DNA from: Hahella ganghwensis DSM 17046
GTDB lineage: Bacteria > Pseudomonadota > Gammaproteobacteria > Pseudomonadales > Oleiphilaceae
Direction: 5' to 3'
Assembly (NCBI RefSeq): GCF_000376785.1
Contig: NZ_AQXX01000137.1
Location: 62,001-126,000 of the forward strand
Length of the DNA: 64,000 bases
The notes below the pieces were generated by a model. That model did no database searches and was not told where the DNA came from. It saw only the letters and a list, made by a program, of their open reading frames with translations. Position numbers and translations under genes: made by a program. Of this stretch, positions 1 to 64,000 are shown one piece after another (positions within the stretch are counted from its first letter, which is position 1; each line of letters opens with the position of its first letter).

Positions 1-1630
1 CTCTCAGAGCCGTTGTCCGCTGCCGAACGATCGTTTCAAGTGCCACAGTCCTGCCGGTGAAGAACAGCGCTACCATACCACTCATCACCGAAAACAATAA
101 TCCCAGCACATAAACCAGCCAGGCACTTAGAGAAAGACGACTGATATAGTTGTCACGTGTGGGGGCCACCACAAATACCCATTCCCGATCCGCCACAGTA
201 ATCGGGATCTTCCACAGCACTTCAGATTCAAAGACGTCGCTTTCCTTTACCGGCAGAGGTTCGAATTTGCCCAGTTGAGTGATTTTAGACTGGTATAACA
301 CTTCGGATTCCTTGCCGGTTTCCTCTGTATCCAGAACACGAACATAGAATCCACTGAAGCCCTGGCTTTCAAAGAATTGTTCAAGCAATTGACCAATTTT
401 AGTCACCGCCGTGAAATAGCCTTCAGCCTCGACACTGTCACCACTGAACTTGGGAAAAAAGATCAGAATTCCCGGCTGCTTTCCATCGTCTTGAACGAGA
501 TTGATCCTTTCGGTAATCACCGGCTTCATTATTTTCGACGCTTTTTCCAGAGCCGCCTTTCGTACCGGGTTCGCGGCGGTATCATACCCCAGAGCATTCT
601 CGTTGCCCTTGTAGGGCATTATGAACTGCACCGGAACTGCAACTTCATCCCTTGAAGGTACCAGACGGCCGTCAACTCGTTTTCTAATGCCAGTGTCCAC
701 GCCATAGTCTCGCTGCAGGACAAACTCCACGTACTCCCGTAAACGGGAGTTAACCACAGGATTCCAGGACAACGCCTGAAGGTTGTCATAGCGATCCAGT
801 AACCATCCAACCTGCACCTCAAAAGCACCACGGGAACTTCTTTGCAGCAATCCCAGATGTCTCCCCACGGTTTCAAGAACCCCGATCTGCGCTTTCATGG
901 ACTGCTCAAAAGTAATCACCATGGCAGAAGCTTCCGTTTCAAGGCGCAGCCGTGCGTTGTTTTCTTCGGAACTTCGGGCGTAGTAGAAACCTACAGTAGC
1001 CAGAATAAAGGTAATCACCAGCGTCAGCGACACCACCAAACGTCGGGACTTCCACATGCTCACCGGGCGAAGAGCCCAAACCAAAATCAAAGGTCCGAAG
1101 ATAGCCGCACCAATCGAATCGCCCAACCACCAGACCGCCCAGTTCTGGGGAAAAGATTCTACAGGCATCAAACCCGCTGTCGTCAGAGCCGTACACCCAA
1201 CCGTGGCACTCACCAAACAGCTTACAGGTCCCGTTAGTATGATAAACAGAAATATGAGATACAGATCGGAGAGCGTATTAGGATAGCGACCATACCGCAT
1301 CACCAGATAACGACTCAGCATCGCCTGAATCGCGGCCCCCACGCCAATCAGAGAAAGTAATGCCACCTGATCCAGAGCCACTCCGGTGTTGGAGTTTTCC
1401 AGCGTCACTGTGTAATTGACAAGAAAAGATCCAAGCCAGATCCCGAAACCTTGCCGATAACCTCCGATCAATACCGCAGCCAGCGCGATACCGGAAGGAA
1501 TCCAGACAGCTGTGGCATAAGCACTGTCCGCCGCGAAAGCCAAACCCAGACGCCCGGTCACGAAATAGACAACGGCAGTCAGTAATATCCACGAATTCTG
1601 CGGAGGTCGTGTCGTTTCCGACTCGGTCAT
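1..1630 (-). CDS. MASE1-CHASE membrane sensor protein (partial, C-terminus outside window)
   Basis: The frame is open from an ATG at 1630 to the left edge (about 543 codons), so only the N-terminal sensory part is seen. Residues 1 to about 205 are a multi-pass hydrophobic region with the A-x-x-x-W-x-P-S-G signature of MASE1 near residue 42. A further membrane helix follows near 215-235. An extracytoplasmic CHASE-type domain (about 240-455) contains the typical F-E-V-Q-V-G-W and A-L-S-W-N-P-V segments, and a second helix (about 500-525) returns to the cytoplasm. MASE1-CHASE proteins usually end in a histidine kinase or in GGDEF/EAL modules; that output domain lies beyond the window. The gene is divergent from the repair genes at 1927. 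Family assignment is from my own reading of the translated strand. Confidence 0.85.
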   Translation of the reverse strand, partial: MTESETTRPPQNSWILLTAVVYFVTGRLGLAFAADSAYATAVWIPSGIALAAVLIGGYRQGFGIWLGSFLVNYTVTLENSNTGVALDQVALLSLIGVGAAIQAMLSRYLVMRYGRYPNTLSDLYLIFLFIILTGPVSCLVSATVGCTALTTAGLMPVESFPQNWAVWWLGDSIGAAIFGPLILVWALRPVSMWKSRRLVVSLTLVITFILATVGFYYARSSEENNARLRLETEASAMVITFEQSMKAQIGVLETVGRHLGLLQRSSRGAFEVQVGWLLDRYDNLQALSWNPVVNSRLREYVEFVLQRDYGVDTGIRKRVDGRLVPSRDEVAVPVQFIMPYKGNENALGYDTAANPVRKAALEKASKIMKPVITERINLVQDDGKQPGILIFFPKFSGDSVEAEGYFTAVTKIGQLLEQFFESQGFSGFYVRVLDTEETGKESEVLYQSKITQLGKFEPLPVKESDVFESEVLWKIPITVADREWVFVVAPTRDNYISRLSLSAWLVYVLGLLFSVMSGMVALFFTGRTVALETIVRQRTTALR

Positions 1631-1926
1631 TGCAAGACTCTTATCAAATGAATGAGACTTTTATTAAATGAAGATTCCTGTCACGTCTTTGTGTAAACAT
1701 TTAACAGCATCCCTGTCTATCGATCATGCGGGTATTAACTTCTTATCTGCCACGTGAATCGGCATGCTATTAGTTTAGACCCGGATCGAATATTTTCCTG
1801 TCGACCCAAGCGATTAATTACGCAACCCGATCGCTCAATACTTGAAATAGATACTTGAATGACCCAGGCAAAATCCAGTTCCGATTCTGGCGAGATTATC
1901 ATCTGACTTCAGGCTATGATGCCTCC
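1631..1926. other. Divergent intergenic region between sensor gene and ada-alkA
   Basis: About 300 bases separate the two divergent starts. The region is AT-rich and must hold promoters for both genes. At 1815-1825 the sequence AATTACGCAA loosely resembles the AATT...GCAA pattern of Ada-bound promoters, but the spacing is shorter than in Escherichia coli. I see no additional gene. Confidence 0.4.
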
Positions 1927-3399
1927 ATGAAACTAGATCACAACACATGTTATTCAGCGCTTCTCAGCCGCGATTCAAGGTTCGATGGAAGATTTTTCGT
2001 CGGCGTTTCTTCCACCGGTATCTATTGTCGACCTGTTTGCCGAGTGAAAACGCCCAAGCAGATCAATACCCACTATTTCACCAGCGCCGCAGCGGCCGAA
2101 AAAGCGGGCTATCGCCCCTGCCTGCGTTGTCGGCCAGAGCTGGCACCTGGGCTCGCCCCTTTGGATAGTGGCAATACTCTTGCCCAGACGGCCAAAGAGA
2201 TGATTGATAAAGGGGCATTACAGGAACATTCCACCAACCAGTTGGCGGCCAGGCTGGGGATCAGCGATCGCTACCTGAGGAAGATTTTTAATACAGCCTT
2301 CGGCGTCAGCCCGCTGGAATACAACCACTCCAGGCGTTTACTGCTGGCCCGGCATCTTCTGCTGGACTCAGGTCTAAGCATTAGCGACATTGCGCTGGCA
2401 GCCGGATTTAACAGCATCAGACGATTTAACAGCGCCTTCAAGGAAACCTATCGCCAGGCTCCATCTGCTTTTAAACGCCAGCCAGGAAAGCATGGCAACC
2501 ATGTAGAGGAATCCATTTACCTCGAACTGGCTTACCGGGCTCCCTTTGCCTGGGAAGCATTCCGGGACTTCCTGAAACCACGCCTGATTACCGGCGTTGA
2601 AAACGTGGATGAGCATAGCTATCGCCGCACCCTGCGTTTTATCGATGGTAACGGAACAATCCTTCAGGGATGGCTCGAGATACGCCACTTACCAAAAAAG
2701 ACCCGATTTGGCATCACCTTGTCACTTTCCCTGCTTCCCCAGCTAAGCTGGCTAAAAAACCGTATTCATCACTTTCTGGATTTATCCAACAATCCACTAG
2801 AAACGGCGACATTTTTTCAGGAGAAATCCGAAACCGTGGAGGAATGGGAGGAAGGCTTGCGTGTACCAGGCTGCTTTTCAGGTTTTGAAACTGGCGTCCG
2901 CGCGATTCTTGGCCAACAAATTACCGTGGCAGCGGCCATCAAAAAGCTAGGACAGTTCACTGAGGCATTTGGGACTCCCATTGATACGCCATTTCCCGAG
3001 TTAAACAGAGCTTTTCCTGCACCATCCGACATCCCGGATATCTCAATTGATCAGATCGCTTCATTGGGCATCATTCGTCAACGAGCTCAGGCAATAAGAC
3101 TGCTGGCAGAAAAAAATTTCGAGGACTCCATGCTCCTGGAACCAGGACTACACACAGACACCCAGATCCAGCAGTTGCTTGAAATCAAAGGGATTGGCGA
3201 GTGGACAGCACAGTATATCGCCATGCGCGGCCTGGGTTGGACAGATGCTTTTCCCGCTGGTGACGTTGGAGTGCTGAAAGCACTTTCCCAACGCCACGGG
3301 AGAGAAATAAAAACGCCCGAAGCAAAAACCATGTCAGACCAGTGGCGTCCATGGCGCAGCTATATGACCATGTACCTTTGGCGCCAGTTGGCTAACTGA
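1927..3399 (+). CDS. Ada-AlkA type fusion: methyl-phosphotriester-sensing AraC regulator with DNA-3-methyladenine glycosylase II
   Basis: The 490-residue protein has three modules. Residues 1-75 form the Ada zinc domain with four cysteines (C34, C38, C65, C68); C34 is expected to accept a methyl group from phosphotriesters. Residues about 85-185 are an AraC-type double helix-turn-helix. Residues about 195-490 are an AlkA-like glycosylase with a helix-hairpin-helix (G-I-G-E-W-T-A) and the catalytic aspartate at about 446 (P-A-G-D-V-G-V). It would sense methylation damage, activate transcription and excise alkylated bases. The frame is open upstream to a TTG at 1855, but the family N-terminus fits the ATG at 1927. 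The next gene encodes the partner methyltransferase Ogt, making an adaptive-response pair. Confidence 0.93.
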   Translation: MKLDHNTCYSALLSRDSRFDGRFFVGVSSTGIYCRPVCRVKTPKQINTHYFTSAAAAEKAGYRPCLRCRPELAPGLAPLDSGNTLAQTAKEMIDKGALQEHSTNQLAARLGISDRYLRKIFNTAFGVSPLEYNHSRRLLLARHLLLDSGLSISDIALAAGFNSIRRFNSAFKETYRQAPSAFKRQPGKHGNHVEESIYLELAYRAPFAWEAFRDFLKPRLITGVENVDEHSYRRTLRFIDGNGTILQGWLEIRHLPKKTRFGITLSLSLLPQLSWLKNRIHHFLDLSNNPLETATFFQEKSETVEEWEEGLRVPGCFSGFETGVRAILGQQITVAAAIKKLGQFTEAFGTPIDTPFPELNRAFPAPSDIPDISIDQIASLGIIRQRAQAIRLLAEKNFEDSMLLEPGLHTDTQIQQLLEIKGIGEWTAQYIAMRGLGWTDAFPAGDVGVLKALSQRHGREIKTPEAKTMSDQWRPWRSYMTMYLWRQLAN

Positions 3400-3449
3400 T
3401 AACCGGGAACCAGAACCACTAAAGTCGTGATTTACTCAGGCAAAACAGA

Positions 3450-3980
3450 ATGAATACAAAATCGGATCTACAACAGCGCCTTTACCAGGATATAGACTCT
3501 CCCCTTGGAAGAATCAGGCTGGTGACTGATGGCCAGGGACTGACAGGCTGCTATTTCCATGGCCAGAAATATTTCCCGGTTCTGACCGAAGGCTGGGAAC
3601 CTGGCCATCACCATGTGCTGGAACAGACACATAGCTGGCTCCTGCGTTATTTTCATCGCCAACCCGGAGAAGACTTCCCCTCTATGGAAGAACTTTCTCT
3701 GACTCCGAAAGGCACCGATTTTCAACAACAGGTCTGGCAGGTACTACTACGCATACAGCCCGGCACCACCTGGATCTATAGTGATCTTGCTGTTGAACTG
3801 CATCATCCGTCAGCAACCCGCGCCGTGGCAGCGGCAATCGGTAAGAATCCAATTTCCGTTATTATTCCCTGCCACCGGGTGATCGGCAAAAATCGGTCTT
3901 TAACAGGTTACGCCGGTGGACTGGACAGAAAACATGCATTACTGGAACTTGAGGGAGCCTTCTCTCAGTCTTTGCTCTGA
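3450..3980 (+). CDS. ogt: Methylated-DNA--[protein]-cysteine S-methyltransferase
   Basis: This 176-residue protein repairs O6-alkylguanine by irreversible transfer of the alkyl group to its own cysteine. The active-site P-C-H-R-V is at residues 140-144 with acceptor C141. The preceding R-A-V-A-A-A-I-G-K-N-P helix segment is the usual DNA-binding and asparagine hinge region. Length and the short N-terminal domain match the Ogt/MGMT family. It starts 50 bases after the ada-alkA stop and is probably co-transcribed with it, so direct reversal and base excision of alkyl damage would be expressed together. Confidence 0.95.
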   Translation: MNTKSDLQQRLYQDIDSPLGRIRLVTDGQGLTGCYFHGQKYFPVLTEGWEPGHHHVLEQTHSWLLRYFHRQPGEDFPSMEELSLTPKGTDFQQQVWQVLLRIQPGTTWIYSDLAVELHHPSATRAVAAAIGKNPISVIIPCHRVIGKNRSLTGYAGGLDRKHALLELEGAFSQSLL

Positions 3981-4179
3981 TCTGAAAAGTAACTATCGTC
4001 AGCCTGACTAAACAACAATCTGGCTGATATTTACCAATAGAAACTATCAACATTAGAAGCAACCAACAAGCCGTTAAGGCAAAAAACGATCTATCGGACG
4101 ACCCTCTACCTACTGATAGATTGCCTATTGATAAAGACATTCATTGATAGCATGTGCATCCAAGAGTGAGATTTTCAAG

Positions 4180-5053
4180 GTGACAGCAAAAGACAGCCTG
4201 ACGTTAACCTTCCTGGCTTCTATCTGGGGAGCGTCCTTCCTATTCATGCGTGTATCCGTACCGGATTTTGGCCCTATTGTCATGATCCAACTTAGAATTG
4301 GCATCGCCGCAATGTGTCTGTTGCCATTCTTAATCTGGTACTACCGGGACAAAATTGAATGGAAGAAGTTGCCTCATTTCGTTGTCCTTGGTATTACTAA
4401 CTCTGCCCTCCCCTTTACTTTATTGGGTTTTGCCACTGTCCACGTCAGCGCCGGATACACCTCCCTGCTCAATTCCAGTGTCCCCTTATGGAGCGCTATT
4501 GTCGGCGTTATCTGGCTGAACCCGCTGGCAGACCGGCGGTATCATGCTTGGCTTTGCGGGTGTGTTTATTCTGGTGCTCGGTAAAGGCGAGCTTAACTTT
4601 TCCGGTCCAACACTGGCCATTATCGCCTGCACTCTGGCAACGATGAGTTATGGTATTTCAGCCAACTACACCAAGCGCTACCTGACCGGTGTCCACCCGA
4701 TGGTCCTTGCCACTATGAGTCAGGCTACTGCAGCCATTGCCATGTTACCGCTGGCCTGGTACTACTGGCCATCTCAGCCTGTTTCAAGCACTGCCTGGCT
4801 GTCTGTGACCGCGCTGGGCTCAGTGTGTACAGCCTTCGCCTACATTCTGTTTTATGGACTGATCTCACGCATTGGCCCTACTCGCACGGTTTCTGTGACA
4901 TTTCTGGTGCCGGTATTTGCCATGCTCTGGGGATATCTGTTCCTGGCTGAACAGGTGACAACCTACATGATGGTTGGTTGCCTCGTTATTCTGATAGGCA
5001 CTGCCTTTACCATCGGACTGATTACTCCCGCCAAAATAAGATCGATCGGTTAA
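4180..5053 (+). pseudogene. EamA/DMT-family transporter, frameshifted
   Basis: Two overlapping reading frames together encode one ten-helix EamA-type drug/metabolite transporter. The first frame (usable GTG at 4180, open to 4584) carries the first EamA repeat, ending ...I-V-G-V-I-W-L-N. The second (from about 4520, with ATG at 4544, to 5053) resumes at G-I-M-L-G-F-A-G-V and carries the second repeat. By comparison with the family, the joint near 4520-4545 is about four residues short, so a small out-of-frame deletion fits better than a single miscalled base. Unless the ribosome shifts frame, no full transporter is made. The substrate cannot be inferred. Confidence 0.8.
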
Positions 5054-5123
5054 ATTAACCCTTGCTGCTTTCTGGCTCTACTTATAGTTCCCCAGAGTTC
5101 TAATTCTAGTCTCTCATTATGAC

Positions 5124-5153
5124 AAAGCCTCTCACGCCGGTGGTGAGGCTTTT
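5124..5153 (+). terminator. Rho-independent terminator after the EamA gene
   Basis: AAAGCCTC pairs with GAGGCTTT around a GC-rich loop that can extend the stem through CAC/GTG, and a T-run follows. It is flanked by an A-run, so it could also work on the minus strand. It insulates the arsenic operon from upstream transcription. Confidence 0.8.
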
Positions 5154-5188
5154 TACCTGAATATTCTCCCCGCCTACCAAAAAACAGG

Positions 5189-5217
5189 TTGCGAAGTCAC
5201 TCTTTTGCATGCAATAT
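5189..5217 (+). promoter_or_regulatory. Candidate promoter of the arsenic operon
   Basis: TTGCGA (5189-5194) and CAATAT (5212-5217) are separated by 17 bases, giving a sigma70-type promoter. Transcription would start near 5224, inside the first arsR operator, and leave a short leader before the ATG at 5248. Confidence 0.5.
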
Positions 5218-5249
5218 ACGGAAGTCCATATATACGGAAATCCATATAT
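5214..5249. promoter_or_regulatory. Two tandem ArsR-type palindromic operators
   Basis: Two nearly identical 20-base imperfect palindromes, ATATACGGAAGTCCATATAT (5214-5233) and ATATACGGAAATCCATATAT (5230-5249), overlap by four bases and are phased 16 bases apart. The first covers the -10 element and likely start site; the second runs into the arsR start codon. This is the expected layout for autorepression by an ArsR dimer released by arsenite or a trivalent organoarsenical. Confidence 0.7.
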
Positions 5250-5628
5250 GAAACCAACAGAGTTATTTAAAGCCCTGGCCGATGACACCCGACTGAAAGC
5301 GGTCAGCCTGATTCTGATCAACGGCGAATTGTGCGTCTGCGATCTGGTTACTGCCCTGAATCTCAGTCAACCAAAGATTTCCAGGCACTTAGCCCAACTC
5401 AAAGCATCAGGTATTCTTCTCGACAGAAAACAGAAGCAATGGGTGTATTACCGTCTTAACCCTGCAATTCCAGCATGGTTTGATCAGGTACTAAAGCTGA
5501 CGGTAGCTGGCAATGAGGCATTGATTACGGAGGCCAGACAACGTCTTTCCAGCCAAAACTGCTGCGACGAACTCCCCGTGGATATTTCTAACCCGGACTC
5601 TTCATCCGGCTGCCGGACGACTCTCTGA
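5248..5628 (+). CDS. arsR: ArsR-family arsenic-responsive repressor
   Basis: This winged-helix SmtB/ArsR repressor of 126 residues contains the E-L-C-V-C-D-L metal-binding motif in the recognition-helix region (vicinal cysteines) and an N-C-C pair near the C-terminus that may add thiol ligands. L-S-Q-P-K-I-S-R-H-L-A-Q-L is the DNA-recognition helix. The ATG at 5248 gives the usual M-K-P-T-E-L-F-K-A-L-A-D-D-T-R-L start. An earlier in-frame ATG at 5209 would put the operators inside the coding region and lies upstream of the predicted transcription start. It heads the arsR-arsI-GAPDH-arsJ operon. Confidence 0.93.
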   Translation: MKPTELFKALADDTRLKAVSLILINGELCVCDLVTALNLSQPKISRHLAQLKASGILLDRKQKQWVYYRLNPAIPAWFDQVLKLTVAGNEALITEARQRLSSQNCCDELPVDISNPDSSSGCRTTL

Positions 5629-5695
5629 GAAGTCCGGCCAAACTGAAGATCATTGACACAACCAGGCAGTAAACCGTCATTGAATATCAATAATC

Positions 5696-5717
5696 AATAT
5701 TCGAAAAACCGAATATT
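5696..5717. promoter_or_regulatory. Inverted repeat upstream of arsI
   Basis: AATATTCG (5696-5703) and CGAATATT (5710-5717) are perfect 8-base arms around an AAAAAC spacer, ending just before the arsI ribosome-binding site AGGAG. It could be a second regulator site or an RNA hairpin tuning arsI translation. Confidence 0.45.
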
Positions 5718-5729
5718 AGGAGCTTTACC

Positions 5730-6203
5730 ATGAAGCGCATGCATATTCACCTCACCGTCAAAGATCTGGACCAGAGCATACAGTTCTACAACAGCCTCTT
5801 TTCCACAGAACCGGCTTTGGTCAAGGACGATTACGCTAAATGGATGCTGGATGATCCCAGAATTAATTTTGCGGTATCTACCCGCAGTCAAAAGACCGGG
5901 TTGGATCACTTGGGTCTGCAGGCAGAATCAGAATCGGAACTGAAACAAATCGGCAGTAATATGAAAGCGGCCGACCAGCCCATGGTGGATGAAGAAGGAG
6001 CCACCTGCTGCTATGCACGCTCCAATAAACACTGGACCGTTGATCCTGACGGAATTGCCTGGGAAGGATTCCATAGCCTTGAATCAATTCCAACCTATGG
6101 AAAGGGTGGGCCGATAGCAGACAAATCGCAGGATGAAGCCTCCGAACAAAACGCTTGCTGCATCGGGAAACCAGAATCGGTATCCGCTAACCGCTGCTGC
6201 TGA
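5730..6203 (+). CDS. arsI: ArsI-type C-As lyase (vicinal-oxygen-chelate fold)
   Basis: This 157-residue protein matches the ArsI/CadI family of Fe(II) dioxygenases that cleave the carbon-arsenic bond of trivalent methyl- or aryl-arsenicals, giving arsenite. Candidate metal ligands are H5, H60 and E112; C93-C94 form the vicinal thiol pair that binds trivalent arsenic. The C-terminal tail carries two further Cys-Cys pairs (143-144 and 156-157), a feature that varies in the family. The ATG at 5730 follows a clear AGGAG. Its place between arsR and arsJ supports arsenic rather than cadmium as substrate. Confidence 0.9.
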   Translation: MKRMHIHLTVKDLDQSIQFYNSLFSTEPALVKDDYAKWMLDDPRINFAVSTRSQKTGLDHLGLQAESESELKQIGSNMKAADQPMVDEEGATCCYARSNKHWTVDPDGIAWEGFHSLESIPTYGKGGPIADKSQDEASEQNACCIGKPESVSANRCC

Positions 6204-6210
6204 TTTGCCA

Positions 6211-6232
6211 AAGGGGGCATTACGCCCCCCTT
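6211..6232 (+). terminator. GC-rich hairpin after arsI without a T-run
   Basis: AAGGGGGC and GCCCCCCTT flank a five-base ATTAC loop. With no U-tract behind it, it is more likely an attenuator or 3'-end stabiliser separating arsI from the GAPDH-arsJ pair than a full terminator. Confidence 0.45.
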
Positions 6233-6309
6233 GACCATGAACCTTTACAAGCTTTTTCAAAGACTTTTCAGGAACAGCTTTTCCACGAACAGATTCACAA
6301 GGTAATTCA

Positions 6310-7323
6310 ATGAGTATTCGAGTAGGCATCAACGGATTCGGCCGTATGGGTCGGCTGGCTTTGCGGGCAGCATGGGGTAACCCTGAAATTGAGTTTGTTC
6401 ACATCAACGATCCGGCAGAAAACCCGGAAGTCCACGCCCACCTTCTTCAATTTGACTCCATTCACGGACGCTGGGACCAAACGGTCACCCATGATCAGAA
6501 TCAACTGATCATTAGTCATCACCCTATCCGCTTCACCCAGAACAAAAACATTGTCGATACGGACTGGAGCCAGTGCGACATCGTGCTCGAATGTTCCGGC
6601 GTCATGCGGAAAAAAGAATTACTCCAGCAATACCTTCATCAGGGTGTAAAAAAAGTCATCGTCAGTGCACCGGTCAAAGAGGAAGGCATTCTTAATATCG
6701 TCATGGGCGTCAATGACGAAGTCTATCTACCAGACCAGCATCACATAGTCACAGCCGCATCCTGTACCACCAACTGCCTGGCCCCTGTGGTCAAAGTCCT
6801 GCATGAGTCTCTGGGAATACATCACGGTTCCATGACCACCATTCACGATCTCACCAATACCCAAACGATTGTGGATGCACCTCATAAAGACTTACGCAGA
6901 GCCAGAGCCTGCAGCATGAGCCTGATCCCCACCACTACGGGATCCGCAACAGCCATTACCCGGATCTTTCCCGAACTCGAAGGTCGCCTGAATGGCCACG
7001 CCATCAGAGTCCCGCTACTCAATGCCTCTTTAACCGACTGTGTATTTGAAGTAAAAAAGCCGACCACTGCCGAAGAGGTGAACGCCCTGTTCCGACAGGC
7101 CTCAGAGAAACAGTTAAAAGACATTCTGGGCTATGAAGACAGACCGCTGGTGTCAATCGATTACCGCACGGACCCACGCTCTTCCATCATTGACGGACTT
7201 TCCACTCTGGTCATCAATAGTACCCAAGTGAAAGTATATGCCTGGTATGACAATGAATGGGGGTACGTCAACAGGATGGGTGAGCTCGCAGTTAAACTGG
7301 GTCGCCATTTAAACAGCCGGTAG
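6310..7323 (+). CDS. ArsJ-associated glyceraldehyde-3-phosphate dehydrogenase
   Basis: This 337-residue type I GAPDH has an N-terminal Rossmann motif ([10 protein letters not shown]), catalytic C152 in the A-S-C-T-T-N motif and H179. Its neighbours show it is the arsenate-resistance paralogue: GAPDH accepts arsenate in place of phosphate and makes 1-arseno-3-phosphoglycerate, which ArsJ exports before it hydrolyses. Residues D-P-A-E-N-P-E after the second beta strand are typical of this branch. The gene ends 26 bases before arsJ and the two are almost certainly one transcript. Confidence 0.92.
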
Positions 7324-7349
7324 CAACGAGGAAGAAGGCTAAGGGTTTT

Positions 7350-8561
7350 ATGCTGAGCAACTTGTCAAATGACATCCGCCAGTACCTGATCATTACAGGA
7401 AACTACTGGGCATTCACGCTGACTGACGGCGCCCTGAGAATGCTGGTGGTGCTGCACTTCCATGGACTGGGGTTCTCTCCTCTGGATATTGCCCTGCTGT
7501 TTCTTTTTTACGAATTCTTTGGAGTCGTCACCAATCTAATTGGCGGATGGCTGGGTGCCAGAATCGGGTTGAACCGCACCATGAATATCGGTCTGGCCCT
7601 GCAGATTGTGGCACTGCTCATGCTGACGACACCTGCCAGCTGGCTAACCATTCCCTGGGTGATGGTGGCGCAAGCGCTTTCTGGTATCGCCAAAGACCTG
7701 AATAAAATGAGCGCCAAAAGTGCCGTAAAGTCTCTGATTCCCAAAGAAGCCCCAGGACAACTGTTTAAATGGGTCGCCTTTCTCACCGGCTCCAAGAATG
7801 CACTGAAAGGAATTGGCTTCTTTCTCGGTGGACTCTTACTCAGCACCCTGGGTTTCCAGGGGGCGCTGACAGCCATGGCGTGCGCGCTATTTCTTTGCTG
7901 GATATCCAGTATCCTCCTGCTGCAAAAAGATCTCGGCAAGTCATCCAGCAAACCCAAATTCCGAGAGATTTTTTCCAAGAGCCGTGCGGTCAATATCCTC
8001 TCTGGGGCTCGGCTTTGTCTGTTTGCCTCAAGGGATGTCTGGTTCGTTGTCGCCCTGCCCGTGTTTCTCAGTGAATCATTCCACTGGAACTTCTGGCAGA
8101 CAGGCGGCTTCCTTGCCCTGTGGATCATTGGTTACGGTATTGTACAATCCCTGGCCCCCAGGCTTCTCTCACGTTCAGGCTCAAAGCCCAGGCATAAAGA
8201 GTCCGTTGTCCTCTGGGCAGGCCTGCTGGCCGTCATACCCGCAGCAATGGGAGGTGCACTTTACCTGCATCTGAACCCTTACTTTGTGGTCATCGGCGGG
8301 CTTTTGGCATTTGCCATCGTATTTGCGATCAATTCTGCCCTGCACAGCTTTCTGATTGTCCATTTTGCCTCCGAAGAAGGCACCTCATTGGATGTTGGCT
8401 TTTACTACATGGCCAATGCCATGGGACGCCTCATCGGGACGGTGCTTTCCGGCACCATTTTCCAGGTTTATGGCCTCACTGCCTGCCTGCTGGTCTCTGC
8501 CGGATTTCTCGCCACCACCACATTGATCTCGCTGGCACTGCCGGACACAACAGAAAAATGA
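7350..8561 (+). CDS. arsJ: ArsJ organoarsenical efflux permease (MFS)
   Basis: This 403-residue, roughly 12-helix major-facilitator protein carries the ArsJ signature near the N-terminus (N-Y-W-A-F-T-L-T-D-G-A-L-R-M) and the conserved S-G-I-A-K-D-L-N-K-M-S-A-K-S cytoplasmic loop. It exports 1-arseno-3-phosphoglycerate made by the adjacent GAPDH, which gives arsenate resistance without an arsenate reductase. Together with arsI the operon handles both inorganic arsenate and methylated or aryl arsenicals. Start ATG follows an AAGG sequence. Confidence 0.95.
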   Translation: MLSNLSNDIRQYLIITGNYWAFTLTDGALRMLVVLHFHGLGFSPLDIALLFLFYEFFGVVTNLIGGWLGARIGLNRTMNIGLALQIVALLMLTTPASWLTIPWVMVAQALSGIAKDLNKMSAKSAVKSLIPKEAPGQLFKWVAFLTGSKNALKGIGFFLGGLLLSTLGFQGALTAMACALFLCWISSILLLQKDLGKSSSKPKFREIFSKSRAVNILSGARLCLFASRDVWFVVALPVFLSESFHWNFWQTGGFLALWIIGYGIVQSLAPRLLSRSGSKPRHKESVVLWAGLLAVIPAAMGGALYLHLNPYFVVIGGLLAFAIVFAINSALHSFLIVHFASEEGTSLDVGFYYMANAMGRLIGTVLSGTIFQVYGLTACLLVSAGFLATTTLISLALPDTTEK

Positions 8562-8661
8562 CAGGCATGGGCTCCACGATAGGTTATAATCCCACCCGAA
8601 ATGACAATGATCGCAACAACCTGTTGCAGGCCGAACCAAATCACAGAAACCCAAGCTGTCC

Positions 8662-9345
8662 ATGTCGAACAATATCCCTCCCCTTGTCTACGAACCGCCA
8701 ACCATTCCATGGCTGGATATCCGACATGTCGACAGAGATATTATTGTGCTCAATAAACCCAGCGGTATTCTCACAGCTCCCGGTAAAGGCCTGGCATTAC
8801 AGGACTCCATCTGGCGACGAGTACAACAACGATACCCGTTAAGCCAGGTGGTCCATCGTCTTGATCTGGCGACATCCGGGGTTCTGGTTCTGGCCTTGAG
8901 AAAGAAAGCAGAGATCGCGCTAAAAAAACAATTCATGGAGCGAAGTGTGCAGAAAATGTATGTCGCCAGAGTGGCTGGCGTCATGGAGAAGGACGAAGGG
9001 CTGATTGACTTGCCTTTGATCTGCGACTGGGACCAGCGCCCAAAACAAAAGGTCTGCCATGAACACGGCAAACCAGCACAAACCCGATTCAGCGTCCTCT
9101 CCCGGGATGCTGACTCAACGCTGGTGGCCCTGTATCCGATTACAGGCCGATCACACCAGCTTAGAGTACACCTGCTGTCTATCGGACATCCGATTTTAGG
9201 CGACCGTTTTTACGCTCCACCAAATGTGGTTGCCCGCTCACCCCGCCTGTTACTTCATGCCCAGGCATTGTCTTTCAATCACCCCTACAGCCAGCAACAC
9301 CTGAATTTTGAAGTGCTCCCCTGTCGGCAACTCCGAAATGCATGA
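8662..9345 (+). CDS. rluA: RluA-family tRNA/23S rRNA pseudouridine synthase
   Basis: This 227-residue protein lacks an S4 domain and matches E. coli RluA in length. The catalytic motif H-R-L-D-L-A-T-S-G has Asp68 as nucleophile; the later G-R-S-H-Q-L-R-V-H segment is also conserved. RluA makes pseudouridine in the tRNA anticodon stem-loop and at one 23S rRNA position. A TATAAT hexamer at 8585-8590 in the spacer after arsJ may be its own -10 element. Confidence 0.9.
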   Translation: MSNNIPPLVYEPPTIPWLDIRHVDRDIIVLNKPSGILTAPGKGLALQDSIWRRVQQRYPLSQVVHRLDLATSGVLVLALRKKAEIALKKQFMERSVQKMYVARVAGVMEKDEGLIDLPLICDWDQRPKQKVCHEHGKPAQTRFSVLSRDADSTLVALYPITGRSHQLRVHLLSIGHPILGDRFYAPPNVVARSPRLLLHAQALSFNHPYSQQHLNFEVLPCRQLRNA

Positions 9346-9796
9346 GCACTTAGTTCTGGGCCATAGACTCGATTATGGGTTATACACTCAATTTTGAGTT
9401 ATATATTTGGCACGCTTTTCAGATAGTTATCCAGACAAATTCCGGGTAAAACTCCCTATTCCGACCGACCGGTTTAGCGATATGCAAATCTACCGAACGC
9501 TCAAATCGATATGTCTTTTTCCTGACATAATATAGGCCTAATGGCCGGTTGCCGCCTTTTCTTAACGCTGTATTATTAACCATTACTGCGCAAGGCGATA
9601 ATGGCAGCTTCCAAAATTCTGCTCACATGTACACGAGCAAAATCATACTGACAATCACTTCCCCAAAATAAGAAGGGAGGGATTGCTATCGCCACCCGAT
9701 GGATAATACAAACATAATCGAGAATGGAGTCCCGCGGTAAAGCGAGTAGGCATAAACCAGAATGTTGAAAAAAAACCTATTCCGTAAGGGTGATCC
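9346..9796. other. Intergenic region with a dyad element
   Basis: This 451-base gap contains no convincing gene. At 9386-9399 ACTCAA and TTGAGT are separated by TT, with partial TATA extension on both sides (about 9381-9402); it lies just after rluA and could be an operator or a weak terminator. The rest is presumably leader and promoter for the receiver-domain gene, whose ATG follows AAGGGTG. Confidence 0.4.
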
Positions 9797-11344
9797 ATGG
9801 AAAAGACGATACAGCGCCCACGCAAGGAACAGAAGTCGTTCATCCGGCGTGTAGCCAAGCAATTATTCAAACGCCAAGAGTCAAATAGCCGCACAATTTA
9901 CGATGTCGGTATGCAGGATAATGCTGTCTGGGAAATGAGTGCTTCAGATGCACTACTTATTCCTCTGACCAGCACGACTCAAATACCTGCAGAATTTCAT
10001 TCTACCTCAGCCGCTGATGATTCCGACCATTCAAAAGCCCCTACAGCTGATACCCAGCTACTTGATCAGACCTACGCTGATGTAAGTGATCTGGCGTTGG
10101 ACGAGTCCAGTCTTATGCCTGCATTTGAAACGCCGGCAGCCAATGACGACGACAATTCCCAGGACAAAGATAACGCCAGGAAAGAACCTGTTCGCAAATC
10201 TACAGCGAAAAAAGCTGCCTCCTCTAACGCTAGACCGGCTGCCAGTATACCCAAGGCGAATAAACCAATAGCCAAAAAATCATCTCCAACCAAGCGGAGC
10301 AAACCTGCGTCCATGCAGGCCAAGCCGGCCGTCAATCAAACAAAGCCGATTGCCAGACAGGCTCAAGGCAGAACGCCGGACGAGGACGACTCAGACAACA
10401 TCCCTCAACTGACCAATCAGGTGACCTCACCCACCAGACCCACCAGCGTAGAAAAAGCCGGGGCAAGGTTGACCCACTTTTTCGAGCCAGGAGCCAAAGA
10501 CCGGCTTCTTCCGGAGAAACAGCCCTCTTCCGAAGAAAGAAGCGGATTTCAGGCAGCCGCGAAGAAAATCAAAGCCGCACGTGCAAGTAATGAAATTGTG
10601 CTGCTTGTGGAACCCAATCCCAAGGTTCGCTCAGCTCTGGCCAACATGGTCAAAACCATGGGTGTACGCTGCCTGCCAGTGGGCAGCGCCAAAGAGGCGC
10701 TGAATTTTCTGCACAGATTCCGCCCATCAGTCATCCTGCTGGACCAGAACCTCACTGATATGTCCACGCCCGAAGTCGTGATCTGCATGCGGGGCTTATA
10801 TCGTACCCGTCCGGTCCCCATTGTTCTGATGTCAGAAGAAGACACTGAGCTGTTTTCAGACTGGAGCAAGCGAATGGACATCAATCACTATCTTGCCAAG
10901 CCGTTCAACATCTACGGTCTGGAGAGAGCGATCGGCCGGTATGCGAAGGTGAAACCACCCAAATCCGACAAACCCTATGCAGGCTCAGTCGGCTTGATTG
11001 TGGAACGCCCGGAGCTACGCCATTACATCAGCCGCTTCCTGGTTCGACACAATTACAGCATCAGCGTCAGTTGTGACCCTGATAAATTAAAGCACGCCAC
11101 AGAATTTGCCCAACAGCAACCACTGGATGCCTGGCTGGTTCAATGTAACGATGAGGACTGGTGTGCAGACATTGTTGAGGACCTGGAGACCAATTTCGAC
11201 AGCCCGGTCTTTATCGGTTTTGATGACCTGGATCCCACAACCTGTGATGACCGACAAAAGCTCTGTTGGAACGGACGGCTGCTGGATAAGCTCGGCAAGC
11301 TCCTCACTAATCGTAAAATACAAGCCGCTGGGCAGGTCGCATAA
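9797..11344 (+). CDS. Response-regulator receiver protein with long disordered N-terminus
   Basis: The 515-residue protein starts with a basic segment (1-25) and a low-complexity Asp/Ser/Lys/Ala/Pro-rich linker to about residue 260. A receiver domain follows (about 266-385) with phosphoacceptor D316, S346 in the Thr/Ser position and conserved K368. The acidic pair at the start of the receiver is E-P rather than D-D, so metal binding may be altered. A second domain (about 397-505) resembles a degenerate receiver and lacks these residues. No DNA-binding or enzymatic output domain is visible, so it may act by protein-protein contact. It is monocistronic and ends before a terminator. Confidence 0.75.
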   Translation: MEKTIQRPRKEQKSFIRRVAKQLFKRQESNSRTIYDVGMQDNAVWEMSASDALLIPLTSTTQIPAEFHSTSAADDSDHSKAPTADTQLLDQTYADVSDLALDESSLMPAFETPAANDDDNSQDKDNARKEPVRKSTAKKAASSNARPAASIPKANKPIAKKSSPTKRSKPASMQAKPAVNQTKPIARQAQGRTPDEDDSDNIPQLTNQVTSPTRPTSVEKAGARLTHFFEPGAKDRLLPEKQPSSEERSGFQAAAKKIKAARASNEIVLLVEPNPKVRSALANMVKTMGVRCLPVGSAKEALNFLHRFRPSVILLDQNLTDMSTPEVVICMRGLYRTRPVPIVLMSEEDTELFSDWSKRMDINHYLAKPFNIYGLERAIGRYAKVKPPKSDKPYAGSVGLIVERPELRHYISRFLVRHNYSISVSCDPDKLKHATEFAQQQPLDAWLVQCNDEDWCADIVEDLETNFDSPVFIGFDDLDPTTCDDRQKLCWNGRLLDKLGKLLTNRKIQAAGQVA

Positions 11345-11422
11345 ACTTTCTTGTATCGGACACACATTATTTTGAGCAAAAGCCAATCATAATGGAGTGA
11401 TCGATAAAGAACGTAAAAAACC

Positions 11423-11448
11423 AAAGCCTGCAATAAAAGCAGGCTTTT
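11423..11448 (+). terminator. Rho-independent terminator after the receiver gene
   Basis: AAAGCCTGC and GCAGGCTTT form a nine-pair stem around an AATAAAA loop, followed by further T residues. It separates the receiver gene from the tRNA promoter. Confidence 0.9.
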
Positions 11449-11535
11449 TCATTATGATAGGTCGCTACCACAGCAGGCAGCCCCCCTATTTCAGAGAAAA
11501 ACGTATTAAAAAGCACTCAAAGTGCTATCTAAATC

Positions 11536-11564
11536 TTGCCATAGGGTCTGCTTTCGTTTAGAGT
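11536..11564 (+). promoter_or_regulatory. Candidate tRNA-Ser promoter
   Basis: TTGCCA (11536-11541) and TAGAGT (11559-11564) are 17 bases apart and followed by a GC-rich discriminator, as is usual for stable-RNA promoters. The mature tRNA begins about 70 bases downstream. Confidence 0.5.
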
Positions 11565-11639
11565 AGCGGCCCTCGGAAATTGAGGACTGGCTCTCCAAGC
11601 TTTTTTAAAGCTAGATCAGTTACTCTCCAAACAGTTTTA

Positions 11640-11729
11640 GGTGAGGTGTCCGAGTGGTTGAAGGAGCACGCCTGGAAAGCGTGTATACGTTAACGCGTAT
11701 CGAGGGTTCGAATCCCTCCCTCACCGCCA
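11640..11729 (+). tRNA. tRNA-Ser (anticodon GGA)
   Basis: A 90-base cloverleaf can be drawn. Acceptor arms GGTGAGG (11640-11646) and CCTCACC (11719-11725) pair, the discriminator is G and CCA is encoded (11727-11729). The anticodon stem CACGC/GCGTG surrounds a seven-base loop with GGA at 11674-11676. The long variable arm and the T-arm GGTTCGAATCC identify a class II serine tRNA reading UCC and UCU. It lies at the left boundary of the prophage and is the likely integration target. Confidence 0.97.
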
Positions 11730-11767
11730 CTATTTTTCTTTATATTTCAATCGGTTACAGGGTTTAC

Positions 11768-11787
11768 AATTGGGCTTCGGCCCAATT
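11768..11787 (+). terminator. TTCG-tetraloop hairpin after tRNA-Ser
   Basis: AATTGGGC and GCCCAATT pair around a TTCG tetraloop 39 bases after the tRNA, followed by a short T stretch. It likely terminates tRNA transcription. Part of the stem (CGGCCCAA) is repeated directly downstream. Confidence 0.6.
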
Positions 11788-11797
11788 TCGGCCCAAA

Positions 11798-12073
11798 TCA
11801 AACCGTTTTAATCCCAAAAACCAAACTCCTTTCTAGCTGGGCGCAAAAGCCTGCAACATACCCTTGTTTTTCAGCCCCATCTGAGCCGCCCTGAAGTATT
11901 TGCCCTATCCAATTGTTACCGACTTGATGAGGCTGAGCCTTCACCCAGGCAACAAACATTTGAGCGTGCTTTCTGCCCAACTTGCATGCCTCTGAATATC
12001 CCTGGATCGATTCTATTTCAGCTTCTTTGTGATTCGGTGCAAATGGCATATCACAAAACCTCTTATTTTCCAT
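11798..12073 (-). CDS. Hypothetical prophage-end protein (91 aa)
   Basis: I do not recognise a family. The 91-residue protein has an acidic N-terminal half and a helical region with W-V-K-A and N-N-W-I-G-Q-I-L segments. The ATG at 12073 follows a good GGGAG site, which supports real coding. It is the gene nearest the tRNA, reads toward it and is separated from the plus-strand genes at 12256 by a divergent promoter gap. Confidence 0.6.
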   Translation of the reverse strand: MENKRFCDMPFAPNHKEAEIESIQGYSEACKLGRKHAQMFVAWVKAQPHQVGNNWIGQILQGGSDGAEKQGYVAGFCAQLERSLVFGIKTV

Positions 12074-12127
12074 ACTCCCTTTCCATCACAGCCCACTACG
12101 TCGGAGAGGTTAAATGATGCATTTTAT

Positions 12128-12146
12128 AACGACATTTTTTGTCGTT
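12128..12146. other. Hairpin in the divergent gap
   Basis: AACGACA and TGTCGTT pair perfectly around a TTTTT loop, between the divergent starts at 12073 and 12256. An operator or transcript hairpin is possible; I see no gene in the remaining 180 bases. Confidence 0.35.
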
Positions 12147-12255
12147 TCATTTACACCTTTTGGACTATCCCCCACCCCAAACAATAGAACCTCTTGCGAA
12201 CCTTCAGGCCAGCCGAGGGGTTCAGCAAAATGTAATTTTTTGAAACGGGTGAACT

Positions 12256-12507
12256 ATGTGGCGCTGGGAAAGAAAGGACGGACGATTCTATGAGGTGGTA
12301 CTTACGCGCGACCTTTTTGGAAACTGGCTGGTGTTAAAGCTGCATGGCGGAAAGAAATCTGGAAGATCCCAATTGATTACAACCGGATGCCCAACCATCG
12401 AAGGCGCCCTACAGATAGTCAGGGCAATTAACAGTCGCCGGATACAGAACAAATATGACCTGGCGATAAATGACCCTAATTACCCTTCGTTTTGCAAGGA
12501 GAAGTAA
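12256..12507 (+). CDS. WGR-like domain protein (83 aa)
   Basis: The whole protein resembles one WGR domain: an aromatic start (M-W-R-W-E), then F-Y-E-V-V-L-T-R-D-L-F-G-N-W and a basic G-G-K-K-S-G-R loop. WGR domains bind nucleic acid or nucleic-acid-dependent enzymes. It is on the opposite strand to the late genes, beyond the end of the late operon, and its stop is one base before the start of the next gene. This position is typical of phage accessory (moron) genes. Confidence 0.65.
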   Translation: MWRWERKDGRFYEVVLTRDLFGNWLVLKLHGGKKSGRSQLITTGCPTIEGALQIVRAINSRRIQNKYDLAINDPNYPSFCKEK

Positions 12508-12508
12508 T

Positions 12509-12748
12509 TTGATAAACGTTTTGCGAGTGCCCGCAATTCTCACTCTATTGGCCGTAATAGCCTTTTGTCTGGCAAATGAATTGAGCCCCCTTGCCCTGCC
12601 TGCTGCTGGCGGCATTTATTGGTTGATCAAGACCGATCAAGGCGGCAAGTCAATAGAAGGTATCTACGCGGTTCTATTTACGTTCGCCCTCCTTAGCGGT
12701 TTTTCCTGGATTATGGTGCAGTTTTATGAGTGGCTGTTTTTTTCTTAG
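12509..12748 (+). CDS. Small two-to-three-helix membrane protein (79 aa)
   Basis: Translation most likely starts at TTG 12509, six bases after AAGGAG, one base after the WGR gene ends. The 79-residue product has hydrophobic segments near 6-22, 25-36 and 47-70, ending in W-L-F-F-S. With the WGR protein it forms a two-gene cassette convergent with the late operon; the stop codons TTAG/CTAA overlap at 12745-12748. The function is unknown; an exclusion or defence role is only a guess from the pairing of a nucleic-acid-binding protein and a membrane protein. Confidence 0.65.
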   Translation: MINVLRVPAILTLLAVIAFCLANELSPLALPAAGGIYWLIKTDQGGKSIEGIYAVLFTFALLSGFSWIMVQFYEWLFFS

Positions 12749-15700
12749 AAGTCGTCTTCTGTAAGTTCTGCATACATCCCGGATATTTCATTGCGAAGCT
12801 CGGTCAATTGATCGAGCTTTTTACGTTTGGCTTCTGCCGACATTATCCGGTTCCGGCGCACAAGATCCATTTGCTTACGAATATCCCCAAGGCGTTGGCG
12901 AGCTTTGCCCAGAGCTTTCCGGTACCGCAATTTTTCAAAGTTGCTTTTCGTCAGCTCCTGAGCCTCTTCAAAGCGCCCTTCTTTTCTGAAGGCGGTAATC
13001 GTTCGGTAAAGCTGATCCACCTCATTCCACCGGTCATAAACATCCGTGGTGTACTGAGTGGACTTGTTTGTTTTACCGCGATAAAGGGCTTTGATAACCG
13101 GCAAGTCCTCAAGCTTCCAATCTGGAGACTCTGCACGCCCTGTCATGGTGTTAGCAAGCATGTCGGCAGCGCCCAGGGCGTACATCCCCATAGTTCCCAG
13201 ATACCCATTAAACAAATGCTCGAGTTTTTTCGGGGACATTCCAGTCCACTCACCAAGCACACGCATTGTCATGCTTGTGTGCTCATCGTAGCGGGCCTCT
13301 GGCAATTTCCCTTCGTCCACCATTCCTTCAATCGGCTTATCAAAGAAAAACTGACGATTAGCGACACTCTCAATAATCGGCATGGCAAACTGAGGGGTCG
13401 GATTGATCGCCATGGTCTCCCAAAGATTATGGCTGATAGACCACATCAGCTTCTCGCTGTCTTGGTTTCCGGCCATAACGTGATAAATGCGCTCTGGTAC
13501 TGTCCCGAAAATGATCCCGATTTCAAAAGGCTTAGGTATGCGGTAGTGATCATCCCCTAACCAGAAATGCCAGTTGGCATCCTTATCCCAGTCTGGCAAC
13601 TCGTGGTAGCGCTCATCGTCATCATTCAGCATTGCCAGGGCAAAAGAAAACATAGCCAACTTAAACCCCGCATTCATCAGCACGCGCCTTGGATGCTCTT
13701 TGGCTGCTCTTGCCAGCTTGCTTATACCCTGAAGCCGGGCATTCATGAATGGCACCAGGTCAATCAGGTAATTCATAAGCTGAAAGTTTCCGCGTAGCGA
13801 GTAATCCATCAAATCCTTGGACTCAAACGCGGCCTGCAGAAGCGATTTGCCAGACCTCTTGGCGGCCTTATAAGTCGCCAATCTGTTAGCGTTCTCCACC
13901 CGGTCGCCAACTTCCCGGTATACCTGCCAGCCCTTCTTAATCGCACCATAGACCTGATCAGGGGTTCTAAGCAGAGAGTTAACGTATTCGTCCGCCTGAC
14001 GTCCTGACAGTCCCTTTTTGTCGAGTGCCCGCCTTATGATCTGAGCTGACGCCTCGGGATCTGTACCATGAACATACCCGCCTTGGAAAGAAGCGCCAGC
14101 AAACATCAGTTCGCGATATTCCGGATCCTCCTTAAAAGCATCTCTGAGCCCCTTGATTGAATCAGTGCCCAGCTTGAAACCATCGGGATTAATTGCCCAG
14201 GCGTGGGCGGCGTCACGGATAAAGTTTCGAATGATGAAATCTGGCGAAGAGGTAATACCCGTTGTTAACAGGCGTTTCATATACCTTCCCACTTTTGTCA
14301 CCGGGTCATTAAATCCAGATGATGAAAGATGGGTGACGGCTCTTAATAGTGCGGGGTCGTAAACCTTGTAATACTCGTCTTTTCCGTCACGCTGAACCCT
14401 GACAACGTTTTTATCTGATTTCTTGCCGACATAATCAACTGAGCTTTCCCCTTCGAACGCTTCCAGATAGTCACTATCCTGAAGATTATCGACCGTTTTC
14501 AGCAATGCACTGTTCTTCATGCTGGCGTCTGTCAGCTTCATCCAGTTGGTCAGAATATTCTCAAGCAAATCATTGGTAGCCATGTCGCCACCCCGCAAGG
14601 ATTTAATGCCTGCATTTTGGTGAGATAGTCCGCGTTTCGTTCTGGGAGCCAGCAAGGCAATATTGCCGTCGTCGCCCTCTTCCTGGCGGTAAAAGGGGAT
14701 ATACCAATCAGATTGCCACTTTTGGCGAGCGTCAGCGTTAATCAGTCCCGCCTGCTCAGCCATGTCCAGCATAGCGGAGTTGAGCTTTTTATACTCTGAG
14801 TGCATTTCCCTGAATAGGGCTTCTTTGCCGGAGGCGCGATTTTTTAGGGCTGCAATGTCTTCCCGGGTAAGGTTGTTTTCTCGCCCTTGCTCCATCAATT
14901 CTTCGGCGCGATGAGCCCCAACCCATGCAAGGAAATCATTCAGGTTTTCGCCTGCTTTGCCCAGGATCTCCAGAAGCCCCTTGGTCCCCTCTTTATATTG
15001 AAGGGCACCTGCTCGCCACTGGGGAGCGCCATAATGCAAAATTGCATGCATCACATCCGCGACGCCTGTAGCTAACCGAGCGCCGACGTAGCCACTATCT
15101 TCGGGGTTGGATACGCCTGCAGAGTCTTCAGCCCGCTTGATGCCTATGAGGCCGTCAAACATCCCTTCATAGGTTCGATGTTTAAACAGGGACCAGACTG
15201 ATTTTTCATTTTCTTTGGTGACTGCGCGGTCGAGAGATTCCCGTAACTTGGCCTCTTGTTTTGGGTTCAGGCCAAATTTATCTAAAACGGAGGAATCGCG
15301 ATCTGGAGTAATTGAGAATAATGGCGCATCAGTTCCTTTGTTTTTTTGATTGCTTTGATACACCTGGGACGCTTCAAACGCCATGACGTGCAGAGGCCCG
15401 CCAATATCTCTGTAGTCAAAGATTATCCCGTCATACCCTTTGGCCCTCAGTCGGTCAGCAAATTGTTTTGCCGCCTCCTGACTATCGAACGAAGGCACAT
15501 CCTCCGTTTTATAAACCTTGGGTTTTCGAATATCCAGATAAACGCTATCAACAGTTGAGCCATATCTGGATGCATCAGAATTGCTAGTGGTAAACCAAAC
15601 CCCCAAAGCTGCAGAAGGGTGATTGGTGGCCTTCCCTATTTGGTCTCGTCCAAAGTTTCCGATTGAGAGCCCGGCTTCTGATCCTCTGAAGACTCTAACA

Positions 15701-16422
15701 GGTCGTCCGTGTTTACCCCTAATCCGTGTTTGTAAGTGCCAATCAGGTGCGGGTTTTCCCGCAAGATTTCGGCCAAACTCTTCACTGGCTTCCCGTTGTC
15801 TTCTTCCAGATCCAGGTTCACTACTTCTGCTTTGCTCATTGTTTTCACCTTTCGACATAAACCTAATGTCATCATTGTCACGATACAACGATTCCCCGCG
15901 CCCTTCCATAGCTGCGCGCGCGTTGCTCAACAACAAAAGAAGCTCGCTATTTGATAGATCTGCTGTTTTCAGGAATCCGTTACGGCGTAACCACTGTCGG
16001 AACCGACCCATTAGCTCCTGAACCGCCCGCTTAATGCTGGGCTTATTTTGTTCTGCTATGTGCGCCAATAACTCATCCATCATTACCTGGATCTTTGTAT
16101 CACGAGGTAATGAGTCCAGACCTACAGCATACTTTTTAAGATCGATATTGTTTGCTTTGGCAATCTCATTAAATCCGCGAGCCCCGCCAATTGCCATAAA
16201 AAGCTTACGCAATTCCCTGGCCAGATCTTGCCCATACAGTGCCCGTAACCCATAATGCCCATAGCCCTCATGAAACAGAACTTTCTCAGCTTCTTGGACA
16301 CTATGCAGATTTTGACGCACCAAATATATGCGGCCGCCATGGAATACTCCTCTTATGTCGTTGGGGTCTGCGCCATAGCTTTCAGCCTGATACTCCCGGA
16401 AGATCATTAAACGATTCCACAA
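12745..16422 (-). CDS. Polyvalent DNA-ejection protein, C-terminal ORF (metallopeptidase-like, ART and LPD38 regions)
   Basis: This 1225-codon frame is the C-terminal half of a giant virion protein. Residues 20-60 are the second half of a peptidase-like domain with H-E-G-Y-G-H at 51-56. Residues about 225-350 resemble the ADP-ribosyltransferase of polyvalent proteins (V-R-V-F-R-G, then F-F/W-F-T-T and R-Y-G). The region from about 690 is LPD38-like, with hydrophobic stretches near 960-1010, and a charged coiled coil ends the protein. Such proteins enter the host with phage DNA. The frame opens at a TTG (16422) with no Shine-Dalgarno, and it completes a domain begun in the upstream ORF, so it probably is not an independent gene. 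Confidence 0.8.
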   Translation of the reverse strand: MWNRLMIFREYQAESYGADPNDIRGVFHGGRIYLVRQNLHSVQEAEKVLFHEGYGHYGLRALYGQDLARELRKLFMAIGGARGFNEIAKANNIDLKKYAVGLDSLPRDTKIQVMMDELLAHIAEQNKPSIKRAVQELMGRFRQWLRRNGFLKTADLSNSELLLLLSNARAAMEGRGESLYRDNDDIRFMSKGENNEQSRSSEPGSGRRQREASEEFGRNLAGKPAPDWHLQTRIRGKHGRPVRVFRGSEAGLSIGNFGRDQIGKATNHPSAALGVWFTTSNSDASRYGSTVDSVYLDIRKPKVYKTEDVPSFDSQEAAKQFADRLRAKGYDGIIFDYRDIGGPLHVMAFEASQVYQSNQKNKGTDAPLFSITPDRDSSVLDKFGLNPKQEAKLRESLDRAVTKENEKSVWSLFKHRTYEGMFDGLIGIKRAEDSAGVSNPEDSGYVGARLATGVADVMHAILHYGAPQWRAGALQYKEGTKGLLEILGKAGENLNDFLAWVGAHRAEELMEQGRENNLTREDIAALKNRASGKEALFREMHSEYKKLNSAMLDMAEQAGLINADARQKWQSDWYIPFYRQEEGDDGNIALLAPRTKRGLSHQNAGIKSLRGGDMATNDLLENILTNWMKLTDASMKNSALLKTVDNLQDSDYLEAFEGESSVDYVGKKSDKNVVRVQRDGKDEYYKVYDPALLRAVTHLSSSGFNDPVTKVGRYMKRLLTTGITSSPDFIIRNFIRDAAHAWAINPDGFKLGTDSIKGLRDAFKEDPEYRELMFAGASFQGGYVHGTDPEASAQIIRRALDKKGLSGRQADEYVNSLLRTPDQVYGAIKKGWQVYREVGDRVENANRLATYKAAKRSGKSLLQAAFESKDLMDYSLRGNFQLMNYLIDLVPFMNARLQGISKLARAAKEHPRRVLMNAGFKLAMFSFALAMLNDDDERYHELPDWDKDANWHFWLGDDHYRIPKPFEIGIIFGTVPERIYHVMAGNQDSEKLMWSISHNLWETMAINPTPQFAMPIIESVANRQFFFDKPIEGMVDEGKLPEARYDEHTSMTMRVLGEWTGMSPKKLEHLFNGYLGTMGMYALGAADMLANTMTGRAESPDWKLEDLPVIKALYRGKTNKSTQYTTDVYDRWNEVDQLYRTITAFRKEGRFEEAQELTKSNFEKLRYRKALGKARQRLGDIRKQMDLVRRNRIMSAEAKRKKLDQLTELRNEISGMYAELTEDDF
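15636..15839 (-). CDS. Possible nested gene inside the polyvalent ORF (67 aa)
   Basis: In another minus-strand frame, an ATG at 15839 preceded by AAGGTG opens 67 residues with balanced composition (M-S-K-A-E-V-V-N-L-D-L-E-E, later L-A-E-I-L-R-E-N-P-H-L-I-G). It overlaps the linker before the ART-like domain of the larger ORF, whose reading there still matches its family. It could be a true embedded gene or a chance frame. Confidence 0.25.
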   Translation of the reverse strand: MSKAEVVNLDLEEDNGKPVKSLAEILRENPHLIGTYKHGLGVNTDDLLESSEDQKPGSQSETLDETK

Positions 16423-19400
16423 GCTTCACAATGTTAGATCCGCCGCTCCAGTTGCGAGTAATCCGGGAGATAGCTTTTTCTGCATCCACCTTGGCGACAG
16501 CACTATTGCCAACGATTCCTGTAGTGCCGGCAATATCCGAGGACAGGCTAAAGAAGGCTCTTTCAGTTCCTGAAACCCTGCCTCCACGCTCTGCATCACT
16601 CTTTATTTCGCCATCTTCCTTATACAGATAATCCAGCACTTTTATATTTGCTGATCGAAGAAAGTTGGCTATATTTTGAAAGCTTTGCTGTGAGACACGC
16701 GAATAGTTGAAGTCTTTTAAAATAACTGCGGCCGCATTCGATTTATGAATTGCTTCCAGTAGCCGGTTGCTTTCCCCTGTGTGCTTTAGTGCTACCAGCC
16801 CCTTAGAATCAATACTTAATATCCCCGTAGGGGCATTATCATTGTTCATCAGAATAACTGCTTGTTCCGACGATACACCTTTAACCATTTTTCTAGCAAC
16901 ATCTGGCGAGGTCACAGGCTCCCCTATGGACTCACGAGAATACAGTACTCTTTCTGTTACAGGCTGCTTAAAGTTACGGGGGGCGGGAGTCGCTTCAATA
17001 GTCGCGCGATCATACTCTCCCTCTTTAAAGAATGTGGCTTTGCCTCCTTTTCCGATTACAACGTGACCACGAAAATTTACCCCGGTTCCTTCAAGCAGCT
17101 CACTAACTACAGTGGTTATTTTATAGTCACTGTCTGACGGAATGGTTTTCCCAGATGGATGGTTGTGCGAAAACCAAAAGTTTTTTGCCCCCTTAACTGA
17201 GACAATTGAGCCCGCCAGTATGCCGGGATCAACATCAGCCGAAGCCCTTAGACCTTTAGTGTGACGGATAACTTCTAGAATTTTGCCACCAATTCCCGTA
17301 ACTACTGCAATCATGGTTTCCTGACCATGCTTACGATATGGAGCTACTATATGAGCAATATCCTCGGGCGTGTTGGCACGGACCAAGCCAACATTTATGG
17401 TTTGGGTTTCTGTGGATCTTGCGGCTGTAGCAAAAGTATCTTTAAGGCTTTGTTTGCGCTCTTTTGCAGGTAGGGCGGCGGCGGGTAATAAGTTTTCAGC
17501 TGCACTGGAAGCGTTTCCACTACTTGACCTTTTGCTTGGTAACTTGCCGGTTTCTCGCTCATGGCTTCCGGTAATTTCCTTGTTAGTAGTTGCGGCGACT
17601 TCCTCATTATGCATTTTTACCGGGAGGTCATGAAGCGGTTTAGATAGATCTCCACTCTTAACCCAGTTTTTAAAGGTGTGTACGCCCAGGGGAGTTATCC
17701 CGCCCAGACCTGTCCAGCCCTTCGGATAGTTGCGCATGTATGCGCGCCGCGCTGCTAACTGATTGGGGAATCCCACCATAACCTTGTGTTCGTCAAAGTT
17801 TCCGTCTTTCCCTACCTGATCAATGACAAAAACCTGAGAACTGTCTGAATCATCCCCCAAGAATACGTCCACGTGCTCATTGTCAGCACCTGTTGTGCGC
17901 TTGATATAACCATAATGGGACTGGAGCTTTCTTTCCCACTTGGTTCCATTAGCAGACGTGCCGGACCGGATTGAGCCCTTTGGCTGCTCCACTGATATAT
18001 CAAGACCTTGAACCTTCACATGTCCATGCTTAAAGTTGCCAGCTTCTTTCTGAGCTTCCGTAGGCTCCGGCAAATCATTCAGCGGAGACGTGGCCGCTTC
18101 GTTGGCTAACGCCTCAACTTCCCGCCTTCCTACTTGATCGGTTCCCTCCTCTGGTATTACTTCGGCCTGAGAGAGATTATCAGTCTCTGATTGATCATCC
18201 TTAAGTGCTTCCGGGTCGTGTGAAGCATCAAACATCGGCGATTCACTGGTGATCTCGGGGGCTTGCTTAGGTTGTAATGCCCAATGCTTCGCGCCAGTTT
18301 TCACCGGTTCTAATTCCTTCTCTGTGCCCGCCTTCCGGTTGGCTCGCATCGCCGCAAGCTTGGACGGATAGACATCTGCCAGCTTTTCGGCTGGTTTACT
18401 ATCTGGGGCTTCTTGCCTCTGCTTTTCATTAAACGCCTTGATCTGCAGCTCAATTCTGGACGCAAGATCATCAGTGCGATCAACAGGGGTTCGCTCGAAA
18501 GGAATCGTGTTATTTTCGTCAGTCAGGGCCAGTTTGCTCTCACGCTGAGGCATGTCGGGCTTAACGAAATCGACTACATGCTTTGATCGCTCAATCTGTT
18601 CAGCCTGTTCCTGGCGTCGCACCTGCTCATTTTGCACACGCGCCTGAATTGGCTGAGGCTCAAGCCCCATGCCGTCAGTAAATGGGTTCGGGATCACCGG
18701 GCCTCGGAAATCTGAAAGCAACCCTTTTTGCTCTGTTTCATTTGTGGGCATTGCTGCCTGTTGCTTCAGGAGGTCAGCGCGACGTTTGGCTTGTTCAAGG
18801 ATCTGCTTTGGTCCGCGAGTTGGATTCAGTATCTCGTTGAGTCCGCGCGCCCCGTGATCGAAGTTTGGTTGTGCCTCACTTGGTTGCGGCAACCGTATAT
18901 CTTGCGGAGGTGCAGGAGTGATGGGCTCGACTGATGATTGAAGTAACCCGCCTGCGCCAGCTTCAGCCTGATCTAAGGCGTCACCTCCCTGGGCTCTCGC
19001 CTCGGACTGCGCACGCTCAATATTTTCAAGCGGTGAAAAGGTTCCTAAGGAGCCCCCCATAATTCCACCGGCAGCCATTCCACCAACGGCAGAGTTAAGC
19101 ACGTCCTCGGAAAGTTTCTGGTTAGGGTCCGCGTGCGTCAGCAACGCATAGTTTTGCGCCAGGGACTCTGCACCGGACTGCAAAAACTCCTGCCCGCCTT
19201 CGCCTGCAGCTCCTGCACCGATTGATCCCAGCCTGGTGGATGACAGCGGGAGACCTTGAGTCAGCTTACCTGTGACAGCTCCGAAGGGGGCGGATAACAG
19301 TAAAGTGGACAGAAAAGTTAGAGCCGAAGCCTTTTCACCTGCCGCGTCCTTTATCAGCCCTCTGGCCTGATCTTCATCACCGAAATACTGAAACGCTGCA

Positions 19401-20002
19401 TTATACTCTGGCTGTTCCATGAGCTGATCATGAGTCAAGGCGTCCACACGAGACTCTACGTTTGCGCCGGAAGACCCTGCAGCAACAGTAGCCTCTCCCA
19501 CCCCATAGCCCAATGCTCCAGCTACCACGGGCGTGAGTTTTGGGACTAATTGAAAACCTTTAGCGAAAAGACCGCCCAGCCCCATCCCAGCTGCTGTACC
19601 AAGCGCACTCTGACCAAGTGATAACTTAACTGTATCCCAGGATGCATCCCCAAGCGAATAGCTACCGCTCTCATCCTCATGGATAAATTGTTTAGCAACC
19701 TCTTGTTTCGCATAGTCGGATAATCCGTCAGCCCAATACTCAACCGCTCGACGCCCCAAATCCTGCACAAACTGGCCTGAATCCTCAAATCCTGCTTGTT
19801 TCGCAAGCCAGCCAACTCCCTCAGCAACAGATGCCCCCCCCATCATGATGGACCGGCCATGATCCCCCCATGTTAAACCGTCCTCGGCTTTCGGGTCTTC
19901 GCTCTTGGCGTCGTAACGGGGAACACTACCAACATCAGACCAAGGCGACATAGTAGACTGAGGCTGGCTATATTGATTAATTAGTTCGTCAAACTGACCC
20001 AT
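16382..20002 (-). CDS. Polyvalent DNA-ejection protein, N-terminal ORF (InPase-like and RadC/JAB domains)
   Basis: The 1206-residue frame starts at ATG 20002 after AAGG. An alanine/glycine-rich hydrophobic region (about 125-290) could insert in a membrane, and a long charged linker follows. Residues about 660-785 match the InPase-like domain of polyvalent proteins. Residues about 865-990 are a RadC-type JAB domain with the H-N-H-P-S-G...P-S-D-S-D zinc signature near residue 945, then a second weaker domain of similar size. The last residues (N-W-S...V-E-S-F-N-D-L-P) are the first half of the peptidase-like domain completed in the next ORF. The two are separated by a +1 frame change, possibly one extra G. 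Confidence 0.85.
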   Translation of the reverse strand: MGQFDELINQYSQPQSTMSPWSDVGSVPRYDAKSEDPKAEDGLTWGDHGRSIMMGGASVAEGVGWLAKQAGFEDSGQFVQDLGRRAVEYWADGLSDYAKQEVAKQFIHEDESGSYSLGDASWDTVKLSLGQSALGTAAGMGLGGLFAKGFQLVPKLTPVVAGALGYGVGEATVAAGSSGANVESRVDALTHDQLMEQPEYNAAFQYFGDEDQARGLIKDAAGEKASALTFLSTLLLSAPFGAVTGKLTQGLPLSSTRLGSIGAGAAGEGGQEFLQSGAESLAQNYALLTHADPNQKLSEDVLNSAVGGMAAGGIMGGSLGTFSPLENIERAQSEARAQGGDALDQAEAGAGGLLQSSVEPITPAPPQDIRLPQPSEAQPNFDHGARGLNEILNPTRGPKQILEQAKRRADLLKQQAAMPTNETEQKGLLSDFRGPVIPNPFTDGMGLEPQPIQARVQNEQVRRQEQAEQIERSKHVVDFVKPDMPQRESKLALTDENNTIPFERTPVDRTDDLASRIELQIKAFNEKQRQEAPDSKPAEKLADVYPSKLAAMRANRKAGTEKELEPVKTGAKHWALQPKQAPEITSESPMFDASHDPEALKDDQSETDNLSQAEVIPEEGTDQVGRREVEALANEAATSPLNDLPEPTEAQKEAGNFKHGHVKVQGLDISVEQPKGSIRSGTSANGTKWERKLQSHYGYIKRTTGADNEHVDVFLGDDSDSSQVFVIDQVGKDGNFDEHKVMVGFPNQLAARRAYMRNYPKGWTGLGGITPLGVHTFKNWVKSGDLSKPLHDLPVKMHNEEVAATTNKEITGSHERETGKLPSKRSSSGNASSAAENLLPAAALPAKERKQSLKDTFATAARSTETQTINVGLVRANTPEDIAHIVAPYRKHGQETMIAVVTGIGGKILEVIRHTKGLRASADVDPGILAGSIVSVKGAKNFWFSHNHPSGKTIPSDSDYKITTVVSELLEGTGVNFRGHVVIGKGGKATFFKEGEYDRATIEATPAPRNFKQPVTERVLYSRESIGEPVTSPDVARKMVKGVSSEQAVILMNNDNAPTGILSIDSKGLVALKHTGESNRLLEAIHKSNAAAVILKDFNYSRVSQQSFQNIANFLRSANIKVLDYLYKEDGEIKSDAERGGRVSGTERAFFSLSSDIAGTTGIVGNSAVAKVDAEKAISRITRNWSGGSNIVKLVESFNDLPGVSG

Positions 20003-20013
20003 GTTGTACCTTG

Positions 20014-20029
20014 TTATTATTCTTATTAG
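20014..20029 (-). promoter_or_regulatory. Late-gene leader motif copy (polyvalent gene)
   Basis: On the coding strand this reads CTAATAAGAATAATAA, ending about 12 bases before the start codon and just upstream of the AAGG site. It is one of several similar leaders in front of late genes. Confidence 0.5.
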
Positions 20030-20032
20030 TAG

Positions 20033-21103
20033 TTAGTTCTGGCGCTGATAGTAGGCTCTTAGCTGATCGACCTGCTCCCTGAGATCGTCTGGTAGCTCTT
20101 CATAAAATATCGCCATTTCATCTACGACCGGTCTGGCTGGCAGCTCGCCTTTTTGGAGAGATGAGATGAACTCAGACTTTGCCCGATCAAACTGATCGGG
20201 AGAGCGTCGATATTTGGCATTGAACTCATGAAATCTATTTAGCTTATCTCGTGAAACCTTCCTCTTTTCGGCAACTTCATTGGCTCGTATTTCTTCACGC
20301 TCCTCTTTCTTGGCAATTATTGTCGCTGGATCTTGGGCTAACATTCCGCCTTGCGGCTGTTCATTTGGGCTAAGCATGGGTACTGGCTTATCTTCCGAAG
20401 CGGTGACATCAGCTTTATCGGTTCCGCGCGATTCGAGTAGAGATTTCACCCGGTTAATGGTTTCATCATCAAATCGACCTGAGCTTGTAAACTCTGCTAG
20501 AAAAGTCCTTTCCTGACCTTCGGGAACTTGCTTCAACATCTGCGCCAATAGATTTTCGTCCAAGGTTGCTGGTCGTTGCTTCTGCTGAGGCGCATTAGGG
20601 TTTCGTGTCAGGCTCTCAAGCTCGCCCATTAACGAAGCCTTTCGCCTTTTAAGGCTCTCCCATTCTTGGGTTTGTTGGGGTGAAAGGGTGCTGGGATTCC
20701 CCAATTCATCCGTCCCCCCCATAGCTTTAATTAAGTTGGACTCAATCCCATTAATGTGTGAAAGCTCTTTTTCCAGTGTTGAAATACGCTGCGACTGCCA
20801 GGCGGGCAATTCGTTTCTGGATGAAGTAGAGGCTTTGATAGATAGCAGCCCTTTTTGCCGTTTCATCTCATTGTCATGATTCAAGCCGGCCATTTTCTCG
20901 TCGTGTGCCTGCTGGTCGTCTTGGCGGACCATGGCGTTATTGTGCTGAATACCGGTAATCTCTACCTCTTGATTAAAGCGACCGCTATCCAGTAATTGTT
21001 GCCGCTTCAACTCTGCATCCTTACGTAATTTGTCGCCAATTCCCTGGGCAGCGTTACCAGCTCCACCCAGAACCATTTGACTCAACAAACCGCCCGCGCT
21101 CAT
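20033..21103 (-). CDS. Putative internal virion/ejection protein (356 aa)
   Basis: I do not recognise a family. The 356-residue protein is strongly helical and charged, with glutamine- and lysine-rich coiled-coil stretches (about 25-90 and 235-300), and starts M-S-A-G-G-L-L-S-Q; a second K-G-L-L-S lies near residue 85. ATG 21103 follows AGGAGGTG and overlaps the previous stop (ATGA), so translation is coupled. Position between tail genes and the polyvalent protein suggests a DNA-ejection or core protein. Confidence 0.75.
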   Translation of the reverse strand: MSAGGLLSQMVLGGAGNAAQGIGDKLRKDAELKRQQLLDSGRFNQEVEITGIQHNNAMVRQDDQQAHDEKMAGLNHDNEMKRQKGLLSIKASTSSRNELPAWQSQRISTLEKELSHINGIESNLIKAMGGTDELGNPSTLSPQQTQEWESLKRRKASLMGELESLTRNPNAPQQKQRPATLDENLLAQMLKQVPEGQERTFLAEFTSSGRFDDETINRVKSLLESRGTDKADVTASEDKPVPMLSPNEQPQGGMLAQDPATIIAKKEEREEIRANEVAEKRKVSRDKLNRFHEFNAKYRRSPDQFDRAKSEFISSLQKGELPARPVVDEMAIFYEELPDDLREQVDQLRAYYQRQN

Positions 21104-21672
21104 TGCTGCACCTCCTGAGTATTAACTGGGGCAGTCTGTCGCCCACCTCTGGCCTTTTGCTCCATTTGCTCAAGCTTGGATAGTAGCTGGGAGTACGCCT
21201 GGCGCTGATTCTGGCTTAATGCCTCCTCGCTTGCTTCGCTCGCAAACTGAACCATCCCATCATAAAAAGCGTTTTCAGTGGCCTGGGCTTCATTCTCTGG
21301 TGTTAGTACGCCCATTTTCTGGGCCACCTCAGACATTCCCTTGGCTAACTGCATGCCTGCTTGAAACAGGACGTTAGGCGGAATCATCTTTCCTGATAGC
21401 ACAGCGGTTTGTGAGGACATGGTAAGTAAGCGGCCAATAAACATGGCCATGCCTTTGGAGGGATCACCGGCTTTGATAACTGACTGAAGGCCTTCTATCC
21501 CTTCGTCTGAATACAAATAATTCAGCATCTGACCGGCCACAATATCGAACTGCTCCTGTGTACCGTTCGTGTCATCTTGCGGGGTTTGGGCTTGTTGTGG
21601 ATTCTGCTGGGGCTGGGGTTGGGTAGAGGGCGCCCCTTGATCTGGACGCTGTGAAAGTAGACCGTTTTGCAT
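21100..21672 (-). CDS. Putative internal virion protein (190 aa)
   Basis: The 190-residue product has a Gln/Pro-rich N-terminus beginning M-Q-N-G-L-L-S-Q and then an all-helical domain (about 40-175). No catalytic motif is visible. It lies in the ejection-protein block, coupled by ATGA overlap to the next gene. Role inferred from position only. Confidence 0.75.
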   Translation of the reverse strand: MQNGLLSQRPDQGAPSTQPQPQQNPQQAQTPQDDTNGTQEQFDIVAGQMLNYLYSDEGIEGLQSVIKAGDPSKGMAMFIGRLLTMSSQTAVLSGKMIPPNVLFQAGMQLAKGMSEVAQKMGVLTPENEAQATENAFYDGMVQFASEASEEALSQNQRQAYSQLLSKLEQMEQKARGGRQTAPVNTQEVQQ

Positions 21673-21697
21673 GGGGACGCCTATTTTATTGTTATTA

Positions 21698-22639
21698 TTA
21701 TGTGGCGAAACTCAATAGCCCTTTATTGTAATTCGACAGGTCAACATTTGCACTTACCGAATATCCGGACGCATTCGGCGCGGGCGTGCTCGTTGGAGTA
21801 CCAAAAGCGGCAATAGCTCCTTTCAATCCACCGGACTGCCCGTCACCCTTTCGGGTTTCGCCGCCTGGGCCAGGGTTCAGGGTTCCCTTAGCGATCCCCT
21901 CGACGGTTGCGCCCGCTACACCACCAAAGGCACTCCCTACAGGGCCGCCAAGCAGCCCGCCCACCGTTGAGCCAATCCCCGCACCGGTCGAAACATCACC
22001 TTTCTTTGCCCCCTCGGCTTTCGTTCCAAAGTCGTTATCATCAGATGTGATCGCACCATCAACAGCCTGCTCAGCGACAGAGGACGCAACTTTTCCCGCT
22101 GCGCCAAACTTGCCAGTAAGACCGCCAAGCAGTCCACCAAAGACGCCTTTTGTACTCGCCTGCTCAGCTGCCGTTCGACCTTCATCAAGTGCCTGGCGTT
22201 CGTGCTCGTTCAGGTTCTCGCCACTCTTCTCACGTCGCTCAAGATTTGCCAGAGAATTAAAGCGGCCGTCATCGTCATAGTCTTCCTGGTGGCTTGATAG
22301 TGCCGGGTCAACGTCACCGGTTGCGGGCTGACCACCGCGCCCGTTACGTGCATTCCGGTTTGCCCTCTCCATTGCATCCCTTGCCCGCCCCAGATTTGTT
22401 TTATCGCCTGTTGCCGGGTCAACATTGCCGTTAGGAGGCTGACCACCTTTCCCTAAGCTGCCTTTTGTATCACCTCTTCCGGCACTACCGCCCATTGCCG
22501 GATCTGGACCAGTAGGCGCTTGACCGCCTCGGCCATCCCGCGCATTTTGATCAGCTCGGCCTGTGCTCCCTTCAGCACCGCTTCTACCCGATGGGCCGGT
22601 GCTATCTCTTTCACCGGCTCTGTCAGCAATGCCGCCCAT
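21698..22639 (-). CDS. Glycine-rich ejection-block protein (313 aa)
   Basis: The first 130 residues are a low-complexity Gly/Arg/Asp region with imperfect repeats of the type N-A-R-[DN]-G-R-G-G-Q. The C-terminal half is Gly/Ala-rich with G-G-L-L-G-G and G-G-P-V-G-S-A-F-G-G patterns that could insert into membrane, and the protein ends K-G-L-L-S-F-A-T. Start and previous stop overlap (TAATG). It is probably a virion component that acts during DNA entry; no enzymatic domain is seen. Confidence 0.7.
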   Translation of the reverse strand: MGGIADRAGERDSTGPSGRSGAEGSTGRADQNARDGRGGQAPTGPDPAMGGSAGRGDTKGSLGKGGQPPNGNVDPATGDKTNLGRARDAMERANRNARNGRGGQPATGDVDPALSSHQEDYDDDGRFNSLANLERREKSGENLNEHERQALDEGRTAAEQASTKGVFGGLLGGLTGKFGAAGKVASSVAEQAVDGAITSDDNDFGTKAEGAKKGDVSTGAGIGSTVGGLLGGPVGSAFGGVAGATVEGIAKGTLNPGPGGETRKGDGQSGGLKGAIAAFGTPTSTPAPNASGYSVSANVDLSNYNKGLLSFAT

Positions 22640-22908
22640 TAAGAAGCCCCCTGAGTAAGCAATCCTTTGGTCAATGAGCCGTACTGAGTTGACTTGGAAT
22701 TACCCGCGCCCTGTGCGTAGTAACGCTCGTTCTCCCAGTCATTGCGCATTCTATACAGCCGCTCCTCGTGTTTTTGCTGGTCCTTCTGCTGCAAGTAGGT
22801 CAAGCCTGCGCCCGCCGCTCCCGCGATAGCATCGGCTGCCCATTCATTCTCATTGACATAATCCCAGGCTTTACTCGCACCTGATACGATTTCGTTAAAC
22901 AGTCCCAT
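22639..22908 (-). CDS. Small ejection-block protein (89 aa)
   Basis: The 89-residue protein has an amphipathic N-terminus (M-G-L-F-N-E-I-V-S-G-A), an Ala/Gly helix near 27-40, a charged coiled coil (about 42-65) and a C-terminus T-K-G-L-L-T-Q-G-A-S. ATG 22908 follows AAGGGGA. It resembles small internal virion proteins of podoviruses in size and position, but I recognise no named family. Confidence 0.7.
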   Translation of the reverse strand: MGLFNEIVSGASKAWDYVNENEWAADAIAGAAGAGLTYLQQKDQQKHEERLYRMRNDWENERYYAQGAGNSKSTQYGSLTKGLLTQGAS

Positions 22909-22917
22909 GGGTTCCCC

Positions 22918-23973
22918 TTATGCGGCTATTGAAGGCAATGGCGATTGTCCAAAGTTGTTGGTCCACATTGGCTGGGCAGAGTACAGGCTCTGAGTAAACT
23001 GAATATCGGCGTCACGCATAGCAATGACCTGATCAATCAGCTTTTGACGATCAGAGGCCTTAATGTTCGGATCGGTCATGATGTCCTTAACGTCCTGCGC
23101 ATACCCTGCCAAAGTGTTCTCCATGTTCTTCAGGTACTGCCCGCGAAGATTGCTGGCAACTTCTTTGTCCAATAGTCCGGACTGAATCTGATAATCCAGC
23201 TTCGCCATGTAATCAGCATGCATGCGCTGTTGGTCCTGATTATAAAAATCCGCCTGCATTGCCTGGTTGAACTGATTGGCCTCATTCTCCATACCCGCGT
23301 TTGCCAGACTTGTGGCGCTTTGCTGCTGAGCATTGAACTGATTGGCTTGGTTCTCACTATCCATATTCGCCTGGGTCATGTTCTGCTCATTGGAGGCGTT
23401 GAACTGATTCGCCTGGTTCTGGGAATCCATGTTGGCCAGATTCATGTTTTGCTCATTGGTAGAATTGAACTGGCTTGCTGTGTTGGTCGCGTCCATGTTC
23501 GCCAGCGTCATGTTTTGCTCATTCGTCGCGTTGTACTGTAGCGACTGATTGGAGTATGCCTGGTTTGTTTTACTCTGATCGTGGTATGTCGCAGCGTCCT
23601 GCTGAGCAATTGGCAAGGCCGCATCGATAGCCGCGCCATGAGCCGCGCCTACCGCCATAGTACTGTTAAGCAGACCGCGACTATTGGCGGTTCTCAGTGC
23701 ATTTTGCTCTGCCCGCTTCATGTACGGGTTGTCTTGACTTAGCAAGCCGGTGAGCTGCCCCGATACGGTGGAATATGGATTTACCTCTCTTTGGTCGGCT
23801 TCATAGCTTGAGGCTGTGCCAGTGTTCGCTTCATAAGTCGCCGCATTCCCTTGCGCACCTTCATAACTTGAGGCCTCCCCCTGTGCGCCAGTGTACTGCC
23901 CAGCCTGCGCCTGTGTGGCTTGGTAGCCTGTCGGCTTTACTGAATTGTCAGTGTTTTGTGTGGTTGTTGGCAT
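22918..23973 (-). CDS. Repeat-containing ejection-block protein (351 aa)
   Basis: The N-terminus (about 16-60) has short Y-[ET]-[GA] repeats with a period of eight to ten residues. Residues 148-235 contain four 22-residue repeats with core N-E-Q-N-M-T-x-A-N-M-D and ending Q-F. The rest is helical, and G-L-L-S-Q and G-L-L-N-S occur in the middle region (about 77-105). It is very Asn/Gln-rich. The position after the tail fibre chaperone suggests an internal or needle-like virion protein. ATG 23973 follows TGGAG. Confidence 0.75.
   Translation of the reverse strand: MPTTTQNTDNSVKPTGYQATQAQAGQYTGAQGEASSYEGAQGNAATYEANTGTASSYEADQREVNPYSTVSGQLTGLLSQDNPYMKRAEQNALRTANSRGLLNSTMAVGAAHGAAIDAALPIAQQDAATYHDQSKTNQAYSNQSLQYNATNEQNMTLANMDATNTASQFNSTNEQNMNLANMDSQNQANQFNASNEQNMTQANMDSENQANQFNAQQQSATSLANAGMENEANQFNQAMQADFYNQDQQRMHADYMAKLDYQIQSGLLDKEVASNLRGQYLKNMENTLAGYAQDVKDIMTDPNIKASDRQKLIDQVIAMRDADIQFTQSLYSAQPMWTNNFGQSPLPSIAA
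23269..23532 (-). repeat. Four 66-base in-frame tandem repeats
   Basis: The repeats encode residues 148-235 of the 351-aa protein: three close copies of N-[AS]-[TS]-N-E-Q-N-M-x-x-A-N-M-D and one diverged copy. DNA copies differ mostly at synonymous or conservative positions, so they are old enough to be kept by selection rather than a fresh slippage. Confidence 0.8.
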
Positions 23974-23986
23974 TGCTCCAGCCCCC

Positions 23987-24556
23987 TTATAGCTCGTTCA
24001 GATCAGCGCTAGCGCTGTCAAGGATTGTCAAAATTTGGGCTTTATCCGTAGCGCCCTGGGTGGCTACCTTTGCGCCTCTGACAACCGCCTCTATTTGCGG
24101 GTCGATAACCCGCCAAAGATCCCTTGCACTTTCTATAAGTTCCGCCACCTCAGTCACAGATAGCCCAGTGGCCCCAGCTTCTGCGCATATGTATGGGTAA
24201 TCTGTGGTAACCGGCGAATCCGGTCGGCCGTCAGAAATCCATTTATCAAGCTCAAAGCTCTTTGAAATGTAAGTGGCATCCTTGTCAGGCGAGGAGAACC
24301 GGAGGCGACATTCCGTCGCGAGAGAGTCGAGCCTTACCAATGCGTCAGACCTGACTTTCTCCAGATCAGCCGCCGGCGGATCAACCAAATCAAATCCGGG
24401 GTTTGCTTTGACTATCTGCTTGCCCTGATTCTGCCCCTCAAATAGTCGGCGATATTCCCCCACTGAGATTTCTTCAGCATCTTTCGGCAAGTTGTTAAGC
24501 TCGTGATCCTCATCATTAAAAAAACCCTTTTCACTGAAGCTGTAAAAGTGCCTCAT
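23987..24556 (-). CDS. Tail fibre assembly chaperone-like protein
   Basis: The 189-residue protein starts M-R-H-F-Y-S-F-S-E-K-G-F-F and contains the phage fibre-chaperone pattern: an N-terminal part describing a beta-rich cap (E-E-I-S-V-G-E-Y-R-R-L) and a helical domain with the R-L-D-S-L-A-T-E-C-R-L-R-F segment. It follows the tail fibre gene directly, which is the standard position. It would help the fibre trimer fold and not be part of the mature virion. Confidence 0.8.
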   Translation of the reverse strand: MRHFYSFSEKGFFNDEDHELNNLPKDAEEISVGEYRRLFEGQNQGKQIVKANPGFDLVDPPAADLEKVRSDALVRLDSLATECRLRFSSPDKDATYISKSFELDKWISDGRPDSPVTTDYPYICAEAGATGLSVTEVAELIESARDLWRVIDPQIEAVVRGAKVATQGATDKAQILTILDSASADLNEL

Positions 24557-24558
24557 GC

Positions 24559-26934
24559 TTAATACCCCACGGCTATATAGGTGACTATTTGAGAGTCATC
24601 GATTGAACTTGCGCGATCCAGTGTGAAAGCCGTTCGCGACCAACTTGAGGCAGGAATCATCGCAGTAGACCCAGCGGTTTTCCGCATAGTTACCACTTGC
24701 CCGCAAGCATTTGGAAACGCTGTAGGAAACGAGAAGGATTGCGCGCCGTCGTTACTACTTGTTACCGCTCCCCATTGTAAATAAGTTCCTGTCGGCAAGC
24801 GCACATAGCCATCAGAGCTATGGCTGGCTGACACTGAGCTGTCCTGCAGGAAGTCAGAGGCGTGTTTTCCGTCGAGCTTATCCGCATCAATCCCAGAACC
24901 AGAACCATCAACAGTCAAAAGTTTGGTTTTGATCGCATTGGCTGAGAGCGAAGCGGAAATAGACTTGTTGGCACTCCCATCAATAGACGCGGAGCCCGTA
25001 ACATCACCTGTTAATGAAATAGTGCGGGCTGTATCCCATTTCGCGGCAGATGCTGCCACCGCGCTGATTCCCAAATATAGAGTGTCCGCCCAGCCCTTAT
25101 CCATGACGGTTTTCCAGCCCGACCACCCAGCATTGTTATAACTGCCAAGCCTGAACAGGTAATTGCCATTGCTGGTCTGTCCCGCGCTGTAGGGCGTGAG
25201 AATCTGCATGGCAGCCCCATCTTGCGACGATGAATAAGAGGGAATATTTATTAACCGTCCATTCGCGACTGGCCAACCGTCCGAACTTTGAACAAACGTG
25301 ACACAAAAGCCCGCTTGCGCAAACGTGCGAGGGGTATTGCTCGCATTATTAAAGGGAGATGAATAATTGGGCCAAGTGGACAGACTTCCATGGGTATGAC
25401 TGTCGTTCGATACTGAGGTTGTGATCGTTAGATTGGCAGAGCCGTCAAAAGTGCCTGAGCCGGTAACGTCGCCAGTTAATGCAAGTGTGCGCCCGCTCGC
25501 CAACTTGGTGGCCGTGGCTGCGTTCCCGGTAATGTTTCCAGGCATAGCGCCCGAACCGTCGCGCACTACCGCATCCCCCGCCCCAGAGCCAGCATTCAGG
25601 ATTGCCGCCGAACCAAGGCCCAGCGTTGCGCGGGCTTCAGTTGCGCTCGCATCATCCACCAGCGACTTGCCAAAAGTGGTAATAGCAGAATCAAGGAAAA
25701 AGGCACTGGCCTGCAGGCCGTCAACCGTATCCGCATCGAGACCAGAGCCCACGCCGTCAACAGTTTTGATCTTGGCCAGTACGTCGGCTGCGGTATAAGT
25801 GGCGGCCAGCAAGAAGCTACTGGCTTCAAAGCCATCCAGTGTGTCGGCATCAAGGCCTGATCCAGCGCCATCAACTGACTTTATTTTAGTCAACACATCC
25901 GAGGCGGTATAACTTGCAGCGGCCAAATAATAACTGCCGTGCTGGCCATCTAAGAGATCGGCGTTAAGCCCTGACCCCGCGCCTTCTCCTTTTGTTGCGG
26001 CCGTCCCCAGGTCTGGAATATCTGCCGCTACCAGGTTGACGGAGGGGCCAGACTTTCCGTTAACTTCAGACACAAGATTGGCGGGCAAAAGATTTGCAGA
26101 TTCGTAAGCCAATGAATCATTAATGGACAGCTCCCAGCCTACATCAACAGAACCAACACCCGGCAGTGTTCCCGCCACGGTAATTTGCCAGTATTTCCCC
26201 TCGTCACCAGAGACAGGCGGATCAATCGGGAGGGTGCCGCCTGAAGCATCCCAATAGCCAATAAATTTTTTAGCACCTGAGACGGTTTGTTCTGCAACTT
26301 TTGCCCAATGTTTAGCGGAATATTCGCCCGTTTCTACTGCGACATTCTGATTGTTTTCTGCCCATTGCTTGGACTTATCAGCATAATGCTTTGAAGAAAA
26401 CTGGCCAGATTCAACCGGTGCGCCCACCGCATTCTCAGACCATTGCCGGGCCTTGTCAGCGTAGTGCAAGGCAGAATAATCAATGCCCTCAACCAGTGAA
26501 CCGATAGCCTTACTTGCCCACTCCTGAGCTATACCTCGCTCGGTCCCTGCATCATTAGCATGGCCAAGCGCTATCCCTGCCTGTGTTGCGGCATCATTTC
26601 TATGCCCTAATGATTCGGCTGCATAGCCAAAGGAATCATCTCTTGCATCTTCAGAGAGCCCCTGTGCTACTTCGGCCGCCGCTTGGGCTGCAGAGGCTGA
26701 GTCTGCGTGCGCCTGCGCCTGTTGCTCTAACTCCTGAAGCTGGCCAAGGTTCGCAGCATGATCAGGGTCTGTCCCGTTTACCACATAAAACGGTTCAGCG
26801 AAGCCCTGGCCGTCTGGTCGGACCTCTGGCAATAACTCAAAAGATGTTTGAACGGCGCGCAGTTCGTTGGCCACGTCCTCCGCCCGTGCAAGATCGCCAG
26901 GCAACAAGGTGTTACCGTAAATGTAATAACTCAT
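24559..26934 (-). CDS. Tail fibre protein
   Basis: The 791-residue fibre has an N-terminal virion-attachment region (1-70) and an Ala-rich helical shaft (70-220) with repeated H-[YW]-A-D-K-[AS]-[RK]-Q-W-[SA]-E-N. A beta shaft follows, including repeats of the type G-S-G-L-D-A-D-T-L-D-G-x-x-A-S-x-F about 44 residues apart (about 316-406, with another copy near 690-715). The C-terminal domain has the G-W-x-x-W-x-x-V-M-D-K and L-Q-W-G patterns of phage receptor-binding tips. It contacts the host receptor. Start ATG overlaps the preceding stop. Confidence 0.9.
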   Translation of the reverse strand: MSYYIYGNTLLPGDLARAEDVANELRAVQTSFELLPEVRPDGQGFAEPFYVVNGTDPDHAANLGQLQELEQQAQAHADSASAAQAAAEVAQGLSEDARDDSFGYAAESLGHRNDAATQAGIALGHANDAGTERGIAQEWASKAIGSLVEGIDYSALHYADKARQWSENAVGAPVESGQFSSKHYADKSKQWAENNQNVAVETGEYSAKHWAKVAEQTVSGAKKFIGYWDASGGTLPIDPPVSGDEGKYWQITVAGTLPGVGSVDVGWELSINDSLAYESANLLPANLVSEVNGKSGPSVNLVAADIPDLGTAATKGEGAGSGLNADLLDGQHGSYYLAAASYTASDVLTKIKSVDGAGSGLDADTLDGFEASSFLLAATYTAADVLAKIKTVDGVGSGLDADTVDGLQASAFFLDSAITTFGKSLVDDASATEARATLGLGSAAILNAGSGAGDAVVRDGSGAMPGNITGNAATATKLASGRTLALTGDVTGSGTFDGSANLTITTSVSNDSHTHGSLSTWPNYSSPFNNASNTPRTFAQAGFCVTFVQSSDGWPVANGRLINIPSYSSSQDGAAMQILTPYSAGQTSNGNYLFRLGSYNNAGWSGWKTVMDKGWADTLYLGISAVAASAAKWDTARTISLTGDVTGSASIDGSANKSISASLSANAIKTKLLTVDGSGSGIDADKLDGKHASDFLQDSSVSASHSSDGYVRLPTGTYLQWGAVTSSNDGAQSFSFPTAFPNACGQVVTMRKTAGSTAMIPASSWSRTAFTLDRASSIDDSQIVTYIAVGY

Positions 26935-28511
26935 CTCTGCCAGTTCCTCAGAGTGTAATAAATCAGAGCATCAAAAAAGGTGTGCGGCCTCTCGCTTGCG
27001 CTATTGCCATATATAACAAAGGCCACGTTTCGACCAGTGCCCGCAATTTCTGCAAGCGCCTCAGAGTTCACCTGGGCGGACCAAACAAACTCATTCCAGT
27101 TCCCTTCGTCCCACGCGGAGCCCCCGCCGATGATGTCCAGCTCGTCCACTCGATGGGCACCACTATTCGGATCGTTGTAGTTAAAAAGCGGTTTAACTCT
27201 CAAGCTGACAGCCCCGGCCGCTTGAATGTTGAAGATTGCTTTTAAGAAGTGCTTTCGCTTTTGAGGGGTTCCAAAGTGCGCAAAGGCAAACCTGAAGTAA
27301 TACTCAATAGGCTCACCGTCAAAGCTGGTCCCTTTATCAAGACGCATCACCCAGCCATCCTCAGTCCCTGCCACTATGATTTCTTCTCCACTCGGCAACT
27401 CACCACGCTCGACACAAAATAGCTTGTGGTTGTATACCTGGCGCGAATAACCGACTAACTGATTACCTGAAAATGTGGCGGTTAAAATTTCGGATCCAGT
27501 TAGAGAGGCTATCGGGTTGAAATACCAGCGAAGCTGGTTTTTACGGCCGCTCACAACGGCATCGGTTAGCAAGCCCCGGCGATCACGCAAAAACGGATTA
27601 ACGCCCTGGCTGATCGTGCCCGAACTAAAATTACCGTAGGCCTGTGTCGCCTGAAGGCTGGTAAGCCCCCGGTCATCCAAGTAATACAGATCGTTATAGG
27701 ACAGCGCGGAATAGGCAACACCTCCCACTTTGTCATCGTGATTTCGTAAATCCTTATTAGCCCAGTCTTCCGGGCCGCTGCCGTATAGAATGGAAATCCT
27801 GTTCCGCATCATGACAACTAATGAGCCGCCGACAGTCAGATGCAGGCCTGTCAAATAGTCGCCAGCACCGAAGCCACCCGCCCCATTGATTGGGTCAAAG
27901 TCTGCAGGTTCACCAACGGCAGAGTAATAAACCATTCCTGTTTCGTACCCAAGGAACAGGTAGTTATTAACGACTGCCAGAAACTTGGGAAAGTCAGTTT
28001 CTCCAGGAACGGTGATCTGGGTAAAAGTGGTCCCATCGAACGTAAATGCAGGGTTTGCCCCGTCAGCTCCCAACATTAATTCAGCGGTTGCGGTTGCATG
28101 AAAGTTATTACTAGTAAATGAGTAAGTGCCGCCAGGATTCAGCGCGGGCGTTGCTACTTCAGTCCACCCGCTGCTGGATTCTTTGAACATCTTGCATTCA
28201 GTGCCGTCTGAGGTGTCACGAAAGCAAAACACCTGACCACCAAACACCCAGACCCCGCGAACAGGGCCGGAGCCTGGGGGCTTGCTGATCGCTGCCCGCC
28301 TTACAGCGGCTTCAGCTTCATCGGAGGTATCGGAGGGCGACAACTGTCCATCGTAACGCTCATAACCTTCTATCCGAGTGTATCCGCCCAGAGTATTCAG
28401 CTCGTAATTTTTACATGCCAGCATTCGCCCAGGTTTAACACTTAGCGCCGGTGTTTCCAGATCCAGGCCGCCCTCACACCTGATAATCGCCTCTCGCCTG
28501 TTATCCCTCAT
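26931..28511 (-). CDS. Tail nozzle/tubular-type protein
   Basis: The 526-residue beta-rich protein begins with a segment typical of podovirus nozzle proteins (G-G-L-D-L-E-T-P-A-L-S-V-K-P-G-R-M) followed by N-Y-E and G-G-Y-T-R-I-E-G-Y-E-R-Y-D-G. The rest reads like a beta-propeller. ATG 28511 overlaps the previous stop as TGATG; a GTG one codon earlier is also possible. It would close the short tail below the adaptor and connect to the fibres. No alternative function fits the position. Confidence 0.8.
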   Translation of the reverse strand: MRDNRREAIIRCEGGLDLETPALSVKPGRMLACKNYELNTLGGYTRIEGYERYDGQLSPSDTSDEAEAAVRRAAISKPPGSGPVRGVWVFGGQVFCFRDTSDGTECKMFKESSSGWTEVATPALNPGGTYSFTSNNFHATATAELMLGADGANPAFTFDGTTFTQITVPGETDFPKFLAVVNNYLFLGYETGMVYYSAVGEPADFDPINGAGGFGAGDYLTGLHLTVGGSLVVMMRNRISILYGSGPEDWANKDLRNHDDKVGGVAYSALSYNDLYYLDDRGLTSLQATQAYGNFSSGTISQGVNPFLRDRRGLLTDAVVSGRKNQLRWYFNPIASLTGSEILTATFSGNQLVGYSRQVYNHKLFCVERGELPSGEEIIVAGTEDGWVMRLDKGTSFDGEPIEYYFRFAFAHFGTPQKRKHFLKAIFNIQAAGAVSLRVKPLFNYNDPNSGAHRVDELDIIGGGSAWDEGNWNEFVWSAQVNSEALAEIAGTGRNVAFVIYGNSASERPHTFFDALIYYTLRNWQR

Positions 28512-29173
28512 CACACCACCACAACGGTCAGGGGATCAGCATCACGAGATGCGCCATAACGATACTTGTCAGGCAACTGGCTTGCCTTTAACTGCTCATA
28601 GCCTTCGGGATACTCTATCTGTACCCGCTCCAGCACTTCCGGCGCTGATTCATAGTGCGCGTACTTAATCAGCGCACGCATCCAGATCAGATCATGAAAA
28701 CTCTCAGGAATCAGCGGGATGTCAGTATTCAGGGCCAGTACTTGCGGCCGCCTGTAGTATGGGGCAATCAGGGTGTAAGCCTTGTCTGGTGTTGGGAAAA
28801 CTTTCAAGCCGCCGTCAGGCATTATTACCACTTGATAGGGTTGCCCCTCCCCCGCTGTGCTGAGCTGGTCCCAGTTCTCCCACTCAATCACTTCTACAGG
28901 ACTGCCATTGATTGAGAACTTGTCACGCTGCCAATAGTGATACTCAATCGGTGCGGGATAATCATCGCTCCCAGCCACAAGGGAAACCGTGTGATTTACC
29001 CATAGGAATTTCCAGTCAAAAAACTGTCGCTGAATATCAATGTTGGCTTGCTTGATCCAATTGACGAGCCTGGCGGCTTCACCAGTTTGACCGGTGACAC
29101 TGGAAGGACCAGCACCACCCATCAAACCAGCTTCCCGGGCAAGGTCGGCACATAGAGTGAGAAAATTTGCCAT
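28511..29173 (-). CDS. Head-tail adaptor protein
   Basis: The 220-residue protein has the podovirus adaptor layout: an N-terminal helix (F-L-T-L-C-A-D-L-A-R-E-A-G) and the conserved V-N-W-I-K-Q-A-N-I-D-I-Q segment, then a beta domain with Y-P-A-P. The P-E-S-F-H-D-L-I-W helix comes near the end. It joins the portal ring to the tail nozzle. It overlaps both neighbours by a few bases, so translation is coupled. Confidence 0.85.
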   Translation of the reverse strand: MANFLTLCADLAREAGLMGGAGPSSVTGQTGEAARLVNWIKQANIDIQRQFFDWKFLWVNHTVSLVAGSDDYPAPIEYHYWQRDKFSINGSPVEVIEWENWDQLSTAGEGQPYQVVIMPDGGLKVFPTPDKAYTLIAPYYRRPQVLALNTDIPLIPESFHDLIWMRALIKYAHYESAPEVLERVQIEYPEGYEQLKASQLPDKYRYGASRDADPLTVVVV

Positions 29174-29526
29174 TATTCAGCCTTCGGCTTTTTTGCTCGA
29201 CGAGGTTTAGGCTTCGGATCTTCACTAACGACTGGCGTTAAGGGTTCAACGCCCACCGGAGTTTCTGGCTCCTGCGCGGATTCTGGTTCAGGTTCCGGCT
29301 CTCCCTCCTCATCTTCGGTCTCGTCGTCCTTTTCCTGACTGTCACCCTCATCCTTTTCCGGTTCTGGATCAGGCGCTTTTCTGGGTCTCGGCTTTGCACC
29401 CTCCAATATCTCCCCGGTTTCCCAACTAATCTCTATCCCCTGGGCATTAAACGCCTTACCGTCCTGTGTGTATTTCACTGGGCCGTGACTTGAAACAAAG
29501 CCGTATTTCTTATTTTTATTCAGCAT
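29173..29526 (-). CDS. Acidic low-complexity virion-region protein (117 aa)
   Basis: After a short folded N-terminus (N-K-N-K-K-Y-G-F-V-S-S-H-G-P-V) the protein is Glu/Pro/Asp-rich with a basic tail R-R-A-K-K-P-K-A-E. ATG 29526 is seven bases after AAAGGTG and overlaps the previous stop (TGATG); the GTG three codons earlier lies in the ribosome site. Between capsid and adaptor genes it could be a head accessory or decoration protein, but I see no diagnostic motif. Confidence 0.65.
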   Translation of the reverse strand: MLNKNKKYGFVSSHGPVKYTQDGKAFNAQGIEISWETGEILEGAKPRPRKAPDPEPEKDEGDSQEKDDETEDEEGEPEPEPESAQEPETPVGVEPLTPVVSEDPKPKPRRAKKPKAE

Positions 29527-29705
29527 CACTTGCACCTTTGATTCGGAATGTAACGGTCATTCAGGCGCTTGTTCCGCGCCAGCCCATCCTTTACACCCTC
29601 GGGTTTAAACTTGTTGATTCCGGTTGTACGATCATGCTCCCAGTCTTCCCAACTATCCGGCTCGGCACGCTCCTTGGAATGCTTGCGCTCATCTTCAAAA
29701 AACAT
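29526..29705 (-). CDS. Small charged protein in the head module (59 aa)
   Basis: ATG 29705 follows a strong GGAGGTG. The 59-residue product is charged (M-F-F-E-D-E-R-K-H-S-K-E-R-A-E) and ends with its stop overlapping the next ATG. Conservation of ribosome site and coupling makes it a real gene; function unknown. Confidence 0.65.
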   Translation of the reverse strand: MFFEDERKHSKERAEPDSWEDWEHDRTTGINKFKPEGVKDGLARNKRLNDRYIPNQRCK

Positions 29706-29743
29706 AGACACCTCCACACAAGGGGCTTACGCCCCTCAACAGA

Positions 29744-29887
29744 TTAAGCCCGGTCAGAGCCTTTTTTCATGCGCTGGGACTTCTCGTGTGGGCTGTACAT
29801 GTTTTTGACTTTGGTCGTCTCCTTTCTGATCAGCCCTTCATTGATTGCGCTTTCGTTCCCTTTTGCGCCTTTTGTGTTTTTGCTCAT
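29744..29887 (-). CDS. Small lysine-rich protein after the capsid gene (47 aa)
   Basis: ATG 29887 follows CAGGTAAC, and the 47-residue frame (M-S-K-N-T-K-G-A-K-G-N-E-S-A-I-N-E-G-L-I) fills the gap between the capsid gene and the 59-aa gene. It is too short for most gene finders. The even amino-acid mix and tight spacing support coding. Function unknown; a minor capsid or assembly peptide is possible. Confidence 0.6.
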   Translation of the reverse strand: MSKNTKGAKGNESAINEGLIRKETTKVKNMYSPHEKSQRMKKGSDRA

Positions 29888-29937
29888 AACAGTTACCTGT
29901 AAAGGAATTAATGAAAGGCGGGACTATGCCCGCCAGG

Positions 29938-30882
29938 TTATGCGGCTGAGGACCACTTCACGATACGGCTGTTTTCCTCAACGGTATGGCAGATGCCGAA
30001 GCCGCCCATGTAGTACCAAGCCATACCGCGAGAACGGCCATAATCGCCCGGAAGCTTGGCGCGGATTTGCTCAGGCTCCACAATGGCTTCGGCCACTGTG
30101 TCGTCGCCAAAGAAGTGAGCCGCGTCAGACTTGCCGTTGGTCCAAGCCTCAGTAGGAACGTTAGTTTGAGTAAAAAATCGGGTGCTCTCATAACGGCCGA
30201 TTTCGCCTGCAGCGATACGAGCGAAACCGCTTTCGATATAAAAGCTGATCGCCTCCAGGTCGTCCTTGAGCTGGCGGAAGGTAGTCGGACGGCCCAGCGC
30301 GCCATAGTTCTCACCGTCCATAGGAGTGATGTCCCGCTCCTGCATGTAGTCCACGATTTTCTTAACGTGGTCCTTGGTCATCGCGGCGTTATTGGTGCCT
30401 GCGGGTGCGCCATCAGTTTCAAACACAACATCTGTGGCACTGTCGGCACCAGCACCGGCGGGGTAACAAACCAGCTTGGTTTTGTCGAATTCCGCGTGCG
30501 CGGCTTTATCCAGGGTTTTGCGAGCGTCGTTTTTGAGCACCTTGTCTATTACGCGCTCACAGGAGTGCTTAGACAGAATGTCCAGCTTTCGGGTGTAAGG
30601 GACTGAGTTACCGTATTCAGTAATGGTCAGGGTTTCCTGATCAATGCTGAAATTAGTCTCAGGCATTGGTTGGGTTTCAACCAGTGCAGCCCCGCCGGTG
30701 GCTACGTCGCTGTATACGTTCCAGTTGTATTTCTCACCGGTTCCCGCCTCTTTCGCGTCCTCTACAGAACACATATTTCGATAGCGTGTAAGCGGCTGCA
30801 AAGAGGTGCGCAATGTTTCTGATAGTTGATCAGAATACATAAACCCACCCAGGTTATCGGTTGCCCAGAGTTGTCCGGCCAT
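29938..30882 (-). CDS. Major capsid protein, N4-gp56-like
   Basis: The 314-residue protein fits an HK97-fold capsid subunit of the N4-gp56 type. It has an N-terminal M-Y-S-D-Q-L-S-E-T-L-R region, then L-T-I-T-E-Y-G-N-S-V-P-Y-T-R-K, a spine helix, and a C-terminal A-G-E-I-G-R-Y-E-S-T-R-F-F-T-Q-T-N segment that is the most diagnostic piece. It is preceded by an acidic scaffold gene, as expected for a major capsid gene. ATG 30882 lies behind a leader with the AATAATAA motif. Confidence 0.88.
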   Translation of the reverse strand: MAGQLWATDNLGGFMYSDQLSETLRTSLQPLTRYRNMCSVEDAKEAGTGEKYNWNVYSDVATGGAALVETQPMPETNFSIDQETLTITEYGNSVPYTRKLDILSKHSCERVIDKVLKNDARKTLDKAAHAEFDKTKLVCYPAGAGADSATDVVFETDGAPAGTNNAAMTKDHVKKIVDYMQERDITPMDGENYGALGRPTTFRQLKDDLEAISFYIESGFARIAAGEIGRYESTRFFTQTNVPTEAWTNGKSDAAHFFGDDTVAEAIVEPEQIRAKLPGDYGRSRGMAWYYMGGFGICHTVEENSRIVKWSSAA

Positions 30883-30897
30883 GGTGAATTACTCCAC

Positions 30898-30918
30898 TTT
30901 TATTATTATTGTTTTTAA
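30898..30918 (-). promoter_or_regulatory. Late-gene leader motif copy (capsid gene)
   Basis: On the coding strand an A/T stretch with ACAATAATAATAAAA lies about 16 bases upstream of the capsid start, overlapping the scaffold stop. It is a variant of the AATAAnAATAATAA motif. Confidence 0.45.
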
Positions 30919-32006
30919 TCTTCCCTGGGAGCTTGACCCCGCATTCTGCGGATGTCATTGAGAGCGTCCGTGCGTGTTTTGCGTTTTACAGGAGGTGGCC
31001 CCGGTCGCTTGGCGCCATTGCTGCGCGGCGTAGCAATCGACTTCTTACGGTTAGTCCGTGTCTGTTTATCCTCAGTCTTCTTGGTCGCTCCAGTCTTCTC
31101 AGCAAGCCATGCGCGAGTACGATCACCCGCCTCCGTCACCACTTCGATAGGTGATAGGTGGGGGTTTTCCTGCATTACTTTGACTGTGAATTGGTCGGCT
31201 AATGAATACAGACTCGGATCACCGGCAATATCAGCATACTGCGTGTCAAAGAACGCCTTAGCGTCCGCAACTTCCCGCTGTCTAGTTCTCTCGGTTTGTC
31301 GCCTTTCGATGGTCTCTGCTATCTGTTCCGGATCAAAGGTAGGCTGTGTTTGTGGCCGCCCTTGAGACTGGATCTGAATTAGCAGTTCGTCTGCGCGATT
31401 ATCGTCCCCATCTACCAGGGCTTCGTGATATTGGCGCGTAAGGGTTTTAAGCTCTTTCGAGCGGGCTTCATCAACGTCCTGGGTGGATGGTTGACGGGGC
31501 TGGACTGCTTGGCCTTGAGCCTGTTTCAGGCGCTCACTGGCTTCTGCCAGGTAGGCGTCAGCAGCAGCAACTTTTTGAGCGCGAGCAATTACCTGTTCAC
31601 GAGTAAATTCTTGCTCAACGCCATTTATCTTAAGTATGTATTTTTCTGACTGGGGAGTGGTCGCGTCTTCGGGGCTCTCTTCCTCTTCGCCCTCGTCCTC
31701 TGACTCTTCTTCCTCTGAACCTTCAGGATCGTCATCATCCTGAGTGTCTTGGTCGTCACCCTCATCGTCTTCCGGTTCCTGATCGTCCTGATAGCCTTCA
31801 TCACTTTCGTCCTCACCTTCAGAGGATAGATCAGCAAGCTCAGCATTTAGGGCATCAGCACGGCGTGAAAAAGCCGTTTCGGCATCTTCATCATATGCCC
31901 CGGCCTCTTCCTTTTCATCGTAACGAGATTGTGCGATAGCGTTAACGCGACTTAAGCGATCACCGCCAAAAACGCCCGCATTGTCGCGGGTGGCTTCTGT
32001 GGTCAT
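30915..32006 (-). CDS. Capsid scaffolding protein
   Basis: The 363-residue protein has a helical N-terminus, a very acidic Glu/Asp run (about 58-118), then a K-Y-I-L-K-I-N-G-V-E-Q-E-F-T-R-E-Q segment seen in podovirus scaffolds. A Gln-rich helical middle and a basic C-terminus (R-S-N-G-A-K-R-P-G-P-P-P-V-K-R-K) that can dock on capsid follow. It would direct procapsid assembly and leave before DNA packaging. Position directly upstream of the capsid gene supports this. Confidence 0.85.
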   Translation of the reverse strand: MTTEATRDNAGVFGGDRLSRVNAIAQSRYDEKEEAGAYDEDAETAFSRRADALNAELADLSSEGEDESDEGYQDDQEPEDDEGDDQDTQDDDDPEGSEEEESEDEGEEEESPEDATTPQSEKYILKINGVEQEFTREQVIARAQKVAAADAYLAEASERLKQAQGQAVQPRQPSTQDVDEARSKELKTLTRQYHEALVDGDDNRADELLIQIQSQGRPQTQPTFDPEQIAETIERRQTERTRQREVADAKAFFDTQYADIAGDPSLYSLADQFTVKVMQENPHLSPIEVVTEAGDRTRAWLAEKTGATKKTEDKQTRTNRKKSIATPRSNGAKRPGPPPVKRKTRTDALNDIRRMRGQAPRED

Positions 32007-32017
32007 GATATGCTCCC

Positions 32018-32036
32018 TTATTATTATTTTTATTTG
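32018..32036 (-). promoter_or_regulatory. Late-gene leader motif copy (scaffold gene)
   Basis: The coding strand reads CAAATAAAAATAATAATAA, 12 bases before the ATG at 32006 and just ahead of GGGAG. It matches the motif at the polyvalent, spike-side and amidase genes. Confidence 0.5.
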
Positions 32037-32080
32037 AGCATTATTGTGAAAAGGCCAGTTATCCGGCCTATGCGTAAATT

Positions 32081-32392
32081 TTACCCAAGTCCTTCTTCAT
32101 TATCCATATCTCTAAGTTGAGTCTCGGCAACCTTGGCGCGCTCGACAGCTTGCAATAGCCAATGAACAGCATCCTTTGCACGGCGGGCTTTATACAGGGC
32201 GGATTCATTGGGCGCGTGAGTCTGACCGTTAAGCAGCTCTGTAATACTCTCCTGTATCTCCTGTTTGGCAACGCCGACTATATAACGCCCTACATCAGTC
32301 TTTAGGAAATCTTCAACATCACAGCCAAGCCTAAACTCAGCAAACAGGTATTTTTCAGAATCAAACAGCTCGTGCGGTTCAGAATGTGTCAT
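32081..32392 (-). CDS. Small helical protein between portal and scaffold (103 aa)
   Basis: The 103-residue acidic helical protein (M-T-H-S-E-P-H-E-L-F-D-S-E-K-Y) overlaps the portal gene by 14 bases. A central R-Y-I-V-G-V-A-K-Q-E-I-Q segment and W-L-L-Q-A-V helix are visible, but no known family. Conserved position in the head module suggests an assembly factor. Confidence 0.7.
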   Translation of the reverse strand: MTHSEPHELFDSEKYLFAEFRLGCDVEDFLKTDVGRYIVGVAKQEIQESITELLNGQTHAPNESALYKARRAKDAVHWLLQAVERAKVAETQLRDMDNEEGLG

Positions 32393-34439
32393 AACCCTGC
32401 CTTAGATTGGTGGCTTGCAGCGCCTTTTCAGCCTGCTCCAGCGTTAGTTTGGTGCCTTCTATCTGACGGGTGGTCGCCAGTTTCTCGCGCTCAAGCCCAA
32501 GCTTTTCGTACAAGTCTTTTAACTTCAGATCGTTGTTGGCTGCAATCTTCGCCATTTCAATTTCGTATTTCATGGCCCTGTCAGCTTCAGCCATTTGCAT
32601 ATCAAGCTGTAAGCGCTGCTGATCAAGCTTTAAGCGCTCCATGGCAATTTGATCAACGGGCGGTTGCTGCGGCTTCACTTCCTCGGCTGGCTTGAAGAAT
32701 CTTTGGCCGTCGCGGTAACCCGACTTACCAAAGATTTCCTTAATAACCTCATCCTCATCCAGGCGAGGTATTGCACCAGGCAGAACGCCCCCCAGAATCT
32801 GCAGGCCCTGACTAAAGCGCTCAAGCTTCACTTGCGGGTTTGTGTTCCCTCTACCCATATTCACGGTTACAGTAAGTTCTGACCGCAACAGATCGTCAGT
32901 AAGCTGATCGATTCCAAATTTCTGGAAGAGTTGAGCTTTCTCGGCCGCAATAGCCAGGATGGTCTCATCCGTTTCATAGAATTGCTCCATCCTGATTAAC
33001 TGCCTCAAAACTGGCTCCATCCATGTTTCGGCAAAGATCAGAAAACCATATTCACTGATGGCATCCGCCCCGGCGCTCATCAAATTCATTCCGCCGACGG
33101 TCTCGTTTAGATTCCGGTTGTTCTGCACTGACTGCTGACTGAACGTTCCGGTAATCTCGTCTATAGAGAGGTCTAAGCGGTCCTGTTCTTGGTAGGAGCT
33201 GCTGGTAACATCGTTGGTATCAACTATTCGAATGTCATTATCGGGATCTTTGGTAACTACAGAGCTGCCCGGAGAATTTCGAGACAGAGCCTGTAAATCG
33301 GTTTCTGATCCCCGCCTAACAAAATAGCGTTTGTTAAGAACCAGTTTGACGTTATCAAATCGCTGGTTGGCGACTTCGTTAACATCTTCCTGTAGGTTCT
33401 CGATCAGTTTGGTGGGGGACGCCGGATAATTCTTGTGCGCTTCGATCAGGCTGATCCCTAAAACGATTGGGCGCTCTCCAGGCATTAGATGCGGGTAGCG
33501 CTCACTGATCGGGATAGGGTCAGACAACAATAAGCGGTCGCCTATTGTCCAGTATACAAAGTCGCCCTCCCCGGGAAGTCTAATAAAGTTTTCATGCAAC
33601 CAGATCAACTCAAAGGTGTTTATATCGCTGCCGTCATCCGCCGGGTCTGTTCGCTTGGTGCCTTCGCGCTCCATTCTGGTTTTGTCGTCCGCCGCTTCGC
33701 GCCCTGAACTGATGTAGCTTGCAATCGGGTAATTACGCCACCCATTGCGCTCAGCGAAAGCCTGAGCCTCCCCCGCGTACATAGGGACCAAGCGGACAAC
33801 ATAAGGGGATGTATTAACGGGGTCTCGCCAATCTGCCGACGGATCAAAGCGAATGTTTTCAGGGGGGAGTAAATCAACTATCGGCTTATCGACTGAAACA
33901 ACCGTCTGGCCGTCCTCGTCCGTCTCTTCATATTCCCAAGACTGATAAGACGCCATCACGCCATATACGCGCCCATCCTGATAGGCCCCCATGACAGTTA
34001 GAAACCATTTCACGCTGTGAGTCAGGCGATATTGCAAAAGCTGCTGCAAAACGTCAGCGCTTGCATTCTGCATTTGGTCGTTGTCATTAATTGGAGTGAC
34101 TGAAACCAGATCCTGAGTACCAAACACGGCGCGGGCAAGCTGAGCCTCGGCGCTGATGTTGTTGGTTCGTGTCTTAGGCCGGAAAGTCTTGGACCTCAGC
34201 CGGTAAGCATCAGTGTGATACTTCGAGCCGGATGCATGCTCATTATTCTGGTGAGAGATGGCCTTTTCCCACTGCTGGCGAATGTTCGCATCAAGATAGT
34301 CAGTAGATGACTGATAGGCGTCTCGCGCCAATCTCAGCCAATAACCCTCATTCCTGTCGGCCTCGTCGATTTCAGTTTCGCCCTGGGCAGCCTCAAGCTC
34401 TGCGGCAAAGTCTTCATTCAGTTCAAGGTCATCAATCAT
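32379..34439 (-). CDS. Portal protein, P22-like
   Basis: The 686-residue protein matches the large P22/N4-type portals. It begins with an N-terminal helical region, then a P-P-E-N-I-R-F-D-P-S-A-D-W segment. The conserved middle Q-E-D-V-N-E-V-A-N-Q-R-F-D-N-V-K-L-V-L-N-K-R-Y-F region (about 345-370) and G-T-F-S-Q-Q-S-V-Q-N-N-R-N-L-N-E-T-V stretch follow. The Gln/Lys-rich C-terminal coiled coil (about 590-680) would form the barrel. As a dodecamer it forms the DNA gate at one vertex and docks the terminase. Start ATG overlaps the previous stop. Confidence 0.92.
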   Translation of the reverse strand: MIDDLELNEDFAAELEAAQGETEIDEADRNEGYWLRLARDAYQSSTDYLDANIRQQWEKAISHQNNEHASGSKYHTDAYRLRSKTFRPKTRTNNISAEAQLARAVFGTQDLVSVTPINDNDQMQNASADVLQQLLQYRLTHSVKWFLTVMGAYQDGRVYGVMASYQSWEYEETDEDGQTVVSVDKPIVDLLPPENIRFDPSADWRDPVNTSPYVVRLVPMYAGEAQAFAERNGWRNYPIASYISSGREAADDKTRMEREGTKRTDPADDGSDINTFELIWLHENFIRLPGEGDFVYWTIGDRLLLSDPIPISERYPHLMPGERPIVLGISLIEAHKNYPASPTKLIENLQEDVNEVANQRFDNVKLVLNKRYFVRRGSETDLQALSRNSPGSSVVTKDPDNDIRIVDTNDVTSSSYQEQDRLDLSIDEITGTFSQQSVQNNRNLNETVGGMNLMSAGADAISEYGFLIFAETWMEPVLRQLIRMEQFYETDETILAIAAEKAQLFQKFGIDQLTDDLLRSELTVTVNMGRGNTNPQVKLERFSQGLQILGGVLPGAIPRLDEDEVIKEIFGKSGYRDGQRFFKPAEEVKPQQPPVDQIAMERLKLDQQRLQLDMQMAEADRAMKYEIEMAKIAANNDLKLKDLYEKLGLEREKLATTRQIEGTKLTLEQAEKALQATNLRQGYDTF

Positions 34440-34789
34440 GACTTGTCCACCTTGACTACATCGCCCCGCACATTTCGAGCAAGTGACAGTAGTTGCGCTT
34501 CATCCATCTGGCCGCGACGCACGCGGTAACGTTCTAACAGCTCACCGCCCGACTGAACAACCTTGCGCTGTGTCGGGTCGATCTTGTCCAGATGCAGATA
34601 AAAGCCCCAGGTGCCGGATAGGCGCAATGACTGAATCGTGGCTATGTTGTTGCCAGTGTCAGCATTCACCGCCCAAAGATAGCCGGGATAATGTTTTTCG
34701 AGGGTTTCAGCAATAGATTTGGCGGTGTCCATGTTGAGCTGTTCGCGCCACAACTCGGCACCGTCTTCGATGATTAAGGCACTATTCAT
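34436..34789 (-). CDS. Hypothetical head-module protein (117 aa)
   Basis: ATG 34789 gives M-N-S-A-L-I-I-E-D-G-A-E-L-W-R and 117 residues; the frame is open much further upstream but that part overlaps the 57-aa gene. A compact alpha/beta protein with H-Y-P-G-Y-L-W-A-V-N-A and W-G-F-Y-L-H-L segments, conserved between portal and terminase in related phages in my recollection. Function unknown. Confidence 0.65.
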   Translation of the reverse strand: MNSALIIEDGAELWREQLNMDTAKSIAETLEKHYPGYLWAVNADTGNNIATIQSLRLSGTWGFYLHLDKIDPTQRKVVQSGGELLERYRVRRGQMDEAQLLSLARNVRGDVVKVDKS

Positions 34790-34955
34790 TATTATTATTC
34801 TCTGTTGCCTTGTTGCTATCGACGTTATGTGTGTGCTCGCCTGGCGGTTGGGGATTTTGGTAGAAAGTTCGCCGCCCAAATTGATAGGTAGGCTCTTTCT
34901 GCTTTGGTCCCGCCGTCCGGTAAACTTCAGCACGATAATCAATACGTTTCGCCAT
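34782..34955 (-). CDS. Small protein after terminase (57 aa)
   Basis: ATG 34955 follows GAGGTGG, overlaps the terminase stop (TAATG), and opens 57 residues beginning M-A-K-R-I-D-Y-R-A-E-V. The C-terminus T-E-N-N-N-N-E comes from an AATAATAATAAT run that is the leader motif of the next gene, so this stretch is both coding and leader. It is short and easy to miss, but signals are strong. Function unknown. Confidence 0.7.
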   Translation of the reverse strand: MAKRIDYRAEVYRTAGPKQKEPTYQFGRRTFYQNPQPPGEHTHNVDSNKATENNNNE

Positions 34956-36544
34956 TATACCACCTCGGGCTCGTAGTACGAGCGTTGGTTAGATGTCTGC
35001 ATAAAGCCCCGCGCCATTTGCTCAAAGGCGTCATTGCCGTGTGATGCTGAGTCGTGCCGAGGGCGATCCTTGAATACTCCCAGCTTGTCGTCCCATTCTT
35101 TCCTGTAGTGATCCAGATGCTTGATCCCATCCTTACAATGTTCTTCGTCAAACCAACAGAGAGGCAAAATGTCACGCACTGCCTGAATTGCTTCCAGCTT
35201 GTCGGGTACTCGCGGGACCACCTCAACCCTGAATCCTGCATCTTCGACAATTTCCCGGCGGCTTTTGTTATCCCCTCGGGTCAGGTCTACAACCTCGGCG
35301 TCGTGTGGTAAGTAAATGGTCGAGTACAGATAATCAAACTCGCGAAGTTTTCGTAGATAAAATTGGATCGATTCGCCGCTGTTTTCGTAGTATCGGATGA
35401 GCCTGTACTGTCCGTGCGCATACTGCATAAACCAGATCGACGTTGAGTCGTTGCGCCCCAAATCCCAGAACGTGAAGACCGGTAAACGCTCGTCATACGG
35501 AAGGGTTCGAATCTGGCCGCGCTGCCGGATCTGGCGCATCTGGCGCATCTGGCGCATCTGGCGAGCGTAATATGCCCCCTCAACAGATTGCTCAAACGCT
35601 TCCTTTGCGGTGCTCGGATACTCCCGCTTCATGTCCTCCTGAAGGACTTCAGACTTTTTGGCATACCAAGCTTTTTGATGATCATCCAGCTCGATGCCTT
35701 TCTCTGACTCCAGGCCGTCGAAGTACTCCTTTAGCTGTTCGCCAATCACAACGCCGTCAGGGTCCATCCTGTAATCAGAATTTCCCCACCACGGAAAGAA
35801 ATGAAACTTAAAGTCGAGCGGGGTCAACTTTGAATCAGAAAGCTCCAGGTTTTCCGCTGTCTGGCAGTATTCAAAAAAGTAACCCTCCTGCCCTTCGGCT
35901 GTAGATTCCAGCGTTAACACCCCATCAAGTGGAACAGCCTCAAACGCGCCGGTAACAATCTCCTTAGCTTTGTCGGGAAACTTTCGGCAGATCTTGCCGA
36001 ATTCAGAAACATGAAGTCTTTGAAGTGTCCCGCCTCGGTAACTGGTGCTGACTTTGATAGTTGAGCCATTGGAAAAACGGTAACTGCTGGTCGTATCCTC
36101 GACAGGCACAGGGAACAGCAGCCCCATCATGTCAAAGATGTTTTGCCACACCTTTGATCTGGCTAACCGGTCGTAAGCCAACTTAATCTTGTTGGTAAAA
36201 ATGTCAGTTGCGTCAGTAAGGGTGTGGGCAATACAACCTGCCGCGAAGTTGTCGATAAACAAACAATCGTCGAGAGAGTCGATCATCTCGAAAGTTGTAA
36301 ACCCAAGCTGCCGGGCCTTAAGGATAATGTTGCGGTTATGGCCGCGAATGTATCTTTCACGCTGAGCATAGTTAGGCCGAAATCTGACGATTTTCCCGAC
36401 CTTATTCTTGACCTTATAGAGCACATTAAGCCTGAACCACTTGAGGGCGACCGCTCTGAGTAGGTCATCTTCTGGCAGCTTCTTAGCGTCATACAGCCTG
36501 ATATAGTGATCAGCCTGCTTAACTTCCTGAGCCCTATTCATCAT
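34955..36544 (-). CDS. Terminase large subunit
   Basis: The 529-residue packaging motor has a viral Walker A (A-R-Q-L-G-F-T-T) near residue 76, a Walker B-like strand R-L-H-V-S-E-F-G-K and an E-S-T-A-E-G coupling motif. The C-terminal nuclease begins at F-W-D-L-G-R-N-D-S-T-S. Two ATGs (36544 and 36541) lie at the overlap with the small subunit stop. An M-R-Q repeat region (9-base DNA repeats) sits just before the nuclease domain. With the small subunit it cuts and packages DNA into the procapsid via the portal. Confidence 0.93.
   Translation of the reverse strand: MMNRAQEVKQADHYIRLYDAKKLPEDDLLRAVALKWFRLNVLYKVKNKVGKIVRFRPNYAQRERYIRGHNRNIILKARQLGFTTFEMIDSLDDCLFIDNFAAGCIAHTLTDATDIFTNKIKLAYDRLARSKVWQNIFDMMGLLFPVPVEDTTSSYRFSNGSTIKVSTSYRGGTLQRLHVSEFGKICRKFPDKAKEIVTGAFEAVPLDGVLTLESTAEGQEGYFFEYCQTAENLELSDSKLTPLDFKFHFFPWWGNSDYRMDPDGVVIGEQLKEYFDGLESEKGIELDDHQKAWYAKKSEVLQEDMKREYPSTAKEAFEQSVEGAYYARQMRQMRQMRQIRQRGQIRTLPYDERLPVFTFWDLGRNDSTSIWFMQYAHGQYRLIRYYENSGESIQFYLRKLREFDYLYSTIYLPHDAEVVDLTRGDNKSRREIVEDAGFRVEVVPRVPDKLEAIQAVRDILPLCWFDEEHCKDGIKHLDHYRKEWDDKLGVFKDRPRHDSASHGNDAFEQMARGFMQTSNQRSYYEPEVV
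35532..35558 (-). repeat. Nine-base tandem repeat inside terminase gene
   Basis: Three perfect TGGCGCATC units (plus strand) with degenerate copies on each side encode R-Q-M-R-Q-M-R-Q-I in the linker between ATPase and nuclease. Slippage here changes the linker by three residues at a time without breaking the frame. Confidence 0.85.
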
Positions 36545-37079
36545 CACCGTCTGCTGCGCGTGCCAACAAATCTGCAAGGCTCCCTTTATGGGTGACCTCA
36601 GTTTCAACTTTCTCAGTGAATAGCTTCAGGTGCCGCCCCAGCTTGTCCAGTGCTGCCAACTTGTCGAGTGCTTTATAGGTCCGCTCGATGACAGCGGCCT
36701 GATCGTTTGCCTCTATCGTCTTTGTCTTCACTTCTGCCAGGCTGGCCGCCACTTCATCGGGCAGCTTATGGAGGGGGATCGGGTTCCCCTCCTCGTCCTC
36801 CAGGTGCTTGATATTGGCAAAGGCAACCTTCGCGATTTCCTGTAATACAGTGTCTGCCGTGATCTGAAGGCGCTTGCTCTGGGCCTGCTTAAGTACTGCA
36901 ATGTAATCAGCTACATGCGGGCGCTGCAGAACGATATAGCCGTTCTTCTGGTGGTTAGCCGCATTCTTCATCTTGTAGCCCGCACGGCGCGACGCACCAC
37001 CAGCGTTAAGATCTACGATGTATTCCTCTGCGAATCGCTTTTCGAGATCTGACAATCCTGTCTCTTTATCTTTAGCCAT
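36534..37079 (-). CDS. Terminase small subunit
   Basis: The 181-residue DNA-recognition subunit has an N-terminal helix-turn-helix (L-S-D-L-E-K-R-F-A-E-E-Y-I-V-D-L-N-A-G-G-A...) and a central helical oligomerisation region, ending in an acidic tail A-A-D-G-D-D-E. It overlaps the large subunit by 11 bases. Length and order are normal for the Terminase_2-type family. Confidence 0.9.
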   Translation of the reverse strand: MAKDKETGLSDLEKRFAEEYIVDLNAGGASRRAGYKMKNAANHQKNGYIVLQRPHVADYIAVLKQAQSKRLQITADTVLQEIAKVAFANIKHLEDEEGNPIPLHKLPDEVAASLAEVKTKTIEANDQAAVIERTYKALDKLAALDKLGRHLKLFTEKVETEVTHKGSLADLLARAADGDDE

Positions 37080-37089
37080 AGCTCATCCC

Positions 37090-37389
37090 TTACAGGTTAT
37101 GGGGGCCAATGATCACGGAAACGTCATCAACCCCTTTGGTTTTTGCGTAGATGTAAGTGTTTGGGGCTGGCGATAGGCGAAGCATTGTTGACCGGGTAAA
37201 GTCCGGCACTTCGTCAATCTTCGCCAATGCTGTCGGGTCGCCGTCTTCGAACGATGCCAGCAAGGACACCGAGCCGCCGCCGTCGTGGAAAATGATTTGA
37301 ACCTGTATGCCGCTGTCTTCGACCAGATAGCCTGTGCTGGTCTGATCTTGTGCGACATGATCCAAAACCTTATCAATTGTCATGGTCAT
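37090..37389 (-). CDS. Hypothetical protein before terminase (99 aa)
   Basis: The 99-residue beta-rich protein (M-T-M-T-I-D-K-V-L-D-H-V-A) ends 10 bases before the terminase small subunit. It shows no known motif. GGAG ten bases before the ATG is an acceptable ribosome site. It could be a decoration or spike-associated protein. Confidence 0.6.
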   Translation of the reverse strand: MTMTIDKVLDHVAQDQTSTGYLVEDSGIQVQIIFHDGGGSVSLLASFEDGDPTALAKIDEVPDFTRSTMLRLSPAPNTYIYAKTKGVDDVSVIIGPHNL

Positions 37390-37395
37390 GCTGAT

Positions 37396-40266
37396 TTATC
37401 TCCATATGGGTAATCTGATGGGCTGGCGAACAGTCCGCTGTGCAGCTCCGCCCGCGACATTCGGGGCGGCCGTCCGAACACTCCAGGAATCGGACACGCC
37501 ACCAATATCAAGGTTTGCAACAACAGCCGTTGCTTCTGAGCTGGACGATGTGAGCCTGATTCTCACCGTGTCATCTAACTGGACCGAACTGCCGACATTG
37601 GTCCACGCCCCTCCATTGACTGAAAACTCGGCGCTGGGATCACTGCCAGCCAACAGGGATATGGAGATGATTTGGGCGGGATCGATGCCGGTTACAGTGA
37701 TTGGCTGACTGACGTATGACGAGGAAAGGGCCGCGCCAAACACGTCTTGAAAAGTGAAAGGGTCCGGGGTCAGATCCACGGTTGAGGCGGTCACGTTTAC
37801 CGTCAGTGTCACCGTGTCGGCAGCATTCCCCGCTGAGTCGCTAACGTCATAATTGACCAGATAAGTGCCGGGTGTTCCGGTGTCTACAGCGTCACCACTT
37901 ACCACAACACTGCCGCTAACATCGCCGTCAACGTCATCAGTCGCAGTGAATGACGGCGGGGTGTAGGTGTCCCCTTCGGTCAGATTAATTTCAAGAACTC
38001 CGCCATTAACGACCAGTACGGGAGGCGTCGTATCATTGGCCCCGATAGCTTCCAAGTAAGCTTGGCAGGCTCGGTATCCAACAGTGTCCAGGTCAGCATC
38101 AGTCTTGAAGTGCAGCCCATCGCCACTTACGGAAACGTCTATGTCAGTGTTGGGTATCGTGATGTATGCATGAGGGTTATTGGTTGCGACGTTAATCTGA
38201 GCCTGACGAACTGCCGCCTGACCAGTGGTTATCCCGTTGCCATCACTATCAGAATGAATGGTTTGTAAGGCAACGATTATCGTGATCGCTCCGTAATCGT
38301 TCCACATGTCATCGACCAACTGATTCAGCGCCGCCTCATACACCGCTATATCAGTATCTGCGTTGGACTCTCCCTGATGCCAAAACACGTAGTCGACGCC
38401 ACCGAGAATGGCCGCACGACGATCAAATGAGTTTCTTAACGCCCCACCTTTCGCCCATTGCTCGATCCCTGTTGCACCCATTGGGCCAGGCAAAAAGCCC
38501 AAAGGCTGGTTTGTTGCGGCCATCGCGTGGTGGGCAAAGCGAAGCATAAATGAACCGCCCGCGTTGCTATCACTGGAAGCAGCATCAACCTGGCCCACGT
38601 TGCTGTCCCAGGCGTCTTCTAATTCCTGATAACCATCGGCATTAGTGAATAACAGGTGACGCTCGCCACTATCGCCCCGCTCGTATGTCTGTGGATTATC
38701 CCCGCGCCCAGACATGTTTGACTGACCGAGCCCCGCCGCCACCGGTACGACAGAATAAAAATTGGCCGTTGCTGTAATCGCGTGATTGTCCGCCAGGCGC
38801 ACCTCAACAGTGTGCTGCCCATAGGGAAACGTAACGTCAAACGAATACGGCCCAACTTCAGGCGAAGCCCCGGTGATCCATGCGCCACCGTTCACGCTGT
38901 ATTCAATCGCGGTTGTGGACACGTTCAATTGACCGAACACTGGAAGCGTAGCGTTACCGTTGACCGATTTCCGAAACACGAAATCCTGAATGGTAAGAGG
39001 TTCAGTCGCTGCAGTAACAAACCGCACATTATCCAAGCTTGGCGCGGTTCCGCTGGTTCGCATCCCCATACGGGTCGCAGTTTCAGCAAATGACGAGGAG
39101 TGAATGAACGCCTCAACACCGTCCAGATAGGCGGTTATGGTGGACCCTGACAAGTTAACCGATACCTGATAATCATCATTTCGGCCAAATGTAGGAAAGG
39201 CATAACTCTGGACAGAGGTCCACGACCCTGATTGACGGCGGTATAAGCGTAATTCAGCGGCCGATGACGAGAGGATGTATATGCACACAAGCCAAAAGTT
39301 GTTTACATCGATGTAACGGCAAGCCAGACCGTAAAAGCCCGCGCTATCCCCGCCACAATTGAAAGTGGCTGACAACGTGCCGTTACTTGCGCCAGCGTCA
39401 AAACTGGCTACCCATTTGGCCCCGGTTGGGCTGGACCCGGTAGCCTGAAGCTTTCCCCCTGTCGCGGTAAACTGCCCGTTTTCCTCTGTCCATTCAGGAG
39501 GCAATGCCAGATCGTCAAATGAAAACAGCGTCACGCCTTCCGGGAAAGCGTGAGACGCCGCGCCCGTCGCGGTCTGTGGGGCTTGTGTCGAAATGATTTT
39601 CGCTGAGCCATCGGGCGGAGAAAACGAGGCCGTGCCTGTTGCGGTCTGGGGTGCCTGAGTGGAGGTGATGATGTTTGACGCCGCTATGTAGATCCATTGG
39701 CTGTCGTCGCCCGCGAAGTTCGTCAACGCCCCGTCAGTTGAGCCACCGCCCAGGGAATCGACAATAGTCAGGCCTGATCCTTCATCCACTGGATAGAACC
39801 GGTTACTTGCAGGGGTGTCGGTGTCTTTTAACTCAAGCTCATGCAGCGTAAACGCCCCGTAAGAAGCGGTAGCCCGGCGACCAATCCAATCGAAGGCAAA
39901 CGAGCCTGAGCCGTCAGTGATCTGAGCAACGCTAACAGAATCAATAAACAGCTCAGCGCCATAGTTGAAGCCGTCAAACGTCATTACTGCATGCAGATCG
40001 TAGACTCTGCCCACTTCCCAGGTAATGCCCGAATCAAAATCAATCCTGTGAGATGTGCCACCGCCCTGAATCCGTACATCTGGACTACTGCCAGGGTTAA
40101 CGTAAAGCCGGTTGTTTGAGTTGCCGGAATGACCAAGCAGGTATGTCAGGCTCAAGCTGGCCAGCTCAAACTTTACCCGCAATTCCCAACGGTTGGACGA
40201 CGGCACCCACTCAGGAATGACAATGTGATCATTCGAGCCGTCAAACTGGATCGCATACTCTGCCAT
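37396..40266 (-). CDS. Large spike-like protein with SGNH/sialate O-acetylesterase domain
   Basis: The 956-residue protein has an N-terminal LamG-like beta sandwich (about 1-150), a duplicated S-T-Q-A-P-Q-T-A-T-G segment (201-240) and a second sandwich (about 245-420). A carbohydrate-esterase SGNH domain spans about 500-745: G-Q-S-N-M with S516, F-W-H-Q-G-E-S-N at 628-635, and D716/H719 in G-D-G-L-H-F. A DUF5011-like Ig domain (about 745-830) and a terminal beta domain follow. It would remove acetyl groups from host surface polysaccharide. The gene sits upstream of terminase, not next to the tail fibre. Confidence 0.85.
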   Translation of the reverse strand: MAEYAIQFDGSNDHIVIPEWVPSSNRWELRVKFELASLSLTYLLGHSGNSNNRLYVNPGSSPDVRIQGGGTSHRIDFDSGITWEVGRVYDLHAVMTFDGFNYGAELFIDSVSVAQITDGSGSFAFDWIGRRATASYGAFTLHELELKDTDTPASNRFYPVDEGSGLTIVDSLGGGSTDGALTNFAGDDSQWIYIAASNIITSTQAPQTATGTASFSPPDGSAKIISTQAPQTATGAASHAFPEGVTLFSFDDLALPPEWTEENGQFTATGGKLQATGSSPTGAKWVASFDAGASNGTLSATFNCGGDSAGFYGLACRYIDVNNFWLVCIYILSSSAAELRLYRRQSGSWTSVQSYAFPTFGRNDDYQVSVNLSGSTITAYLDGVEAFIHSSSFAETATRMGMRTSGTAPSLDNVRFVTAATEPLTIQDFVFRKSVNGNATLPVFGQLNVSTTAIEYSVNGGAWITGASPEVGPYSFDVTFPYGQHTVEVRLADNHAITATANFYSVVPVAAGLGQSNMSGRGDNPQTYERGDSGERHLLFTNADGYQELEDAWDSNVGQVDAASSDSNAGGSFMLRFAHHAMAATNQPLGFLPGPMGATGIEQWAKGGALRNSFDRRAAILGGVDYVFWHQGESNADTDIAVYEAALNQLVDDMWNDYGAITIIVALQTIHSDSDGNGITTGQAAVRQAQINVATNNPHAYITIPNTDIDVSVSGDGLHFKTDADLDTVGYRACQAYLEAIGANDTTPPVLVVNGGVLEINLTEGDTYTPPSFTATDDVDGDVSGSVVVSGDAVDTGTPGTYLVNYDVSDSAGNAADTVTLTVNVTASTVDLTPDPFTFQDVFGAALSSSYVSQPITVTGIDPAQIISISLLAGSDPSAEFSVNGGAWTNVGSSVQLDDTVRIRLTSSSSEATAVVANLDIGGVSDSWSVRTAAPNVAGGAAQRTVRQPIRLPIWR

Positions 40267-40281
40267 AACAGCCCCTAACGC

Positions 40282-40653
40282 TTAGACTTGGTGCGTGTAG
40301 CTGCTGACAGATACTGGACCGCCAGAAACCAGGTTGGTTTCATCCATTTCTAAAGATTCACCAGACCCTGTACTCCCTACAGTTCCGGCCGTAACCACGC
40401 TTAAGCCGTCAGACTTTACGGTTTCATATTTCGCTGCCTGCCCATCAGCATCAGCGCTTGAGTCGTCAGCGATTGCGTTAAAGGTAAGCTTGCCGTTGAC
40501 GGCAGCCGGGGCGGATGTTGCCGACAGTGCGCATGTAGCCAGCAACACGTCAGCGGAGGTCAAGAATCGGATAAATCCGCCATCAAGTAGGCGGGCCATA
40601 GCGTCGGCTTGAGCGTTTTTAGCCTCCGCTGAAAGGGTAACTTCAGTTCCCAT
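40282..40653 (-). CDS. Hypothetical structural protein (123 aa)
   Basis: The 123-residue Ala/Ser/Thr-rich beta-type protein (M-G-T-E-V-T-L-S-A-E-A-K-N-A-Q-A-D) lies directly before the esterase gene and behind a leader with the AATAAGAATAATAA motif and GAGGG. It may be a small decoration or spike-base subunit. No known family recognised. Confidence 0.65.
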   Translation of the reverse strand: MGTEVTLSAEAKNAQADAMARLLDGGFIRFLTSADVLLATCALSATSAPAAVNGKLTFNAIADDSSADADGQAAKYETVKSDGLSVVTAGTVGSTGSGESLEMDETNLVSGGPVSVSSYTHQV

Positions 40654-40662
40654 AAAACCCTC

Positions 40663-40679
40663 TTATTATTCTTATTTTG
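40663..40679 (-). promoter_or_regulatory. Late-gene leader motif copy (structural gene at 40653)
   Basis: Coding strand CAAAATAAGAATAATAA, ten bases before the ATG at 40653, nearly identical to the copy before the polyvalent gene 20 kb away. Confidence 0.55.
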
Positions 40680-40700
40680 GGTTATAAGTTATTGTTTTTG

Positions 40701-41012
40701 TTATAGACTCTCTGTCATTTGTTCCCCGCGCCGCTCCTTACGCAGATTTCGATAACCGGCAGCCCTCATGCGGGCTTTAAATTGCCGGTACATTGCCAGT
40801 GATGTGATGCCCGGATCTGCTTTGAAAAGCTCTATCTGAATATCATCATCACTGTAAGTAACAACCAGGCTTCCTACATAAGGCGCCCGGCTGTCATAAC
40901 ACGCTTGCGGAGTGGCCCCCGCATCGATTGGATAACCGCGAAAAAACGACATGCGCCGCCTTTCCCCGTTTCTAATCACCTCCCCTCGATCTTCTTCATG
41001 AATGTGATACAT
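40701..41012 (-). CDS. Hypothetical protein (103 aa)
   Basis: The 103-residue protein (M-Y-H-I-H-E-E-D-R-G-E-V-I-R) is basic at the C-terminus (R-N-L-R-K-E-R-R-G-E-Q). Upstream, an AACAATAACAATAA leader variant precedes the ribosome site GCGAGG. No family recognised; position between lysis and spike genes. Confidence 0.6.
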   Translation of the reverse strand: MYHIHEEDRGEVIRNGERRRMSFFRGYPIDAGATPQACYDSRAPYVGSLVVTYSDDDIQIELFKADPGITSLAMYRQFKARMRAAGYRNLRKERRGEQMTESL

Positions 41013-41050
41013 GTTCGCCTCGCTTGCCGTACCACATCACCGGCTTATTG

Positions 41051-41263
41051 TTATTGTTCGATCTTGCTTACGTAATACTCTGACTTGAGATGCTCCAGCA
41101 TGCCGACCATTTCAAAAGCTCCTGCGCCAGTATCATCCCAGCCACTCACAACGGCGCGAGAGTTTATGCCGTAAACAAATCCAAAACCTGTAATAATTCC
41201 TGATTTGGCATCCTTGAGGATGTCCTCAAGCAGTTCTACAAGCTCTTGATTAGCGGCCCCCAT
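41051..41263 (-). CDS. Hypothetical protein after holin (70 aa)
   Basis: The 70-residue protein begins M-G-A-A-N-Q-E-L-V-E-L-L-E-D-I-L after AAGGAGAG and overlaps the holin gene by 14 bases. The central G-F-G-F-V-Y-G-I segment suggests a small alpha/beta fold. Part of the lysis transcript, function unknown. Confidence 0.6.
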   Translation of the reverse strand: MGAANQELVELLEDILKDAKSGIITGFGFVYGINSRAVVSGWDDTGAGAFEMVGMLEHLKSEYYVSKIEQ

Positions 41264-41474
41264 CTTTCTCTCCTTCCATTACTTTTACCCTCAGCTCGTG
41301 ATATTCAGCGTATCGCTTATCTCTGCGCCGCTGGTAGTACCAGTTGACGGCAAATGTCGCGAGCGCCAGCGCAAAGCCCAGAAGTGCAAGCCACTGGTTA
41401 AGCGTTAAGGTGCCGTATATCGCCACGCCTGAATTAACCGCATATGACGCGGCCGTTGCTGACTTGTCTGGCAT
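41250..41474 (-). CDS. Putative holin, HP1-like (74 aa)
   Basis: ATG 41474 (M-P-D-K-S-A) follows GGGAGG and the previous stop. The 74-residue protein has one clear membrane helix (W-L-A-L-L-G-F-A-L-A-L-A-T-F-A-V, about 28-45), a possible weaker one before it, and a strongly basic C-terminus (Y-Q-R-R-R-D-K-R-Y). Small size, charge pattern and position beside the endolysin indicate a holin. Confidence 0.75.
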   Translation of the reverse strand: MPDKSATAASYAVNSGVAIYGTLTLNQWLALLGFALALATFAVNWYYQRRRDKRYAEYHELRVKVMEGEKDGGR

Positions 41475-41476
41475 GC

Positions 41477-41977
41477 TCACTTTTCCCTCCCTAGCCATTT
41501 GTTTTTATCACTGCTTCCCTTGGTTGTGCCCACCCAGTAAGCACAAGCCGACGTGAACACGCCCATGACTTGACCAACGATCAAATAGACCACTTCACTC
41601 GTTTTCTCGTTGGGATCACCAAACGCCAACAGGTAGAACATGCCGCTAACCATAACGATTGAAGCAAGCGTTAAAGCGGACGGCATCCAGTGGGTTTTAT
41701 GGTTCGCGCGGGCGTCTGATCGATCCAGACGGCGGGATTCTTCCATCTTGAACATGAAATCTTGCAGAGACTCCGCCTCTCTGATTTCAAACTCTCTCAG
41801 CTTCAGGGCGGCTTGTGGGTCGCTTTTTAAGGCTTTCGCTACTTCGTCGGGCTTGCTGTTTACTCCAAACAAAGACGCTACAGCGGTCCCCAGAACCGCT
41901 CCACCAGGGCCACCCAAAAGCGTACCGATGGTGGGAGCCACCTTACCAACAGTTTTGCCGATGTCTGACCAGTTCAT
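41477..41977 (-). CDS. Holin-like three-helix membrane protein
   Basis: ATG 41977 has GGAG six bases upstream and overlaps the amidase stop. The 166-residue protein has a Gly-rich hydrophobic N-terminus (G-T-L-L-G-G-P-G-G-A-V-L-G-T), a charged middle and two C-terminal helices. It resembles the 3TM holin family found beside endolysins. With the HP1-like holin it makes a two-holin arrangement; one may act as antiholin. Confidence 0.75.
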   Translation of the reverse strand: MNWSDIGKTVGKVAPTIGTLLGGPGGAVLGTAVASLFGVNSKPDEVAKALKSDPQAALKLREFEIREAESLQDFMFKMEESRRLDRSDARANHKTHWMPSALTLASIVMVSGMFYLLAFGDPNEKTSEVVYLIVGQVMGVFTSACAYWVGTTKGSSDKNKWLGREK

Positions 41978-42405
41978 GAACGTCTCCATGCTCTAACATC
42001 GAAACAGGGGCAATCTTTATGGACGCCCGGCAAGTCACGGTGACCAAGCACCTTAGCGCCAGGATAGACATGTAATTGGAAATCGATCAGCTTACGGAGG
42101 GATTCAAATTGTTCGGAAGTGAAATTGTCTTCAGGCTGGCCGTCCTCATCAAGGCCACCAACCAGGCAAATGCCCACGGACTTGTCATTGTAGCCAAAGG
42201 CGTGCGCTCCCTGGCCGTGCATGTTGCGGCCCTGTTCAATGCCGCCGTCACGCTCAATTACCCAGTTATACCCGATGTCAGACCATTTGCGCTCGTCAAC
42301 ATGCCACCGGCGAATGTCGTCAACGGTAACCTTCTGATCTGCTTTCGTGGCTGAACAGTGAACAACAATGTAGCCGGTTTCTGCTCTGCGCATATTCATC
42401 ACCAT
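41974..42405 (-). CDS. Endolysin: N-acetylmuramoyl-L-alanine amidase, T7 lysozyme-like
   Basis: The 143-residue amidase closely follows T7 gp3.5: zinc ligands H16, H122 and C132, plus Y46 and K130. Conserved segments I-V-V-H-C-S-A-T-K, G-Y-N-W-V-I and G-H-R-D-L-P-G-V-H-K-D-C-P-C are present. It cleaves the amide between muramic acid and the stem peptide. There is no signal sequence, so it depends on the holins. T7 lysozyme also inhibits the phage polymerase, but no single-subunit RNA polymerase is seen here. ATGs at 42399 and 42393 are possible alternative starts. Confidence 0.93.
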   Translation of the reverse strand: MVMNMRRAETGYIVVHCSATKADQKVTVDDIRRWHVDERKWSDIGYNWVIERDGGIEQGRNMHGQGAHAFGYNDKSVGICLVGGLDEDGQPEDNFTSEQFESLRKLIDFQLHVYPGAKVLGHRDLPGVHKDCPCFDVRAWRRS

Positions 42406-42408
42406 TTT

Positions 42409-42423
42409 TTATTATTTTTATTG
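42409..42423 (-). promoter_or_regulatory. Late-gene leader motif copy (endolysin gene)
   Basis: Coding strand CAATAAAAATAATAA lies four to five bases before the amidase ATG, again the AATAAnAATAATAA consensus. Confidence 0.5.
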
Positions 42424-42475
42424 GATGTATAAATATGACTAATATTCTCTAATCAAAAAGAGAGATTTTAGGCAT

Positions 42476-42510
42476 AAAAAAACCCAGCTCTGGGATCAGG
42501 GCCGGGTTTT
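42476..42510 (-). terminator. Rho-independent terminator before the lysis genes
   Basis: On the minus strand AACCCGGC and GCTGGGTT pair and a run of seven T follows. It ends the membrane-protein pair at 42593-43517, so the lysis and virion genes after it need a new promoter or antitermination. Confidence 0.8.
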
Positions 42511-42592
42511 CTCAATTGTGGTAATTTTAACCGGGTTTTTGCGTAAATGGAATGACACAATCTCTGCGCCATTTAAAGCAATCTCTTTCTAA

Positions 42593-43081
42593 CTACTCTG
42601 TTTGTGTTGAGTCAACGCCCCCAGAATACTTCGGCTTCCTCTCGAAATCTCGAATGACTTTACCATAGAACCTCTCGTGAGCATCGGCGATTATCATTAT
42701 TCTGCTTGTTGCTCCAAAAGAGGTAAATATTGCTAAAAGTAGAATCAGCCATCGAACTATAGAGGCTAGATTATATCCCGGCGGCAAACCTAGATGAGGC
42801 ATTGCAAGCGAAATCCCAAATGCCATCAGCGTAATTATCATAAACATAAGCGCAACGAAAATTTCGTACACATATATGTGTACATGCTTATTCATGAAAT
42901 CTATCTTTCGATCCCGTACAGACCTCTTTATCGCTTTCCATTGATCAAATTTTTTTGATATCCGAATTGACTTAGGCAACAGCCAATAGAATGCAAAGGC
43001 AGAAGCGATGCCGATAAGCATTCCTATGAACACAGACGTGAACCACCAGCCCGGATCTGCCAGCAGATTTTTAATTTCCAT
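42593..43081 (-). CDS. Membrane protein of accessory pair (162 aa)
   Basis: The 162-residue protein has four hydrophobic stretches (about 12-34, 75-95, 106-125 and a shorter fourth), with a basic cytoplasmic loop (K-S-I-R-I-S-K-K-F-D-Q-W-K-A-I-K-R-S) between the first two. ATG follows AAGGAG. It is co-oriented with the next gene and ends before a strong terminator. No family recognised; phage exclusion or a lysogenic conversion role would fit. Confidence 0.65.
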   Translation of the reverse strand: MEIKNLLADPGWWFTSVFIGMLIGIASAFAFYWLLPKSIRISKKFDQWKAIKRSVRDRKIDFMNKHVHIYVYEIFVALMFMIITLMAFGISLAMPHLGLPPGYNLASIVRWLILLLAIFTSFGATSRIMIIADAHERFYGKVIRDFERKPKYSGGVDSTQTE

Positions 43082-43094
43082 TATCTTTCTCTCC

Positions 43095-43517
43095 TTACAC
43101 TGGCGCCCTCAACAATGGCAATGGTATTTCGAATTCTTTTGCAATCCATCCTGTGGCCAGGACAATGGCCGCGATACCAACCCCGGTCAACATGCGAAAT
43201 ACCAAATATCTTAATCTCTCACGCAGATCCAGTTTAGCCACAAGTCGCTCCTCCTTGAGGTATTCACTGTGTTTTGAGTAAAGTTTTTGATATTTCTTAT
43301 TAAGCCCGTCAACCAAATCCGTATATTGACCCATAAGTGTCCTATATCTTTCCTCAGGCGTCTCTTTGTTGTATGCAGCACCATGCTTCAATGTAGTTCT
43401 CAAAAGGTTGTCCAGCTGCTTACCATACTCTTCCGGTATTAAAATTGAGCCTGACTTCCAGATCTTCTCTATTTCCTTAACCTTTCCGACTACCCTATTT
43501 GCCATCTCACTCGCCAT
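43095..43517 (-). CDS. Coiled-coil membrane protein of accessory pair (140 aa)
   Basis: ATG 43517 is preceded by GGTGAGG; the frame also extends to a GTG at 43565. The product has a long helical cytoplasmic region (about 10-100, with a leucine-rich coiled coil N-K-K-Y-Q-K-L-Y) and one membrane helix near 115-133. It ends 13 bases before the other membrane gene. AT content is higher than in the late genes, which suggests a recent insertion. Confidence 0.6.
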   Translation of the reverse strand: MASEMANRVVGKVKEIEKIWKSGSILIPEEYGKQLDNLLRTTLKHGAAYNKETPEERYRTLMGQYTDLVDGLNKKYQKLYSKHSEYLKEERLVAKLDLRERLRYLVFRMLTGVGIAAIVLATGWIAKEFEIPLPLLRAPV

Positions 43518-43795
43518 AGCCTCACCATTCCGTGATTTCCTATAACCTTTTAGGAAATGTCGCACAGCAACACCTCGCTCAAGTATTTAGTATAGCTGCC
43601 ATCACTCGCACGGATGCCTGAAGATAATTGCAATGGATGCCTAGTGATAGCGGCCCGGTTGGGTCGCCCCTCCTTTATGGCCGCTCAGCCGTTCGGATGA
43701 TTGGCCAAACTGCGCGCAATTGATAACATGTTGCCTCAATTTGGAATGGAATTGAGAACGCCGATTCTCGTTAGTATTAGACAAGGAAACTTCTC
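43518..43795. other. Divergent intergenic region with inverted repeat
   Basis: Between two divergent accessory cassettes. AGCGGCC (43649-43655) and GGCCGCT (43679-43685) form a seven-base perfect inverted repeat around a 23-base spacer. I find no coding frame with a credible start. Confidence 0.4.
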
Positions 43796-44326
43796 GTGAG
43801 CAGGGCTGCAAAAGACTTAAAGTACGCCAATATTCGCCGGGCGGTATATGAAGAAACCGTCAAGTATGCTGGCAACCCATCCCTCAAATTAACCGAAATC
43901 AATGAACACGCTTTACAACATCACGCCAAATGGCCTGACATAGGAAGAGAGCCCCCCAATGGTGGCTGGGACTGGCGCAGCTTTATGATGGGCAAATACA
44001 AAAAAGAATCTGCTCGCTTTGAACTGGCAATCTGGCACAGGGATCAGCTTTGCGGGTTGAGTGCTGGGCTTCCATCAGGAAGTAAAATTTTGTTAAAGAT
44101 TGAGTTAATTGAGGGAACCACCGCATCACCAAACCCGCTTAAAAATAATATTGTGCCATTAACTCTAACCTGCGCTGAATTGTATGGCATTGCCATCGGT
44201 TCTGAAGAGGTCCGAATTACAGAGCCGGTCAGCGGGCTCATAGGGTACTATGAGAGCTTCGACTACACTTATGTAGCAGGCAATAAGCGGGAATCAGACT
44301 ATTTAGTAAAAAGGATAGAAGATTAA
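43796..44326 (+). CDS. GNAT-like protein of plus-strand cassette (176 aa)
   Basis: GTG 43796 has AAGGAA seven bases upstream. The 176-residue protein resembles a group of phage and island GNAT-like proteins, with N-terminal R-R-A-V-Y-E-E-T-V-K-Y-A-G-N-P-S, then G-G-W-D-W-R-S-F-M-M-G and F-E-L-A-I-W-H-R-D-Q-L-C-G-L. An obvious acetyl-CoA P-loop is not clear to me, so acetyltransferase activity is tentative. It is the first gene of a three-gene cassette opposite to the late operon, closed by a terminator. Confidence 0.6.
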   Translation: MSRAAKDLKYANIRRAVYEETVKYAGNPSLKLTEINEHALQHHAKWPDIGREPPNGGWDWRSFMMGKYKKESARFELAIWHRDQLCGLSAGLPSGSKILLKIELIEGTTASPNPLKNNIVPLTLTCAELYGIAIGSEEVRITEPVSGLIGYYESFDYTYVAGNKRESDYLVKRIED

Positions 44327-44328
44327 AT

Positions 44329-44493
44329 ATGAGCGGGCAAAATAACGAAAATCAGAAGGATATTGACGTTGCTGAATCTTTACAAAAGATGCGTAAATAT
44401 GCTACTAAGAAAGGGCACCAAGTAAGAAAAGCTGTCCCGGTTCCAAAAGGTGCAAAGGGCATGATTGCCGGGAAGCCCAAAGATATTATGTAA
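44329..44493 (+). CDS. Small basic cassette protein (54 aa)
   Basis: ATG 44329 is two bases after the GNAT-like stop. The 54-residue product is basic: M-S-G-Q-N-N-E-N-Q-K-D-I-D-V, then K-M-R-K-Y-A-T-K-K-G and V-P-V-P-K-G-A-K-G. Tight spacing supports it as a real second gene of the cassette. Function unknown. Confidence 0.6.
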   Translation: MSGQNNENQKDIDVAESLQKMRKYATKKGHQVRKAVPVPKGAKGMIAGKPKDIM

Positions 44494-44511
44494 GTTTGTG
44501 AAGGAGGGTTT

Positions 44512-44712
44512 ATGCCCAACAAACAACAGAATGAGTTAGATATGGAAGCGTTACGGAAGCGCATGGCGGCTCATGCGGCTAAATCTAACTATCTTCAAGT
44601 ACCTTGTCCTGATGATTTGGACTTGAGGGGTGTGCTTGCGGGAAATCCAAAGAAGCTAACCAAAGAGCTGTCATCCGGTAAGCGGTCCGCTCCCACTATC
44701 ACTAATACTTAA
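44512..44712 (+). CDS. Small cassette protein (66 aa)
   Basis: ATG 44512 follows a strong AAGGAGG. The 66-residue protein has a charged helix (E-A-L-R-K-R-M-A-A-H-A-A-K) and a Pro/Asp segment P-C-P-D-D-L-D-L-R. It is the last gene before the terminator at 44724. No family recognised. Confidence 0.6.
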   Translation: MPNKQQNELDMEALRKRMAAHAAKSNYLQVPCPDDLDLRGVLAGNPKKLTKELSSGKRSAPTITNT

Positions 44713-44723
44713 TCACTCATATC

Positions 44724-44765
44724 AGTAAGAGAGCGCTTACAGAAGCACGCCTACCCTCTCTTACT
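44724..44765. terminator. Bidirectional terminator between convergent genes
   Basis: AGTAAGAGAG and CTCTCTTACT are perfect ten-base arms with a 22-base loop, followed on the plus strand by ATGTTTTT. The second arm overlaps the end of the minus-strand gene at 44751. Confidence 0.75.
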
Positions 44766-45080
44766 ATGTTTTTCCGAGTAGCGCCTTAATAATGCGGTTA
44801 GGGCGCTCACCTTCCCCTTAACATGCTCTTCCAAAAGGAACCGCTTGCCCTTGTACTTGATCACTGGCCAAGGAAAGGACGTTGACGACTCCTGACCGCA
44901 CTTAGAACACTTCACATCCCAGGTTGTGGGGTGCGTATGAATAATTTGCTCTTCCATCCATTTATCAGTTCTTTCCGCGTGCCGGTCAAGCGTCCTGAGA
45001 ACCCCACCGCACTCGCAAAGCTGCTCAATGAATTCGACTTCAACGGTTTTTGACTTGGTTTCCACTGTAGAAAAGCTCAA
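44751..45080 (-). CDS. Zinc-ribbon-like protein (about 109 aa)
   Basis: The protein has two cysteine pairs (C-E-C-G-G and C-S-K-C-G) spaced about 38 residues apart, plus H-T-H-P, giving a zinc-ribbon-like pattern. Start is uncertain: TTG 45080 or GTG 45065, neither with a strong ribosome site. It is the last gene of the leftward early operon before the accessory cassette. It could be a regulator, but I cannot assign a family. Confidence 0.55.
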   Translation of the reverse strand: MSFSTVETKSKTVEVEFIEQLCECGGVLRTLDRHAERTDKWMEEQIIHTHPTTWDVKCSKCGQESSTSFPWPVIKYKGKRFLLEEHVKGKVSALTALLRRYSEKHSKRG

Positions 45081-45114
45081 AACTGTACATTCAAACAGTA
45101 TAGAGCTTATTTAT

Positions 45115-45618
45115 TCAGGCGGGATCTGGCAAGCGTTGATCGTTTACAATCATTTTTGCTATCTGTTTTGAGAGCTTTTCAATTAGAAAAGCTTTGGGTA
45201 CTTCCTGCATCGCAGTCTTGGAAATGGTGTAGCCGTAGCGATTACCATCCGCCGTGAACTCATAATGAATGGCCCTATCAATCGTTTCTCTGACCACAGG
45301 TGACATTTCGATATTTATCAGCATCTCAGGAATATATTCATGATGCATCATAAGATCTGTATCAGTGATAACTCCCCACGCATGGTTCGAGATCATGGCG
45401 GCTCTTGTTGGCGGCTCCCTGAAGTCAATCTTTTGTGGGTCCAGCCCCACAAAAAACTCTCCAGCCACCCTACGAACATCAGCCAGAAGAGATCTGACAT
45501 GTCGCGATCTTGAGACTTCCTGTCTCGCATTCTCTGCATGGTAATCCCTTGATCCCTTCAGCTCTGCTATCTGCTGCTTTAACTCCCGCTTTTGGTTTCT
45601 TCCGAATCGTTTACTCAT
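45115..45618 (-). CDS. Hypothetical protein (167 aa)
   Basis: The N-terminus is a basic coiled coil (M-S-K-R-F-G-R-N-Q-K-R-E-L-K-Q-Q). The C-terminal two thirds are alpha/beta with R-A-A-M-I-S-N-H-A-W-G-V and I-H-Y-E-F-T segments. The leader GGGTGG and an AATAATAA stretch precede the ATG. No family recognised. Confidence 0.6.
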   Translation of the reverse strand: MSKRFGRNQKRELKQQIAELKGSRDYHAENARQEVSRSRHVRSLLADVRRVAGEFFVGLDPQKIDFREPPTRAAMISNHAWGVITDTDLMMHHEYIPEMLINIEMSPVVRETIDRAIHYEFTADGNRYGYTISKTAMQEVPKAFLIEKLSKQIAKMIVNDQRLPDPA

Positions 45619-45631
45619 AGGCCACCCATTA

Positions 45632-45973
45632 TTATTTTTCTTCTATCCAACCCCAGCCCCAGGACTGAAGCATGACCAATTTCTGATGAGGGCTTATATC
45701 CTCGTCCTGCCTCTTATAAGCTTCTACCTCGAAAGGGTTTCTCTTATACCCATAGGCAACTTGAAACCACAAATATGTGACATAGAAGTTCCACCACCCC
45801 AGGCGACGAACCTGCTCAACGTGTATAAGTTCGTGTTTAAAAAGCTTCGGAAACCAGCTCGCCTCCTTGCATTGCTCGACGCTATGCTTGAAGAATATAA
45901 ACGGGTAGATGGTGACAGCATCCACGCCCAGAAGGCGCGGAATCCATGATCTGTATTTAATGCGTAGCTTCAT
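45632..45973 (-). CDS. Small H-E-x-x-H protein (113 aa)
   Basis: From ATG 45973 ([13 protein letters not shown]) the protein contains K-H-E-L-I-H-V-E-Q near the middle, a gluzincin-type zinc motif. An aromatic helix and N-P-F-E-V-E-A-Y, where the glutamates could supply the third ligand, follow. Similar small proteins occur in many phages. Peptidase activity is unproven. Confidence 0.6.
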   Translation of the reverse strand: MKLRIKYRSWIPRLLGVDAVTIYPFIFFKHSVEQCKEASWFPKLFKHELIHVEQVRRLGWWNFYVTYLWFQVAYGYKRNPFEVEAYKRQDEDISPHQKLVMLQSWGWGWIEEK

Positions 45974-46289
45974 TATCCGTATCCCGCTTCCCAATGGTCA
46001 GCCCATTAACAATTGAAGCAATGCGACTGCCAATTTCCCTAACGACGCGAACCTTTGCCTGATTCTCATCCAGTCCCGCGTTAAGTCCCTCCTCTACCAT
46101 TAAGGATATAGCGGCAAATTGTAGTGACTGGTACGCCAGGGAAAACCCATCAACTCCCCACTCGGAGCTGTCCCTAAATTGGTCAAGCGCGTCCTGCCGC
46201 AACTTCTGGGCTGTTAGATTGTATGCCTCGATGTATTTTGCTTGGGTCTCTGGTGACATATCGGTTTGTTGGTTGCTCTCACTCATCAT
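45957..46289 (-). CDS. Hypothetical protein (110 aa)
   Basis: An acidic helical 110-residue protein ([16 protein letters not shown]) whose start overlaps the stop of the Q-like gene (ATGA) after GAGG. It has no visible motif and is co-translated with its neighbours. Confidence 0.6.
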
Positions 46290-46852
46290 ACTTTCCTCAG
46301 CTTTTCGCCAGCTTGTTGTAATACAGCACTTTCCAGCTCCTGCAGGCGGGAGCGGACAGACTCATAAACTTTGCGATATTTGCGGTTACGGAACCGGTGA
46401 CGATCGATCCGTGCCATTGTGGCAATTCGGTTATCTGTCAGCCGATCAAACCCTTTACCCTCGCACTTGTAACAGGAATAGGTTACCTCCTGCGTCTTGC
46501 TTTTCTGGATGCGGCGACCTTTGCAGGCTTTACAGCGGGTTAACTCTGGCTCGACTTCAACAGCTACCACCACACCCGCAAGCCGGTCAGCTTCACCTTG
46601 TTCGACCCGGGAAGCTTCGCCCATTGCTAAAAACATGCTTGCGGTCATGCTTGTAGCAATGCGTCGGGATTCACGGTCAGACGCGTATTTTGCAAGTGCA
46701 AGGTAATACCCCGCGTTGCGCTCAATCCCGGCCAATGACATCGACGTTGTTGCCGTCCGGTCAGACCCTCTTGCCATATCACACCCAAGAAAAACCGGCT
46801 CACCGGGTGAGTGGGAAACTGTCTTTGATAGTCTCTCTGCAATCTCGCTCAT
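46286..46852 (-). CDS. Q-like antitermination protein candidate (zinc ribbon)
   Basis: The 188-residue protein carries a C-K-A-C-K-G...C-Y-K-C-E-G zinc ribbon (about 107-132) followed by a basic helical region ([16 protein letters not shown]). That combination, and the position after the nin-like genes and before late genes, matches lambda-type Q antiterminators. The N-terminal half differs from classical Q, so the call is tentative. If true, it would allow RNA polymerase through terminators such as those at 44.7 and 42.5 kb into the late genes. Confidence 0.55.
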
Positions 46853-47235
46853 AATCTCCCCTTCAGGCTGGGTACTCTCTTCACAATGTCGATGGTCACC
46901 GGGTAAAGCGCCTCAACCTGTTTCTTTTTGATTTTGAATGTCTCGGTTTCCTTCCCTTTCGTGTCCACAAATGAGACAGCCCCGTCTTTCCAAAACACCT
47001 GAAAATCACAGCGGTAAGTTACTCCGCCAGGCAAATCAAAGGGAACTTGTCGCAGAAAGTACTTTACTGCTCCGATTGACTTTGCCGCCTTCAGGTACTC
47101 GTAGTAGCCACCCTCCAGCTTTGACGGGAAGCGAATCCCGTCAATCACCGTTGAGTGGGCGTTATACTTACCCTGCCTTTTGGCTTTGGGCTTCATCATT
47201 AGCTGCTTGTATTGCTCTATGCTGATGCTGCTCAT
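46849..47235 (-). CDS. DUF1064-type phage nuclease/resolvase candidate
   Basis: The 128-residue protein matches the DUF1064 pattern: [16 protein letters not shown], then [15 protein letters not shown] and V-D-T-K-G-K-E-T, which is a PD-(D/E)xK nuclease core (E, D, D-x-K). It lies in the lambda nin position, where RusA-like resolvases occur, so it probably processes branched DNA before packaging. It overlaps the upstream gene by 68 bases. Confidence 0.8.
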
Positions 47236-47602
47236 ATGCCTTTAACCATTTATCAAGATGACAACGAAACCACCCGCCTCGGGACTTTTTGGGAGCCTTG
47301 ATACCCATAAGTTCACCGGTGCGCATGGCTTTAAGAAATGTTGAGTAAGGAACACCCAGATAAGTCGCGGCGGCCGTATCCGGCATTGATGCGTTTTCCC
47401 ACCCAGATTCTGCATTGGCTCTCGCGCCTTTCAGTCCGATTGATGGCGCGCAGTAAGGCAATGTTTCTATTGCTCCACCTTTTTCCAAGAATGCGGCCAC
47501 ATCTTTCTCAAGCTCAGCCCTTGCCATTTCTCGGGCCTCTCTTCCGCTACTGATGGTCTCGTCTGCCACTCTCCAGCCGCCATAAATGTTATTTACTGAC
47601 AT
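47168..47602 (-). CDS. DNA-binding-like protein with helix-turn-helix (144 aa)
   Basis: The N-terminal half has A-R-A-E-L-E-K-D-V-A-A-F-L-E-K-G-G, a motif found in SutA-like and related small proteins. The C-terminal half (P-D-T-A-A-A-T-Y-L-G-V-P-Y-S-T-F-L-K-A-M) looks like an excisionase/MerR-type helix-turn-helix with a following basic wing. ATG 47602 follows AAGGGG. A regulatory role in the leftward early operon is likely but unproven. Confidence 0.6.
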   Translation of the reverse strand: MSVNNIYGGWRVADETISSGREAREMARAELEKDVAAFLEKGGAIETLPYCAPSIGLKGARANAESGWENASMPDTAAATYLGVPYSTFLKAMRTGELMGIKAPKKSRGGWFRCHLDKWLKAYEQHQHRAIQAANDEAQSQKAG

Positions 47603-48261
47603 AGGTATCCCCTTGGTATGTGTCTATCGATTCCGCGCGATTGCGCCCAGGTGAGTAATTCCGCCGGCGGGACATCCGCCCAGCTTTCATATCCGAGTTG
47701 GTTTTTGATCATGAAGCGAGACCAGCCGTGTAGGTGCTTAACCCGTTGTTCGTCCCACCACTCGCGGGGAGCTATTGCGGACTCCCCTTCCTGATGTTGG
47801 CGGACATGGACTGAGTGAAGCAGGGGAATTGCTGAATACTGCGGCTTTATCCCGGTGCCGGCCCCATTCGCTACCCGGCGAACATGGGCAGCTTCAACCG
47901 GGTCGTCTTCTGTTCCATCTCTGCCGGTATAGGCGCACTTTTGAAGGCGCAACCACTGCAAAAACTTTTCGTCAGAGCCTGCCGCCGCCCAGACTTCAGG
48001 AGCCCTGAAGAAACTGGACTGATACAAAATCTTGGCTTGCTGGCCGAAAGGTTTCGCACTGTCAATCATGCGTTGCTGCATCTGAGACTGGGCAGCAGCA
48101 TCCGTTAGCCTGACCATTGCGCCAGCCGCCCCAGGCACACCAAACAATTTGAATGCATCCTGAGCATCCCCCGGTTCAACATCTACCGAAATCCTTAAGG
48201 TGCCATCAGCCATGGTTTTGACGGACCTGGACACGAAAGGAATGATGTTTTCTTCAGTCAT
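47593..48261 (-). CDS. HNH-type nuclease/recombination protein, DUF968-like
   Basis: From ATG 48261 (M-T-E-E-N-I-I-P-F) after GGAGG the protein is 222 residues. The C-terminal half has C-A-Y-T-G, E-A-A-H-V-R-R-V and I-P-L-L-H-S-V-H-V, the HNH-like spacing of phage nin-region nucleases. The N-terminal domain is an OB- or RuvC-like recombination fold in related proteins. It sits beside Dam-like methylase and DUF1064, as in lambda nin clusters. Only one cysteine of a possible zinc site is visible. Confidence 0.7.
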   Translation of the reverse strand: MTEENIIPFVSRSVKTMADGTLRISVDVEPGDAQDAFKLFGVPGAAGAMVRLTDAAAQSQMQQRMIDSAKPFGQQAKILYQSSFFRAPEVWAAAGSDEKFLQWLRLQKCAYTGRDGTEDDPVEAAHVRRVANGAGTGIKPQYSAIPLLHSVHVRQHQEGESAIAPREWWDEQRVKHLHGWSRFMIKNQLGYESWADVPPAELLTWAQSRGIDRHIPRGYLCQ

Positions 48262-49106
48262 CCCGCACCTCCAAAAAGCGAAGGTTGCCCTATGCGATCG
48301 GAGGTCATCGGGTTTAACCAAACACACTCTACTGCTACTTTGGTGCCTTTCTGGGCCGCCGCTCTCGCAAAGCGTTGGTGCTTATGCCAGCCTTTAAGCA
48401 TGTCGTTGTATAGTTCTGAGTCGTACCCGCTTATCAAGACATAACCCGGTACCTTTTGAATTTCGGCTAGCAGTTGCTCGTGCTCATCACAAGTCATCTC
48501 ATGCCTGTAGTACCTATGCCCGTTCATGACACGAGTCTCAGGTAGATAAGGCGGATCCAGATAGGTAAGGCTGTCAACAGTCGCGTGCTGCTCAATCACT
48601 TCTCGAGCTGGGCGATTTTCAATAACAACACCTTGAAGCCTTTCGCAGAAACTGCGGATGTTGCTTGGGTACTTTTGCCAAACGTGACCTGCCAAGCTCC
48701 ACTCTCGATTAGAGTCCGATCGGAAGCCTGAACGACACTTTGTGGCAGCGGCTGAACCAAACCCGGCAGTTGCTCGAAAAAGGGTTCGTCTTGCCCTCTC
48801 AACCGGATCAGTAGATGAATCATCTTGAGCAATTTCATATTCCGATCGAGCAAAAGGGGTAAGCTGACATGCAAATTGCAATTCTTTGGCAAGATCAGGA
48901 TCTCTCAAAACTCTAAATACATTCACAACGTCTTCATCCAAGTCGTTATAAACCTCGGCATAGGAGCGCGCTTTTTGCATGAGCACACTGCCCCCACCTC
49001 CAAACGGTTCGATGTATTTCTGATGCTGCGGGAAAAAACCGACTAGCCACTGATACATTCGAAATTTTCCTCCGAAGTAACGCATAACCGGACTCGTAAC
49101 ACTCAC
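48258..49106 (-). CDS. Dam-like adenine-N6 DNA methyltransferase (D12 class)
   Basis: GTG 49106 has GGAG upstream and overlaps the previous stop (GTGA). The 282-residue enzyme has motif X K-x-x-x near the start (M-R-Y-F-G-G-K), motif I E-P-F-G-G-G-G-S-V, and catalytic D-P-P-Y near residue 195. It methylates adenine, likely in GATC or a related site, and could protect phage DNA from host restriction or time gene expression. Confidence 0.9.
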   Translation of the reverse strand: MSVTSPVMRYFGGKFRMYQWLVGFFPQHQKYIEPFGGGGSVLMQKARSYAEVYNDLDEDVVNVFRVLRDPDLAKELQFACQLTPFARSEYEIAQDDSSTDPVERARRTLFRATAGFGSAAATKCRSGFRSDSNREWSLAGHVWQKYPSNIRSFCERLQGVVIENRPAREVIEQHATVDSLTYLDPPYLPETRVMNGHRYYRHEMTCDEHEQLLAEIQKVPGYVLISGYDSELYNDMLKGWHKHQRFARAAAQKGTKVAVECVWLNPMTSDRIGQPSLFGGAG

Positions 49107-49300
49107 TCTTCGCTCTCCACTAACAGATAAGCTGTTGGGTAGGTGTTTGGGCATCTCGTGGCCTTGCCCTGGGCAACCAAAAGTTTCAGCGCCCCGTTTA
49201 CCCGCTCAACGCCAATATTCAGATCCATTCCGATTTCATCCGAAGTTGAGGATTCAACCGGATCCAAAAACTCAAGTACTAAACGCTGATCTTTTGTCAT
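49103..49300 (-). CDS. Small winged-helix protein (65 aa)
   Basis: ATG 49300 follows AGGAG. M-T-K-D-Q-R-L-V-L-E-F-L, then S-S-T-S-D-E-I-G-M-D-L-N-I and V-N-G-A-L-K-L-L resembles a MarR- or penicillinase-repressor-like winged helix, reduced to its DNA-binding core. Start and stop overlap both neighbours. It may regulate early phage genes. Confidence 0.6.
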   Translation of the reverse strand: MTKDQRLVLEFLDPVESSTSDEIGMDLNIGVERVNGALKLLVAQGKATRCPNTYPTAYLLVESEE

Positions 49301-49500
49301 TCTTCTTCTCCTGCCAGCAGAACCAGAGAGCACACAACTAATGTTGAGGCCCAGGCTGAATATTCTTCACGAATGTTGTAATACTTCCGGCTGAACGCTG
49401 CCCGACATCCTCTAAAGAACGGCCAGAAGAACAGAGCCAGAGTGATCAATGTCATAAGCAGGGGCAGATAACGACCCCGAAGCTTTTTCATTAGGTTCAT
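49297..49500 (-). CDS. Small membrane protein (67 aa)
   Basis: Two hydrophobic segments (about 12-28 and 52-64) separated by a charged loop; the ATG overlaps the Dcm stop (ATGA). A small early phage membrane protein, perhaps affecting host physiology. No family recognised. Confidence 0.6.
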   Translation of the reverse strand: MNLMKKLRGRYLPLLMTLITLALFFWPFFRGCRAAFSRKYYNIREEYSAWASTLVVCSLVLLAGEEE

Positions 49501-51284
49501 GCAGTCTTAGCCTCGGTTGGTTCTTGTTGTTGTCCAAACTGCTCAGTGAAGTTCGCAGCGACCAAGGCGGCTGCTAAGGGCGGGCATACAGAGTTACCGC
49601 ACATCCGGACTTGAGCGGCTTTGCTTAATTTCTTGCCGTTGGGCAAGCGGTCGTGAATGTAGTCAGAAGGAAAACCCTGGGCTCGGTATAGTTCGTGCGG
49701 CTGAAGCATGCGCATTCCGATATCGACAATCCGGTAAAGCTCGCCCTTGACAACAACTAAGCCTATGCGGTCCTTAGTGGGGATTGTGTGCATAGGATCG
49801 GTAAGCTCTGCCCACTGTCCGCCTTCAGAGTAATATTTCATTAGGAAGGCGCGGACCTCTCCAACGTGATTACCTCCAGCCGTTACCGTGGGCAAAGGCG
49901 CATCGACCCTCTGGCCGTCTCTACAGGTTCCCCGTAGTTTTACGAGGTTGCTTGTGACCAGAGCGTGACTATCCCGCGTAGGGACGGTGTGCAAGGGGTC
50001 GTCCGCCTCACTGCCGATAGATTTGCCGAAGTATTTAGACAAGAAGGTTGAAACAAGTTGGGTTTTCCCCTGCCCCCCGGCCATTACGGTGCCAACCGGG
50101 TCGCTTGCTTTACTTCCAACACTCTGCCCAAAGTCACGCTGAATATGAGCTGTCACCAGTGAGTGATGATCAACTGTCGTAACGGTTCCTGTGGGCTTTT
50201 CAATCTCTGAGCCCACAACACCGGTGTAGTGTTTCGCAAGAAACGCACTGACCATTGCAAAGTGTCCACCCTTCACTTCAGCGCATTGGGTTCTCAGTGG
50301 GTCATTGGCCGCCATGTTTCTTTGATTGCTCGCGTTTGCATGCTCGGTGATAAATGGAGCAACCGAGGGTATGACAATTCCGGCACCATTTTTTGAAGTG
50401 AGAGTGTGCAGTGGTGCGCTTTCCCGCTGCCCCCTGAACCCCTCGCCGCCATGATTAACTTTCACAATAAACGGATTGGGGCTATCCACTACAAAGCGCT
50501 GAATACCCTTGGCAATTCGCTTCAGGGTGTTCTCAGCCAGTGGCTTGTTACGCTCAAAAATCGACGGGCATGGAATTGACCAATCAATAATGTCCGCTGC
50601 TGTTAACCAAGGCTTCAGCTTTCTGCTTTTTACAGCCTCTGAGTTTGGGTCTCCATGGGTGACCTTCGGCCAGACAATCGGTGCATCATCACAACGAGCG
50701 ACTAGGAATAATCGTTTACGAATTGTTGGCGTACCGTAATCACACGCCCGCAACTGGCGGTATTCAACCCTGTAACCCTGGCGCTTAAGTGCCCTTACAA
50801 AACTCTTGAATGTTCTTCCCTTCCTCCGCTTACAGGGGAAGCCTTCTTGGTCCAGCGGTCCCCAGTCTATGAATTCCTCAACATTTTCCAGACAAATAAC
50901 GCGAGGCTTTACCGTCGCAGCCCAACGAATTGCCACCCAGGCAAGCCCCCTTATCTTCTTCTCGCGCGGCTTCCCTCCTTTGGCCTTTGAATGATGCTTG
51001 CAGTCTGGTGAAAACCAAGCCAGCCCAACTGGCCGACCCGCACACACTTTGCGCGGATCCACTTGCCAAACGTCTTCACAGTAATGCTCTGTCACTGGAT
51101 GATTGATCTTGTGCATCTCGACCGCTTCAGGGTCGTGATTGATTGCAATATCCACCGGGCGACCAACCGCAATTTCAATTCCCGTTGAAGCACCACCACC
51201 ACCGGCAAAGTTGTCAATAATTAACTCGCCCTCAAAGCCAAGCCCTAACTGGGGAATATTTCGGTAATTAGTAAAACAGGTCAT
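49497..51284 (-). CDS. C5-cytosine DNA methyltransferase, phage type with large target-domain insertion
   Basis: From ATG 51284 the enzyme is 595 residues. Motif I is I-D-N-F-A-G-G-G-G-A-S-T-G. The catalytic loop S-P-D-C places C95 in a P-D-C context instead of the usual P-C, and motif VI is E-N-V-E-E-F. The target-recognition region contains several repeats of the form D-P-[LMV]-x-T-[VI]-x-[TA]-x-[DG], about 30-50 residues apart (from about 275 to 510). Motif X (G-N-S-V-C-P) is near the C-terminus. The unusual D before the catalytic cysteine and expanded repeats suggest an unusual specificity. It likely protects phage DNA from restriction. Confidence 0.85.
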   Translation of the reverse strand: MTCFTNYRNIPQLGLGFEGELIIDNFAGGGGASTGIEIAVGRPVDIAINHDPEAVEMHKINHPVTEHYCEDVWQVDPRKVCAGRPVGLAWFSPDCKHHSKAKGGKPREKKIRGLAWVAIRWAATVKPRVICLENVEEFIDWGPLDQEGFPCKRRKGRTFKSFVRALKRQGYRVEYRQLRACDYGTPTIRKRLFLVARCDDAPIVWPKVTHGDPNSEAVKSRKLKPWLTAADIIDWSIPCPSIFERNKPLAENTLKRIAKGIQRFVVDSPNPFIVKVNHGGEGFRGQRESAPLHTLTSKNGAGIVIPSVAPFITEHANASNQRNMAANDPLRTQCAEVKGGHFAMVSAFLAKHYTGVVGSEIEKPTGTVTTVDHHSLVTAHIQRDFGQSVGSKASDPVGTVMAGGQGKTQLVSTFLSKYFGKSIGSEADDPLHTVPTRDSHALVTSNLVKLRGTCRDGQRVDAPLPTVTAGGNHVGEVRAFLMKYYSEGGQWAELTDPMHTIPTKDRIGLVVVKGELYRIVDIGMRMLQPHELYRAQGFPSDYIHDRLPNGKKLSKAAQVRMCGNSVCPPLAAALVAANFTEQFGQQQEPTEAKTA

Positions 51285-51366
51285 CTTTCTTACTCTCTTC
51301 ACCAATAGAATGCGTGGTCACGCCCGCCCTGTGAGCTGCAATCCCTAAAGCCTCGATCCAGGCCAT
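51268..51366 (-). CDS. Possible leader peptide before the cytosine methylase (32 aa)
   Basis: An ATG at 51366 after AAGGGCGGG opens a 32-residue frame (M-A-W-I-E-A-L-G-I-A-A-H-R-A) that runs through the start of the methylase gene and stops inside it. Good ribosome site and overlap suggest translational coupling, but the frame is short and composition is not decisive. Confidence 0.35.
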   Translation of the reverse strand: MAWIEALGIAAHRAGVTTHSIGEESKKDDLFY

Positions 51367-51538
51367 ATGCCCGCCCTTTCGGGGAGCTTCAGAGATGCAA
51401 CAGCCGCTTGCATTTCAGCGAAGCTGACAAGGAGGTCACACACGGTGCCCGATAACGCCCACGCTGCAGGGAATTTTCAATGTCCGCCGTTCACCTGCCC
51501 TCGACGGTCCCGGTAATGCTGGCCGGGCTCCCAATCAA

Positions 51539-52015
51539 TTAGTTGATTCCGGTCGAGCCAAAGCCGCCGGCACCACGTTCGGACGTGCAGGAAAATTCGT
51601 TTACAAGGTTGAAGTTGGCCCGGACAACGGGTGTGATGATTAGTTGAGCGATTCTGTCGCCATGGCGAATAATCGATGGAGCGTTATATGAGTCGGAATT
51701 TGGCCGCTTGCATAAACACACCTTCAACTCACCTTGATAGTCTGAGTCAATCAGGCCGGTCCCATTGCCAAGCACCAATCCCTCTTCGACACCCAACCCA
51801 GAGCGTGGAATGATGACAGCCGAAAGATTCGGGTTATTCAGATGAATTGAAATTCCGGTGGGGATTAACACCTGTTCACCGGGGCGAAGCGCAACGTAAT
51901 CAACCTCTGCAAGCCATGCGCACAGATCCAGCGCCGCTGCCCCCTTAGTTTTGTATTCCGGCACCGTCGCCCCGGGGCGGACTTGGCGTAATTCAATTTC
52001 TGTTTCTAGCAACAT
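51539..52015 (-). CDS. dut: dUTP diphosphatase
   Basis: ATG 52015 has GGAG seven bases upstream and gives a 158-residue dUTPase. The five family motifs are present: A-A-L-D-L, P-R-S-G-L-G, G-L-I-D-S-D-Y-Q-G, R-I-A-Q-L, and R-G-A-G-G-F-G-S-T-G at the C-terminus. It keeps uracil out of phage DNA and provides dUMP. Position beside replication and methylase genes is common in phages. Confidence 0.93.
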   Translation of the reverse strand: MLLETEIELRQVRPGATVPEYKTKGAAALDLCAWLAEVDYVALRPGEQVLIPTGISIHLNNPNLSAVIIPRSGLGVEEGLVLGNGTGLIDSDYQGELKVCLCKRPNSDSYNAPSIIRHGDRIAQLIITPVVRANFNLVNEFSCTSERGAGGFGSTGIN

Positions 52016-52037
52016 GTGGTTCTCCAGAGATTCTCTG

Positions 52038-52526
52038 TTAGGCAAGCGAAGCAATCAGCTTCGACAGGTTTTCGCGCGCCAGCTCCCGGCGACGTTCTGT
52101 AACTTCAGGCGGAACCGGCAAAGCCCGCTGTAAATACTTGTGTGACTCGATTGCTGCCCCCTTGGTAATCATTCCCTCAGTGTTTCGATTGAGCCCTTTG
52201 GCAAGCTTGATAAACTTCCCCAGGGTCGGCGGCATCTCTGCCCCTTCTTCCAGCAGGCTATGAAATGCATTTCCTATCTGATGCTCTGAATATCCTGAAA
52301 GCGCAGCGCTCCAGGTTTTGTAAGCTTCGCCGCTAACGTCTCCAAACTGTCGCACCCAGGACGCCCCGTAACTCTCAGTCATACGCCGCCAGAAACGGAG
52401 CATCACCGCCTCGTGCCTGAGCTGCTTGGATCTGTCGATATTCTTCTGCCAGCTCTCGCTCTCGTTCTGCGGCGACGCAACCAGCGCGATCAACTGTTGA
52501 TTGCTTAAATCCTTCGGGCTGTGCAT
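52038..52526 (-). CDS. Replication protein P-like helicase loader
   Basis: ATG 52526 follows CGGGAG. The 162-residue protein resembles lambda P-type loaders, with W-R-R-M-T-E-S-Y-G-A-S-W-V-R-Q-F-G and G-Y-S-E-H-Q-I-G-N-A-F-H-S-L-L. The P-P-T-L-G-K-F-I-K-L-A-K segment also matches. It would bring host DnaB to the phage origin. Its 5' region overlaps the end of the O-like gene by about 150 bases in another frame, an unusually long overlap. Confidence 0.75.
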   Translation of the reverse strand: MHSPKDLSNQQLIALVASPQNESESWQKNIDRSKQLRHEAVMLRFWRRMTESYGASWVRQFGDVSGEAYKTWSAALSGYSEHQIGNAFHSLLEEGAEMPPTLGKFIKLAKGLNRNTEGMITKGAAIESHKYLQRALPVPPEVTERRRELARENLSKLIASLA

Positions 52527-53289
52527 GTGTTCTTCTCCCGTTTGCGTCCCACTCAATTGCTGCTTGTAAATAACCTTCGAACTTCTCGGGCGCGAATAAG
52601 GTTTGGGGGCGTAGGTATTCGGACATTTCCGAATCGTTGGCCCATTTGCTGACGCGGTGGTCAGTAACTATGTTGAGCTGTTCAAGGGTGAAGCCTTCTC
52701 CAAGTCGGCCGTTGATAAACTTCAGACTTGCTTTTGATGTGCGAAAGCTTCGGCCAGTGGATTGATTGAGATGATCGATAACTCGCTTGGAATCGTCGGA
52801 GGGGATAGGTTCGGCTTCAGCCGGACTATGTCTCTTATTCTCTTTAATACTTGAATGTGAATGTGAATGTGAATGGCATTGCTGGGGCATTGCTTCTTGA
52901 ATGCTTGGGGCATTGCTCGTTGCATCACTTGAGCTGTTCTTGTTTGATTTCTGATCATTCTTCCATCTTGCAGCGGCTGCCTTGGCTGCTTTTGCCCTAC
53001 TTTTTTCCATCCGTTGAGTAGCTTTTTCCCTCTCCTCATCAACTCTTGCATGCTTAAGGGTTCCTTCATGAATGCTAAAAAAATGCTTCAAGCATTCCTT
53101 GTTGCTTTCCCATTTCTCAGGCGACATCTTGCAAATATTGGCAAGTACCTGATCGTTATCTGGCAAAGGGCCGTTCATCCAATAATCAAAAATCAACAGT
53201 AGATACGCGCCGTGCTGTTCAGTCGTCAGGCGCGAAGTTGCTGCAAGGTAATCACCGATGAAAAACGGCATGAATACGTCAGGCTTCAT
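52375..53289 (-). CDS. DUF1376-type replication initiation (O-like) protein
   Basis: From ATG 53289 (M-K-P-D-V-F-M-P-F-F-I-G-D-Y-L) the protein is 304 residues. Residues 1-95 are a DUF1376/YdaU domain; the middle is Lys/Ser-rich with an H-S-H-S-H-S-H tract from a GAATGT repeat. The C-terminal part (V-I-D-H-L-N-Q-S-T-G-R-S-F) is the phage-type conserved replication domain, DnaD-like. It would bind the origin, perhaps at repeats in its own gene as in lambda O. It precedes the P-like gene. Confidence 0.8.
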   Translation of the reverse strand: MKPDVFMPFFIGDYLAATSRLTTEQHGAYLLLIFDYWMNGPLPDNDQVLANICKMSPEKWESNKECLKHFFSIHEGTLKHARVDEEREKATQRMEKSRAKAAKAAAARWKNDQKSNKNSSSDATSNAPSIQEAMPQQCHSHSHSHSSIKENKRHSPAEAEPIPSDDSKRVIDHLNQSTGRSFRTSKASLKFINGRLGEGFTLEQLNIVTDHRVSKWANDSEMSEYLRPQTLFAPEKFEGYLQAAIEWDANGRRTHAQPEGFKQSTVDRAGCVAAERERELAEEYRQIQAAQARGGDAPFLAAYD

Positions 53290-53390
53290 AGACCACCCAT
53301 GAACTGCAGGAAGCAATAAACCCCACCAACCAGAGTCCCTCCAGCCGCTGACACGACCCCAAGACTTGTAATCACCATCGTTGTGTTCAC
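53286..53390 (-). CDS. Small hydrophobic protein before the O-like gene (34 aa)
   Basis: GTG 53390 follows GGAGAAG, and the 34-residue frame contains a Gly/Val-rich hydrophobic helix (V-V-S-A-A-G-G-T-L-V-G-G-V). Its TGA overlaps the ATG of the replication gene (ATGA), so it could couple translation. A short membrane peptide or just a leader. Confidence 0.5.
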   Translation of the reverse strand: MNTTMVITSLGVVSAAGGTLVGGVYCFLQFMGGL

Positions 53391-53431
53391 CAGATCTTCT
53401 CCTGCGACTCTCAATAGATTCTCTTGCGATT

Positions 53432-53460
53432 AAAAAAGGGGGGGGCACTATCGCGCCCCG
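53432..53460 (-). terminator. Leftward early terminator 2
   Basis: On the minus strand GGGGC and GCCCC pair around GCGATAGT, followed by C and T runs. It lies between the small early gene at 53716 and the replication genes, so the leftward transcript needs readthrough to reach replication. Confidence 0.65.
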
Positions 53461-53671
53461 TCACTCCGAAATAAGAAAGCAAGGCAAGCTTGGTGAGTGA
53501 TCTATAAAAGGTTTCCCGAAACCCTTGATAGTCTTCTCCCGGCCGATTCCGTCTGTACGGCCCCATCGCTAAGCAGGGGTGTGCTGGCGGTCTAACCAAG
53601 CCTGTTACTCCTTACTTTGTAGAATCCGCGCCCCGCCCCTCTGGCGTGTTGTCAAACGGGAAACGGACTCT
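53461..53671. other. Region between leftward terminators
   Basis: About 210 bases with no confident gene. A minus-strand frame (53411-53599, TTG start, no clear ribosome site) runs through terminator 2 and is doubtful. A short regulatory RNA is possible. Confidence 0.3.
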
Positions 53672-53701
53672 AAAAAGGCCTCTCGGAAGACGTGAGAGGC
53701 A
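53672..53701 (-). terminator. Leftward early terminator 1
   Basis: Minus strand GCCTCTC and GAGAGGC form a stem around ACGTCTTCC, followed by CTTTTTA. It is placed directly after the gene at 53716, in the position of lambda tR1 after cro. Confidence 0.75.
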
Positions 53702-53715
53702 AGACGGGCTCTTGA

Positions 53716-53895
53716 CTAATGCCTTAAGCTGAAACAGGCCACGCTGTCATAGCTGTGATCTGCAATAACACTCATTCCCAGGGCGGTGGCTTCCATAAGC
53801 ACTTCTTCCGCCTTCTGTCCATCTGCCGCCAATTCAGCCGCCAGAACGTTAAGCTCTTCCTGAGAAATCCCGATTTCTTTATTCGCTTTACTCAT
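53716..53895 (-). CDS. Small early protein (59 aa)
   Basis: ATG 53895 follows GAGGAA. The 59-residue protein begins M-S-K-A-N-K-E-I-G-I-S-Q-E-E-L-N-V-L-A-A and looks like a small helical protein. It is the third gene of the leftward early operon and is immediately followed by a terminator. Function unknown; a CII-like role is not supported by any motif. Confidence 0.6.
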   Translation of the reverse strand: MSKANKEIGISQEELNVLAAELAADGQKAEEVLMEATALGMSVIADHSYDSVACFSLRH

Positions 53896-53971
53896 TGATT
53901 CCTCTTCGATTCCTAATAGGTTCTGTAAACAAAGATTCTTTCGTGAATCTTCCGTGGTCTCAGTCGCTCAA

Positions 53972-54274
53972 CTACTCTTTAGGCTCGTCGGACTGATATG
54001 CGAGCGAGATATGGGCTTTGGGTTCAATGGCTTGTTCCAGCAATTTCCTGCGGATGGACTCGGCAACATCAAAGCGCCGCTGGCTTTTTGCCATGATGTA
54101 CATTCCAATCAAGGCAGCGATTCGTGTGTATTCAGCACGGCTTGCATTGTTCAGGTCGGCCATCGACTCAATCAGATCAAGCTCCACGTCATCGACGCGT
54201 ACTGTGTAAGGGTTAGCCTTCAATTTGCGGGCTGGGATGTAATTAGAAAAGTTGCTAACAGCTGTCATACTCAT
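53972..54274 (-). CDS. Early helical protein (100 aa)
   Basis: A 100-residue protein starting M-S-M-T-A-V-S-N-F-S-N-Y-I-P, with D-D-V-E-L-D-L-I-E-S-M-A-D-L-N-N-A and S-I-R-R-K-L-L segments. Its ATG overlaps the stop of the Cro-like gene. Second gene of the leftward early operon, in the slot of lambda CII; no homology visible. Confidence 0.65.
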   Translation of the reverse strand: MSMTAVSNFSNYIPARKLKANPYTVRVDDVELDLIESMADLNNASRAEYTRIAALIGMYIMAKSQRRFDVAESIRRKLLEQAIEPKAHISLAYQSDEPKE

Positions 54275-54516
54275 AGGGGGGTCACCTCTCTCCTTTTTAG
54301 AACTTCGTACATGCGGGACCAGGGAAAATCTGGCGCGGCCTCTTCCATCGTTACCTGGCCGTTTGAAATGTCCTCCAAGGCAACTGCTCTCTCTGCAGTA
54401 ATTGGCCGGTCACCAGAAATGATCATGCAAAGGTAAACAGGGCTTATTTCCAGCTCGGAAGCCAACTGCTTGCGCTGACCTCTTGGCAGGCTTTCGTAGT
54501 AGCTCTTTGGGTCCAT
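54271..54516 (-). CDS. Cro/YdaS-like helix-turn-helix regulator
   Basis: The 81-residue protein has a YdaS/Cro-type helix-turn-helix (R-K-Q-L-A-S-E-L-E-I-S-P-V-Y-L-C-M-I-I-S-G, about 15-36), followed by P-I-T-A-E-R-A-V-A-L-E. It is divergent from the first S24-type repressor across 145 bases of operator DNA, exactly the cro position. It likely shuts off repressor synthesis during lytic growth. Confidence 0.82.
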   Translation of the reverse strand: MDPKSYYESLPRGQRKQLASELEISPVYLCMIISGDRPITAERAVALEDISNGQVTMEEAAPDFPWSRMYEVLKRREVTPL

Positions 54517-54543
54517 AACCTTGGGCTCAATAGTTCGTCATTT

Positions 54544-54633
54544 GGTTAACTTTAAGTTTACCCTTTGGTTATGTTAACGACGACTGGTAACTTTTTGTTG
54601 AAGATTACGTAAAAGTGAAGGAAACCATATAAT
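54544..54633. promoter_or_regulatory. OR-like control region (Cro promoter, repressor promoter, operator)
   Basis: Minus-strand promoter: TTAACA (54577-54572), 17 bases, TAAAGT (54554-54549) toward the Cro-like gene. Its -10 is covered by GGTTAACTTTAAGTTTACCC (54544-54563), of the form GTTAA-N8-TTACC, and further GTTAAC and GGTAAC half-sites cover the -35 side (54572-54591). Plus-strand promoter: TTACGT (54605-54610), 17 bases, TATAAT (54628-54633) toward the repressor. Promoters are read by eye; the operator form is shared with the region at 58.0 kb. Confidence 0.65.
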
Positions 54634-54661
54634 TTGCGAAACGAGATTTGGGCGGAGTGAA

Positions 54662-55306
54662 ATGGTTAGGGCTTCAGGGGATATACTGATAAGGCGAGTT
54701 CGCCAAGAAAGGCTAAGGCAGATAATTGATCAGCGTTTTGACGGCGTGGCCAAAGACTATGCCGCCGCCGTTGGCATTGCTCCCTCTCAACTTAGCGGAT
54801 ACTTGAGCAACAGCCCTTCTTCTCGGTCAGTTGGAGAAAAAGCGGCAAGGAATTGGGAAGAAAAGCTGGGATTGGATAGCGGTAGCCTAGATGATCACAG
54901 ACTACTACCAGCAGAAAAACAGCGAGACCTTGGCTTTGTGCCCGAGGCGCTGAATAACCGCCCTACATCCAATAACCAGACTGGCATCATCGTAGATGAA
55001 CTGCTCCGCGAGAGAGGGTTTGACTCAGAAAGCATCACTTGGTTTACCCAGCCAGATTCAAGCATGCAAGCACGAATACCAAGGGGCTCATTGGTAGCGA
55101 TAGAACCACGGAAAGATATTCTTGATGGGAATCTTTATTTGATCGGCTTGCAAAATGGTCAGCGGGTTATTCGCCAGGTATTTCACGACCCCGATGGTTC
55201 ATTCCTCCTACAGCCAGAAACCCCCTCCTACCCGGTCCATAAGCTTAGCGGCGACCAAGTGAAGGTTATAGGTGCTGTCGTTTGGTACGGCGCTTTTATA
55301 GATTAG
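54662..55306 (+). CDS. CI-like S24-type repressor 1
   Basis: The 214-residue repressor has an N-terminal DNA-binding helix bundle (about 15-75, A-A-A-V-G-I-A-P-S-Q-L-S-G-Y-L) and a C-terminal S24/LexA fold. Catalytic Ser is S134 in D-S-S-M. The usual catalytic lysine position reads V-I-R (169-171) and there is no clear Ala-Gly cleavage site before the Ser, so self-cleavage may be lost. ATG follows GGAG. It should repress both early promoters. Confidence 0.88.
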   Translation: MVRASGDILIRRVRQERLRQIIDQRFDGVAKDYAAAVGIAPSQLSGYLSNSPSSRSVGEKAARNWEEKLGLDSGSLDDHRLLPAEKQRDLGFVPEALNNRPTSNNQTGIIVDELLRERGFDSESITWFTQPDSSMQARIPRGSLVAIEPRKDILDGNLYLIGLQNGQRVIRQVFHDPDGSFLLQPETPSYPVHKLSGDQVKVIGAVVWYGAFID

Positions 55307-55340
55307 ATCCGCGCCATTAATCCTGACCGGCAGTTAATAG

Positions 55341-55976
55341 ATGAAAGATAGATCAACAGCTCATCTCGTAAGACGTGAGAGGCTCAAGCAGATTGTTGCT
55401 CAGATGTTTAATGGGAGCCAAAAAGCATGCGGTGATGCAGCGGGTGTAGCACCAGCAAGAATAAGCAACTACTTAAGCGACAACCCTAAGTCGCAATCAA
55501 TGGGTGAGCGTGCTGCACGGATGATTGAGGAGCGGATAGGACTGCCAGAAGGCTCGCTGGACGATGCCAACCAACTACCGACCGAACTGCAAAGGTCAAT
55601 AGGAGTCCTCCACTGTTCAGCAGTTAGAGCCAATGAAGCTGCCGACCCGGAAGCCATAGCAGGCTGGATGCTTCAGCAACGAGGATATGATCTATCTAGA
55701 ATTATTTGGTTCACGCAACCAGACTCAAGCATGAGTGCTCGTATTCCAAAGGGTTCGATCGCCGCTGCGCATTCAGGTGGCGACGTAGTTGATGGGGATT
55801 ATTATCTGCTTAAGTTTCCGTCAGGCCGAAGAGCGATTAGAAGGATCTTTGTTGATCCGGCTGAGGGTAATTTAGTAATTCAACCCGAAAACTCTCAATA
55901 CTCCTCGCATGTATTCGCAAGCGAAAAGGTCAAGGTTATCGGTCAAATAGTTTGGTATTGCACATTTCTGCACTGA
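55341..55976 (+). CDS. CI-like S24-type repressor 2 (paralogue of repressor 1)
   Basis: A 211-residue paralogue of the preceding repressor, with the same module order. DNA-binding part: A-A-G-V-A-P-A-R-I-S-N-Y-L (about 33-45); S130 in D-S-S-M; A-I-R-R (165-168) where the lysine is expected. An A-G at 107-108 is present. Recognition helices of the two differ, so they may bind different operators or form heterodimers. It starts 35 bases after repressor 1 and shares its transcript. Confidence 0.88.
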   Translation: MKDRSTAHLVRRERLKQIVAQMFNGSQKACGDAAGVAPARISNYLSDNPKSQSMGERAARMIEERIGLPEGSLDDANQLPTELQRSIGVLHCSAVRANEAADPEAIAGWMLQQRGYDLSRIIWFTQPDSSMSARIPKGSIAAAHSGGDVVDGDYYLLKFPSGRRAIRRIFVDPAEGNLVIQPENSQYSSHVFASEKVKVIGQIVWYCTFLH

Positions 55977-56050
55977 AACAAAAAAAGCACAGCGCAGACT
56001 TAAGATTTATGGTAAAAATCGCCCAAAAGGTTTACCTGCTGTAGAGTAGT

Positions 56051-56476
56051 ATGATGATTCTAAAAAAGATTCTAATTGTGGACGACGTGGAGGCCACAAG
56101 AGCGCTAACATCTGTATCCCTTCGCATCGCGAGGGTGATAGACAGCGCGAGCGTTATAGATGAGGCCGATTGTGCTGATGCCGCCGTGAGCCTGCTTGCT
56201 ACGAATACTTACGACCTAATTATTGCTGACGTTCACCTGCCGCGAGACAACGGCTTTGATCTAGCGACACGTATCAGGCGCGAATTCTCAAAAGATGTGC
56301 CCATCATTGTAATTTCCGGCTATCCAATGGCTGAGCAAGCTGAACGCCACTTAAGAAACGGCACAATAACTCGCTACCTGGAACAGCGGGAGCAAGACAG
56401 CTTAGGTGCGCACAAGCTCAGGGAAACTATCTTGAGCCTGTTTCCCGAGCACTCTGCAGCTTCTGCTGATGCCTAA
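56051..56476 (+). CDS. Stand-alone receiver-domain protein in prophage
   Basis: The 141-residue protein is essentially one receiver domain: I-L-I-V-D-D (D11, D12), phosphoacceptor D60 in L-I-I-A-D-V-H-L-P, and S89. The conserved lysine near residue 110 is missing (T-R-Y-L-E-Q-R-E). No output domain and no kinase gene are present. It lies just after the repressors and overlaps the XRE gene tail-to-tail by 50 bases. It could connect lysogeny to a host two-component system. Confidence 0.8.
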   Translation: MMILKKILIVDDVEATRALTSVSLRIARVIDSASVIDEADCADAAVSLLATNTYDLIIADVHLPRDNGFDLATRIRREFSKDVPIIVISGYPMAEQAERHLRNGTITRYLEQREQDSLGAHKLRETILSLFPEHSAASADA

Positions 56477-56837
56477 TTTCTATCCCTGTAATCACATCTA
56501 AAGCACCGTTTAACATCTTCTCGTCCCAAGTTGAAAGGTGGTCAATCAGGAACCGGAAAATCGGATTAGTTTGAGCCACAGTAACAACGTGGCTCAATTG
56601 CGGATCCAGATTCTTCCCGGAGCTAATTTCCCCTCTGAACAAATAAGCCTCGTCAACCCCAAAGTACTCGCATAGTGTCCTTACGTTTTCGGGACTCAGC
56701 ATGCAAGGCCCGTTTGACTCAATAGTTCTAATCTTTTCTCTGGATACCCCCAGCACTTCAGCAAGCTGCTTTTGGGTTAATTTTTTCTCATACCTGTTCC
56801 GTTGTCTAAGCTCCCTAATTCTTTCACCTATGGTCAT
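56427..56837 (-). CDS. XRE-family regulator
   Basis: From ATG 56837 (AAGGGG upstream) the protein has 136 residues. An N-terminal helix-turn-helix (L-T-Q-K-Q-L-A-E-V-L-G-V-S-R-E-K-I-R-T-I-E) and a helical C-terminus suggest a dimeric regulator. It is divergent from the gene at 57001, and the gap holds direct repeats and a perfect palindrome that it may bind. Confidence 0.82.
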   Translation of the reverse strand: MTIGERIRELRQRNRYEKKLTQKQLAEVLGVSREKIRTIESNGPCMLSPENVRTLCEYFGVDEAYLFRGEISSGKNLDPQLSHVVTVAQTNPIFRFLIDHLSTWDEKMLNGALDVITGIEIRHQQKLQSARETGSR

Positions 56838-56868
56838 GGGTCGCCCCTTCATTAACTTTCCTTAATGT

Positions 56869-56959
56869 TGGCATTTAAACAAACAAAGCGTCTCCTGCCT
56901 CATTGTATGGCACTTAAACACACATACGTCAATGTTCAACAAATAGTCCATATGGACTA
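56869..56959. promoter_or_regulatory. Divergent operator region of XRE regulator
   Basis: Two direct repeats of the form GGCAnTTAAACAnACA start at about 56870 and 56909, and a perfect 16-base palindrome TAGTCCATATGGACTA occupies 56944-56959, 42 bases before the ATG at 57001. These are candidate binding sites for the XRE regulator or another repressor. Confidence 0.6.
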
Positions 56960-57000
56960 CAGTGATTCCCGTATCATCAAATGGAGCTAGGAGTAAATTG

Positions 57001-57225
57001 ATGCGCCAGAGTATTGAAGTAGTACTGGACTCAAAGGAGCGAGATGAAGCTGATCAGCTGCGAAACATCGTAGACATGTATCACGCTAGTAGTTCCTGGG
57101 GTAAGCAAGAAATGCTGACTCAGTGCAAGAAAGTCCGCAAAAATGACCACAACTTAGGAGTTTTTTTTGACAACTCGGACCCTGAGCACAAGCCGCCAAT
57201 TATTGAGGACATTGACGAGATATAA
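57001..57225 (+). CDS. Hypothetical acidic protein (74 aa)
   Basis: ATG 57001 follows TAGGAG. M-R-Q-S-I-E-V-V-L-D-S-K-E-R-D-E-A gives 74 residues with an acidic C-terminus. It is divergently controlled with the XRE gene and could be a partner or target of it; no family recognised. Confidence 0.6.
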   Translation: MRQSIEVVLDSKERDEADQLRNIVDMYHASSSWGKQEMLTQCKKVRKNDHNLGVFFDNSDPEHKPPIIEDIDEI

Positions 57226-57248
57226 CGAATAATAACAAGGAGAGCGCT

Positions 57249-57434
57249 GTGACTGACTCAGTCCACAATCTGCAAAAAATCAGACAGGCGGTAAAGCAGA
57301 TTGAAATATTATTTCTATCTGCTTCCCCTTCAGAGCAAGCAGCCAAAGAATATGAACATTACAGGAATGAGATATTGCGGGCCTGCGCCACTATATCAAC
57401 ATCACTTACTGTCGAACACCAACCGGCAGAGTAA
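57249..57434 (+). CDS. Hypothetical helical protein (61 aa)
   Basis: GTG 57249 follows AAGGAG. The 61-residue helical protein (M-T-D-S-V-H-N-L-Q-K-I-R-Q-A-V) forms an operon with the gene at 57001. Ends at a hairpin shared with the convergent secreted-protein gene. Confidence 0.55.
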   Translation: MTDSVHNLQKIRQAVKQIEILFLSASPSEQAAKEYEHYRNEILRACATISTSLTVEHQPAE

Positions 57435-57445
57435 AACTTACTCTG
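57427..57445. terminator. Hairpin containing both convergent stop codons
   Basis: CAGAGTAA and TTACTCTG are perfect eight-base arms around an AAC loop; the arms contain the stop codons of the plus-strand gene (57432-57434) and of the minus-strand gene (57438-57440). T-runs are weak, so it is at best a modest bidirectional terminator. Confidence 0.5.
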
Positions 57446-57950
57446 GTAGTTTTACCCCATACCCCTCCAATAAATACCAATCATACTGACCTGGAGGGCT
57501 AAAGACTTCAAAGGTAAAGCTACCTTTCGAAAGTGGTTGAACTCCACTTTCAACATACAAATTCCCCTCCCCTTTTGCCCCATCTTTAACATCGGCTTTA
57601 TAGTCTCTATAGGTGGCGCTATTTTTGTCTATCAATCTAACAATGACTTGGTGAACAACCCACTCACGGTTCCCATTAAACAGCTCGCCTGAAAACGCGC
57701 CATTAACCCCTACTTTTCCCTCTCCTGCGATTTTATCAACCGCCAGCTTAGGTATTCTAGAGATCTCCTCAGACGGCACAGAATCAGGGAACTGGTTGCG
57801 ACATGCCCTGTTTATTGAGCGAGCAGCGACATCACTGACCACCCCTTTCATATGCTCTAGAACGCATTCATCAAAATTTTTTGAATCAATAGTTCCACCT
57901 TGAGCAACCCCTGACGCCACAGCAGCGGCCACAAACAGCACTTTAATCAT
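57438..57950 (-). CDS. Secreted (periplasmic) moron protein (170 aa)
   Basis: The 170-residue protein begins with a signal peptide (M-I-K-V-L-F-V-A-A-A-V-A-S-G-V-A-Q-G) with likely cleavage after A16. The N-F-D-E-C-V-L-E-H-M-K-G-V and I-N-R-A-C-R-N-Q-F-P motif has two cysteines that can form a disulphide. The C-terminal beta domain is unassigned. It is transcribed against the rightward operon, upstream of the OL-like region, and is a typical lysogenic conversion gene position. Confidence 0.7.
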   Translation of the reverse strand: MIKVLFVAAAVASGVAQGGTIDSKNFDECVLEHMKGVVSDVAARSINRACRNQFPDSVPSEEISRIPKLAVDKIAGEGKVGVNGAFSGELFNGNREWVVHQVIVRLIDKNSATYRDYKADVKDGAKGEGNLYVESGVQPLSKGSFTFEVFSPPGQYDWYLLEGYGVKLPE

Positions 57951-57991
57951 AGCCTTCCCTAAAAAGTTACCAAAAAAGTTAAAAAAAATTC

Positions 57992-58049
57992 TTGACCTCA
58001 GTTAACCGTTTGCTTAACTTTGCATTCATGGTTAACTTTTTGATTAACT
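57992..58049. promoter_or_regulatory. OL-like control region with two operators
   Basis: TTGACC (57992-57997) and TAACTT (58015-58020) are 17 bases apart. The operators AGTTAACCGTTTGCTTAACT (58000-58019) and GGTTAACTTTTTGATTAACT (58030-58049) both have the form GTTAA-N8-TTAAC. The first covers the space between -35 and -10; the second lies between the -10 and the start codon at 58060. Further GTTAC/GTTAA half-sites occur at 57965-57982. Same operator class as at 54.54 kb. Confidence 0.65.
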
Positions 58050-58059
58050 GGTGACAATA

Positions 58060-58248
58060 ATGAAAAGCACTCCTACAGCCCCAGACAAAGCAACTGACCA
58101 AAAGATGTTTGACCGGGCCTGCATGCACCTTAAGCGCAGCTTCCCCAACAGAATCGGGAACGAGCACCGCCTTAAACAATACCAGAATCGCCGCAAGTTT
58201 TACGAGACACACGGCGAACTTCCAAAGCAATTCAATTTCAAGGTGTAG
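58060..58248 (+). CDS. Small basic first gene of rightward early operon (62 aa)
   Basis: The 62-residue protein is rich in Lys/Arg (K-R-S-F-P-N-R-I-G, H-R-L-K-Q-Y-Q-N-R-R-K-F) and is the first gene after the OL-like operators. Lambda N has the same position, size class and basic character, so an RNA-binding antiterminator is a reasonable but unproven guess. ATG 58060 is preferred; a GTG three codons earlier is in frame. Confidence 0.65.
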   Translation: MKSTPTAPDKATDQKMFDRACMHLKRSFPNRIGNEHRLKQYQNRRKFYETHGELPKQFNFKV

Positions 58249-58250
58249 GG

Positions 58251-58442
58251 ATGAAGCACCAGGACTACTCAGACATAGATTACGTCGAGCATCTGCAAAC
58301 CGCTCGTGCCGGCCGTTACTACAGCCAGAGATATGGCGCGTTCTCCGAGTGCAGAGATCCAGATCACCCCGGTTGCTGGAAGTGCGAGCCAGAAGAGTTT
58401 GAACCAGAAATCACCCTTACCCAAAGGAGCATGACGCAATGA
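58251..58442 (+). CDS. Small early protein (63 aa)
   Basis: The 63-residue acidic protein begins M-K-H-Q-D-Y-S-D-I-D-Y-V-E-H and contains C-R-D-P-D-H-P-G-C-W-K-C, three cysteines and a histidine that could bind zinc. It overlaps the recT start by four bases. Confidence 0.65.
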   Translation: MKHQDYSDIDYVEHLQTARAGRYYSQRYGAFSECRDPDHPGCWKCEPEEFEPEITLTQRSMTQ

Positions 58443-59299
58443 GCGCGATACAAGAGGAGCAAGCAAGCAGAATCGCTACGGCGAACGCCAATGCTCCAGC
58501 AATAAACAACTCTGCTGATCTACAGACTTTGATTTTCAATGCGAGAGCAATGGAAGAGCTGCACCGGCTGGCAACTGTAATGGCTAATGGTTCAAAAGTT
58601 ACCGTTCCTGAACACTTGCAAGGCTCAGTAGGCGACTGCATGGCAATTTGCATGCAGGCCGCCCAATGGCAAATGAATCCTTTTGCAGTTGCCCAAAAGA
58701 CTCACATAGTCAACGGCACCCTTGGATATGAGGCTCAATTAGTCAATGCAGTGGTTTCCAGCTCCAAGGTAATACGCGGACGCTTTAAGTATGAGTACGG
58801 CGGTGATTGGACCCATGGGGCTAACAACCAAAGTGCCTGGGTGCGTGCAGGGGCAGTATTGGCTGGGGAAACAGAGATTACATGGGGGGAGCGATTATTC
58901 CCTGCTCAGATAACTACCAAGAATAGCCCGCTTTGGAAAAGCAACCCAAAGCAGCAATCAGCCTACCTTGCAACCAAGTATTGGGCGCGCCTTTATGCCC
59001 CTGACGTAATCCTGGGCGTGTACTCCGCTGACGAACTAAGCGACTACGTACCTCAAGGAGAGACAGATATAACCCCTCCTTCTCAGGAGTCGACCCTGGA
59101 AGCGGAAAACTACCCAGACGAACAGTTTCAAGCGAATTTCCCTAAGTGGCGCGATGCGATTGAAGCCGGGAAAAAAACACCTGAGCAAATCATCAGCACC
59201 GTCGAGACCAAGGGGAAGCTTACAGAAGATCAAAAGCACCAAATCTGGTCCGTACTTGATGCCGACATCATTGAAGAAGAGGAGCAAGAGCAATGCTAA
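58439..59299 (+). CDS. recT: RecT-family single-strand annealing protein
   Basis: The 286-residue protein has the RecT core: F-N-A-R-A-M-E-E-L-H-R-L, G-D-C-M-A-I-C-M-Q-A-A-Q-W-Q-M-N-P-F-A-V-A-Q-K and Y-E-A-Q-L-V-N-A-V. The later W-K-S-N-P-K-Q-Q-S-A-Y-L-A-T-K-Y-W-A-R segment also fits. An acidic C-terminal tail follows. It anneals single strands made by the exonuclease encoded next, giving a phage recombination pair. AAGGAG precedes the ATG. Confidence 0.93.
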   Translation: MSAIQEEQASRIATANANAPAINNSADLQTLIFNARAMEELHRLATVMANGSKVTVPEHLQGSVGDCMAICMQAAQWQMNPFAVAQKTHIVNGTLGYEAQLVNAVVSSSKVIRGRFKYEYGGDWTHGANNQSAWVRAGAVLAGETEITWGERLFPAQITTKNSPLWKSNPKQQSAYLATKYWARLYAPDVILGVYSADELSDYVPQGETDITPPSQESTLEAENYPDEQFQANFPKWRDAIEAGKKTPEQIISTVETKGKLTEDQKHQIWSVLDADIIEEEEQEQC

Positions 59300-60783
59300 C
59301 GATCAATGTCGCTCAAGGGAGCGAAGAGTGGAAGAAGATCCGGACGCTACACCATACCGCTTCTGAGGCATCGGTAATGATGGGTGTCTCACCTTATGCC
59401 ACTCGTAACGAACTCATTTCAATGAAGGCTACAGGGACCGAAAAGGAGATTGACGAATTTCTACAGCGCCTTTTTGACAAGGGGCATGCAGCCGAAGCGT
59501 TAGCCCGTCCGATCGCTGAGAGGATCATAGGCGAAGAGCTTTACCCCATTGTCGCCACTGACGATGACGCCTATCTACTGGCAAGCTTCGATGGCCTCAC
59601 CATGCTTGAGGATATTATCTGGGAATGCAAGCTATGGAATGAAGAAAAGGCCGCTGTAGTGCAAACCGGTCGCGTCCCTGAATGCGATTACTGGCAAGTA
59701 CAGCAACAACTTTATGTATCAAAAGCTGAATACTGCCTTTACATGGTGACCGACGGCACTGAAGAAAAGTGTGTTTATGTCAAACAGCTTCCGGTACCAG
59801 AAGATCAAGAAAAATTGATCAAGCACTGGCAGCAGTACGAAAAAGATTTGGCGGACTATTCCGGCGCTATCCTGACACCTGAGCCTGTTGGACGCGAGCC
59901 AACCGCCCTTCCCGCTCTGAGAGTTGAGATTACTGATGTAAGTACAGTGTCGAATCTCAAGGATTTTCGTGCAGCGGCAAAACTTACGCTGCAAAGCATA
60001 TCTACCGACCTACAAACAGATGAGGATTTTGCCAACGCTGAATCGTCGGCTAAGTGGTGCAAAGACGTTGAAAAGCGACTCTCACTGACAAGGGATCATG
60101 TTCTGAGTCAAACAAAGAGCATAGAGGAAATCTTTAACACAATTGACGAAATCGCGAAGGACACGAAAGCGAAGCGCCTGGATCTTGAGAAAAAAGTTGC
60201 AGCCCGTAAGCAACAGATCAGGGATGAAATACTCACTGACGCAAAGGCGGCCCTGAAACTATACATCACTAGCTTCGAAAAAGAGTTCGCACCGCATGGC
60301 GTATCGATTCAGTACAGCGGCGCTGATTTCGCTGGAGTAATGAAGGGTAAAAGGAGAATCGACAGTCTCCGCTCCGCCGTTAATGACGAAACAGCCAAGG
60401 CCAAGGTTGAGGTAGACGAGATCGCCGAAATCATGCGCGGTAACATCCAGCAGCTCAATGAGCACGCGACCGGTTACAGGTTCTTGTTTGACGATCTGCA
60501 GGCAATCGTAGCCAAGCCCGCTGAGGACTTCGCCGCTATCGTTCAATCTCGCATCCTTGAACACAAAGCCAAGCCCAAGCCTGAAGGCGTATCAGCGCCC
60601 CGCACCTTAAACAGCTTGGTCAATTCAGAGTCAGCGAAAGCCCGCCCCATTAAACCAAGTCGCCCAACAGATAACGAGATTATCGGTGTGCTTGCCAATC
60701 ATTTCGACGTAGCCGAAGAAACAGTGATCTTGTGGCTGCATGACATGAACCTGAACGATTACCCAGCCGTCAGCAACTTTTAA
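59293..60783 (+). CDS. YqaJ-type (lambda exonuclease-like) recombination nuclease with C-terminal extension
   Basis: The 496-residue protein has a YqaJ nuclease (1-185): R-T-L-H-H-T-A-S-E-A, then G-H-A-A-E-A, the metal-binding D in A-S-F-D-G, the E-C-K pair in W-E-C-K-L-W, and Y-W-Q-V-Q-Q-Q-L. The C-terminal region (about 210-400) is a coiled-coil DUF1351-like domain, and a final helical domain follows. Lambda exo-like proteins degrade 5' ends and pair with RecT. Start overlaps recT. Confidence 0.9.
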   Translation: MLTINVAQGSEEWKKIRTLHHTASEASVMMGVSPYATRNELISMKATGTEKEIDEFLQRLFDKGHAAEALARPIAERIIGEELYPIVATDDDAYLLASFDGLTMLEDIIWECKLWNEEKAAVVQTGRVPECDYWQVQQQLYVSKAEYCLYMVTDGTEEKCVYVKQLPVPEDQEKLIKHWQQYEKDLADYSGAILTPEPVGREPTALPALRVEITDVSTVSNLKDFRAAAKLTLQSISTDLQTDEDFANAESSAKWCKDVEKRLSLTRDHVLSQTKSIEEIFNTIDEIAKDTKAKRLDLEKKVAARKQQIRDEILTDAKAALKLYITSFEKEFAPHGVSIQYSGADFAGVMKGKRRIDSLRSAVNDETAKAKVEVDEIAEIMRGNIQQLNEHATGYRFLFDDLQAIVAKPAEDFAAIVQSRILEHKAKPKPEGVSAPRTLNSLVNSESAKARPIKPSRPTDNEIIGVLANHFDVAEETVILWLHDMNLNDYPAVSNF

Positions 60784-60795
60784 GGAGAAATGACA

Positions 60796-61089
60796 ATGAG
60801 CAAAAACGTTTCAAATATCAGTCTGGCGGGCGTCCCTTCGTCAGAGCAAATGATGGTGAGCTGGCTTGGAATTTATCTGGCCATCATCGGCGGCGACTCA
60901 AGCATGATCAATGATCGTGTGAGAGGTCATTTCAAGCTGGTGGGCGCGTGCCAGAACCATAAGGAGGCCATCAGGGGAATCGTCTCAAGGCTTTCTGCTG
61001 TGCCCATCTCAGACAATCGTGAATTGTTCAGCCTTATTACAAAACTTCAGCGAAGGCTTGGGCGTCTTTCCCTGGCTGAAGCTGCTTAA
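60796..61089 (+). CDS. Hypothetical early protein (97 aa)
   Basis: ATG 60796 lies eight bases after AAGGAG (the ATG at 60790 is too close). M-S-K-N-V-S-N-I-S-L-A-G-V-P-S-S-E-Q gives 97 residues of helical character with a hydrophobic L-G-I-Y-L-A-I-I-G segment. It lies between the recombination nuclease and the YfdQ-like gene. Function unknown. Confidence 0.6.
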   Translation: MSKNVSNISLAGVPSSEQMMVSWLGIYLAIIGGDSSMINDRVRGHFKLVGACQNHKEAIRGIVSRLSAVPISDNRELFSLITKLQRRLGRLSLAEAA

Positions 61090-61142
61090 CGGCGGAATAT
61101 TCCGCTTCATTTAACCGTTAGAGAATCTCTGGAGATTCAATC

Positions 61143-61493
61143 ATGAGCACAGACGTGAACGACTTCATTTCAAGCTGTGATGCTGGCGTGCTTGAGCAAA
61201 AAATAAGCGCGGCGCTTTCCGAAGTCGCCGCAAACGTCGTCACCTACTCACAAAAAGGGAAAGTGGTATTGACGTTCGATGTCTCCCAACTGGGCACCAG
61301 TAGCCAGGTGATGTGTAGCCACAAAATAGTCCACACGCTGCCAACCGCTCGCGGCAAGATTTCAGCCGAGGATGCAAGCCAGACACCTTTCCACGTTGGC
61401 CGCAATGGGAAGCTAACCCTATTCCCTGAAGATCAATCAGACATGTTTGACCTGGACAAAAAGCAAATTCAACGGCATAGCGAGAAACATTAA
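61143..61493 (+). CDS. Hypothetical early protein (116 aa)
   Basis: A 116-residue protein (M-S-T-D-V-N-D-F-I-S-S-C-D-A-G-V) preceded by GGAG. A perfect palindrome GCGGAATATTCCGC sits 37 bases upstream of its start (61092-61105). It precedes and overlaps the YfdQ-like gene by one base, so they probably act together. Confidence 0.6.
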   Translation: MSTDVNDFISSCDAGVLEQKISAALSEVAANVVTYSQKGKVVLTFDVSQLGTSSQVMCSHKIVHTLPTARGKISAEDASQTPFHVGRNGKLTLFPEDQSDMFDLDKKQIQRHSEKH

Positions 61494-62305
61494 TGGAAAA
61501 GCAAGCTCTTCAACTTATCCAAGATACAGCGATTGCAGCAGATAAAGAGTTACCAGCAACTCAGATTCCCGTTATCACGCTGCCCGAAAATATCTGCATC
61601 CACAGCTTAGAAAGGTATATGGCTGCACCAGCACGGTATCGGGCAAAATTTAACACAGGATCATTAAAGGATTTTGTCAGTTACATTCACGAAGTAGGCA
61701 CCGCAGATTGTTTTATCTACGCGGATGAGATGAATGCTCAAGCCCTCTTTGATAAAGGAACAATTGCGAAACCCGGCCACGGCGAGCATACGGCAAAACT
61801 GAAGCTCAAAGCCACGGCGGAATTCACTGAACTTAAAAACCGTGGGAAGGACCGCTTATCTCAAAAGGATCTTGCTGAGTGGATGGAAGAATGGCGCGAT
61901 TTCATAACGCCTATCGACGCTACGGGGGAAGAAATCAAGTTACCGAAAGCTCTTGCGAGCATCCGCAGTTTCACCCTGAAGGCTGTTAGTGAGCAAACCC
62001 ACGAATCTCGCGACTACGGTGCAACTAAAAGCACATTCGACAAAATCGACGCCGAAGCCCGTGACGGGGCATTGCCCTGGGGAATCAAGTTTACATGCTT
62101 CCCTTATCTCGACCTTCAGGAGCGAACCTTCCACATTCGCTTCAGTATGATCTCTGGACGTGGCGAGCCAGCCTTTGCTCTCAGAATTCTCCGCCTCGAT
62201 GCTATCGAGGAATTAATCGCTGATGAATTCAAGAGCCTAATCCTGGAAAAAGTAAAAGCCCACACTGCTGGCAATTACCGTGTGTTTGTTGGGGAGTTGT
62301 CTTAA
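61493..62305 (+). CDS. YfdQ/DUF2303-family protein
   Basis: The 270-residue protein matches DUF2303: [27 protein letters not shown] and a C-terminal [10 protein letters not shown] region. Such proteins accompany RecT/exo and SSB modules in phages and appear to support recombination or counter host nuclease. The exact role is unknown. It overlaps neighbours at both ends. Confidence 0.8.
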
Positions 62306-62847
62306 TGGGTCGCGGCGTTAACAAGACGATCTTGCTGGGAAACCTTGGCCAAGATCCCGAGCTACGTTACACACCTTCCGGTTCCGCTGTCGCAAACCTG
62401 AACCTAGCTACAGACGAAAGCTACAAGGATCGTCAAACCGGGCAAATGGTACCGCGCACGGAATGGCACAAAGTTGTTGTTTTCGGGAAATTGGCTGAAG
62501 TCATCCAGCAGTATGCAAAGAAAGGCAGCAAGCTTTATTTGGAAGGGCGACTTCAAACCCGCAAATGGCAAGACCAGTCTGGGCAAGATCGCTACACCAC
62601 AGAAGTGCTTGTGGACGTGCAGGGGCAAATCAGGCTCTTGGACCCTCGTGACAATACGAGCCAAGGGCACAATCAACCACCTCAACAGCGACAGCCCGCG
62701 CAGCCAGCCGGTAATGCAGGCAGTTACGCCGGAGCTTCTGGAGCATCTAGCTACAGACAAAACCAACAGGGAGCAACCGGCCCCCAAACAATCGACGACT
62801 TTGACGATGATATTCCCTTCGCGATTGCTCAAACACTCGTCGTTTAA
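62305..62847 (+). CDS. ssb: Single-stranded DNA-binding protein
   Basis: The 180-residue protein has the bacterial OB-fold ([22 protein letters not shown]) to about residue 112, a Gln/Gly-rich linker, and the acidic tip D-D-D-I-P-F. Unlike normal SSB the tip is not terminal: A-I-A-Q-T-L-V-V follows. The tip is where SSB contacts host repair and replication proteins, so the extension may change these contacts. Confidence 0.92.
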
Positions 62848-62861
62848 CTTAAGGAAAAACC

Positions 62862-63077
62862 ATGCAAAGCAAAGACCTATATATCAAATTGACTGACCCT
62901 ACCGGCAACGCAAGAGAAGTCATTAATTACCATCGTGTTCACGATGAGGCGTGCTTTATCGCTTCTCAACGCCGGACGCATGAACAAAACGCCAAGGGCG
63001 CTGACGTCCGCAAAGTTTCTTTGGCAACCGAATCTGAATACAAAGCATTCATGAACTACAAGAGCCAGGCCGCTTAA
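62862..63077 (+). CDS. Hypothetical early protein (71 aa)
   Basis: A 71-residue protein (M-Q-S-K-D-L-Y-I-K-L-T-D-P) with AAGGAAAA upstream. Small alpha/beta character, no recognised family. Its position after ssb is common for small recombination accessory proteins. Confidence 0.6.
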   Translation: MQSKDLYIKLTDPTGNAREVINYHRVHDEACFIASQRRTHEQNAKGADVRKVSLATESEYKAFMNYKSQAA

Positions 63078-63112
63078 GCGGCCCCACCCCATCACTTGAT
63101 AGGACCAACAGC

Positions 63113-63676
63113 ATGAACAAGAAAGAAACGTTACGCGCAAAAATAGCCGGCCTTTTAAATTTAATCTTTGTAAGGCTCGCCACTGGCGGAAATATCAAGC
63201 TGGTGGATGAGTGTAAAACCTTTCGCGTAGGCAATACCCAGTTTTCTGCCGCTGTGCAGGAACTCGGAATCCTGGCTCCAGTAAGAAACGGCAAGGCAAC
63301 ACAGTGGAAATGGAGCGCCGGACATGTTGACGATTTGATGATTGAAAGGGTCGTTGAAAAAATCGAAGCAATCCGGGAGCGCGTGAATTCGGAGGATGCC
63401 GCTAAGAGAGCCGCTGAAAAGTCGGTCGCCCTGGCTGAGCAAGAACCGTTGCCAACAACTGAGCTATCCACCCGCCCGGCTTCTGAGCCTGAAGACTTGC
63501 AAGCTCAAATACTGGATGCGGTTCGTGCAAACAATATTCTACTGGAGCAAATGTTGAAAGAGGTTCAGAAAATCTCAAAAACTTGGGGGTTATCTATCGG
63601 TGGATCATCTCACACTCTGGATATGGGCGCTCCCGGCACGCTCCCTATAAAGGGTTACAGCCTTTGCAATTCCTAA
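63113..63676 (+). CDS. Hypothetical early protein (187 aa)
   Basis: The 187-residue protein has an N-terminal hydrophobic helix (about 9-22), a small folded domain with N-G-K-A-T-Q-W-K-W, and a charged coiled coil. A C-terminal amphipathic helix follows (D-A-V-R-A-N-N-I-L-L-E-Q-M-L). The first strand resembles single-domain DNA-binding proteins but I cannot assign a family. Confidence 0.6.
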   Translation: MNKKETLRAKIAGLLNLIFVRLATGGNIKLVDECKTFRVGNTQFSAAVQELGILAPVRNGKATQWKWSAGHVDDLMIERVVEKIEAIRERVNSEDAAKRAAEKSVALAEQEPLPTTELSTRPASEPEDLQAQILDAVRANNILLEQMLKEVQKISKTWGLSIGGSSHTLDMGAPGTLPIKGYSLCNS

Positions 63677-63867
63677 CTTACTCACTCCTGCAGGCCCTCG
63701 GATTCCGACGCTACAGCTTCCCCGCCGGAGAGCGTCACGGATTCCAATTTGAGGGCTTTCAGGAGTGGTACTGGAAACCGAAAACCAAGATGGGCAGCTA
63801 CTACCAAAATCGTTATGGGGACTGGGTGTATACAGGGTTTAAAACATGTACAGAGGGAAAGAAATGA
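63664..63867 (+). CDS. Hypothetical early protein (67 aa)
   Basis: Start is uncertain; TTG 63664 after AAAGGG is favoured over an upstream TTG. The product contains G-F-R-R-Y-S-F-P-A-G-E-R-H and W-Y-W-K-P-K-T-K-M, aromatic and basic segments as in small phage nucleic-acid-binding proteins. It overlaps the previous gene and is followed by the next start four bases before its end. Confidence 0.55.
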   Translation: MQFLTYSLLQALGFRRYSFPAGERHGFQFEGFQEWYWKPKTKMGSYYQNRYGDWVYTGFKTCTEGKK

Positions 63868-64000
63868 GTAACAAGTCATCAAAACACCATTTCACAAAAT
63901 ATGCCGATGCCCCTCCGAAGCATCCGGGCTGGTACATATGGCGATGTGAGCATAAACAGCTAAAAGGGGTGGTAATTACTTTTATTGATAAGTTCCGCAA
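63864..64000 (+). CDS. Partial early protein, continues beyond window
   Basis: An ATG at 63864 (GAGGGAAA upstream) overlaps the previous stop and opens a frame (M-S-N-K-S-S-K-H-H-F-T-K-Y-A-D-A-P-P) that is still open at 64000. W-Y-I-W-R-C-E-H-K is visible. Too little is present to assign a function. Confidence 0.55.
   Translation, partial: MSNKSSKHHFTKYADAPPKHPGWYIWRCEHKQLKGVVITFIDKFR

What the first reader, a model, noticed from the sequence alone, without database searches (positions are those of the whole stretch)
12745..20002. Giant polyvalent ejection protein split by one extra G
Two ORFs of 1206 and 1225 codons overlap by 41 bases. The first ends ...V-E-S-F-N-D-L-P-G-V-S-G, and the second contains A-E-S-Y-G-A-D-P-N-D-I-R-G-V-F-H-G-G. 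These are the two halves of one peptidase-like domain. Removing one G from the CCGGG run (plus-strand CCC at 16395-16397) gives L-P-E-Y-Q-A-E-S-Y and joins both into one frame of about 2420 residues. The second ORF has only a TTG start without a ribosome site. Either the prophage is damaged in a late gene, the base is a sequencing error, or the phage uses a programmed +1 shift.
Basis: partly seen in the sequence, partly recalled or inferred. Interest (0 to 1): 0.7.

Follow-up and report, generated by a model that had tools for sequence, protein, structure and literature searches.

The report
Broken gene for giant virion protein
A dormant virus in a bacterium that is likely a Hahella carries, cut into two overlapping reading frames, the gene for a giant protein that related viruses read as one piece and likely inject into their hosts; the cut is likely a small real deletion, so this is an ordinary case of a damaged virus gene.

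Summary
The two overlapping ORFs are real (16382-20002 and 12745-16422, minus strand, 41-base overlap) and are halves of one gene. ORF1 carries InPase and RadC domains, ORF2 an ART and the phage-type LPD38 domain; the break runs through a predicted HExxGH metallopeptidase. Of 84 related LPD38 loci that could be judged, 79 have one frame of at least 1382 codons and 5 are broken elsewhere. The window is thus 8 nt short rather than one G long, which favours a small real deletion over a base-call error or a +1 shift. ORF2 also has an ATG (16407), but its ribosome-site score is no better than that of internal ATGs. Best reading: a complete-looking, podovirus-like prophage of about 55.6 kb in tRNA-Ser of a likely Hahella, whose DarB-like polyvalent virion gene is broken, probably recently because both halves are otherwise open. 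An assembly fault, two working proteins or a programmed shift are less likely. Ordinary; low interest.

The parts
16382..20002 (-). ORF1, 1206 aa: N-terminal half of the polyvalent gene; InPase (residues 649-782), RadC/JAB (877-991), and the stretch aligned to the first helix and strand of the metallopeptidase domain; DarB-like PHROG match over 79-816
12745..16422 (-). ORF2, 1225 aa from TTG (1220 aa from ATG at 16407): rest of the metallopeptidase with HEGYGH, ART-PolyVal (237-357), LPD38 (936-1110)
16382..16425 (-). 44-nt stretch over which both frames are open and in which the frame change must lie; 8 nt shorter than in most relatives between the conserved Pro and Gly codons (Pro codon inside it, Gly codon just after it)
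20003..20030 (-). AU-rich leader (AATAATAA) in front of ORF1, shared with other late genes and absent before ORF2
11640..11729 (+). tRNA-Ser(GGA), the likely integration target; the 23-nt core 11702-11724 recurs at 67344-67366 (window numbering carried past its end), next to an integrase gene at 65891-67207
29938..40266 (-). late genes of the same prophage: major head protein (29938-30882), portal (32379-34439), large and small terminase (34955-37079), fibre-like protein (37396-40266)
20033..28514 (-). late genes just upstream of ORF1: four ORFs without a PHROG match, tail fibre assembly, tail fibre, amidase-like

Best explanation
The two overlapping frames at 12745-20002 are the halves of one LPD38 polyvalent-protein gene that relatives keep in a single frame, and the frame was likely broken by a small deletion, since the site is 8 bases shorter than in most relatives. 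The gene is the last late gene of an apparently complete podovirus-like prophage in tRNA-Ser. Inferred from relatives: the intact protein would be packed into the virion and ejected with the DNA to protect it (DarB-like), the metallopeptidase perhaps trimming the giant chain. As it stands, ORF1 is predicted to be made from its late-gene leader as a 1206-residue product ending inside the metallopeptidase; ORF2 would be made weakly or not at all, so the ART and LPD38 parts are likely lost. That both halves stay open for over 1200 codons suggests (inferred) that the break is recent.
For: One gene: 79 of 84 judged LPD38 relatives have a single open frame of at least 1382 codons; the closest relative L020 (76% over the LPD38 part) reads through the site; 15 of 33 loci found from the ORF1 side hold ORF1-like and ORF2-like parts in one frame; P0008 aligns to the end of ORF1 and then to the start of ORF2. 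Eight bases short: 22 nt against 30 nt in 14 of 18 rows (seven of the 14 being the profile's own seed rows) and 11 of 16 rows, the other 9 longer; read from the codons, L020 and the window need no other gap from the Pro codon to the Gly codon. Late-gene context. ORF1 has the AATAATAA leader, ORF2 does not; ORF2's ATG shows no ribosome site above background. Virion role of relatives: LPD38 protein gp69 of phage JC1 found in virions by mass spectrometry (PMC9144972, passages and tables); phiARM81mr p69 is one CDS annotated as putative virion structural protein.
Against: The junction is known from one genome only: the IMG/VR copy L019 is identical over 16.6 kb and probably the same assembly. The spacing is not invariant: P0208 has a much shorter stretch (8 residues from LP to the next conserved Gly, against 16-19 in the other five rows; it fell among the 24 rows set aside), so an extra base plus a natural 3-residue loss is possible. 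Only 5 of the 84 judged loci (L003, L020, L021, L073, L081) carry this metallopeptidase subfamily in clear form. The metallopeptidase name rests on motif and literature: no convincing Pfam match in three relatives and no significant fold match. The intactness of both halves would also fit two working proteins.
Confidence: 0.77

Rival explanations
1. Assembly or base-calling fault: the gene is intact in the real chromosome and would be one frame of about 2420 residues.
For: Draft assembly of 144 contigs; no independent sequence of the junction; both halves otherwise open.
Against: The site lacks 8 bases relative to most relatives and holds no long homopolymer; nine of ten other window genes scanned against Pfam matched a family with no break evident, a small sample.
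Confidence: 0.12
2. The gene has become two: ORF1 and ORF2 are made as separate proteins, ORF2 from ATG 16407 by coupling to ORF1 translation, and may come together in the virion.
For: ATG at 16407 begins 23 bases before the ORF1 stop codon; a gene call uses it; ORF2 stays open over 1220 codons.
Against: No ribosome site above background and no late-gene leader at ORF2; the split falls after the first helix and strand of the modelled domain (L020); no relative examined is divided here.
Confidence: 0.08
3. Programmed +1 ribosomal frameshifting joins the halves in normal phage growth.
For: Offset is +1 and a proline codon lies in the overlap; phage PSA shifts +1 on proline codons (PMC5009743, passages).
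Against: Relatives need no shift; the Pro codon is not next to the stop (four codons lie between); no stable structure follows (pseudoknots not modelled); the product would still be 3 residues short in a predicted helix.
Confidence: 0.03

Closest known systems
DarB-like LPD38 protein of Bcep22-like podoviruses (phage JC1 gp69, 4515 aa; PMC9144972, passages and tables)
   Same: LPD38 near the C-terminus, giant late gene with several other domains, podovirus with RecT and repressor genes
   Different: JC1's is one frame and was found in virions; here the gene is split and has InPase, RadC and ART, where gp69's listed domains include helicase- and methylase-like parts
Aeromonas phage phiARM81mr p69 (KT898134)
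   Same: 44% identity over ORF2 residues 378-1213, last large gene of the record
   Different: one uninterrupted CDS of 9.6 kb
Polyvalent proteins (Iyer et al. 2017, PMC5512222, passages)
   Same: several unrelated enzyme domains plus a metallopeptidase in one long gene; InPase and LPD38 listed there as phage-only
   Different: reading frame broken in the metallopeptidase; RadC, listed there as only in conjugative elements, is here in a prophage
Phage PSA +1 frameshift genes (PMC5009743, passages)
   Same: +1 offset with a proline codon in the overlap
   Different: no conservation, no adjacent stop, no structure found, relatives single-frame

Membership tests
Phage polyvalent / DarB-like LPD38 proteins | LPD38 domain in the C-terminal part | tested here: met
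   PF18857, 165.8 bits, cut-off 27, ORF2 936-1110
Phage polyvalent / DarB-like LPD38 proteins | several disparate enzyme domains | tested here: met
   InPase, RadC and ART above their cut-offs
Phage polyvalent / DarB-like LPD38 proteins | all domains in one polypeptide | tested here: not met
   two frames, ORF1 stop at 16382-16384: a broken copy of the family's gene, not shown to be a working member
Phage polyvalent / DarB-like LPD38 proteins | DarB-like N-terminal part | tested here: met
   phrog_10089, E 9.3e-64, ORF1 79-816; part of that score comes from the InPase domain
Phage polyvalent / DarB-like LPD38 proteins | packed in the virion and ejected | not testable with these tools
   presence in virions reported for JC1 gp69
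Zincin metallopeptidase | HExxH motif and zincin fold | tested here: inconclusive
Programmed +1 frameshift gene | frame change conserved among relatives | tested here: not met
   0 of 84 judged relatives split here
Programmed +1 frameshift gene | stimulating stop codon or RNA structure next to the shift codon | tested here: inconclusive
   four codons between Pro and stop; z +0.98; pseudoknots not modelled

The most novel reading that the evidence does not exclude
The phage still works with a polyvalent protein in two pieces: the break at the metallopeptidase does by gene splitting what self-cleavage does in relatives, with ORF1 packed by its own N-terminus and ORF2 made by coupled restart at ATG 16407.
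Probability: 0.06. Interest if true: 0.45.

Novelty: new member of a known kind. Interest (0 to 1): 0.15.

Why it matters
It corrects the cause given at first reading and guards against filing the locus as a frameshift signal. If the break proves real and the phage still forms virions, it would be a natural test of which parts of a giant ejected protein a phage can do without.

Full report
OBSERVATION. Both frames are open together over 16382-16425, so the frame change must lie there. Two details are not: ORF2 has an in-frame ATG at 16407, used by a database gene call for this contig (P0122, 1220 aa), and the cause is not best described as one extra G (below).

WHAT THE HALVES ARE. ORF1 carries InPase (649-782) and RadC (877-991) domains and matches a DarB-like PHROG over residues 79-816; ORF2 carries ART-PolyVal (237-357) and LPD38 (936-1110). 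Upstream of the ART in ORF2 is a HEGYGH motif, as in the metallopeptidase stretch of relatives. The end of ORF1 (1168-1202) and the start of ORF2 (from residue 22) match neighbouring parts of one relative, P0008, 798-832 and 848-1013.

RELATIVES ARE ONE FRAME. ORF2 was used to fetch 16 loci from genomes and 70 from IMG/VR; some are the same prophage in both. Of these 86, one (L019) is the window's own sequence and one (L017) begins inside the match. Of the remaining 84, 79 have the LPD38 match in an open frame of at least 1382 codons; 5 (L068, L069, L077, L080, L087) have shorter frames, broken at other places. Only five of the 84 (L003, L020, L021, L073, L081) carry this metallopeptidase subfamily in clear form; all five read through. 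From the ORF1 side 34 loci were fetched, one being the window's own; of the other 33, 15 have ORF1-like and ORF2-like parts in one frame; the other 18 run off the stretch held or show no ORF2-like match, and the six of them that end inside it have no LPD38 part. A search of 390 genomes of the order, the window's among them, found the protein in 11 others; their best matches lie in open frames of 743 to 3702 codons. The 743 (G091) and two second matches (408 in G021, 1138 in G272) were not followed further; the G091 match covers query residues 673-1212 only, and its frame ends within the LPD38 half. Within the genus, 0 of 6 other genomes have it. The 28-base junction occurs in IMG/VR only in the window's own genome.

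HOW THE FRAME IS BROKEN. In relatives a conserved Leu-Pro is followed by a short helix and a conserved Gly before the strands that precede the HExxGH helix (alignment; model of L020: helix 10-21, strand 31-34, helix 42-50, strands 58-63 and 66-70, helix 77-92). A profile built from seven relatives, without the window, was run over 234 proteins (three of them the window's own, set aside from the counts) and the forward frames of the loci. Of 94 distinct rows, 24 lacked a letter in one of the two columns; of the 70 others, 18 have both Pro and Gly: 14 with exactly 10 residues between, 4 with 12-16, none fewer (the seven seed rows are among the 14). The other 52 rows read 8-11 there; most look like another subfamily with no Pro at that column. 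Loci, not used in the seed, add 16 Pro/Gly rows, 11 with 10 and 5 with 13; 18 rows were set aside. Not all rows are independent. The window has 22 nt between these codons, 8 fewer than the 30 nt of 10 residues. L020 needs no other gap from the Pro codon to the Gly codon. One extra base would leave 7 residues, shorter than any of the 70 rows counted and the 16. Against this, P0208, among the rows set aside, has a clearly shorter stretch, so the spacing can vary. A small real deletion is thus the simplest cause, not a certain one.

IS ORF2 MADE? ORF1 has the AU-rich leader AATAATAA, which occurs 14 times in the window against 1.7 expected and stands before eight minus-strand gene starts (45618, 42405, 40653, 34789, 32006, 30882, 21672, 20002). 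ORF2 has none. Its ATG has a ribosome-site energy of -3.3; 44% of 57 internal ATGs are as good. Several accepted late genes of the same call also score weakly (for example -2.4 at 21672), so this is a hint, not proof. ORF2 is likely made weakly if at all. No shift-stimulating structure was found (pseudoknots not modelled).

SETTING. The gene is the last late gene of a prophage with head, portal, terminase, fibre, replication, repressor and recombination genes, an integrase at 65891-67207 past the window (PF00589), and a 23-nt core shared by the tRNA-Ser gene and 67344-67366: about 55.6 kb. I call it podovirus-like because no tape-measure gene appeared among the proteins scanned, an incomplete test, and because its relatives include Bcep22-like phages. 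The only strong named match to the host protein tried is Hahella sp. CCB-MM4, 67%; the genus rests on that.

FUNCTION. In the 2017 survey of polyvalent proteins (PMC5512222, passages) InPase and LPD38 are phage-only domains, metallopeptidases are proposed to process the chain, and the proteins are proposed to be injected early. The LPD38 protein of phage JC1 was found in virions, 51 unique peptides (PMC9144972). P1 DarB carries an N-terminal packing signal (PMC9024508, passages). So ORF1 alone might still be packed, but without ART and LPD38. These steps are inferred.

VERDICT. A known kind of giant virion gene, broken in one prophage; ordinary. Confidence is limited by the single assembly.

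Noticed in passing
20014-45636, minus strand, eight sites: The leader AATAATAA stands within 20 bases of eight gene starts, including the major head protein and ORF1; 14 matches in the window against 1.7 expected. Looks like a shared translation or transcription leader.
   Followed up: partly
54662-55306 and 55341-55976: Two CI-like repressor genes in tandem, both on the plus strand.
   Followed up: no
56051-56476: A stand-alone response-regulator receiver domain (PF00072) inside the prophage, between repressors and RecT.
   Followed up: no
23267-23527: Tandem 66-base repeats inside the 351-aa late gene 22918-23973.
   Followed up: no
ORF2 residues 52-57 and relatives: The metallopeptidase motif is HExx[GA]H, with three residues between Glu and the second His, not HExxH; no Pfam model passed its cut-off in the three relatives scanned.
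   Followed up: partly
ORF1 residues 877-991; P0009, P0010, P0047: RadC occurs with InPase (and in the three named proteins with LPD38 too), although the 2017 survey lists RadC only in conjugative polyvalent proteins.
   Followed up: no
L106 (phiARM81mr) 316-1949: A 23S-intervening-sequence-like gene beside a retron-type reverse transcriptase among virion genes; looks like a diversity-generating element (recalled).
   Followed up: no
L068, L069, L077, L080, L087: Other LPD38 genes with broken frames, none at the window's place.
   Followed up: partly
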